NCBI GenBank assembly: GCA_030536755.1
Contig: JAUNPJ010000041.1
Span: 1 to 33,649, forward strand
Length of the DNA: 33,649 nt
Reading direction: 5' to 3'
Origin: Eubacteriales bacterium
Lineage (GTDB): Bacteria; Bacillota; Clostridia; Lachnospirales; Lachnospiraceae
Shown here in pieces: positions 1 through 33,649 of the stretch. The translations under genes and the position numbers were made by a program. Position 1 is the stretch's first letter, and every line of letters begins with the position of its first letter. The notes below the pieces were generated by a model. That model was not told the origin of the DNA. It made no database searches and saw only the letters and a program-made list of their open reading frames with translations.

Positions 1-42
1 CAATATTTTTATTTATCATATTCTCTTTTTTGAACTGATTCT

Positions 43-1050
43 TTATTTTCCATTGACTAATCTATAATACAATGCTCCAAACAATAATATTATTCCTTCA
101 AGACGATATTTAATAAGCATGAATTTAATTTTCAAAAGTCCATGTTGCATTTCTAAGGGATATATTCTCCGATATGAATCAAACTCCATTTTCTTTTCTA
201 ACCTTAACAATTCTCTTCTTTTTTCTCTATAAGTCAACGGACAAAATCTCGAACCCAATTGATAAAGTGCCCAACTATAATCATCATACGCCACCACTGC
301 ATATGCTAATGAATCCATCTGTACCTGAAATGATTCTAAAAATCTCTTCTGATGATTCCACAATAATTCAAGACACTCTACCGTATTTTCAACCCAATGA
401 TGACAGGTAGATCCTTCCACATAACGATAGTGATAAAAAGGCTCTGAAATGTACGCTATTTTTTCAACCTTACATAAAACATCCATCATAAAACAAATAT
501 CTTCACTATTAATGATATTTTCAAATCTAATCGTTTCTACTATATTGTACCGAAACAAATGCATGACTAAATTTTTTCCACTTTCTTTCCAAAATTGTAG
601 AAAATCTCTTTTTATTTCGTCTTTAGTAAGTAAATCTCTCCCTTTCCAGCAATACTGATGCCCTTCATTCCCGTCATTCCACTCATTTATCAAACCAAAC
701 TCCACAAGCTCTGCATTTGTTTCCTTCATACGATTGACAGTACATTCTAATAGTTCTTGATCAATCCAATCATCTGCATCCATAAAATAAACATAATCTC
801 CCGTTGCATAATCTAGCCCAATATTTCTTGTTGGTCCAGGTCCATGACACTCAGAATTGTTTGCTAACAAAGTAATCCTACTATCCTTTTTACTATATTC
901 CCTGCAGATTTCTTTACTATTATCAGTAGACTTGTCATCAATTAGCAATAATTCAAAATCTGTATACGTCTGACTCAAAACAGACTCTATTGCCTGGCCC
1001 AAATATTTTTCTGCATTATAGACTGGCATAATAATTGATACTTTTGACAT
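43..1050 (-). CDS. GT2 family glycosyltransferase
   Basis: A 335-residue glycosyltransferase of family 2 (GT-A fold), expected to move a sugar from a nucleotide donor to a growing surface glycan at the cytoplasmic face of the membrane. The N-terminus reads VSIIMPVYN, with the nucleotide-binding IDD at residues 37-39 and the metal-binding DADD at 91-94. The last 35 residues are hydrophobic and basic and could touch the membrane. The start is set by GAGGAAT just upstream, which overlaps the end of the preceding GT4 gene, so the two are translationally close. The gene is clearly AT-rich compared with the Pel genes of the same operon. Donor and acceptor cannot be read from the sequence. This is the last gene of the run that is complete in the window. 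Confidence 0.9.
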   Translation of the reverse strand: MSKVSIIMPVYNAEKYLGQAIESVLSQTYTDFELLLIDDKSTDNSKEICREYSKKDSRITLLANNSECHGPGPTRNIGLDYATGDYVYFMDADDWIDQELLECTVNRMKETNAELVEFGLINEWNDGNEGHQYCWKGRDLLTKDEIKRDFLQFWKESGKNLVMHLFRYNIVETIRFENIINSEDICFMMDVLCKVEKIAYISEPFYHYRYVEGSTCHHWVENTVECLELLWNHQKRFLESFQVQMDSLAYAVVAYDDYSWALYQLGSRFCPLTYREKRRELLRLEKKMEFDSYRRIYPLEMQHGLLKIKFMLIKYRLEGIILLFGALYYRLVNGK

Positions 1051-1051
1051 T

Positions 1052-2263
1052 TTATTCCTCTTTTATACTCTTCTTATTTTCATCCACTATTTTATTAATC
1101 GTTTCAACAAAATTTTTATAATAGAATGCTTCATCATATTTCTTACTTTGCGTCCTGGAATTTTCTGACATCTGTTTTCGCACTCCCAGATGTTCTTTCA
1201 AATAACAAATTTCCTTTTTCAAATTCGTTATAATATTTTCCCTTTCAACAATTAAAGTCGCATTCTCATTTACATACTCCGCCATTCCACCGGAATTTGT
1301 TATGATTGTTGGAATTCCTTCAGCCATAGCCTCAATAACTACTAATCCAGCAGCCTCTTCCCAAAGAGACGGTACACACTGCACATCCGCCAATAAACTG
1401 TATTTATATAATTCCTTATTCTCTATATATCCCGTAAATATGATACGCTCACTATGATTTTTTGCTAATTTCTTTACTTTTCTTTCATAAGATGACAATG
1501 CCCATTTTCCAAAATTTGCACTGCCAATAACAAGCAATTTTACATGGTTATCCTTAATTGCAAGAACTGCCTGCATCAATTCCAATATGCCTTTTACCTG
1601 TATCAATCGACCAACATATAAAACAACGAAATCGTCTTCTTGCAGTCCTAATTTTTTTCTCAATTTTTTTCTTGCTGCTTCTGAGATTGTCTTATTAAAT
1701 TTCTCTATATCAATTGCATTTTTTAAAACATGTGTATCTACCGGCATCTTGCATGCTTTCTCATATTCCCTGACAACAAATTCGCTCACGCCAATCATAT
1801 GTCCATAACCTTTGACCGTTTTTTCCTTCGGAATAAAATGAACATGTGCGTGAAATACAAGCTGTTCTCTCTGATATCCCTTTGCGATATCAATCACTGC
1901 CTGCTCATCTCCACCTTCCACAATCAACAAATCAAATTTTTCATTCTGGATAACAGGAGCAATTTCATTATAATGCCTTTGCAGTACCCGAATCGTTTTC
2001 CCAGTTAATTCCCTGACGGTTAGAAATACAGCATGTTTTGCCAGATTCCAAAACGTATTTGTATGCGTCCATACAAACCTGACATCCGGATATTTTTTCG
2101 CCGCTTCTACGGCTTCTTTATGATAAACAGAAAAAATCGTTAACCGAAAACCATCCTTCTTTGAATACTTTTTTACAATGCTTGTAATCAATGTTTCGAT
2201 TGCTCCGCCGCATACTGCCGGAACAGGCATGACACCACCCATAATGATCCCTATGTTATACAT
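1052..2263 (-). CDS. GT4 family glycosyltransferase
   Basis: A 403-residue retaining glycosyltransferase of family 4 (GT-B fold). The N-terminal Rossmann half starts IGIIMGG and has a glycine-rich acceptor loop (CGGAIETL). The C-terminal donor half has VLYVGRLIQVKG near residue 215 and the EX7E-type motif in EEAAGLVVIEAMAEG, followed by PTIITNSGG. It lies 40 bases after the upstream GT2 gene and 1 base before the next, which fits one transcript. Composition is AT-rich like its neighbours to the left. The role is addition of one sugar to a surface polysaccharide; the substrate is unknown. Confidence 0.9.
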   Translation of the reverse strand: MYNIGIIMGGVMPVPAVCGGAIETLITSIVKKYSKKDGFRLTIFSVYHKEAVEAAKKYPDVRFVWTHTNTFWNLAKHAVFLTVRELTGKTIRVLQRHYNEIAPVIQNEKFDLLIVEGGDEQAVIDIAKGYQREQLVFHAHVHFIPKEKTVKGYGHMIGVSEFVVREYEKACKMPVDTHVLKNAIDIEKFNKTISEAARKKLRKKLGLQEDDFVVLYVGRLIQVKGILELMQAVLAIKDNHVKLLVIGSANFGKWALSSYERKVKKLAKNHSERIIFTGYIENKELYKYSLLADVQCVPSLWEEAAGLVVIEAMAEGIPTIITNSGGMAEYVNENATLIVERENIITNLKKEICYLKEHLGVRKQMSENSRTQSKKYDEAFYYKNFVETINKIVDENKKSIKEE

Positions 2264-2303
2264 TGCAGTTTTCCTTTCCGTTTTCTTTTTCTCCGCCTTT
2301 ACT

Positions 2304-3284
2304 CTATAAGAACCTCTCCAGCAATCCCCGAAATTTCATTCCCACAACAAACACAAGACATGGATTGATTCCCATAAACACAAGTGAAACACTTTTCATT
2401 TTTGACAGTTTTCTTTGCTTCAATTGCTTCACAATATCTTTTGTTCGCTTTTCTGCCTGGATAAACTTATCTTGCTCTTCCTGATTCGTTATCATCCTTT
2501 TGCTCTCCTCCAGATATTCCAGTGAATAAATAAAGACCTTATATGCCTGATCCGAATATTTTTCTTCCTTTAAATAGATATAAATTCTCTCCTGAAGAGC
2601 CTCAACTATATCAAAATTTTTCTTAATATTTTTCTTTTTCATCGTACTATCATCATGCTGCCGATAATAATACAGACAATCGGGAATCGTTACAACTTTA
2701 ATATCCATTTGATAAATATCATTTGCCCAAAATTCATCTTCATAATACTTTCCTGAGCGAAATTTTACTTTTTGAACAATCTCTTTTTTAATCAATTTGT
2801 TCCAAACTACTGTCCAGATTCCATAATTGCGCTCATTTTTTCTGTTATAAAAGATTTCCATTCCAGACAGTGTCTCCAATTTCATATTAGTGCAAAAATC
2901 CTTTTTTTCGTCACTTTCAAAAAAATAAAGACAATTACAAACTACCATATCTGCCTTCTCATTTAAAATAGTTTTATGCAAACACTCCAACATCGTTGGT
3001 GCAATATAATCATCGCTGTCCACAAACATAAAATAGTTTCCAACTGCCTGGTTCATCCCACTATTTCTGGCCGTAGCTGCTCCACTGTTTGTCTGGTGAA
3101 TCACTTTCACCCGTTCATCTATCAGGACATATTCATCACAAATCTTTCCAGACTGGTCTTTCGACCCATCATCCACAAGAATCAATTCAAAGTCCGTAAA
3201 TGTCTGTGCAAGAATACTGTCTACACATTGCCTGATATAGTTTTCAACCTGATATACAGGCACAATAATGCTCACCTCTGCCAT
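2304..3284 (-). CDS. GT2 family glycosyltransferase
   Basis: A 326-residue family 2 glycosyltransferase. Motifs in order: VSIIVPVYQ at residues 4-12, VDD at 37-39, and the DXD-type DSDD at 89-92. The C-terminal third is Lys/Glu-rich and ends in a hydrophobic stretch (VSLVFMGINPCLVFVVGM) that may associate with the membrane. It is similar in layout to the gene at 43-1050 but clearly a separate protein. It probably adds a sugar to the glycan built by this cluster; donor and linkage cannot be read from the sequence. Confidence 0.9.
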   Translation of the reverse strand: MAEVSIIVPVYQVENYIRQCVDSILAQTFTDFELILVDDGSKDQSGKICDEYVLIDERVKVIHQTNSGAATARNSGMNQAVGNYFMFVDSDDYIAPTMLECLHKTILNEKADMVVCNCLYFFESDEKKDFCTNMKLETLSGMEIFYNRKNERNYGIWTVVWNKLIKKEIVQKVKFRSGKYYEDEFWANDIYQMDIKVVTIPDCLYYYRQHDDSTMKKKNIKKNFDIVEALQERIYIYLKEEKYSDQAYKVFIYSLEYLEESKRMITNQEEQDKFIQAEKRTKDIVKQLKQRKLSKMKSVSLVFMGINPCLVFVVGMKFRGLLERFL

Positions 3285-3303
3285 ACGCTCTATCCTTTAC
3301 ATA

Positions 3304-4389
3304 CTATAACCATTCCAAAATCTCTTTCCACTGTTCCTTAATCTTTTGTACCCGAAACTCATTCATATGTAAAAACGCTTTTTCTGCAAACTGTTTTCTC
3401 AATTTTGGGTCATTGATTAACGTTTCTATTTTTTTTATCATATCCTCGCAATCAAATGGTGTCACAAGATAGCCGTCAATTCCATTATGTATCAATTCCC
3501 GTGGGCCCATTTTCACGTCAAAGCTGACACACGGCACTTTCATCGCTCTTGCTTCCAACATACTCAGTCCTAGTCCCTCATATTTAGAAGTAATTACAAA
3601 AATGCTTGCCTGCTGCAAATATTCATCCACATTCTCAACATTTCCTTTCAGAACGAGTCGATTTTGAAGATTATTTTCTATAATAAACTGTTCAAGATTT
3701 TCTCGCTCTACACCCTCACCGAGAACCACCCACTGCCATTCGGAATATCGTTCCAATATCTTAACGGAAACTTTTTTGAGATACTCGATTCCTTTTTCCG
3801 GAACGAGACGTCCAACTGTCAGAATGATTTTTTTCTGTTCTAATTCCGTCTCTTTCTTCCATTGATAAGCAACCGGATTATAAATCCGCCGAATCGCATT
3901 CTTTCTCCCCAGTCTGTTGCGATACTCTTCCAGATCACCATCGGTAAGCACCACCATATAATCCGATCTTTTTACAGAATACTTGAGAATCATCTTCCGA
4001 TATAAAACAGACAGTTCAAAATCTGCGGTAAAATGCTCCCATGACACCACTTTTGTCTTTAGCCGTTTTGCTGCCGGTATCGAAAGCACATCCAAGACAA
4101 TATCAATATCTATAATAATATCAATCTGCTGTTCTTTCAGAAATCTCCGCAGTTTCCCAATCACCGGAAGATATCCAGGCCCCGGATTGATCCATTTCCT
4201 GCCCAGGCGATATCTGTTAATTTCAGACTTCAGAGGATAAAATGGTTTCTCCTGCTGTTCCGTCAGACTTACAAAGCAGATATCATATGTACCATCTTCC
4301 TGCAGTGCATTGGCAAGCTGCACTGCCACACGCTCTGTCCCGCCACTTCTTGTGATGTCACCCGAAAAAAAACAGAGTTTCTTTTTCAC
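3304..4389 (-). CDS. GT4 family glycosyltransferase
   Basis: A 361-residue GT-B glycosyltransferase of family 4. The N-terminus has SGDITRSGGTERVAVQLA, typical of GT4 acceptor-side loops. The C-terminal half has ILTVGRLVPEKG and an EX7E-type segment SKYEGLGLSMLEARAMKVP. Its start overlaps the stop of the DUF2304 gene by four bases (ATGA type), which indicates translational coupling. It probably extends the same surface glycan as its neighbours; sugar specificity is not visible. Confidence 0.9.
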   Translation of the reverse strand: MKKKLCFFSGDITRSGGTERVAVQLANALQEDGTYDICFVSLTEQQEKPFYPLKSEINRYRLGRKWINPGPGYLPVIGKLRRFLKEQQIDIIIDIDIVLDVLSIPAAKRLKTKVVSWEHFTADFELSVLYRKMILKYSVKRSDYMVVLTDGDLEEYRNRLGRKNAIRRIYNPVAYQWKKETELEQKKIILTVGRLVPEKGIEYLKKVSVKILERYSEWQWVVLGEGVERENLEQFIIENNLQNRLVLKGNVENVDEYLQQASIFVITSKYEGLGLSMLEARAMKVPCVSFDVKMGPRELIHNGIDGYLVTPFDCEDMIKKIETLINDPKLRKQFAEKAFLHMNEFRVQKIKEQWKEILEWL

Positions 4390-4745
4390 TGTTCTTCCCC
4401 CTCATCTTCAAGCGTTTTCTGAATGGCAACATGCTGTGTCAGCTTACTGTTTTTCATATCCAGCTTTGATATACGAATCGTCAGATAGAACTGGTGACAT
4501 CCCAGAAAAAAAATAATAAGAAAGAACACACAGTTTGACGGAGATTGTATGCCGATGAATTCTGCGGCCCATACTGCAAGAACCGGAAATGCCGATACTA
4601 AAATCAGCAAAAAACTCATGACAATCCAAAATATCCCATCCCGCATCTGCATTTTTCTTTTCTTGATACATCTTGAAATGACAGCAAATACTGTCACGCT
4701 TCCAACCAAAAGCAAAATACGAAATGACCAGCTTAGAATCGCCAT
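4386..4745 (-). CDS. DUF2304 family membrane protein
   Basis: A small integral membrane protein of about 119 residues with three hydrophobic segments and a polar, acidic C-terminus ending EDEGEEQ. I place the start at MAILSWSF (position 4745) rather than the longer frame from 4790, because AGGTGG lies about 9 bases upstream and the longer frame would run far into the preceding gene. DUF2304 proteins are commonly encoded beside dolichol-phosphate-sugar-synthase-like GT2 enzymes, exactly as here. The usual inference is that they help that enzyme or the polyprenyl-linked sugar at the membrane. The biochemical role is not established. Confidence 0.8.
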   Translation of the reverse strand: MAILSWSFRILLLVGSVTVFAVISRCIKKRKMQMRDGIFWIVMSFLLILVSAFPVLAVWAAEFIGIQSPSNCVFFLIIFFLGCHQFYLTIRISKLDMKNSKLTQHVAIQKTLEDEGEEQ

Positions 4746-4747
4746 GT

Positions 4748-5446
4748 TTACAGTACCACCTTTCTGTCTCTGAACCATTGAAAAACACATATCGACATAA
4801 GCATATGTATCATATATCTTGACGCATTGATCGGTGTCAGATAGCTTTTTCCTTCTGTTCTCTCTTCCATCTCCACCTTGATTTCTCTTACCTCTGCTCC
4901 AAGACGAAGCAGATAAGACAATGTATCCGGTTCCGGAGAATTGTTTTCATCCTTCACAAACTGTTGTATGATACGCTTATTATACAGCCGCATCCCGCTG
5001 GTAGGATCCGACAGATATTTTCCGGTAGTCAGCCGAATCGCTGCCGTAATCAGCTTTGCACCGATCGTCCGCATCCGAAGTGGCATTTTTCCGTCATAAT
5101 AGCGGGAAGCGATCACCACATCACAGTGCTCCTGCACCATACAATCCACCATATCCTGAATATACTCCGGCAGATGCTGGCCATCTGCATCAAACTGAAG
5201 TGCCATGTCGTACCCTTTTTGATAGGCATATTTCATTCCCGCTTGAATGGCTCCGCTCAGTCCCAGATTGACCGGCAGACTGATATAGCGAAACTGATTC
5301 TGCCGGCACACACTCTCTGTCTGGTCTGTCGAACCGTCATTGACAATCACATAATCAAACTGCGGGCAAACACGCCGAAAATGACTGACCACGCGTTCCA
5401 GATTTTTTTCTTCATTGTAAGCTGGTATTATCACTAAAACTTTCAT
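4748..5446 (-). CDS. Polyprenyl-phosphate glycosyltransferase (GT2, DPM1-like)
   Basis: A family 2 enzyme of about 232 residues resembling dolichyl-phosphate mannose synthase. It is expected to load a sugar onto a polyprenyl phosphate, making a lipid-linked donor for use outside the membrane. With the start at MKVLVIIP (5446; GAGGGA about 7-8 bases upstream), motifs are IPAYNEEKNLE at 7-17, NDGSTD at 36-41 and DADGQH at 86-91. A longer frame from 5461 exists but its extra residues are the ribosome-binding region. There are no C-terminal transmembrane helices, so the neighbouring DUF2304 protein may supply membrane contact. A lipid-linked donor would suit a GT-C enzyme such as the candidate at 14693-17014, which is inference. 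Confidence 0.87.
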   Translation of the reverse strand: MKVLVIIPAYNEEKNLERVVSHFRRVCPQFDYVIVNDGSTDQTESVCRQNQFRYISLPVNLGLSGAIQAGMKYAYQKGYDMALQFDADGQHLPEYIQDMVDCMVQEHCDVVIASRYYDGKMPLRMRTIGAKLITAAIRLTTGKYLSDPTSGMRLYNKRIIQQFVKDENNSPEPDTLSYLLRLGAEVREIKVEMEERTEGKSYLTPINASRYMIHMLMSICVFQWFRDRKVVL

Positions 5447-5468
5447 CTTTCTGTCCCTCATTTCTCGC

Positions 5469-6677
5469 TTATCCGATCAGGGCTTGAAACGCCTCAAAGC
5501 CCGTAGTACTGTTCAATGTCTTTTTCTTTGCCTGCTCTCCATACGCCTTACATTTCTCCGGATGCGCAATCATCCAGAAGATTTCCTCGCTTACACACTT
5601 CGGATCCAGCGGACACATCCGCCCATCTATATCATGCACGATCTGTTCTCTGTTTCCGCTGCAGTCCGTTGCAAGGATTGGTTTTCCAAGCGTCTGCGCC
5701 TCCTGTATCGCAATACTCTTTCCTTCAAATCCAGTCGCATGCACATAAAGATCACAGTTCTTATAATACGGAAAGGGATTTTCCTTTACGCCAAGAAAGA
5801 TAAATTCCTGTTCCACCCCTGCATCTTTGATCTGCTGCCGAAGACTTTCCCGAAGTTCGCCCTCTCCCAACACATACCACCGAACCGGTGCGCTGCATTT
5901 TTCTTTCAGTAAAGCCATAGCCTGAATCGCAATGTCATAGCGCTTCTGCTGTGTCAGTCTTCCGACCGTCAAAATCCGATACCCCTGAAACTCATCGTCA
6001 AAACCACTTCCCTGTTCTGCCATTTGTCGGATTCGCTCCTGATTGATGAGATTATGAAAAACCGAAACTTTCTTTTCGTGTTCCGGGTAGACCTCCAGAA
6101 AATGCGCTCTCACCTCATCCGACACGGTAAATATCCGGTCAAATTTCTGGTAACAGTCCCGATCCAGTTTCCTCGTGTATCCTGCCTTTCCATAATCAAT
6201 ATGGACAAACGCTGCTTTCTTCCTGGCTTTTACATGTTCTGCGACATAATACGTCGCCCCGCCTTCCAGATAGGCAACTGCCAGGTCATATTCCTTCCTA
6301 ATAAGCGGCGCGCCATCCGAAAGCACTCGCCAACACAGCTTGTCCGGCAGGATTTTCCCTCTCCTTCGCATATCCCGAAAATTTTTCAACAGATAGGAAG
6401 CACGCCGCAGGAACAATCCTTTTTTGCTCCCGGCTCTCAGTACACTCCGGATCAGAAGTTTCCTTCCCTCGCCCGTAAGTACAGATACATCTTTGTAATC
6501 CCGATTGAGCAGCCGCACATGCTTCGGCAGCTCATGACTCAATTCTCCCTGCCCGGTCAGGACAAACAAAGAAATCTCATATTTTTGCGGATCCAACGCA
6601 TCAAACAGATCCAACATGGCGCGCTCCGCGCCGCCATATCCCAGTGTATTGATGACAAACAGTAGTTTCTTTTTCAT
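5469..6677 (-). CDS. GT4 family glycosyltransferase
   Basis: A 402-residue GT-B glycosyltransferase. It begins KKLLFVINTLGYGGAERAM, the classic GT4 glycine-rich acceptor loop, and has ILTVGRLTQQKRYD in the donor-binding half followed by an EX7E-type segment (EGKSIAIQEAQTLGKP). The start overlaps the pelG stop by four bases, so it is coupled to the Pel genes and links the Pel core to the extra glycosyltransferases downstream. GC content is closer to the Pel genes than to the AT-rich genes at the far left. Substrate unknown. Confidence 0.9.
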   Translation of the reverse strand: MKKKLLFVINTLGYGGAERAMLDLFDALDPQKYEISLFVLTGQGELSHELPKHVRLLNRDYKDVSVLTGEGRKLLIRSVLRAGSKKGLFLRRASYLLKNFRDMRRRGKILPDKLCWRVLSDGAPLIRKEYDLAVAYLEGGATYYVAEHVKARKKAAFVHIDYGKAGYTRKLDRDCYQKFDRIFTVSDEVRAHFLEVYPEHEKKVSVFHNLINQERIRQMAEQGSGFDDEFQGYRILTVGRLTQQKRYDIAIQAMALLKEKCSAPVRWYVLGEGELRESLRQQIKDAGVEQEFIFLGVKENPFPYYKNCDLYVHATGFEGKSIAIQEAQTLGKPILATDCSGNREQIVHDIDGRMCPLDPKCVSEEIFWMIAHPEKCKAYGEQAKKKTLNSTTGFEAFQALIG

Positions 6678-8182
6678 TTCTTTGTTTCTCCCTCCTTTGT
6701 CTCTCGTTCTTCAAATTCCAGGCTTGCCTCCGACTTTTTCTGCTCTCTGAGATCAAACACTTTCGGAGAAGGCTTGATTCCTTTTGCCTGTTTCATAATA
6801 TTTCCTCTGCAGAACATATGCTCATCGAGATTTGTTTCCATCCACCGAAGTCTCCTATAAGCAACGGCAAATCCGACCATCGCCCCGACCCAGATTCCGG
6901 TTCCATAGAAGATAGAATTCAGATGCACTGCAATCAGACTGGCAGCAAAGGTCGCAGCACAAAAGCTGATCGCCGTGATCAATGCGCCGTTCAGATCCTC
7001 AAAATAGTACAGAAAGATGATCTCTGCATACATCAGAAACAAAATAAAGTATCCGGCTGCCACCATCGGGTAAATCCTCATAACCGCACCGGCATACCCT
7101 CTTCCCGGAAGAAAGATCACAAAGATCAGATACATAAATATGGACACCATAAACTGCAGACGCACCAGCGTCATCAGTTCACTTCCAAGCTGCCGAAACA
7201 TCCGCTCTCTCGTATTGCGGATATCAATGCCCCTTCCGCCAAACACGGCATCTGCATAGGCACGGTAGCGATCGTGAAAATGCATCTCCACTCTTGAGAT
7301 AAAGATCACGCTTGCCGATATGTTGGTAAACATCGCAAGGCAGGTCGCCATATCGTACGGCTGATTGCACACGAACGTGCGGACAAGATGCATGGCCATA
7401 TCCGTTCCCCAGAATACAAAGTTGTGGATAAACAGCCCCAGTGTGTAGAGGGCATTGATCAGAATGAGCTGCCAATATTTCCGAAAGTATGCCAAGACTC
7501 TTCCATATTCCTCATTGTTATCGGGAAAAAACTGGTGAATTTTCGCCCATTCCAGCACAGCTGTGAAGAAGAAGCCTACGGTCAATCCCAAAAGCATGCT
7601 GTAAGTAATGCTCACTTTGCACACATATCGCAGAAAGACCGCCAGCAAAAACGCTGTCACCATTCCGATCAGAAAATACAGGGAGATCAGCCGGTATTCT
7701 TTGCAGATGGACAGATACAGCATGTTGTAAAATACAATCACCAGACTGACAAAACAGCAGTATCCGGTAAACACATAGTAGATTGCTACACCCCCGACCA
7801 GATGTTCCCAGAAGCAAAACGGAATCGCGAACAGACAGCTGAAACAGAGATTGACCAGCAGCCCGACTCTGTGGCAGGGCTGCACATCCTCATATCGCTC
7901 CTCAAAGATTACATCCGACATATAGCGGGACAACACTGCATTGAACGGTGAAGTCGTCAGAAGGGAGAAGATAAACACATACAATACGGTACAGGAAAAA
8001 AGTTCCCGGTCAATATAACGGACGGTATTAAATTTGAGCACCTGCTGCATCAGCATCAGGTTGATGATCACAACAAGAACCGGTGCGATCGTGACCACAA
8101 TACTGTAGAAAAATCCGATCACGTCCGTGGTAATCGTATTCTTATGATAAATGCGGTTCAGCTTTACACCAATTCCTGCCAT
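6674..8182 (-). CDS. pelG: Pel polysaccharide membrane protein PelG
   Basis: A 502-residue polytopic membrane protein recognised as PelG, the inner-membrane component thought to carry the Pel polymer across the membrane together with the synthase PelF. The N-terminus MAGIGVKL followed by many hydrophobic segments (about 12) is typical, and the family resembles Wzx/MATE-type flippases. The charged C-terminal tail (about 45 residues, rich in Glu and Lys) is cytoplasmic by prediction. It directly follows pelF (37-base gap), as in known Pel loci. With no outer-membrane genes here, export would end at the cell surface of a monoderm cell. Confidence 0.9.
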   Translation of the reverse strand: MAGIGVKLNRIYHKNTITTDVIGFFYSIVVTIAPVLVVIINLMLMQQVLKFNTVRYIDRELFSCTVLYVFIFSLLTTSPFNAVLSRYMSDVIFEERYEDVQPCHRVGLLVNLCFSCLFAIPFCFWEHLVGGVAIYYVFTGYCCFVSLVIVFYNMLYLSICKEYRLISLYFLIGMVTAFLLAVFLRYVCKVSITYSMLLGLTVGFFFTAVLEWAKIHQFFPDNNEEYGRVLAYFRKYWQLILINALYTLGLFIHNFVFWGTDMAMHLVRTFVCNQPYDMATCLAMFTNISASVIFISRVEMHFHDRYRAYADAVFGGRGIDIRNTRERMFRQLGSELMTLVRLQFMVSIFMYLIFVIFLPGRGYAGAVMRIYPMVAAGYFILFLMYAEIIFLYYFEDLNGALITAISFCAATFAASLIAVHLNSIFYGTGIWVGAMVGFAVAYRRLRWMETNLDEHMFCRGNIMKQAKGIKPSPKVFDLREQKKSEASLEFEERETKEGETKK

Positions 8183-8219
8183 GCGCTCCTCCTTTCTGCA
8201 CGATCACTTCCCTGTTTCC

Positions 8220-9653
8220 CTATTCTTCCCATTCCAGATTCTGTCTGTGTGCTGCTTCTCGATAAATTTCTGCGTAGGTTTTCTTCATGTCTTCCATTTT
8301 ATATTTTCGCATCAGCCGCTGATAACCGGCATTTGCCATCTGCCTGCGTTCCTCCGGATTTTCTGCCAGATAAACCATGGCATTCGCGATCTCCTCTATA
8401 TTCATGATGTGCGTCAGAATCCCCGCTCTGCCAAACTCATCATCCTCCCCATACAGAAGGCCTCTGCAGTTTCCCACATCTGTCGCGATCACCGGCACAT
8501 GTGCCGCAAAGCTTTCCAGAATCGTCAGCGGCTGCCCCTCACTGATGCTCGTGAGGATCGTCATATCCATCCAGCCCAGATAATCCGTAATCTGAATCCT
8601 TCCCGTAAATTCCACATCGAGAAGGCCCATCGTCTCCACCATTTTAAAGCATTCCGCCGCGTACTCAGGATCTTCCTCATAAGGGCCCATAATCCACAGC
8701 TTCAACCTCGGACATCGCTTCTTTGCGTAGGAAAAAGCCTGGATCATCGTCTTCACATCTTTGATCGGTGCCACACGCAGAATTGCACCAACATGAATAT
8801 ATCCTGATTGCTCCGGCGCAACACCCGACAACTTCTCCAGTCTCCTGTAATTGATTCCATTTGGTGTGACCATAGTCTTCTCCTTCGGACATCCAAGTTC
8901 GACCTGCAGCTCTCTCGCATGCTGATAGAGACTGGTCACAAGATCCGCCTTGTCATATGCTACCTGAGACATTTTCTTAAACTGTTGGATCCAGATTTTC
9001 TTGTAGAGACGCTGCACCCACTGTGCCTTGATCAGTTCTTCCTCTCTCTCCCGGGTGTAAATGCCATGTTCCGATAAGATCAGCTGGCCATTGTGAAGAT
9101 GCTTTCCCATACTTCCCAGAATTCCTGCATATCCCGTCGCCACCGCATGATAGACATCTGCCTGCGGAACCTCCATCGACATGGCAAGAAAGAGCGGGAG
9201 GTACATGGAGCGCATCGTCCACAGAAAATCAGAAAACACGATATCCGGGTACTGCAGATTGTAGCAGTCCAGCACGGCATGATAGAAGTCTTCCCCCATC
9301 AGCAGGTCATTGATCGACAGGTCATGATTCTGAAAGAAATCAAACATTCGATCCCACTCCACTTCGTGATTCAGGATCAGACTGCGCAGTGCATGGTATT
9401 CCTCCCGATTCAGGCGTGTCTTATGCCGCTTATTGACACTTCCCCAGTCTGCATCCTCCAGATAAAGCTCATACACCTCTGTCACATTCTCCGGCAGCTC
9501 ATAGGCAAATTTCCCACTCAGCTCCCGACTCGCAATGATTGTAAGCAGGATGAATTCCTGTTTCGGAAATGTCTGAATGATGCTGTGCACCCAGCCGGAC
9601 ACGCCGCCGACCACATAAGGATAACACCCTTCTGCTATGATGCAGATGCGCAT
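8220..9653 (-). CDS. pelF: Pel polysaccharide synthase PelF (GT4)
   Basis: A 477-residue cytosolic GT4 glycosyltransferase recognised as PelF, which polymerises the Pel chain (an N-acetylhexosamine polymer in characterised systems). The N-terminal domain carries GGVSGWVHSII at residues 16-26, characteristic of PelF. The C-terminal donor half has ILRVAPIKDVKTM and the catalytic EX7E pair E372/E380 within EGQPLTILE. In known systems PelF works with a PelD-PelE-PelG membrane complex, and PelD gives c-di-GMP control; the same partners are encoded beside it. It starts 19 bases after the DUF2194 gene. Confidence 0.93.
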   Translation of the reverse strand: MRICIIAEGCYPYVVGGVSGWVHSIIQTFPKQEFILLTIIASRELSGKFAYELPENVTEVYELYLEDADWGSVNKRHKTRLNREEYHALRSLILNHEVEWDRMFDFFQNHDLSINDLLMGEDFYHAVLDCYNLQYPDIVFSDFLWTMRSMYLPLFLAMSMEVPQADVYHAVATGYAGILGSMGKHLHNGQLILSEHGIYTREREEELIKAQWVQRLYKKIWIQQFKKMSQVAYDKADLVTSLYQHARELQVELGCPKEKTMVTPNGINYRRLEKLSGVAPEQSGYIHVGAILRVAPIKDVKTMIQAFSYAKKRCPRLKLWIMGPYEEDPEYAAECFKMVETMGLLDVEFTGRIQITDYLGWMDMTILTSISEGQPLTILESFAAHVPVIATDVGNCRGLLYGEDDEFGRAGILTHIMNIEEIANAMVYLAENPEERRQMANAGYQRLMRKYKMEDMKKTYAEIYREAAHRQNLEWEE

Positions 9654-9672
9654 ACCTGCCCCTCCTCTCCGT

Positions 9673-11526
9673 CTATTCGTAATAATAAAGCTCTCTCTTC
9701 GGTTTCAGTGTGACGGAAGCCTCCCTTGAGGTAAGATGCAGAAGATACGCTCCCTCCTCAATCTCTTTCCAGGTCCCGCCGGTCATTTTATCCGGTTTTT
9801 CTCCATGTGTTCGAAGCAGAAGATAGGCATCTCCGACAAAATCTTTCGTCTCAATCGAAATCTGCTCTTCGTTTCTGGTGCTTTTGGCACTTCCATTCAG
9901 AAAATTGCGGACTCTGCTGTCACTCTGACTGATCGTTGTCCTGTCAAATGCGGCAAATGGCTTCCAGTACGTGTCGATATTTGCCGCCATCTTCTCCGCT
10001 ACCTTCTCCCATTCGTCTTTTCTGCTCTCCGGCCACAGGACCTGATAGATATCCACCTGAATATTGCTGTAGCCAAGGGAAGTCTGCAGGCTTTTTAGCC
10101 TAAGGCTGTCCTTGTAGCTGTGCCTGTAAGCATTGGCTGTCATATTCTGAAGCGTGATCTGATCGCTCATCCAGGAGAGTATCTGCTGATCTTCTCTGTA
10201 TTGTCCAACAATCGTGCGGAGATCCTGGAAAAATTCCATCTTTCCATTCGCATCGATAAGTGAGGAGATCTGCTCCTTATTTTCCTCCCGGACATATCCG
10301 CCGGCAAAAACATAGTCCAGATTCCAGTTTTTCAAGGTCTCCCTCTCATCGGCCACAGACAATCGGAGATCAGAACCTCCCATACGTCCAAGCGAAACTC
10401 CGGCCTCCGCTGCTTCCTCATTAAAATATTTCAGATACTCGATCAGATCCTCCTGACTCGGTTCGTTCTGAGACGCATCACTCTGTTTGACAGACAGAAA
10501 TGAAGTAATCTTCCAGTTCCCCTTCTGCGCCGCTGCTACGAAAGATGGCCAGAGAACGTCACGACAAAACTGGCGTGTCGTCATTCCATAAGTCTCTGCC
10601 ATGGTTTCTTCATTCTCCACCGTCAGATCCGGGAAGCCTGCCACCGACAGATTCTGTGCATTGACCACAGGATAAAGTGCATAGTCCTCTGACTCATACA
10701 CCATGGCATCGAGTATCCCCAAAGCGGCTTCTCCTTTCATGTAGTCTCCGTTGACTGCAAAGACGGATCCGTCTCCCAGATTGCTTCTCCAGATGATTGC
10801 CGGCATATCTTCATTCTCCACATCCAGAGCTTCCTTTTGCTTTGCAGAGATAAATCCGACCATATACGATTTGGTCCTGGATGAAATGTCATACCAGGGG
10901 ATTTCCCGTTCCATATCAATAAGCTCCGGCTCTTTGACTCCCACAAACGAGTAGCAGGTCTCCCCACCCAGAAGGAATCCGCTGTAAAGGCGAATCTCAT
11001 GCAATTTGACCGATTCCGCACGCAGATGCTGGATGCCGAGAAGATTCTGAAGCGCTGCACAATCATTGATTGTCTGGTAGGAGGGCATGCGATAAAACAC
11101 AACCACACCGCCCTGCTCGACATACTGAGACAACACCTCCGATGCCTCGTTTGCATTCTGTTCGATCAATTCTCCGTCCAGAAGCAAGTATGTTTTTTGA
11201 TTTTCTTTCATCTGCAGGCTTCCGTATGCCTCATCCAGAGATGTGAACGCCCAAAAAGTATTCTTGCGATAGCCTGCCCACTCTTTTATGACGCGATAGT
11301 AACCATTGTCCTCTGTCCCGACATACAGGATCTGCTGCTCTGCAGTGTCATTCTCTGCTGCACCTGCATCCGTCTCCTGCGTTTTTCTCTCAATCATCTC
11401 TGTCTCTGCCGCATGATTGACATCGTAGTCATTAAAATATTCCTTCAGCACGACAGAAGAGAGAAAGAGCACAAGAATCACAAGCATCATTGTCATCATC
11501 ATGGCAAAATTACGTTTTGACAGCAT
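9673..11526 (-). CDS. DUF2194-type membrane-anchored protein in the PelA position
   Basis: A 617-residue protein with one N-terminal transmembrane anchor (residues 8-27) and a large extracytoplasmic part. Residues about 65-190 look like an alpha/beta domain (ILYVGTEDNGYYRV; TYLLLDGELIE). The C-terminal half from about residue 290 resembles DUF2194, a family with a deacetylase-like barrel, and ends in a beta-rich tail. In Gram-negative loci PelA de-N-acetylates and trims Pel; this gene sits where pelA would be, between pelE and pelF. I do not see an intact NodB metal motif (a TFDDG-like stretch plus HxxxH), so catalysis is uncertain. The family call is moderately sure; function as a PelA counterpart is inference from position. 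Confidence 0.68.
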   Translation of the reverse strand: MLSKRNFAMMMTMMLVILVLFLSSVVLKEYFNDYDVNHAAETEMIERKTQETDAGAAENDTAEQQILYVGTEDNGYYRVIKEWAGYRKNTFWAFTSLDEAYGSLQMKENQKTYLLLDGELIEQNANEASEVLSQYVEQGGVVVFYRMPSYQTINDCAALQNLLGIQHLRAESVKLHEIRLYSGFLLGGETCYSFVGVKEPELIDMEREIPWYDISSRTKSYMVGFISAKQKEALDVENEDMPAIIWRSNLGDGSVFAVNGDYMKGEAALGILDAMVYESEDYALYPVVNAQNLSVAGFPDLTVENEETMAETYGMTTRQFCRDVLWPSFVAAAQKGNWKITSFLSVKQSDASQNEPSQEDLIEYLKYFNEEAAEAGVSLGRMGGSDLRLSVADERETLKNWNLDYVFAGGYVREENKEQISSLIDANGKMEFFQDLRTIVGQYREDQQILSWMSDQITLQNMTANAYRHSYKDSLRLKSLQTSLGYSNIQVDIYQVLWPESRKDEWEKVAEKMAANIDTYWKPFAAFDRTTISQSDSRVRNFLNGSAKSTRNEEQISIETKDFVGDAYLLLRTHGEKPDKMTGGTWKEIEEGAYLLHLTSREASVTLKPKRELYYYE

Positions 11527-11556
11527 CTCTCTTCCTCCCTTCTTCGCTGTTGATTT

Positions 11557-12483
11557 TTATCTCTGGATCATACGGATCAGCTCCAGTGTCTGGTTATCAA
11601 TGACAACGGAAGAGGAACGCAGATGATCCATCACTTCAAAAAATTTCTCTTTCTGATTTGTCTCAAAATACAGCTTCAGTCGGAGCGTATAAGAAGACAA
11701 TAACTCCGGATACTGCTCACTGAAGCGGTTTCCCCACAATTCTGCCTGATCGTATGCTCCCAGTTCCATCATTCTGCCAAGAATTGCTTCATAGCAGGAT
11801 GGCAGCATTCTGTCTGTTGCGTTTTGAAACAGTTTTTCACAAAGCTGCTCCATCTGATCCACATAATCCACCTGTTCTATCTGCATAAATACCTTCTGTC
11901 TCAGAACCTGATCCATATACCCGATCAGCTCCAGAATCTGTTTCTGACATTCTTCCTCTTTGATATCGCTCTCCTCAATCTGTTGCCTCGCCCTGCTCAC
12001 CTTCTCACGAAACGTATCCATCTTGCTCTGCAGAAACGACGCCGCATAATGCGCAACCTCAGAATCGTCACTGTCCAGCGCAAGTGCGATCGCAGAAAGC
12101 GATTCTTCCGTCTCTCCCAAAAGAACATTCAGCATATTCGCACGCTTCTTTTTCTGGTCTGACACAAGGATCGCCTCTCCCACCGCCACGATATTTCGTT
12201 CGCGCTCCTCATCGGCTTTTACTCTCGGCACATGTCTCTTCTTGCTGAACTCAACATCGGAGAGATCTCTCACCCCTAATTTCAAAAAATGATACTTCAA
12301 AAAACCGAAAAGGAAATACAAAATTCCCACAACGGGACAGAGCAGCATGATCGCCGTGTGCATCATATACTGCTTTCGGTTATCCGTATCTTTTTTCCAG
12401 ATCAGATACCAGATGAGATAGCCGGCCGCGATCAATGCATTCAAAATCAATACGACAAGAAAGAGGATTCCACTGCGCGTCAT
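11557..12483 (-). CDS. pelE: PelE-like TPR membrane protein
   Basis: A 308-residue protein with two N-terminal transmembrane segments (about residues 6-28 and 43-63) followed by a cytoplasmic, mostly helical, Glu/Gln-rich region with tetratricopeptide-like repeats, ending near residue 305. This is the layout of PelE, which binds PelD and helps hold the Pel synthase complex together. A coiled-coil stretch at about 150-190 carries many charged residues. The gene overlaps the pelD stop by four bases (ATGA), so the two are coupled, matching the tight PelD-PelE pairing of characterised loci. Primary-sequence identity with PelE is low, so the call rests on architecture and position. Confidence 0.77.
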   Translation of the reverse strand: MTRSGILFLVVLILNALIAAGYLIWYLIWKKDTDNRKQYMMHTAIMLLCPVVGILYFLFGFLKYHFLKLGVRDLSDVEFSKKRHVPRVKADEERERNIVAVGEAILVSDQKKKRANMLNVLLGETEESLSAIALALDSDDSEVAHYAASFLQSKMDTFREKVSRARQQIEESDIKEEECQKQILELIGYMDQVLRQKVFMQIEQVDYVDQMEQLCEKLFQNATDRMLPSCYEAILGRMMELGAYDQAELWGNRFSEQYPELLSSYTLRLKLYFETNQKEKFFEVMDHLRSSSVVIDNQTLELIRMIQR

Positions 12484-14663
12484 AAGCCCATCTCCTTACT
12501 GATTACGGTGCGAATTCCTTTCTTCTCCAGATTCCTCTGAACGAAGCCGCATCCTACCCGGTCGGTACTCGTGAGCAGGATATAGAGGCTGCCATCATTT
12601 CTGTAACCAATATAGTCAGTGGTACGAAGCATTTCTGCAATGATGACTCCAGCGCGCTCCATACCTGCTTCTGCGGAAACCACCTGCAGCAGAATATACT
12701 CGGTCAGATTCTTTTGTCCAGCTTCCTGATAAGTAGCAAACAGCTCCTCGAAGGCTTCTGCCTTCAGTGCCGGACTCTCATCCTGATATCGCTCATTCCG
12801 CAGGAAATCAAGGTACGTTGCCGATCTCTTCACGGATTTCTGAATCAGCTTACTGATGACCACCAGGCGGTTGGATTCATCAATCGTCATACGTTCAAAT
12901 GGAATACTCCACAGCAGGATCATCATCTCCATCTGTTCCTCCTCATAGATACAATAAGCCATCATCGGATATTCCGGATCCATCGTCCGGTTCAGATACA
13001 CTTCCTGCCTGGAAAAAGCTTCATAAAGCGGTTCTTTCTTCAGAAGATATACCGTATGTCCCATAGAACCGGCCTTTGCCGAGGTATATCCAAACAATCT
13101 CGCATACATCTCCTCATTGATACGGTAAAGAGAGACATCCCGACAGTCCATAACCTTCTGGATCAGTGTGATCGCATGAAACAAAATTTTTGCCGGATCA
13201 TTTTCTTCGAGCTGTTCGACCAGGTCATACACAGTACCAAGGCTGTAATCATAGTTGACGACTTGCGTGATCAGACCTTCCTTCACACGAAGGTTGCTGT
13301 CATTGATATCTGTGATATCTGTCACTCGCTCCGACAGGAAATCCACTTCCTGCTCACTCTCTTCCTTCATAAACTGCAGCTGGTCTTTCATATAGCCGAC
13401 CACAAGACCTACGATAAAGATTTCTGCAATCCACACATACGTATTATAATCCGTCACTACCTCAATTCCAGATTTTTGATACATCTGTCGAAACAGATAG
13501 CCCGCCGTGGCAAGCAGTCCCGAAAACGTAGCCTGCCGCTGTCCATGCACGACTGCAAATAGCAGTACATAAATCAGATAAAAATCAATCTTGGAAAAAT
13601 ACTGGCTTCCTGTCGCACGGTTGTTCAGCATAAAAAACGGTATAAAAAGAATCAGATTTTCGATATATGGCACCAGAGCCCCAAACAGCTCCATGATCTT
13701 AAAATAGATTCTGTACCAGATATTCCATCCCTGGTTGGAACGATCCAGAAAGCGTCCGCTGTGCTGCTTCATATAGCGCAGCGTCTTTTCGATGGTCTCT
13801 TCCGGCTCACACCAGATCTGAAACCCGAATTCTCCTTTGATCCGCTCATTGGATAAGATTACCGCATTCTGATCTTCCAGCGTATTGTCAATCTTCTCCA
13901 GTTCTTTTCCAAGATGATTTTCGATCGCATCTGCGATCTGCAGTTCTGAGTATGGTTTACCGGAAGAAATATGATAGAGTCCATGACGATGTTTTTCACA
14001 GGCAACCAGCTTATAGATGATCTCCACCGCATCTCCCATATAAGTAAGTCCATACTTATGATTGCTCCGATAAGAAACAGCGCCTTTCTGGAAGGCATCG
14101 AGGCACTTACTCTGGCAGATTCCAAAAGCTGCCTCTCTTCGGTCTCTCGGAACATCATGGATCCGGTCCAGGCGAAGAATCAGGACATCCTTTTTCAGCT
14201 GTTCCTGATAAAATCTGCAGCTTTCCTCTCCCTGAAAGAGCATCAGCGGGCGGATGCCTCTGGGAAGTGGCCGGACAGCTTCCGTCACGGGAATCTGATA
14301 CGAATTCCCATACACCTCTGCGGAAGATAAATAGATGAGCCGTCCTTTCTCCAGTGCAGACCAGGAAAGCAGGAGATTCTGCAATCCCGCCGCATACTGA
14401 AGCGCCTCTCTTCTCGGATTTTCTCCCGACAAATTGCCGTCAAATGCGCCAAGCAGAATCGTCACATCCGGATTCACGCTCTGAAACACCTCTTCGATCG
14501 AAGCGCTGTCATAGGGAAAATCATACCGCTCGAATGCATACTCATAGCGATTCGATGGATTTCGATTTCCCGATAACACGTAGATTTTGTGTCCCTCTTT
14601 ATGCAGTTTTAAAGAAAGTTTTCTCATCATAGGCGATACCCCGCCCACAAGCATGATGTCCAT
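12480..14663 (-). CDS. pelD: SDR-PelD fusion, predicted c-di-GMP receptor of Pel synthesis
   Basis: A 727-residue fusion. Residues 1-300 form an extended-SDR (NAD-dependent epimerase-like) domain with YLSSAEVYG at 111-119. Its N-terminal loop lacks the full glycine motif and no YxxxK pair is present at 112-200, so enzymatic activity is doubtful. Residues 325-425 hold about four transmembrane helices, 430-460 a coiled linker, 465-615 a GAF domain and 635-727 a degenerate GGDEF domain. The GGDEF position reads NDGSL (689-693), so no cyclase activity is expected. RTTD at 680-683 sits where the RxxD inhibitory site of PelD binds c-di-GMP. The protein should sense c-di-GMP and activate the Pel synthase. 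It overlaps pelE and starts 29 bases after the upstream membrane-protein gene. Confidence 0.88.
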   Translation of the reverse strand: MDIMLVGGVSPMMRKLSLKLHKEGHKIYVLSGNRNPSNRYEYAFERYDFPYDSASIEEVFQSVNPDVTILLGAFDGNLSGENPRREALQYAAGLQNLLLSWSALEKGRLIYLSSAEVYGNSYQIPVTEAVRPLPRGIRPLMLFQGEESCRFYQEQLKKDVLILRLDRIHDVPRDRREAAFGICQSKCLDAFQKGAVSYRSNHKYGLTYMGDAVEIIYKLVACEKHRHGLYHISSGKPYSELQIADAIENHLGKELEKIDNTLEDQNAVILSNERIKGEFGFQIWCEPEETIEKTLRYMKQHSGRFLDRSNQGWNIWYRIYFKIMELFGALVPYIENLILFIPFFMLNNRATGSQYFSKIDFYLIYVLLFAVVHGQRQATFSGLLATAGYLFRQMYQKSGIEVVTDYNTYVWIAEIFIVGLVVGYMKDQLQFMKEESEQEVDFLSERVTDITDINDSNLRVKEGLITQVVNYDYSLGTVYDLVEQLEENDPAKILFHAITLIQKVMDCRDVSLYRINEEMYARLFGYTSAKAGSMGHTVYLLKKEPLYEAFSRQEVYLNRTMDPEYPMMAYCIYEEEQMEMMILLWSIPFERMTIDESNRLVVISKLIQKSVKRSATYLDFLRNERYQDESPALKAEAFEELFATYQEAGQKNLTEYILLQVVSAEAGMERAGVIIAEMLRTTDYIGYRNDGSLYILLTSTDRVGCGFVQRNLEKKGIRTVISKEMGL

Positions 14664-14692
14664 AGTTCACTCCATCTTCTGTCTGTAGTTTT

Positions 14693-17014
14693 CTAATTGT
14701 AATCATAATCAATCGCAAAATTATAGAGACGGTATGTATTCTGCTCGATATAATAGCAGACAAACCGGTCATTTTCATAATAAACCCGCAGTTCATTCGG
14801 ATACAGCTGCCGAAATTTCTGTGCCCAGTAATACATCCGGGACATAGTCACCGAACGCCGTGGCCCATTATATGCATTCAACCCGGAGTTTTGAGGAAGC
14901 GGCTGCTCTGCCTGTTCTTCTGAAACTTCCGGAATCTCTCCTCCATATCCGTTGGCATAGTTGAGCGGTTTCTTCTCTATATAGAAGTAGACCTTTTCCG
15001 TCGGAATCGTCACTTCCTTCGTTCGGTTCCAGTGCTCCATATCTTCCAAAAATTCAATCGTCTCTGTGTGTCGTCCGTATTCTTCAATCATACGAAGTTC
15101 ATCATTGGCAGACACAATAGTCCATTTATTGTCCTGTCCTTCGTTTTCTTTCAAAATATTGGCCGTGCAGAGGAGTGCCTCGTTCATTTCAAGATGACCG
15201 CCTCCAAAAGAACGTCTCATCCAGTCATACTCTGTACTGTAGAAAATTACCATCGCTGCCAAAACCAATCCCATGGCCTGCTGTACCCTCGGAAGGCGGG
15301 CCCAGAAGAAAATATTTACCGCACCATCCAGCGTCATGACAATGACCACCGGTATCAGATACGCCAAATAAATACTTGCACGGTAAGGTTCCATCAACAT
15401 CGGCCAGCCGAGAGAGCCGCTCACAAGCACCAAACCTAAAATAATCTCTGCGACAACGATTGCAAAAATACCAGATCCCCGCATCGGTTCCACCAGATAG
15501 CGCTGGAGCAAGCCCACACACAAAGCAGCACCGACTCCATATAGAAGCAAATTCATCTCCGATACTGCAAATGAGTTATGCTTACATCCCCATAAGATGG
15601 TTTCTTTATATTTCCATCCAATCCATACAATGGCTGCCAGAGGTGCCAGATTGCAAATCTGAAGAATGAGTTTCGTCAAAATCCAATGTCTCGGTACTTT
15701 CTTATTTTCAAAAGAAATCTTTCCGCTTTTGACTCCCCGAATCACAAAGACCATTCCCCCGACTGTCACTGCCACAACACCAATACAGATGACCCGGAAA
15801 ATCAGAACGGTATAATCCCTCAGTCCAATGACGTTCATCGCCCAGTACATCGACCCCTGCAGTTCTTTACCGGTCAGGAATGCAGCAGCCATCGGAAGAA
15901 ATGCCATCAGGATACTGAGAATACCCGCCAGCAGAATGCGAAAAAAATACTCTTTTCTCCACAGCCAGTACCCATAACCAACGGCAACTCCGATGCAGAT
16001 GATTCCTGCGATGATCGTGTCGTAAAAATGCGAATCCAGCGTCAGTGAAAAGCTCATGGCAAAACCAAGTAAATACCAGGAGGAGGTACAGCGAATCTTG
16101 TTGACTCCCGCTTCCAGTTCCTCTTTTCTCGTCTTAAAAAACTCCATCATAAAGAAGATGGCTGGGAGAATGTACAGCATTCCAAATTCCTGCGGAAGCG
16201 TCGCACCATATCGCGCATACGAAATACTGTTAAAATATTTCGCACCGACAAAGAACATCATTCCCAGATACGGAAGAAATCTTGTTTTGCAGTGCCCTTT
16301 CAGGAACACAAGGAGCATCACCGCGATCATACTGAACTGAACCAGCCAGAACAGACGCAGCGTCACATACGCCGGAATTCCAAGCATCATTGACAGATAG
16401 TACAGCATACAGTGCATCCCCATCGGATAAATGCCTGCGACATAGATGTTGTTCTCAATCAGTCCATTGATCCAGTAGTTATGTACCGGAAGGTCAGACG
16501 CCCCGTATCCCCAGTTATTCAGAATTCCCGTTCCGCAGACCTTCCACACAAGCAATGCAGAAATCACAAGAAACGGAACATCCAGAATATTTTCTTTCAG
16601 CAGACGCCACAGATTTCTTGCGGCAATCCGAAGAAACACTTTGAGTTCCTGCCATCTGCGCCTGAGAAAGCTTTTAAATCCCAGTTCCCGCAGAATGTAA
16701 TGTCTGCAGTCCTCCAGGAAGTTTTTCATATAGGAAAGGACCGGAATATGATACATCTTTATAAGCAGTACAAAAAACGGAACGAATGTAAACAGGAAAA
16801 GCGTGACCCGATAAGAGATGTGGAGCAGTTCCAGAACCTGCACCAGATTGATCACATAGAAATTACCAATGGTAAAATAGATCAGAAAACGGATGGCTGC
16901 GGGAAATCTTTTTGTTTTGCGATAAAAAATAAGAGCAGGAAGTCCCACCGTAAACCCGATATATCCAACAAACAATTGTACAAATTGAATCACATTTAAT
17001 GTTTGCATCGACAT
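14693..17014 (-). CDS. Large polytopic membrane protein, possible GT-C glycosyltransferase
   Basis: A 773-residue protein with about 12 or more transmembrane segments and a C-terminal soluble region (from about residue 625) rich in Tyr. I do not recognise a named family. After the helix at 146-160 comes a loop GYGASDLPVHNYWINGL (D174, H178, W181), then GIYPMGMHCMLYYL at 194-207. An acidic residue in an early extracytoplasmic loop is a common GT-C feature, so a polyprenyl-sugar-using glycosyltransferase is possible. Its place directly before the SDR-PelD gene, with a 29-base gap, suggests a role in Pel modification or export. The start is supported by GAGGAGG 9 bases upstream; a second Met two codons later is possible. 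Confidence 0.6.
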   Translation of the reverse strand: MSMQTLNVIQFVQLFVGYIGFTVGLPALIFYRKTKRFPAAIRFLIYFTIGNFYVINLVQVLELLHISYRVTLFLFTFVPFFVLLIKMYHIPVLSYMKNFLEDCRHYILRELGFKSFLRRRWQELKVFLRIAARNLWRLLKENILDVPFLVISALLVWKVCGTGILNNWGYGASDLPVHNYWINGLIENNIYVAGIYPMGMHCMLYYLSMMLGIPAYVTLRLFWLVQFSMIAVMLLVFLKGHCKTRFLPYLGMMFFVGAKYFNSISYARYGATLPQEFGMLYILPAIFFMMEFFKTRKEELEAGVNKIRCTSSWYLLGFAMSFSLTLDSHFYDTIIAGIICIGVAVGYGYWLWRKEYFFRILLAGILSILMAFLPMAAAFLTGKELQGSMYWAMNVIGLRDYTVLIFRVICIGVVAVTVGGMVFVIRGVKSGKISFENKKVPRHWILTKLILQICNLAPLAAIVWIGWKYKETILWGCKHNSFAVSEMNLLLYGVGAALCVGLLQRYLVEPMRGSGIFAIVVAEIILGLVLVSGSLGWPMLMEPYRASIYLAYLIPVVIVMTLDGAVNIFFWARLPRVQQAMGLVLAAMVIFYSTEYDWMRRSFGGGHLEMNEALLCTANILKENEGQDNKWTIVSANDELRMIEEYGRHTETIEFLEDMEHWNRTKEVTIPTEKVYFYIEKKPLNYANGYGGEIPEVSEEQAEQPLPQNSGLNAYNGPRRSVTMSRMYYWAQKFRQLYPNELRVYYENDRFVCYYIEQNTYRLYNFAIDYDYN

Positions 17015-17036
17015 AGGCAGCTTCCTCCTCTCCTGT

Positions 17037-17483
17037 TTATTTTAAGCTTCTCTTTTCCAAACCGCTCAGTCTCAAAAACGCGAGACAACCTCTTCGTATC
17101 GTTAAATTCTCGTTCCAGATTTTCTTGTATAAGCGATACCACCACGTTTTTTCATCGATATAATGTCCATTTCTGAAAAATCCCTGCACTGCGGCAAGAA
17201 TCTGTTCTTCCTGTATCTGCTCCTCCGGCTTCCACTGGTGGTCTCCGCATACCAGAAAGGTATTCTTCTCTCCAACCTTCAAAATCCGGTGCAGAACCAG
17301 TGTACCGTCTTTCCTCCGATAGAGAACGATATCTCCTTTTCTGAATTGTCTTCCATCCTTTGCAGCAAGCTGCACCCTGCTCATTCCCTCCTGCAGCAGA
17401 GGCCACATACTGGTTCCTGTGATCGGAACGACTGCAAACCCAAGCTCCTGCAGGCACTGTTCGAGATTCCCCATTTGTTTCAT
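17037..17483 (-). CDS. S24/S26-type (signal-peptidase-like) serine peptidase
   Basis: A 148-residue protein resembling the S24/S26 peptidase clan. Ser25 lies in GTSMWPLL, matching the nucleophile box of signal peptidases. GDIVLYRR (50-57) and LVLHRIL (62-68) follow, then CGDH (79-82). The position usually held by the catalytic Lys of bacterial signal peptidases is His65, and with Asp81 this suggests a Ser/His/Asp arrangement like Sec11-type enzymes. There is no N-terminal membrane anchor. Such peptidases recur beside PqqD-like and HPr-kinase-like genes in peptide-processing cassettes. The start overlaps the pqqD-like stop by four bases. It could cleave the small peptide encoded at 17784-17975, which is inference; a non-proteolytic role is also possible. 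Confidence 0.78.
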   Translation of the reverse strand: MKQMGNLEQCLQELGFAVVPITGTSMWPLLQEGMSRVQLAAKDGRQFRKGDIVLYRRKDGTLVLHRILKVGEKNTFLVCGDHQWKPEEQIQEEQILAAVQGFFRNGHYIDEKTWWYRLYKKIWNENLTIRRGCLAFLRLSGLEKRSLK

Positions 17484-17746
17484 CGTATCAGCATGTGGCA
17501 GGAGTCCAATTCGGACAGAAATGCATCCACATCGTCCTCCACCAGTTCCGGTTTTGTCTCATATTCCTGTGCCAGACCTGCCACCAGGCAGTCTCTGTCT
17601 GTATCCTGCTGCAGCATCCGGCAGACAAATTCACCTGTATGATTCAGCACGATCATCCCCTTAAAATCTGTCTCACGTTCCGAAAGCGGGATGAGCACCA
17701 CATTTCCATTTACATTTCTTAAAATATGATCTTCAATCAGACGCAT
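17480..17746 (-). CDS. PqqD family (RRE-like) peptide-binding protein
   Basis: An 88-residue stand-alone PqqD-like protein. It has the family pattern: a short beta region (VVLIPLSE), LNHTGEFVCRMLQQ at residues 34-47, a helical LVAGLAQEYE (54-63), then DDVDAFLSELDSCHMLI at 71-87. PqqD-type domains act as RiPP recognition elements that bind the leader part of a precursor peptide and present it to a modifying enzyme. Here it follows a 63-residue peptide gene by 37 bases and precedes a peptidase with overlap, so the natural partner is that peptide. No radical SAM enzyme, cyclase or dehydratase is encoded nearby, so the modification it would guide is unclear. Confidence 0.85.
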   Translation of the reverse strand: MRLIEDHILRNVNGNVVLIPLSERETDFKGMIVLNHTGEFVCRMLQQDTDRDCLVAGLAQEYETKPELVEDDVDAFLSELDSCHMLIR

Positions 17747-17783
17747 AAGTGATCCTTTCTTTGTATGTTCTCATTCTGATTTG

Positions 17784-17975
17784 TTATTCTATCGTTGTAT
17801 TGGTTCCACCCATTAACTGATTCAATGCGTTTGCCGCGTAATTAGGGGTTTGCGTTGGATCTGTCGTTACAGGTGGTGGATTTGTTCCACTACTTGCTGT
17901 CAGAATCTGATCGTTATCGTCAAATTGATAAATCTTCATTCTTGGAGGCTCATATGCCCTTCTATTCTTATCCAT
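17784..17975 (-). CDS. Small candidate precursor peptide (63 residues)
   Basis: I set the start at the ATG at 17975 (MDKNRRAYEPPRMKIYQF), with AAAGGA about 11 bases upstream. A longer frame begins with GTG at 17984, but its ribosome site would be too close. The N-terminal part (YEPPRMKIYQFDDNDQILTA) looks like the leader of small peptides often found beside PqqD-like genes. The rest is low complexity: PPPVTTDPTQTP, then NYAANALNQLMGG and TNTTIE. It has no Cys, so lanthionine, sactipeptide or ranthipeptide crosslinks are excluded; Thr, Ser, Asn and Asp are plentiful. It lies between the HPr-kinase-like gene and the PqqD-like gene and is probably the substrate of the cassette. The call rests on context and composition. 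Confidence 0.7.
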   Translation of the reverse strand: MDKNRRAYEPPRMKIYQFDDNDQILTASSGTNPPPVTTDPTQTPNYAANALNQLMGGTNTTIE

Positions 17976-17980
17976 CAAAA

Positions 17981-18754
17981 TCACATTCCTTTCATCACTC
18001 TGTACGAGAGTTCTGCCGCTTGCGGCTCTCTGGTGCAGCTCATCTCATATACATGAATCTGCGTCACTGTCTGTTCTATCATGTCCAGCAGACGATTCAT
18101 TCCTTCACTACTCGCCGGTCGGTAAGTATTATTCAGCATCAGGGCAAGCGCCTCATCTTCCGTCACCTGCCTGATCTGATTTACGTTGCCCTTTCTCAGA
18201 AAACAGATTCCTCTAAGCGGGACTTCCCGGTTGACCTGCAAATCCGTCTTTCCGGCAAACGGTGTTCCCCATGCCGTGATCCGCCCTTGCTGTGGACAAA
18301 TCACCGGTTTATCATCATTCAAAATATAGCTTCCCGGAAACAATTTTTGCCAAAAAGCAGTGTGTGTCGATTTACCCGTGCCGGACGGTGCAGAAAACAG
18401 ATAGGCCTCCCCCTCATAAACCACGGCTGAAGCATGAAGGAAAAAACGGCCATGCTGCACAATATTCCGGCAAAATGCCGCACTGCAGCAAATATATTCC
18501 AGCTCCTCCTGTGAAGTTCCGTTCTTCTGAACATGTGCTTCATCATAGGAATCCGGCTTTACAGTCATAACAGGTTCGCCAAAAGATCGGTAAGATGCAC
18601 TCTGTCTCGTCAGACGCCCAAACCTGGGATCCATCTTCACTTTCAGTCCGGCAATCTCATATATCATCTTCTCTTCTGGTTTCCTTTCTTTTCCAAAAGG
18701 GATGTGCATGTCACTCAATGTCATCCTGATTTCATAACATTGGTATGTAACCAC
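17981..18754 (-). CDS. HPr-kinase-like protein of peptide cassettes
   Basis: A 257-residue protein (from a GTG start) with an HPr-kinase/PEP-carboxykinase-like fold. It has FLHASAVVYEG at 105-115, the Walker A APSGTGKST at 122-130, and NDD at 146-148, which matches the acidic pair used in phosphotransfer. GTPFAGKTD follows at 163-171. It is much shorter at the N-terminus than true HPr kinase and sits beside PqqD-like and peptidase genes, as in cassettes where such kinases phosphorylate a peptide (paeninodin-type lasso clusters) or act in unknown ways. The true start is uncertain: GTG at 18754 has GGGG only two bases away, and Met codons at residues 11, 16 or 30 (MIYEIAGLKV) are alternatives. 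It ends nine bases before the peptide start. Confidence 0.82.
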   Translation of the reverse strand: MVTYQCYEIRMTLSDMHIPFGKERKPEEKMIYEIAGLKVKMDPRFGRLTRQSASYRSFGEPVMTVKPDSYDEAHVQKNGTSQEELEYICCSAAFCRNIVQHGRFFLHASAVVYEGEAYLFSAPSGTGKSTHTAFWQKLFPGSYILNDDKPVICPQQGRITAWGTPFAGKTDLQVNREVPLRGICFLRKGNVNQIRQVTEDEALALMLNNTYRPASSEGMNRLLDMIEQTVTQIHVYEMSCTREPQAAELSYRVMKGM

Positions 18755-18797
18755 ATCCCCTTTTTAAGTTTTTTGATTTTAGAAAATTTTATGTTAC

Positions 18798-21700
18798 TTA
18801 TTGTGGATAATGAGATTTTCCTCTGTATTCTTCGGAAGCCGTATTGACTACGCCATTGTCATTCGTTACCTTTGTACCGGAAGTTCCGTTAACAGTGATA
18901 GTTGCAGTCGCTCCCGGTGCATAGAGGTTATCAATGATAAAGCCATAGGTTGTATTGGCCTGCAGTCCTGATGCATCCCAGTAGTAGGTGAGTGTTGTTG
19001 CACCGCTGATCTGCTGGATGCTGCCCTTGTTGTACTCTACTCCAGCACTGTCTGTCAGGATGGAAGTTCCATTGCCGGTAAAGCTTCCGGTGCCTCCCAC
19101 TTTCACGTAAGCCGAAGCTGGTACGCTGACGGTGATCTGGATGGTACTTACATCAGTCATCGTATTGAGAGAATACTTAAATCCGGTAGAGATTGTGTTG
19201 CCGAATTTGTTATCAAGGCCATAGCCTTTCTCATTTATTCCAGTTCCTGCGTTGCGGCTATTGAATACATCTGGAATCGTTGTTTCTGCACTCTCCGCAA
19301 CGAAAGAAAGATAAACTGGACTTTCTACCGTCGGTTTATAATCAATCTCAAATCTTGCGTAGTAAATGACGTTGTTAGCTTCTGATGTTGTCGTGGTCGA
19401 ATAAGTCGCATCCGTACTTAACTGATTGCCATCTTTGTCATACCAGCCAAGGAATTTGTAACCTGAATTTGCAGTTGCCTTGGAGCTTGCAGCCGCTCCA
19501 TCTACATCTGTCACAGATGCCACAGAAACCTTACCGCCGACATTGTCCGTCTTAAAAGAGCCATTTGCCTGCTTCGTCTGTGCGACAAACTTGACGGTAT
19601 AAGCCGTTTCAAAACGTGCATAGTAGGTGGCATCGCCTGTTGTAGTGTAACTGATGGTTGCGCCATTGTTGATCAGCATAGTATCGGCAACTTTATTGCC
19701 TGTTGAATCATACCAGCCAACAAACTTATAGCCTGTACCTGCTGTCGCTGTGGAACTGATTGGCATTCCCGCTGCATCGGTATAAGTGTAGCGACCAAGT
19801 GTTCCGATCTTATCATCGGTCGTATCTTCCCAGGTATCTCCATTTTTCACCTGACGGATGTAGGTCTGGGTAACACTTCCAGAAAATCTTGCGTAGTAGG
19901 TATTGACACTTTCTTTGGTTTCCACATAAGTGTAAGTTGTATTTGTAGTAATCAGATTTCCGCTCGCATTGTACCAGCCCTCAAAGGTAAAACCATCTTT
20001 CGCCGTTGCTGTGGCGGTTATAGTTTCATCGGTTTCGGCATGGTAGGATTTCCCGCCGTTTGCATTATATGCAGCATTATAATTTTCATCAGATGTATTG
20101 GTCACACTGGTAATCTCAACGGTTCCGCCGTTAGCAGAATCTGTGAATGTGTTGCCGCTACCAACCTGAGGAATGAAAGCCTGACGCCAACGCCACTGAG
20201 CAATCATGGTAAGACCTTTATGGACATTTGCATAGGCTTTTGTTTCTCCATTATCTGCCCATGTGACACCTGTGACCTCATTCTGAGCATTTATATAAAT
20301 GTTCTGCATCAGTGATACTTTTTGCCCATAAATCTTAAAATACTGTTCTGCCGATTGATTTGTCGCTCCATCAACAGAGTAATCGCAGGCAACTGTATGT
20401 TCTGCCGGAAGCAGTAAACTGCCTAACTTGTCTGCATTTACCTTTTCCTTCGAAGTATTATCAACTGTATCACCGGTCAGCAGCCATCCCATAAATTTCC
20501 AGCCATCATTCTGTCCCTCTGCCGCTTTAGATACATATGGATCAATAAACTTTAAGCTTGTCTCTTCTGTCGCCGGTTTGAAACTGTACACATTCGCTGC
20601 TTCTGTAGTATTATAAGTTCTTCCAACTTTATACTCTTTTCCACCGTTTGGATCATACGTAATCGTTGGGCTCTTGATAAATACAAAATGTAAATCCGTT
20701 GCTGACGTGATATTATTCAGATAGTAAGTATAAACAGTATCACCAGCATCATTCGTCGATTTGATCCATTTTTCATTTTTCTGCTCATCGCTCAAACTTC
20801 CGGTATCTTCTATTTCATTTCCTGCTAGTTGCAGAAATTTCGCCGTCGGATCTCCATTTTCATTCTGTACTGTATAATAGACACCAACAAATTCGCACCC
20901 CGCACTCGCATCATCTTTCTTTACAATAGCCTGAATTCTAAGAGCTTCTCCGTCTGTCACATACGTTGTCAGTTTGTCGTTCACCGTAACTTCATGACCA
21001 TTCGATGCACCTGCTCCTCCCGTTGTTCCGTCACTGCCTCCAATCACAGCACTTCCATGTGTGGTGGAGCTTCCTGACAATGGATGGTAAAGCTGGAAAT
21101 TGATGTTATCGAGGAAGTTTCCATATGTCTTTGCTTTATCCGCTGTTGTTGGCGAATCAACATACCCAACTGATACGAATCCAAACAATGTATCCGTCTG
21201 ACCTGCCGGTACGGTATAGAGATAATACTTGTCCAGATCTACCGTCGTACTGCCAGAGCCATTGCTGCTTCCGGCAGAGCCTTCTGCATTGGATCCATAA
21301 GAGTTCCATGGATTTGTCCCACTTGTTGCTCTACTGGATGCCATAATCCAGATATGCCACTCTTCCGTATAAATCGTACTTGGTGTCAGGCTGAACGCAT
21401 TATTTCCGGCATTATCTGCAAATGCACCGCTGGCTGCAAATTTCTTACTGTAAACGGTAAGACGCTCTCCTAACCCTGCACTCGTCTTTACAGATGTCTT
21501 CCCCTGTGCGATCAGCCAGTCCACCATCTGCATTAACTGGTCGCGCCCAGCCTTGCTCGGCTTTGACGGGTCAACACTCTGCTTTGGTCCGATAATCAGC
21601 GCCATCGTATCCGTACCATTGCGGCCGCCATGATCCAGTCCCCATTCGTAGACACTGGATGGCGTTGTCTTAACGTTCTGGTATAAGGTACTTTCTTCAT

Positions 21701-22058
21701 CTGCATTTAACTCCGCAGCATAACTTCCAGCTGAAGGTTTCAATTTTACTCCTGTAACATAAGTACTTGTATTCTCTCTAAATAATTCAATCTTACCCTG
21801 AAACGCTGTCGTATTCCAGGAGGGAACAGCACTTTGATTCGGCTGGGAATACGCATTGGTAAACGTCTGCTCTTCCTCAAAACTACCGTTCTGCAATTTT
21901 CTATTATCCGTTGTAGTTGTAGTGCTCGTTACATTCTCATCCGCATACGCAGCCCCGACGCCCACTCCCACAACCAGACAAAGTCCCAGCAGAAGTCCAC
22001 GTACTTTTACAAGTAATTTGCTTTGTTGTTTCTTTTTCCTTCTCCTCTTTGCACTCAT
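18798..22058 (-). CDS. Secreted repeat protein / putative adhesin with InlB-type repeats
   Basis: A 1086-residue secreted protein. A basic N-terminus (KRRRKKK) is followed by a hydrophobic core at 16-38 and a likely signal peptidase site after AYA-D. Residues 55-330 resemble an NGSFE-type beta-sandwich carbohydrate-binding-like domain (LQNGSFEEE; YAAELNADEESTLYQNV). Residues 330-620 contain beta-rich segments and one divergent repeat (GWKFMGWLLTG). Three InlB/Listeria-Bacteroides-type repeats of about 90 residues lie at 625-904, each with GWY and YYARF. Residues 905-1086 form a separate C-terminal domain. I see no LPXTG, C-terminal hydrophobic tail or choline/SLH repeats, so how it stays on the cell is unknown; binding to the co-expressed polysaccharide is possible. 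AAGGAGGGG lies 6 bases before the start. Confidence 0.85.
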   Translation of the reverse strand: MSAKRRRKKKQQSKLLVKVRGLLLGLCLVVGVGVGAAYADENVTSTTTTTDNRKLQNGSFEEEQTFTNAYSQPNQSAVPSWNTTAFQGKIELFRENTSTYVTGVKLKPSAGSYAAELNADEESTLYQNVKTTPSSVYEWGLDHGGRNGTDTMALIIGPKQSVDPSKPSKAGRDQLMQMVDWLIAQGKTSVKTSAGLGERLTVYSKKFAASGAFADNAGNNAFSLTPSTIYTEEWHIWIMASSRATSGTNPWNSYGSNAEGSAGSSNGSGSTTVDLDKYYLYTVPAGQTDTLFGFVSVGYVDSPTTADKAKTYGNFLDNINFQLYHPLSGSSTTHGSAVIGGSDGTTGGAGASNGHEVTVNDKLTTYVTDGEALRIQAIVKKDDASAGCEFVGVYYTVQNENGDPTAKFLQLAGNEIEDTGSLSDEQKNEKWIKSTNDAGDTVYTYYLNNITSATDLHFVFIKSPTITYDPNGGKEYKVGRTYNTTEAANVYSFKPATEETSLKFIDPYVSKAAEGQNDGWKFMGWLLTGDTVDNTSKEKVNADKLGSLLLPAEHTVACDYSVDGATNQSAEQYFKIYGQKVSLMQNIYINAQNEVTGVTWADNGETKAYANVHKGLTMIAQWRWRQAFIPQVGSGNTFTDSANGGTVEITSVTNTSDENYNAAYNANGGKSYHAETDETITATATAKDGFTFEGWYNASGNLITTNTTYTYVETKESVNTYYARFSGSVTQTYIRQVKNGDTWEDTTDDKIGTLGRYTYTDAAGMPISSTATAGTGYKFVGWYDSTGNKVADTMLINNGATISYTTTGDATYYARFETAYTVKFVAQTKQANGSFKTDNVGGKVSVASVTDVDGAAASSKATANSGYKFLGWYDKDGNQLSTDATYSTTTTSEANNVIYYARFEIDYKPTVESPVYLSFVAESAETTIPDVFNSRNAGTGINEKGYGLDNKFGNTISTGFKYSLNTMTDVSTIQITVSVPASAYVKVGGTGSFTGNGTSILTDSAGVEYNKGSIQQISGATTLTYYWDASGLQANTTYGFIIDNLYAPGATATITVNGTSGTKVTNDNGVVNTASEEYRGKSHYPQ
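19347..20186 (-). repeat. Three tandem InlB-type protein repeats within the secreted protein
   Basis: Three consecutive coding repeats of about 88-101 codons occupy 20186-19884, 19883-19611 and 19610-19347. Each has a [YFV]xxQxxxG start, a turn with small residues, then GYKF.GWYD or GFTFEGWYN, and closes with YYARF. The copies have diverged, with roughly the aromatic and glycine positions kept, so this is old duplication and not a recent DNA repeat. Confidence 0.8.
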
Positions 22059-22113
22059 CCGTTCCCCTCCTTACTTACTTTCTTCTATCATTCCATTTCA
22101 TCCTTGAACCGCT

Positions 22114-23844
22114 CTATTTTCTCTCTTGCGTCTTCTCCAGAACACATATCCTTGCATTCCCATTTTTTATATGTATCCGATAATCGCAGATTTGAAGTGC
22201 CGCCGCTCTGTGTGTCACAATCAGACAGGTTCTATCCTTCAAAGAAGAAATATTTTTCAACAATGTTGCTTCGGTTTCCTCATCCAGTGCACTGGTGCTT
22301 TCATCCAGCAGCAAAATCGGCGCTTGGGTCATCAGTGCTCTTGCCACTGCCACCCGCTGTGCCTGTCCCTCGGAAAGTCCGACTCCCCGCTCACCGATCA
22401 CGGTGTCCAGACCTTTGTCCAGCTTCTCAATCAGAGAGTCAATGCACGCCAGCCGGGCTGCCTGCCATATTTGCTCATCTGTCACCGTATCCTCTGTAAA
22501 CATCGTAAAATTTTCCCGAAGTGTTCCCGAAAACAGCGTGTTGCCCTGCGGCACATAAGCAAACAGCACTCGCGTTTTTCGTGATGCTGCTTCCTGCACC
22601 ATTGTCTCGGAATCGCTTTGAAAGCAAAAATGCAGTCTGCCTTTACACGGCTGATAGATTCCAAGCAGCAGCTGAAACAACGTACTTTTGCCGCCGCCCG
22701 AAATACCGGTCACTGCCACAAAATCTCCGGGTTTGATGCTGCAATTGACATGTTCCAATACATCCTGCTCTTCTCTTCCATAGGAAAAACTCATATTCTC
22801 TATTCGAATTTCTGACAATTGTTTATATAATATACTTCGATCCTGAAATTTACAATCTTTTTCTTCGGGAAGGTCGAAAAGTTCCTTCAGCCGTTCCGCA
22901 GAACTGATGGTGCTGTACGCCTGACCGGCAACGCCCGCTGCACTGGCAATCGGCCCCTGAATCTGCCCGACGAGCTGAATAATCGCCGCAAACATTCCAT
23001 ACGTCAAGTGGCCCTGATAGATGCCAAAGCAGCCCCAGAGCATACAAAACAGCCAGCCCAGCTGAAACACAAGGTTGACTCCCATACTGATATAGGAAGC
23101 GAAATACCCTTTTTTCAGCTGCATCTCCATATAATTCTCCTGCCTTTGGGCCGCCTGCCGTTCCATTCTTTCCTCCGAAACGGAAGCCTTCACAAGCCGC
23201 AGATTCTGCAGTGTTTCCTGCAAAAACGCATGCAGTCTTCCCTCGCTTTCCTGCACAGCTTTATGCCTCGTTTTCATCGGCCTTCTGAATGCAAGAAGCA
23301 GGAACATTCCAAATGCGCCCCCTGCGATCAGAACGACCACGAATCTCCAGTCCATCGAAATCAGAATCACTGCGGCGCCGACAAAGCTGACAGTCATACT
23401 CACCAGCCCCGGCACAATGTCCAGAATCCCGTTTTTGACGACACTGACATCCGAAAACATTCGATTCACCAGTTCCCCGCTGTGATAACCATTCAGAGAA
23501 GCATATTGCTTTTTCATCAGTTCGTGCAGCAGCATACTGCGTATATCTTTCAGAAGTACCGCGCCTGTTTTGACGGATAATAGTCCCGACAACAGGTATG
23601 CGCCTCTCCCGACCAGAACGGTAAGGATCATCACGATTGCATAAAAGCGGATCTGACTGCTCATATGTGCAGTCGCCCCGTCAATCAGCCCTCTTGTCGC
23701 AACCGTAATCACAAGTGAACAGCCAGATACAATCAGGTTGAGAATGCAAATCCAGAAGACAGCCCAGTGACTTTTTTTTGACCATGTCCAGATATCTGCA
23801 AGTGCCGGGCTTTTCAACATCTGAATTATTTTTTCTTTATACAT
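22114..23844 (-). CDS. ABC transporter, fused permease and ATPase (exporter type)
   Basis: A 576-residue half-size ABC exporter. Six transmembrane segments occupy about residues 25-300. The ATPase domain has Walker A GISGGGKST (380-388), Q-loop Gln433, signature LSEGQ (490-494), Walker B ILLLDE (510-515) and switch His545, so it should be active. There is no N-terminal C39 peptidase domain. It would work as a homodimer in the cell membrane. Lying first in the operon and in the same run as the peptide, PqqD-like and peptidase genes, it is a good candidate to export the processed peptide, although lipid or glycan export cannot be excluded. The own ribosome site of the 23844 start is weak; a better site precedes an overlapping 15-codon ORF. 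Confidence 0.87.
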   Translation of the reverse strand: MYKEKIIQMLKSPALADIWTWSKKSHWAVFWICILNLIVSGCSLVITVATRGLIDGATAHMSSQIRFYAIVMILTVLVGRGAYLLSGLLSVKTGAVLLKDIRSMLLHELMKKQYASLNGYHSGELVNRMFSDVSVVKNGILDIVPGLVSMTVSFVGAAVILISMDWRFVVVLIAGGAFGMFLLLAFRRPMKTRHKAVQESEGRLHAFLQETLQNLRLVKASVSEERMERQAAQRQENYMEMQLKKGYFASYISMGVNLVFQLGWLFCMLWGCFGIYQGHLTYGMFAAIIQLVGQIQGPIASAAGVAGQAYSTISSAERLKELFDLPEEKDCKFQDRSILYKQLSEIRIENMSFSYGREEQDVLEHVNCSIKPGDFVAVTGISGGGKSTLFQLLLGIYQPCKGRLHFCFQSDSETMVQEAASRKTRVLFAYVPQGNTLFSGTLRENFTMFTEDTVTDEQIWQAARLACIDSLIEKLDKGLDTVIGERGVGLSEGQAQRVAVARALMTQAPILLLDESTSALDEETEATLLKNISSLKDRTCLIVTHRAAALQICDYRIHIKNGNARICVLEKTQERK

Positions 23845-23873
23845 ACATATATTTCATTCTTTCCAAATTTCAT
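23826..23873 (-). CDS. Possible 15-codon leader ORF overlapping the ABC gene start
   Basis: An ATG at 23873 follows GGAGGA with a 7-base gap, the best ribosome site in this region. It opens a frame encoding MKFGKNEIYVCIKKK that stops at TAA inside the ABC gene, in a different frame. Translation ending 16-19 bases past the ABC start could couple initiation of the weakly led ABC gene. It could also be a chance frame, with the GGAGGA acting from a distance on the ABC start. Confidence 0.35.
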   Translation of the reverse strand: MKFGKNEIYVCIKKK

Positions 23874-23892
23874 ACAAAATTCCTCCACTATA

Positions 23893-23898
23893 ATTATA
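23893..23898 (-). promoter_or_regulatory. Extended -10 promoter of the long minus-strand operon
   Basis: On the minus strand TGGTATAAT gives a perfect TATAAT with an extended TGN. No good -35 lies 17 bases upstream (TGGATT is the best). Transcription would start near 23886-23889, only a few bases before GGAGGA, giving a very short leader. This is the only clear promoter seen ahead of the operon running leftward from the ABC gene. Confidence 0.6.
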
Positions 23899-23941
23899 CC
23901 ATATTTATAACCCAAAATCCATGTCAGAAGTGGCACAAAAC

Positions 23942-23964
23942 GTCAAAAATCTTGTCTTTTTGAC
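23942..23964. terminator. Weak bidirectional hairpin between the resolvase-like gene and the ABC gene
   Basis: A perfect 8-bp stem GTCAAAAA/TTTTTGAC encloses a 7-base loop. On the minus strand it follows the stop of the gene at 23968 and is followed by GTTTTGT; on the plus strand TTTTTATT follows. The AT-rich stem is weak, so termination may be partial. Confidence 0.45.
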
Positions 23965-23967
23965 TTT

Positions 23968-24843
23968 TTATTCGATTTCTTTTAATCTCCTGTAAAAAGT
24001 AGATCTCGATGGAATCCCAAGTTTTTTCATTGCTTCCTGCTCTGACATTTTACCGCTTCGGAATTCTTTTGCAACATACGAGAGCAAAACCCGATCAACA
24101 GGAATTTTTTTACGCCCCGTATATTTTCCTTCTTTTTTTGCCTGGATAATCCCTTCCCTCTGTCGAATAGATGAATAATTTTCTGAATATTTCATCATAA
24201 TCCTCAGCAGATATAACATCGTTCGTCTCTCATGTTCTGAAAGATCACGATTTTCATGCTCTATATGAATAGATGCACCGCTATACAACAAACGAAATAA
24301 GACATATATGAGTTCTTTATTCGCTCCGGAAATATCGTACATTTCTTTCAAAGATACTCTGTCCATCGGCTGCAGATCATCCAAATCTTCCACTTTCAAA
24401 GAAGAATAGCATCTTTTCGTCTCTCGCTTTCGAACTACAATAAGATTGTCATCCCCGCAGCGCTTTCCGGCACGGAGCATCCACTCGAAACGGTCATAAT
24501 AGTCAAGTCCCACCTCCTCAAGCAATTCCCAAAGATCTTCTCTGGATGGTCCCGGTGTCCTCATTTCCACAAATGACGGGGTCAGATTAACCCTGTAATA
24601 ATGCTCTTTGTGATGCTCCAGATCAATCCCCGGAATTCCCGCAAAGATTCCTTCCGGTAATTCCTGAATCATACTCCAATATGGCGAAATCACATACTGA
24701 AAATTCTGATCATCAAAGCGCTGATAAGAAATCTCTCCAACAGAAAAATGCGAGCCATACTGGTCAACTGCCTGAATAATTCCTGTACTCACATAATATG
24801 GTGTACCTTGTAACGGTGTTGTATATTCTGTATTTCTGCTCAT
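23968..24843 (-). CDS. Serine-recombinase-tail DNA-binding protein, partner of HipA-like kinase
   Basis: A 291-residue protein. Residues 229-246 (REGIIQAKKEGKYTGRKK) match the linker at the end of the serine-recombinase catalytic domain, and 250-290 match the resolvase helix-turn-helix (EQEAMKKLGIPSRSTFYRRLKE). The N-terminal part has no YxRVS start with the nucleophilic serine. Segments near 130-200 (DDNLIVVRKRE; LLYSGASIHIEHE) may be a degenerate catalytic fold. I expect DNA binding without recombination. It starts 15 bases after the kinase gene, with AAGGAAG upstream, so the two form an operon. By analogy with HipA-type modules it could be the regulator or antitoxin of the kinase, though it follows the kinase gene, whereas HipB usually precedes HipA. 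Confidence 0.7.
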   Translation of the reverse strand: MSRNTEYTTPLQGTPYYVSTGIIQAVDQYGSHFSVGEISYQRFDDQNFQYVISPYWSMIQELPEGIFAGIPGIDLEHHKEHYYRVNLTPSFVEMRTPGPSREDLWELLEEVGLDYYDRFEWMLRAGKRCGDDNLIVVRKRETKRCYSSLKVEDLDDLQPMDRVSLKEMYDISGANKELIYVLFRLLYSGASIHIEHENRDLSEHERRTMLYLLRIMMKYSENYSSIRQREGIIQAKKEGKYTGRKKIPVDRVLLSYVAKEFRSGKMSEQEAMKKLGIPSRSTFYRRLKEIE

Positions 24844-24858
24844 ATCCCACTTCCTTTT

Positions 24859-25713
24859 CTATGTTGTCAGCTTCTGATATGGTTCTAATAGAATTTTCTC
24901 ATATCTTTGTCTGTACATTGTTTTATAGAACGTTTTCCTCAAATCGGATATTCCTTCTATCTGATCAATCAGATTATTAATCTTTTTCAAATCAATTCTG
25001 GGAACAATCCGCATTAAGGCATGGCTGCACTCTTCAAACTGAAGACTTCCAATTACCTCATAATAGGAACTTTTCTTTCCATGAAGTTTTATTTGTGACG
25101 TTGGAAACTGATAAATTCTTCTGTTCATTTCCTCTTCTGAATCAAGAATAGCTTCTAATGCCTCCTCTGTATTCAGACGCGGAAACATACTTGAACCATT
25201 ATCATAGACCGGAGCCATCACATATTGATCATGTTTTTTGATAAATCCCCAATTGCCTCCATGGCGATCAAAATTCCCATTAAGGGCATCTACAATAAAC
25301 ATATCCCAAAATCTATCGATTGTCTCTGAAACATTTGTTAATTTCGTATTATCAAACAAAATCTGCTGAATATCCTGATAACTATATTGATATAGTTCTT
25401 TATCCTGTTCCAGTGTACTTTCTCCCACATCGTTAAAATGTACTAAAATCTCATCTTCCTGGCAGAAATTCTTCATTAATACAACATTTTTTCCTTCGTA
25501 ACTCCCAAGAAATGTTTCTTGAACGGGAATGCCCAGTAACCGGAACATATGACTTCCCAAATATTCTGACACATGGCTAAAGGTCAAACCTATTTCTGAA
25601 TTTTTCTGAAATTTCATAATATATCGAAATCCCTCCACCAGTATCTCGTACTTTCTTTCTGCTCCTGAAAAAAAGACATCCCTGTTGACAGGATAGCCGG
25701 AATAATCATCCAT
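24859..25713 (-). CDS. HipA/CtkA-like protein kinase
   Basis: A 284-residue kinase-like protein related to the C-terminal domain of HipA and to CtkA. The start is placed at MDDYSGYP (25713), because GGGGGAG lies 6 bases upstream; the ATG at 25719 would touch that site. Numbered from this Met: the putative ATP-binding Lys34 in YIMKF, catalytic-loop Asp149 and Asn154 in GNFDRHGGNWG, and the metal-binding Asp171 in APVYDNGSS. All key residues are present, so kinase activity is likely. HipA-family kinases act as toxins by phosphorylating proteins such as glutamyl-tRNA synthetase; the target here is unknown. It lacks the HipA N-terminal subdomain, like other short CtkA-type kinases. It has its own strong promoter and is followed closely by a DNA-binding protein gene. 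Confidence 0.82.
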   Translation of the reverse strand: MDDYSGYPVNRDVFFSGAERKYEILVEGFRYIMKFQKNSEIGLTFSHVSEYLGSHMFRLLGIPVQETFLGSYEGKNVVLMKNFCQEDEILVHFNDVGESTLEQDKELYQYSYQDIQQILFDNTKLTNVSETIDRFWDMFIVDALNGNFDRHGGNWGFIKKHDQYVMAPVYDNGSSMFPRLNTEEALEAILDSEEEMNRRIYQFPTSQIKLHGKKSSYYEVIGSLQFEECSHALMRIVPRIDLKKINNLIDQIEGISDLRKTFYKTMYRQRYEKILLEPYQKLTT

Positions 25714-25743
25714 ATACATCTCCCCCTTTTCTTCTGTATGTTT

Positions 25744-25772
25744 AGTATATGTCCTCTCTTCTTTTGTGTCAA
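25744..25772 (-). promoter_or_regulatory. Consensus promoter of the HipA-like operon
   Basis: TTGACA (25772-25767), a 17-base spacer and TATACT (25749-25744) on the minus strand form a near-perfect sigma-A type promoter. Transcription would start near 25737, about 25 bases before the kinase start codon. Its strength suggests constant or autorepressed expression. Confidence 0.8.
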
Positions 25773-25814
25773 TAGAATATATTTTATTTTGATACTACAT
25801 CCGTTGTATAACAA

Positions 25815-25843
25815 AAAAATCCTGCCATTTCGACAGGATTTTT
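25815..25843. terminator. Bidirectional intrinsic terminator after rlmD
   Basis: A 10-bp stem AAAAATCCTG/CAGGATTTTT encloses a 9-base loop, about 50 bases beyond the rlmD stop. On the minus strand it ends in a run of seven T, and on the plus strand in TTTTTC. It separates rlmD from the promoter of the HipA-like unit. Confidence 0.85.
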
Positions 25844-25895
25844 CTCAACTATTTTATAGGATGGGGAATGTTGGGGTCAGACCCTATCCAACTTG

Positions 25896-27284
25896 TCAGA
25901 TTGCAATGTGTTCCTCTAAAACTACTGATTTCCGCACAAGTTTACAGATTGTTTCTACGTGAACAGTGTGAACAAATTGGTCTACGCACACGACCTTTTC
26001 CACATGATACCCACGTCCCAAAAACATTTCCAGATCTCTCGCAAGACTGGTCGGCTTACAGGAAATATACACGATGCGCTCCACACCGTAGTCGATGATC
26101 TTCGGCAGTGCTTTCGGGTGGATGCCGTCTCTTGGCGGATCCAGAATAATCAAATCCGGCTTGTCCGTAATCTCGTCAAGCACCTTCAGCACATCACCTG
26201 CAATAAACTCGCAGTTCGTAATCCCATTTCGTGCTGCGTTTTCCCGCGCGGCAACGACGGCCTCCTCCACAATTTCCACACCGATCACTTTGTCAGCAAC
26301 GGCTGCTGCAATCTGCGCAATCGTGCCGGTACCGCTGTAGAGGTCAAAGACTACCTTGTCTCTGGTATCGCCGATATACTCGCGCACGGTACTGTAGAGT
26401 ACTTCTGCCGCTTTAGAATTCGGCTGGAAAAAGGAAAACGGTGTAATTTTGAATTTCAGTCCCAGCAATTCCTCATAAAAATAATCCTGTCCATAGAGAA
26501 TTCTTGTCTCATCACTCTGTACCACATCAGAAAGGGAATCATTGAGGATATGCAGAATACCTACGATTTTTCCCTCCAGAGGCAGTGCAAGCAAAGCCTC
26601 AATCAGAGGTGCCAGATCATATTCCTCCTGCGTCGTCGTGACAAGATTTACCAGGATTTCTCCCGTCGTGTCAGCTCTTCGAAGGAGCAGATGGCGCAGA
26701 TAACCCACATGCTGCATTTTTTTATAATAAGATGCGTTTCTCTCTTTAAAAAATTTCCAGACACAAACCAGAATCTTTGTCATATCTTCATGTACCAGCT
26801 TACAGTCTGCCGCCGTCAGCACATCATAAGTGCTTCCCTTTTTGTGCAATCCGAGCGAAAGCGGTCCATCCTTGTATTCGTCTCCAAAGGAAAATTCCAT
26901 CTTGTTGCGGTAGCCAAATTCGCGCGGGCTTCGTTTGATACCCTCAAATTCATACGGCTCTCCAATCAACGGATCCAGCAGATCTTTGACCTGTTTTTCT
27001 TTCATCGCAAGCTGTTCTTCGTATTCCATGGTCTGGTACATACAGCCGCCGCATGATGGAAAAATACTGCATACGGGTTCCCGCTTCTCAAGCGGAGATT
27101 TCTCCAGCACTTTCAGAAGCCGCCCCTCCAGACGACCTCCTCTCTTTTTGTTGATGACAAACTCAATCTTTTGTCCCGGTATTCCATTTTTGACCGTCAC
27201 TGTCTGTTCTTCCACGAAAACCTTTCCTTTGTTTGGAAAGTCTACGTGGTCAATCCATCCCTGATAAATCTCACCTTTTTTCAT
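25896..27284 (-). CDS. rlmD: 23S rRNA (uracil-5-)-methyltransferase, RlmD/RlmCD type
   Basis: A 462-residue RNA m5U methyltransferase of the TrmA/RlmC/RlmD family. An N-terminal TRAM domain (residues 1-60) is followed by iron-sulfur cysteines C72, C78, C81 and C161. The SAM-binding region is FDLYSGTGTIA at 313-323, IILDPPRDG lies at 379-387, the catalytic cysteine is C409 in SCKPTSLARD, and the base is probably E444 in HVE. It methylates uridine in 23S rRNA using SAM; in Firmicutes one enzyme of this family can modify two sites, so the exact U cannot be named. GGAGG lies five bases before the ATG. The tail after HVET (KLVRKSVVLEEHIAI) is slightly longer than usual. Confidence 0.92.
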   Translation of the reverse strand: MKKGEIYQGWIDHVDFPNKGKVFVEEQTVTVKNGIPGQKIEFVINKKRGGRLEGRLLKVLEKSPLEKREPVCSIFPSCGGCMYQTMEYEEQLAMKEKQVKDLLDPLIGEPYEFEGIKRSPREFGYRNKMEFSFGDEYKDGPLSLGLHKKGSTYDVLTAADCKLVHEDMTKILVCVWKFFKERNASYYKKMQHVGYLRHLLLRRADTTGEILVNLVTTTQEEYDLAPLIEALLALPLEGKIVGILHILNDSLSDVVQSDETRILYGQDYFYEELLGLKFKITPFSFFQPNSKAAEVLYSTVREYIGDTRDKVVFDLYSGTGTIAQIAAAVADKVIGVEIVEEAVVAARENAARNGITNCEFIAGDVLKVLDEITDKPDLIILDPPRDGIHPKALPKIIDYGVERIVYISCKPTSLARDLEMFLGRGYHVEKVVCVDQFVHTVHVETICKLVRKSVVLEEHIAI

Positions 27285-27303
27285 AATTCCTCCAAAACAG
27301 AAT

Positions 27304-27347
27304 CATGCCCCCGCCATCCTTTTTTCAAGGTTTCTGACGGAGGCATG
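27304..27347. terminator. Imperfect hairpin between the small membrane protein gene and rlmD
   Basis: CATGCC (27304-27309) pairs with GGCATG (27342-27347) and CCG with CGG inside, with a C-A mismatch between; a smaller CCTT/AAGG hairpin fits in the loop. On the minus strand it is followed by ATTCTGTTTT, a poor U-tract, and then the rlmD ribosome site. It may be a partial terminator or an attenuator for rlmD. Confidence 0.45.
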
Positions 27348-27370
27348 AATACTTTCATTATCAATTTGTT

Positions 27371-27586
27371 TTATTCTTCGTCTTCAAAATAATCATCAAA
27401 ATCGTCATCGAAGTCTTCTTCAAAATCTTCCAGATAATCCGGAGTCAGGAAACGATATACAGCATACGCAATTCCTGCTACTGCTGCAACAGCACCGATA
27501 ATCGCCAATGCCCATAAAACTGTATTTTTTGTTCTCTCTTCTTCTTTTTTTGTTAACGCTGCAATCAGTTCATCTACTTTAGTCAT
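27371..27586 (-). CDS. Small single-pass membrane protein with acidic tail
   Basis: A 71-residue protein I cannot name. Residues 1-21 are charged and probably cytosolic (ELIAALTKKEEERTK), 23-46 form one transmembrane helix (VLWALAIIGAVAAVAGIAYAV), and 50-71 are almost entirely Asp, Glu, Phe and Tyr (DFEEDFDDDFDDYFEDEE). Small proteins of this layout are common in clostridial genomes; no function is established to my knowledge. The start has AAAGGATGG about 7-10 bases upstream. It has its own likely promoter at 27625-27630 and lies upstream of rlmD, so the two may share a transcript through the intervening hairpin. Confidence 0.8.
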   Translation of the reverse strand: MTKVDELIAALTKKEEERTKNTVLWALAIIGAVAAVAGIAYAVYRFLTPDYLEDFEEDFDDDFDDYFEDEE

Positions 27587-27624
27587 GATGGCACCATCCT
27601 TTCCACTACATAATAATTATTTTT

Positions 27625-27630
27625 ATTATA
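27625..27630 (-). promoter_or_regulatory. Extended -10 promoter of the small membrane protein gene
   Basis: On the minus strand TGTTATAAT gives a perfect TATAAT with an extended TGN. The -35 region (TGGTAA, 17 bases upstream) is poor. It lies about 40 bases before the start codon. Confidence 0.5.
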
Positions 27631-27703
27631 ACACCATCACAGAAATATTACCACGTATTTTTCACAATTTATTTACGAAGTAAAATATGTGCCAAAGAAA
27701 GTA

Positions 27704-27732
27704 TTGCCATAACGTAAAAACTGTGCTAAAAT
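27704..27732 (+). promoter_or_regulatory. Promoter of the nucleoside hydrolase operon
   Basis: TTGCCA (27704-27709), 17 bases, then TAAAAT (27727-27732), preceded by TGC, which makes an extended -10. Transcription would start near 27739 and leave a leader of about 160 bases before the nucleoside hydrolase gene. This lies in the 313-base divergent gap at 27587-27899. Confidence 0.6.
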
Positions 27733-27738
27733 GTCCCA

Positions 27739-27899
27739 CGAAACTGGTTCGAAAACCTCCCAGTATAAAAAACTAGGCAAAACAATACGAATCTACTCAG
27801 ACTGTACCCGCAGTCTGTTTTGTTGATGCTTTTGTTTATGGAGGTTCTGTAGACAAGAGCTATTTTTTTGCCCTTGGAAATGATTTAGAAAGGAAAAAA
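27739..27899 (+). ncRNA. Foldable 5' leader, candidate cis-regulatory RNA
   Basis: The leader can fold with a 7-bp closing helix AACCTCC (27754-27760) with GGAGGTT (27840-27846). Inside are CAAAAC (27778-27783) with GTTTTG (27817-27822), and a hairpin AGACTG (27799-27804) with CAGTCT (27811-27816). A further CAAGAGC/GCCCTTG hairpin with a T-rich loop lies near 27854-27876, ahead of the AAAGGA ribosome site. It matches none of the purine, preQ1, THF, TPP or guanidine riboswitch patterns I know. Folding by chance in AT-rich DNA is possible. Confidence 0.35.
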
Positions 27900-28874
27900 A
27901 TGGAAAAAACAAAAGTTATCATTGATTGCGATCCCGGAATTGATGACAGTCTGGCAATCATGCTTGCCTTGAAATCAAAGGAACTCGATGTCATCGGAAT
28001 CACGATCGTATGCGGAAATTCCCCGGTTGAGATGGGATTTGAAAACGCAAAAAAAATTCTAAAACAAATGAACCGTCTGGATATACCGGTTTTTATCGGA
28101 GAAGACAGACCGCTATGCCGCGCGTATGTCAACGCACTTGACACGCATGGAGAAGACGGACTTGGAGAAAGCTTTCTTCCAAAAGTCGATGGATATGAAC
28201 AGGAAATGAGTGCTGTTGACTTTCTTGCATCGACATTAAAAAGAGAAAACGTCTCTGTCATTGCCTTAGGTCCGATGACCAACCTTGCCAGATTGATTCA
28301 AAAAGATCTCGATGCCTTTTGCAATATTGACAAGCTGGTATCGATGGGCGGAACATTTAAAAGCCATGGAAACTGTTCCCCGGTAGCGGAGTATAACTAC
28401 TGGTGTGATCCGGATGCTGCTGCACTGGTTTACAAAACACTGCATGAAAACAGCATGCACATTCACATGATCGGACTCGATGTAACGAGAAAAATCGTTC
28501 TCACACCAACGCTTCTGGAATATATCTGCCGTTTGAACCCAAAAACGGGTGATTTTATCCGAAAAATCACAAAGTTTTATTTTGATTTTCACTGGCAGTG
28601 GGAGCATATCATCGGATGCGTCATCAATGACCCACTTGCCGTGGCTTATTTTATTGACCGAAGCATTTGTCATGGATTTGACTCTTTTGTGGAGATTGAA
28701 ACACAGGGAATTTCCCTTGGTCAGTCTGTGGTGGACTCTATGAATTTCTATCGAAAAGAGCCGAACGCAACCGTATTGACCGAAGTAAACACCTTCCGGT
28801 TCTTCCAGATGTTTCTTTCAAGGCTGCTTGATCTGGAACCGGAAAAACTGGATATTTTAGAGGATATATTATAG
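27900..28874 (+). CDS. Nucleoside hydrolase (inosine-uridine preferring type)
   Basis: A 324-residue enzyme of the nucleoside hydrolase family, which cleaves the N-glycosidic bond of (deoxy)ribonucleosides to base and sugar in the cytosol. The Ca2+-binding DCDPGIDD is at residues 9-16, VSMGGTF at 147-153, AEYNYWCDPDAA at 163-174 and LDVTRKIVLT at 193-202. The C-terminal catalytic motif, usually HDP, reads NDP (N243, D244, P245). The acid histidine thus appears to be replaced by Asn, which may alter substrate or mechanism. It is followed by an ECF transporter S component after 12 bases, suggesting uptake and cleavage of a nucleoside or related compound. AAAGGA lies five bases before the ATG. 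Confidence 0.9.
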   Translation: MEKTKVIIDCDPGIDDSLAIMLALKSKELDVIGITIVCGNSPVEMGFENAKKILKQMNRLDIPVFIGEDRPLCRAYVNALDTHGEDGLGESFLPKVDGYEQEMSAVDFLASTLKRENVSVIALGPMTNLARLIQKDLDAFCNIDKLVSMGGTFKSHGNCSPVAEYNYWCDPDAAALVYKTLHENSMHIHMIGLDVTRKIVLTPTLLEYICRLNPKTGDFIRKITKFYFDFHWQWEHIIGCVINDPLAVAYFIDRSICHGFDSFVEIETQGISLGQSVVDSMNFYRKEPNATVLTEVNTFRFFQMFLSRLLDLEPEKLDILEDIL

Positions 28875-28886
28875 GAGGACTTCAAA

Positions 28887-29447
28887 ATGGAAAGAACAGC
28901 AGAAAAAAATATCGCTTATAAAATTTGTGTCGTTGCGCTTGCAATCTGCATCAATTTGGTCGGAGGACAGATTGCACTGTTTCTCAAGCTTCCGATTTAT
29001 CTGGACAGCATTGGAACCGTATTGATCGCATCTGTCTTAGGGCCGTTTTATGGTATGATTCCAAATGTCATAAGCGGAATTTTGATGGGAATGACTGTTG
29101 ATATTTACTCTTTGTACTATGCACCGGTCGGCATCATCCTTGGTTTTGTGACTGGTCTTGTGTATAAGAAATACCAGCCAAAGAAATGGTGGATTCTGTT
29201 AGCTGCCGTTGTGATCACGATTCCTTCTACGATCGTAAGCTCCTGCATCACAGCTTTTCTGTTCGGAGGTATCACTTCCTCAGGCTCTTCGCTGATTGTT
29301 CAGCTGCTTTCAAGAACACCTCTTGGAATGGTTGGCAGCTGTTTTGTCGTTCAGTTCCTGACAGACTACCTTGACAGAGTGATTTGCTTATATGCAGTTG
29401 CAGCAATAACAAGAGCTTTGCCTCATAATCTGAAGGAGCGATTCTAA
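28887..29447 (+). CDS. ECF transporter S component
   Basis: A 186-residue integral membrane protein with about six hydrophobic segments, matching the size and layout of substrate-binding S components of energy-coupling-factor transporters. A typical stretch is ALAICINLVGGQIALFLKLP in the first helix, followed by LDSIGTVLIASVLGPFYGMI. It would bind its ligand and use a shared EcfA/EcfA'/EcfT module encoded elsewhere, since none is in the window. Its place between a nucleoside hydrolase and an SDR suggests a nucleoside, nucleobase or ribosyl-containing vitamin as ligand, which is inference. AGGAGG lies just upstream of the ATG. Confidence 0.85.
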   Translation: MERTAEKNIAYKICVVALAICINLVGGQIALFLKLPIYLDSIGTVLIASVLGPFYGMIPNVISGILMGMTVDIYSLYYAPVGIILGFVTGLVYKKYQPKKWWILLAAVVITIPSTIVSSCITAFLFGGITSSGSSLIVQLLSRTPLGMVGSCFVVQFLTDYLDRVICLYAVAAITRALPHNLKERF

Positions 29448-29449
29448 AA

Positions 29450-30109
29450 ATGCATGTGCTAATTACCGGAACAAGCTCCGGCATCGGAAAAGGTACGGCA
29501 GAATATTTTTTACGGGAAGGCCATACGGTGTACGGGTTTGATAAAAAAAGTTCTGCCATCACCGATGAACATTATACTCATTATTGCCTGGATATCCGCG
29601 AGGAGGCTTCCTATCCGAAGCTTCCCGCCATCCAGATTCTCATCAACAATGCCGGTGTACAAAATGAAAATGATATTGATGTAAATCTGAAGGGAACAAT
29701 CGCAATCACCGAACACTATGGAATCCACCCCGACATCCGGTCGATTGTCATGATCGGTTCGGCAAGCGGTCACACCGGCTCCGAGTTTCCGGCATATGCT
29801 GCCAGCAAGGGCGGCGTTCTCGCCTATACAAAAAATGTTGCCATGAGAGTGGCTGCCTATCAGGCCACCTGCAACAGTCTTGACTTTGGCGGAGTCATGA
29901 CGGAGCTCAACAAACCTGTCATGGAAGATGAAAAGCTGTGGAGCCAGATCATGAACCTCACACCGTTAAAAAGATGGATGACGGTAGAAGAGGCAGCTGA
30001 ATGGATTTATTTTATGGCTGTCAAAAATCGTTTCTGTTCCGGACAGAATATCCTGATTGACGGACTGGAAGCCGGAAACTGCAATTTTATCTGGCCGGCA
30101 GAAGAATAA
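29450..30109 (+). CDS. Short-chain dehydrogenase/reductase
   Basis: A 219-residue classical SDR. The cofactor loop is TGTSSGIG at residues 6-13, NNAG lies near 67-70, and the catalytic Ser and the YAASK tetrad follow, so it should be an active NAD(P)-dependent oxidoreductase. It is slightly shorter than the usual 240-250 residues. The gene begins two bases after the ECF stop and is surely co-transcribed. A role in oxidising or reducing the sugar or base released by the nucleoside hydrolase is possible but not shown. Its last four codons (GCA GAA GAA TAA) form one arm of an inverted repeat with the end of apbE. Confidence 0.88.
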   Translation: MHVLITGTSSGIGKGTAEYFLREGHTVYGFDKKSSAITDEHYTHYCLDIREEASYPKLPAIQILINNAGVQNENDIDVNLKGTIAITEHYGIHPDIRSIVMIGSASGHTGSEFPAYAASKGGVLAYTKNVAMRVAAYQATCNSLDFGGVMTELNKPVMEDEKLWSQIMNLTPLKRWMTVEEAAEWIYFMAVKNRFCSGQNILIDGLEAGNCNFIWPAEE

Positions 30110-30131
30110 GTATCAGAATTTATTCTTCTGC
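30098..30131. terminator. 12-bp perfect inverted repeat joining two convergent stop codons
   Basis: GCAGAAGAATAA (30098-30109) and TTATTCTTCTGC (30120-30131) are perfect reverse complements around a 10-base loop. The arms are the last codons and TAA stops of the SDR gene and of apbE. No T-run follows on either strand, so it is not a classical intrinsic terminator but could act as a bidirectional transcript end. Confidence 0.55.
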
Positions 30132-31196
30132 AAGCTCATAGCCTTCCCGCACCAGCTCAAACTGATCTTTGACTCCATCTGTCACATAAACTCGATGATT
30201 TTCATCAATAAAAATCGCGTCTGCTTTGTATTTCTCCAATACAGGCAGACTTTTTTCTTTTCCAAGTACAAAACATGCCGTGGAAAGGCCGTCACCCAAA
30301 AGCCCGTTGTCCGTGAGAACAGACACCGACACCAGCCCGCTGTCTGCCGGATAGCCGGTGGACGGATCCATGATATGATGATATGTTTTTCCATCCTGCT
30401 CGAAGAATTTCTCATAGTTTCCTGAGGTGGATACATAATTTTCCCCGCTGAGCGTGAGAATTCCCACATAATCCGTATCGTCATCCGGGTTTGTGATCGC
30501 TACCTTCCAGTCGCTCCCATCCGGTTTCGTCCCATACGTGAGAATACTTCCACCTACAGAGATCACTGCCCCACAGATATCTGAATCGCCCTCCAGAAGT
30601 TTTTTCGCCTCATCACAGCCGATTCCCTTGCCTACAGAACCAAAGTCTACACTGGCACCGGATTCCATGACGACATGTGTGCCGTCCTGCCGGATTTTTT
30701 CATAACCGCTCTCTTCCAGAAGTTTCTCCAGTTCCTGCTTTTGCGGAACCTGTGGATAATCGCCGTCCACATCCCAGAGCCGGCTGATCTTGCCCATCGT
30801 CGGGTCGAATGCCCCATCGGTGATTTTCGATAATTCCAGCGTTTTTTCGAGATAGGATGCCGTATCCTCTGATACATCCACCCCTGCCGAATCTCCGGCA
30901 CTCTTGTTGAGTTTGTCAATATCCGACCCTTCCACACGCCAGGAAATCGCATCTTTTTCGACCTGAGAAAGGCGTTCCATGATGTCTTTCGTCCTGTCCT
31001 TCCCCGAAGAATAGACAGCTGCTTTTGTCAGCGTTCCCATCACCACATTGCTGCGATCATATTCCATGACACCGGAGACGGCTGTCTTCTCCCTTGATGA
31101 TTGTCCCTGGCTCGCTGCTGCACAACCACACAGGCAAGAAATCGTCAGAGAGATACAGCCGATCACAGCCGCCGCTTTGTATCCTTTTCTTTTCAC
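30120..31196 (-). CDS. apbE: FAD:protein FMN transferase lipoprotein (ApbE)
   Basis: A 358-residue ApbE family lipoprotein that attaches FMN to Thr/Ser of target proteins such as RnfG/NqrC-type subunits or extracellular flavoproteins. A signal peptide with lipobox LCGC near residues 22-25 would anchor it outside the membrane. Family motifs include SVDFGSVGKG, YHHIMDPSTGYPA, and GDGLSTACFVLG with the metal-binding Asp. Length is typical. It starts 15 bases after pcrA and is probably co-transcribed. No flavinylation target is encoded in the window. Confidence 0.93.
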   Translation of the reverse strand: MKRKGYKAAAVIGCISLTISCLCGCAAASQGQSSREKTAVSGVMEYDRSNVVMGTLTKAAVYSSGKDRTKDIMERLSQVEKDAISWRVEGSDIDKLNKSAGDSAGVDVSEDTASYLEKTLELSKITDGAFDPTMGKISRLWDVDGDYPQVPQKQELEKLLEESGYEKIRQDGTHVVMESGASVDFGSVGKGIGCDEAKKLLEGDSDICGAVISVGGSILTYGTKPDGSDWKVAITNPDDDTDYVGILTLSGENYVSTSGNYEKFFEQDGKTYHHIMDPSTGYPADSGLVSVSVLTDNGLLGDGLSTACFVLGKEKSLPVLEKYKADAIFIDENHRVYVTDGVKDQFELVREGYELAEE

Positions 31197-31211
31197 AATT
31201 TTTCCTCTATT

Positions 31212-33431
31212 CTAAATCTTTTTCAGCTTTGCAAAACTGGCAAACATTTTTTTGATTCCATACTGATCAAAGTTTACCGTTACTTCGTAATCTCTTCCGC
31301 CCTCCGCAATATTTTCCACAATTCCTACGCCGAATTTGATGTGGCGCACGGTATCTCCGACACCATAACTTAATGCGTCTGCCTTCTTTACTGTAAACTG
31401 CTTTGGCTCAAAGTTCTTGGTGTGAAATGCCTGTTTCATTTTGGCGTATGTATTGTTCTGAGGGATTTCCATATTCAGCGTCTTTCGGTCTTTGATGTCC
31501 CGGTCAATATTCACCAGTTCTCTCGGAATCTCTCTGACAAATCGTGACACCTTATTGTACTGATTTTCCCCGCGGATCATGCGCATCTGCGCACTTGTCA
31601 GGGTCAGCTCTTTCATCGCTCTTGTAATTCCCACATAACAAAGCCGCCGCTCTTCCTCCAGTTCTCCCGGATCATCGGCTGAGATGGTCATATAGCTTGG
31701 GAAGATTCCATCTTCCATACCGGTCATATAGACATATGGAAATTCCAGACCTTTGGCGCTGTGCAGCGTCATGAGTAACACTCTGTCCTGATTTTCATCC
31801 ACCGTATCAATATCTGCGACAAGAGCCACTTCTTCGAGAAAACCACTGAGTGTCGGAGCCTCTGTATCTTCTTCATATGCCGCCACTTTGGAAATCAACT
31901 CGTCAATATTTTCAATTCTGGCTCTGGACTCTTCCGTATCCTCTGCCTCAAGTTCTCTCACATAGCCGGTTTCCTCAATGATCTCATCCAGCAAATCCGA
32001 CACAGAAATATGTCCGACTTTACTTCGCAGCGTCTGAATAAATGTCACAAAAGGCGCAATCTTCGAAGCTGCCCTTCCAATCTTCGGAATCTCATCTGCT
32101 TCGCGAAGGGCATCATAAAAACTGAATCCCCGGTTGGCCGCATACTCTTCGATGCGCACAATACTGGTTGCTCCGATTCCCCGTTTTGGAATATTAATAA
32201 TGCGGCGCACAGCCAGATCGTCAACTGCATTGTCAACAGTTTTCAGATAAGCAAGCAAATCCTTGATTTCCTTACGGGCATAGAAATTGATGCCGCCCAC
32301 GATCTTATAAGGAATATTCGCCATGAGAAACTTTTCTTCAAAAACACGAGACTGCGCATTCGTTCTGTATAAAATGGCACAGTCACTGTATTTGCAGCTT
32401 CCCGTACGCACTGCCTTGCTGATTTCCCCTGCCACATATTCCGCCTCTTCGTAACCATTGAGAAATTGCTTGAAATGTACCGGAGAACCTTCCGCATTTT
32501 CGGTCCACAGCGTCTTCTTCTTACGCTCTATGTTGTTTTGAATCACCTCATTGGCTGCCTGCAAAATATTCTTCGTGGAACGATAATTCTGCTCGAGCCG
32601 GATGACCTTCGCCTCCTCAAAGACATGTTCAAATCCGAGGATATTTCCAATGTTGGCTCCGCGGAATTTGTAAATAGACTGATCATCGTCTCCCACAACG
32701 CAGAGATTCCGGTATTTGGAAGCCAGAAGGCTGATCAGCTGAAACTGTGCAGTGTTGGTATCCTGATACTCATCCACCATGATATACCGCAGCCGTTCCT
32801 GATACTGATCCAGTACATCCGGACAGGTTTGAAAAAGCTCCACCGTCTTCATGATCAGATCATCAAAATCAAGAGCATTGTTTTTGTACAGCTGCTCCTG
32901 ATATTCCCGATATACTTTGGCAATTCTCTGCTGATGTATATCGCCTCCGCATTCTCTCAAAAACTGATCCGGACCGATGAGTTCATCTTTGGCATGGGAA
33001 ATTGCATTCAAAAGTGCTTTCTCTTTGTAAACTTTGGTATCAATCTGCAAGCGCCTGCAGATATCTTTCATGACACTTTTCTGGTCATCTGCATCATATA
33101 TGGTAAAGTTTCCGGCATAACCGATCCGGTCAATATGCCTTCGCAAAATGCGCACGCAGCTGGAATGAAACGTGCTCACCCAGACACTCTCTGAACCATA
33201 TCCCACGATTTTATCTACACGCTCACGCATCTCACCTGCAGCTTTATTAGTAAAGGTAATGGCCATAATATTCCATGGATTTACTTCTTTTTCTTCTATT
33301 AAATATGCAATCCTGTGCGTCAGCACACGGGTTTTTCCGGAACCGGCGCCCGCCAGAATCAAAACCGGTCCTTCTGTCTGAAGAACTGCTTCCTGCTGCT
33401 GTGGATTTAAACGATCCAATATACTGTTCAT
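31212..33431 (-). CDS. pcrA: ATP-dependent DNA helicase PcrA (UvrD/Rep family)
   Basis: A 739-residue superfamily 1A helicase that unwinds DNA 3' to 5' in repair and in plasmid rolling-circle replication, and clears RecA and RNA polymerase. Motifs in order: Q-motif LNPQQQEAV, Walker A AGAGSGKT at 27-34, motif Ia ITFTNKAAGEM, motif II VDEYQDTN, motif III VGDDDQSIYKFRGA, motif IV RLEQNYRST, motif V TLHSAKGLEFP and motif VI LCYVGITRA. The C-terminal Tudor-like domain (VGDTVRHIKFGVG) is typical of PcrA and binds RNA polymerase. The length is usual. AGGAGAT precedes the ATG. Confidence 0.96.
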   Translation of the reverse strand: MNSILDRLNPQQQEAVLQTEGPVLILAGAGSGKTRVLTHRIAYLIEEKEVNPWNIMAITFTNKAAGEMRERVDKIVGYGSESVWVSTFHSSCVRILRRHIDRIGYAGNFTIYDADDQKSVMKDICRRLQIDTKVYKEKALLNAISHAKDELIGPDQFLRECGGDIHQQRIAKVYREYQEQLYKNNALDFDDLIMKTVELFQTCPDVLDQYQERLRYIMVDEYQDTNTAQFQLISLLASKYRNLCVVGDDDQSIYKFRGANIGNILGFEHVFEEAKVIRLEQNYRSTKNILQAANEVIQNNIERKKKTLWTENAEGSPVHFKQFLNGYEEAEYVAGEISKAVRTGSCKYSDCAILYRTNAQSRVFEEKFLMANIPYKIVGGINFYARKEIKDLLAYLKTVDNAVDDLAVRRIINIPKRGIGATSIVRIEEYAANRGFSFYDALREADEIPKIGRAASKIAPFVTFIQTLRSKVGHISVSDLLDEIIEETGYVRELEAEDTEESRARIENIDELISKVAAYEEDTEAPTLSGFLEEVALVADIDTVDENQDRVLLMTLHSAKGLEFPYVYMTGMEDGIFPSYMTISADDPGELEEERRLCYVGITRAMKELTLTSAQMRMIRGENQYNKVSRFVREIPRELVNIDRDIKDRKTLNMEIPQNNTYAKMKQAFHTKNFEPKQFTVKKADALSYGVGDTVRHIKFGVGIVENIAEGGRDYEVTVNFDQYGIKKMFASFAKLKKI

Positions 33432-33465
33432 AATTATCTCCTGCTTCTATACATTTATGCTTCTC

Positions 33466-33494
33466 ATTGTAGCATAGCATCTGTCAATACGCAA
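33466..33494 (-). promoter_or_regulatory. Promoter of pcrA-apbE
   Basis: TTGCGT (33494-33489), a 17-base spacer and TACAAT (33471-33466), preceded by TGC as an extended -10, on the minus strand. It lies about 35 bases before the pcrA start. Confidence 0.55.
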
Positions 33495-33649
33495 ACATTT
33501 GTTCCTCATAATCTTTCCAGACTCCTGTTCATTTGATCAACAGCTTCCTGTTTGCCGGGGTGGTCGTATGTGCACCACTTTGCTGGTCAACGTGACACTT
33601 TCAAACGGCAGGGTTTGGCTTGGGGCTTCCGAACAGCCATTTGCACAGG
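33495..33649. other. Right-edge stretch with no supported gene
   Basis: These 155 bases upstream of pcrA are visibly more GC-rich than the promoter region beside them. A plus-strand frame is open to the window edge (containing MCTTLLVNVTLSNGR) but has no ribosome site and no family I recognise. It could be the edge of an accessory element or plain intergenic DNA. Confidence 0.3.

Follow-up and report, generated by a model that had tools for sequence, protein, structure and literature searches.

The stretch of DNA analysed here, referred to as the window, is 33,649 bases long and contains four adjacent genes on its minus strand (17037..18754) that encode a putative kinase, a small peptide, a PqqD-type protein and a signal-peptidase-like protein. 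This cassette is co-directional with the genes of a Pel exopolysaccharide operon and lies inside the same run. There are 5 bases between the kinase stop and the ATG of the peptide at 17975, 37 bases between the peptide and PqqD genes and an overlap (-4) between the PqqD and peptidase genes, followed by gaps of 22 bases from the peptidase gene to a 773-aa gene and 29 bases from there to pelD. These distances bear out the gene positions and the overlapping or nearly abutting arrangement within the Pel run that an earlier note, made from the sequence alone, had described. The products are compared throughout with those of the Linear Polyphosphorylated Peptides (LPP), a RiPP family with the genes lppA, K, B, S, D and N that was described by Popov et al. 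in May 2026 (PMC13381572).

Downstream of the cassette the run continues, on the minus strand throughout, with the gene for the 773-aa membrane-type protein (14693..17014), which matched no Pfam family and whose homologues occur in many of these Pel loci whether or not a kit of this kind is present. It is followed by genes for PelD with an N-terminal SDR/epimerase domain (12480..14663; Epimerase PF01370, E 2.8e-9), PelE (11557..12483), a 617-aa DUF2194 protein in the PelA-DA position (9673..11526; PF09960, E 3.2e-26), a PelF-type glycosyltransferase (8220..9653; PF11997, E 2.7e-79) and the PelG exporter (6674..8182; PF16933, E 3.1e-146). Thus pelD, pelE, pelF and pelG occur in a single run, pelD being named by its SDR domain and position and pelE by its position between pelD and the DUF2194 gene; homologues of both PelD and PelE are present in the PelG regions of relatives. 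Upstream of the cassette, also on the minus strand, are genes for a 1086-aa InlB-type repeat protein with an N-terminal signal-like stretch (18798..22058; PF18998, E 1.7e-11) and for an MsbA-like, LppD-like ABC exporter recognized by domain and NCBIfam model matches (22114..23844). A consensus scan of positions 16500-24200, a range that ends before the pelD gap, revealed no terminator-like site on the minus strand between genes and a single weak promoter-like site (9/12), located within the kinase gene. The earlier note had named, as evidence against its reading, a strong promoter and a terminator separating the cassette from the Pel core; neither appeared in that range.

The kinase gene was listed as an ORF from 18754 to 17981 with a GTG start. 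An ATG at 18667 corresponds to the residue at which the ORF begins in three of four relatives (L162, L166, L168 and L169 taken together), and the fourth has a Met there. Because the ORFs of three relatives begin at this residue, a 228-aa HprK-like (LppK-like) kinase encoded at 17981..18667 on the minus strand is more likely. The protein contains LHAS, the P-loop SAPSGTGKST and NDD, as expected from the intact Walker A and NDD already recognized in the earlier note. Its AlphaFold model (pLDDT 88.9) matches the structures of HprK/P and PEPCK (Foldseek HprK/P E 1.2e-5), and a further set of structure matches consisted of PEPCK entries only. The kinase is therefore predicted to have the HprK/PEPCK fold, and its P-loop, His and NDD are all present. 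Ten Pel-linked RRE-kinase fusions (L171, L175, L177, L180, L183, L214, L219, L223, L226 and L233) have NGD where the clade of the window has NDD. The chemistry of these fusions may differ, because NGD replaces a motif whose first Asp we take to be the catalytic base of HprK.

The precursor peptide gene (17784..17975, minus strand) is an ORF for 63 residues with no Cys. The peptide consists of a leader that includes YEPPRM and, further on, ILT, then ASSG, a variable linker and the conserved C-terminal YAANALNQLMGGTNTTIE, and so contains a YxxP motif followed by Thr-x-Ser. Orthologues found at the same place in the four relatives share two conserved blocks separated by a linker of varying length: the leader, YEPPK.KIYRFDDND.ILT with x-Ser after it, and the C-terminal YAANALNQ....NTTIE (YAANALNQ..GG.NTTIE), the first residues of which differ in L168. 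The dN/dS of the peptide is 0.08 between the window and L162 and 0.12 between the window and L169, dS being saturated for the two other window pairs, and among the relatives themselves it is 0.34 (L162 and L169) and 0.15 (L162 and L166). Since these values are low, the Cys-free peptide that the earlier note picked out is a real gene under purifying selection.

The stand-alone PqqD-type RRE (LppB-like; 88 aa; 17480..17746, minus strand) matches PF05402 with E 6.7e-13. A profile built from 14 RREs matches, at E<=0.01, only four PDB chains: TbiB1, TfuB1, LppB (9x8z) and PbaB1 (9x90). In the pairing with 9x8z, residues N35, Y62, V69, D72 and F76 of the window RRE align with N33, Y60, V67, D70 and F74 of LppB, which are named as leader contacts (PMC13381572). 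The counterparts of N33 and D70 are kept in 41/43 and 43/43 stand-alone RREs of named pelD loci, respectively. Among control PqqD proteins, 7/11 keep both N and D (two of them being kit RREs) and 4/11 lack both; because seven other PqqD proteins keep both, these contact residues fit RREs of such a sort but are not proof of LPP. The last gene of the cassette (17037..17483, minus strand) encodes a 148-aa SipW/archaeal-type signal-peptidase-like protein, a candidate LppS-like leader peptidase. It matches TIGR02228 (archaeal signal peptidase I) with E 6.2e-11 and the SipW model with E 4e-7, both below the curated cut-off, and its profile matches SEC11C with E 5e-4. Residues S25, H65 and D81 are invariant in 17/17 aligned sequences, and no membrane segment was seen in the protein by eye.

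The gene order of repeat protein, kinase, peptide, RRE, peptidase, 773-aa protein and pelD is kept in L162, L166, L168 and L169, that is, in all four relatives with long enough contigs; the contigs of L163, L164, L165 and L167 end too early. The repeat protein adjoins the cassette at the same position in all four, and dS between the window and its relatives is at least 0.75. The earlier note had also placed an ABC exporter at the head of the operon. This holds for the window, but in none of the four relatives is the exporter directly upstream of the repeat protein, so its place is not conserved. In two of them a gene for a GGDEF protein is found just before the repeat-protein gene (L162:1767-2573 and L169:1240-2367), where the window has the exporter. 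Upstream of the exporter, at 23968-25719, the window contains Resolvase-like (22.1 bits, cut-off 23.3) and HipA_C-like genes, which are perhaps a sign of local rearrangement.

The link between these genes and Pel was surveyed in 150 genomes of the family to which the window belongs. Kinase homologues were found in 39/150 genomes, PqqD in 78/150 and PelG in 30/150. Of the 31 mapped PelG loci, the window included, 12 have a PqqD gene no more than 20 kb away (that of G043 being fused to the kinase) and 11 have a kinase gene in the same range. The 30 PelG genomes contain 41 PqqD matches, 19 of which (a hand count) are within 20 kb of PelG against 0.54 expected, with a P value that ignores kinship, though nearly every genome represents its own genus. 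When only presence in the same genome is counted, PelG is not significantly associated with PqqD (19/30 PelG genomes, P 0.12) but is associated with the kinase (14/30, P 0.005). The leader profile, whose seeds include the window leader, matches the genome of the window at E 1.6e-7; it matches 22 of the 150 genomes at E<=0.1. Of the 18 genomes matched at E<=1e-3, 17 contain a kinase.

A second set, the best 80 of 267 named loci by similarity to the PelD of the window, consists mostly of metagenome assemblies, with titles that are mostly Lachnospiraceae or its genera and include some Oscillospiraceae, Eubacterium and Clostridia. Within this best 80, 77 loci have room for a PqqD gene ahead of pelD, and in 40 of them one ends within 500 bases of its start. 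A kinase is in reach in 14/58, four being of the window type and ten fused to a PqqD domain. Cultured relatives are among these loci: in Fusicatenibacter saccharivorans (L232) the RRE gene immediately precedes pelD, and Eubacterium plexicaudatum ASF492 (L183) has both a kit and an RRE next to pelD, with pelE and 773-type frames that appear split in its record. With these counts and those for PelG, the recurring link between the cassette and Pel that the earlier note suggested looking for is found. It holds for only some of the Pel loci: in a sample of the order, 14 genomes have PelG over the cut-off, and the 12 that remain when G000 and G022 are set aside lack a PqqD in that 20-kb range, three of the 12 being of the same family. 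Many kits also have no Pel gene in the fetched stretch (for example L035, L036, L038, L040, L042 and L045). Wzz-type polysaccharide genes occur near the kits of L035, L042 and L049, and none was found among the one or two neighbours scanned for each of L036, L038 and L040. Wide occurrence with no link to Pel, which the earlier note had considered fatal to its idea, is thus seen in its first half, as kits are common without Pel, but not in its second, as kits stand beside Pel far above chance.

The genome of the window itself contains a second kit at G000:C36 (L042:878-11437), comprising an ABC protein, a peptidase, PqqD, a radical SAM protein (PF04055, E 1.9e-21) and a kinase, after which come LytR_cpsA_psr, sortase, Wzz and NTP_transf_5 genes. 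Beyond these, the family has numerous other divergent HprK-like proteins (L021 to L033 plus additional kinase matches).

A tree of 42 kinases places the fused Pel kinases on one branch (100/100) and the window type on a separate one (99/100); closest to the latter are the non-Pel L034 and L035 (85/85, not starred). The kinase of G035 represents a third Pel-linked branch, beside the non-Pel L049 (100/100). Given the starred branches, the single-gene Pel label must have changed at least twice in this unrooted tree, in which gain and loss are indistinguishable. Outside its own clade, the window RRE is likewise nearest to the RREs of non-Pel kits. Because the Pel-linked kinases are on separate branches and the window RRE is nearest to non-Pel kits, repeated recruitment of the kit to Pel loci is probable as judged from the sequences. 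The same results bear on the proposal that an LPP module only sits in the Pel operon, as one of a family of clusters that move often and tend to land in polysaccharide islands, by accident of location and with no shared function. The kit is widespread without Pel, LPP clusters have a patchy history with many gains and losses (PMC13381572) and are often located in capsule loci, and the closest kin of the window kinase and RRE outside their clade are non-Pel. We nevertheless regard such a passenger as unlikely, as the operon gene order is kept in four of four relatives despite a dS of at least 0.75, the RRE gene directly precedes pelD in over half of the 77 loci drawn from the best 80, and Pel-linked kinases appear on separate branches of the tree.

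The kit may also serve proteins larger than the window peptide. In 8/10 other kinase-bearing Pel regions, with further examples elsewhere, we found proteins of 79-151 aa with an N-terminus like Y.KPVV......EGVYAASG. After the leader, this leader-tagged cargo is of at least two sequence kinds, one Cys-rich and one beta-rich-looking by eye, and the three cargo proteins that were scanned matched no Pfam family. The Cys-rich leader-tagged proteins at L219:2862-3227, L214:2321-2671 and L177:7299-7652 share the pattern YMN..W plus CLGC.A....GCGL. Short peptides with YxxP...TS occur in 5/18 non-Pel kinase loci. These proteins weigh on a further explanation, in which the phosphopeptide is a secreted or intracellular switch of Pel synthesis and the RRE near pelD ties leader recognition to c-di-GMP control. 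The short conserved C-terminal block of the peptide, the GGDEF gene heading the run in L162 and L169 and the frequent placement of the RRE directly before pelD would all suit a signal of this type. The leader-bearing ORF in most of the other kinase-bearing Pel regions, however, encodes a protein of 79-151 aa and not a short signal, and we consider the switch improbable.

The reading that we prefer, and consider probable, takes the cassette for an LPP-type RiPP module that forms part of the Pel operon and whose product works in the Pel biofilm, because it would be co-made with Pel. By analogy with LPP, the RRE (17480-17746) would hold the YEPP leader, the kinase would place one or more phosphates on the Ser just after the leader (T-A-S-S-G in the window), and the peptidase would cut next to the Thr, producing a linear phosphopeptide of about 37 residues that ends in the conserved C-terminal block. 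The adjacent exporter or another MsbA-like ABC protein could then carry it out of the cell. From gene order and recurrence we infer that the product may be a matrix component of the Pel biofilm, a Pel modifier or a regulator of Pel synthesis; a function in the biofilm is suggested by the repeated occurrence next to Pel genes but not proven by it. A bolder version, which we hold to be very improbable, is that kit products become part of Pel itself. The Ser-phosphate, extended by an NTP transferase where one is present, would then join leader-tagged cargo to the amino-sugar polymer or prime it, and the RRE on the PelD side would deliver it to the synthase.

As for known systems, the operon resembles the Gram-positive Pel operons of the pelDE-ADA-FG type (Whitfield et al. 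2020, PMC7112168) in its SDR-domain pelD, its pelE, its gene in the place of pelA-DA, its pelF and its pelG, and SDR-fused PelD was described there. The accessory Pel genes given in that paper are PelA-hydrolase-like, GalE, CotH kinase, polyphosphate polymerase, DUF4956 and DUF4832 genes, and its main text never mentions PqqD. For Gram-positive Pel operons, the literature searched does not mention RRE-kinase fusions, a stand-alone RRE gene immediately ahead of pelD or nearby leader-tagged proteins of about 80-160 aa.

An HprK-like protein also accompanies a PqqD-type protein in the HPr-rel-A and SynChlorMet systems, as modelled in NCBIfam. The kinase of the window matches the ScmC model with E 3.7e-9 and the HprK_rel_A model with E 7e-5; the RRE matches PqqD_rel_X with E 0.013. 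All three scores are far under the equivalog cut-offs (36.4 of 125, 22.1 of 200 and 16.4 of 35 bits, respectively), and there is no radical SAM protein among the scanned window proteins. Membership in either system, which we rejected at the curated cut-offs, is scarcely credible.

Lasso peptides of the paeninodin and pseudomycoidin type (PMC8498205) have an RRE, an HprK-like kinase and a [Y/W]xxP leader in common with the cassette, and a nucleotidyltransferase in common with relatives of the window, but the kit is without macrolactam cyclase or B2 peptidase. The earlier note had seen a likeness to parts of lasso and other RiPP clusters but no cyclase in the set, and indeed no PF00733 match was found on the contig of the window. 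A cassette that is a remnant or variant of a paeninodin-type cluster from which the cyclase was lost would explain the shared types of kinase, RRE, NTP transferase and exporter as well as the leader. Such an origin is largely refuted and in our judgement extremely improbable: the lasso B2 family (PF13471) is over its cut-off in 0/20 kit genomes, with none on the contig of the window, an SpI-like peptidase replaces B2, and dN/dS is low for all four genes. Sub-cut-off B2-like matches occur in 4/20 genomes, none near a kit. There is no strong Asn synthase near a kit; on kit contigs, matches are present only far off in one single-contig genome and, weakly, on G025:C64. The latter match is partial, at 24.6 bits over profile positions 23-80 of 354, and a divergent kinase is located about 9 kb away (G025:C64:70436-80075).

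The closest likeness is to LPP. In that family the kinase polyphosphorylates core Ser3, LppS together with LppB cuts after Thr(-1), and LppB was solved together with the leader (PMC13381572). Like LPP, the cassette has an HprK-like kinase, a discrete RRE, an SpI/SipW-like leader peptidase and no cyclase, as well as a YxxP leader, a short precursor with Ser after Thr, a location in a polysaccharide locus and, in the window but not at that place in the four relatives, an MsbA-like exporter in the run. Unlike LPP, it is without an NTP transferase, a core enzyme of LPP: neither the window nor the flanking sequence of the four relatives contains one. NTP_transf_5 homologues are present in 9/11 kinase-bearing Pel regions and 10/18 non-Pel kinase loci. 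The leader has the YxxP, the Thr and the following Ser of the LPP motif YxxPxVLxHQxIxFETxxS but not its VLxHQxIxFE, and its Thr is at Y+18, three residues further than the Y+15 of LPP. Because the cassette fits in peptidase, RRE, kinase and the absence of a cyclase, and departs in NTP transferase and leader spacing, we call it an LPP-type module, with phosphorylation and cleavage in the window predicted from the characterised LPP system. By sequence and model, the minimal leader-guided kinase-plus-protease pathway that the earlier note proposed appears to match the LPP kit. Its claim of novelty falls, as Popov et al. (PMC13381572) describe the kit itself and already place it in polysaccharide loci, often capsular ones. 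The setting is different: the host of the window is of Lachnospiraceae type and the locus a Pel operon, and the main text of PMC13381572 never mentions 'lachnospir', 'clostridi' or 'pel'. The LPP kit in Pel operons is absent from the literature searched. Relatives differ from LPP also in their RRE-kinase fusions and in an RRE placed immediately ahead of pelD. The role of LPP is stated as unknown in PMC13381572, where biofilm is raised only as speculation. The recurrent pairing of the kit with Pel, a defined biofilm polymer whose genes include one for a c-di-GMP receptor, makes that speculation testable in culturable gut bacteria.
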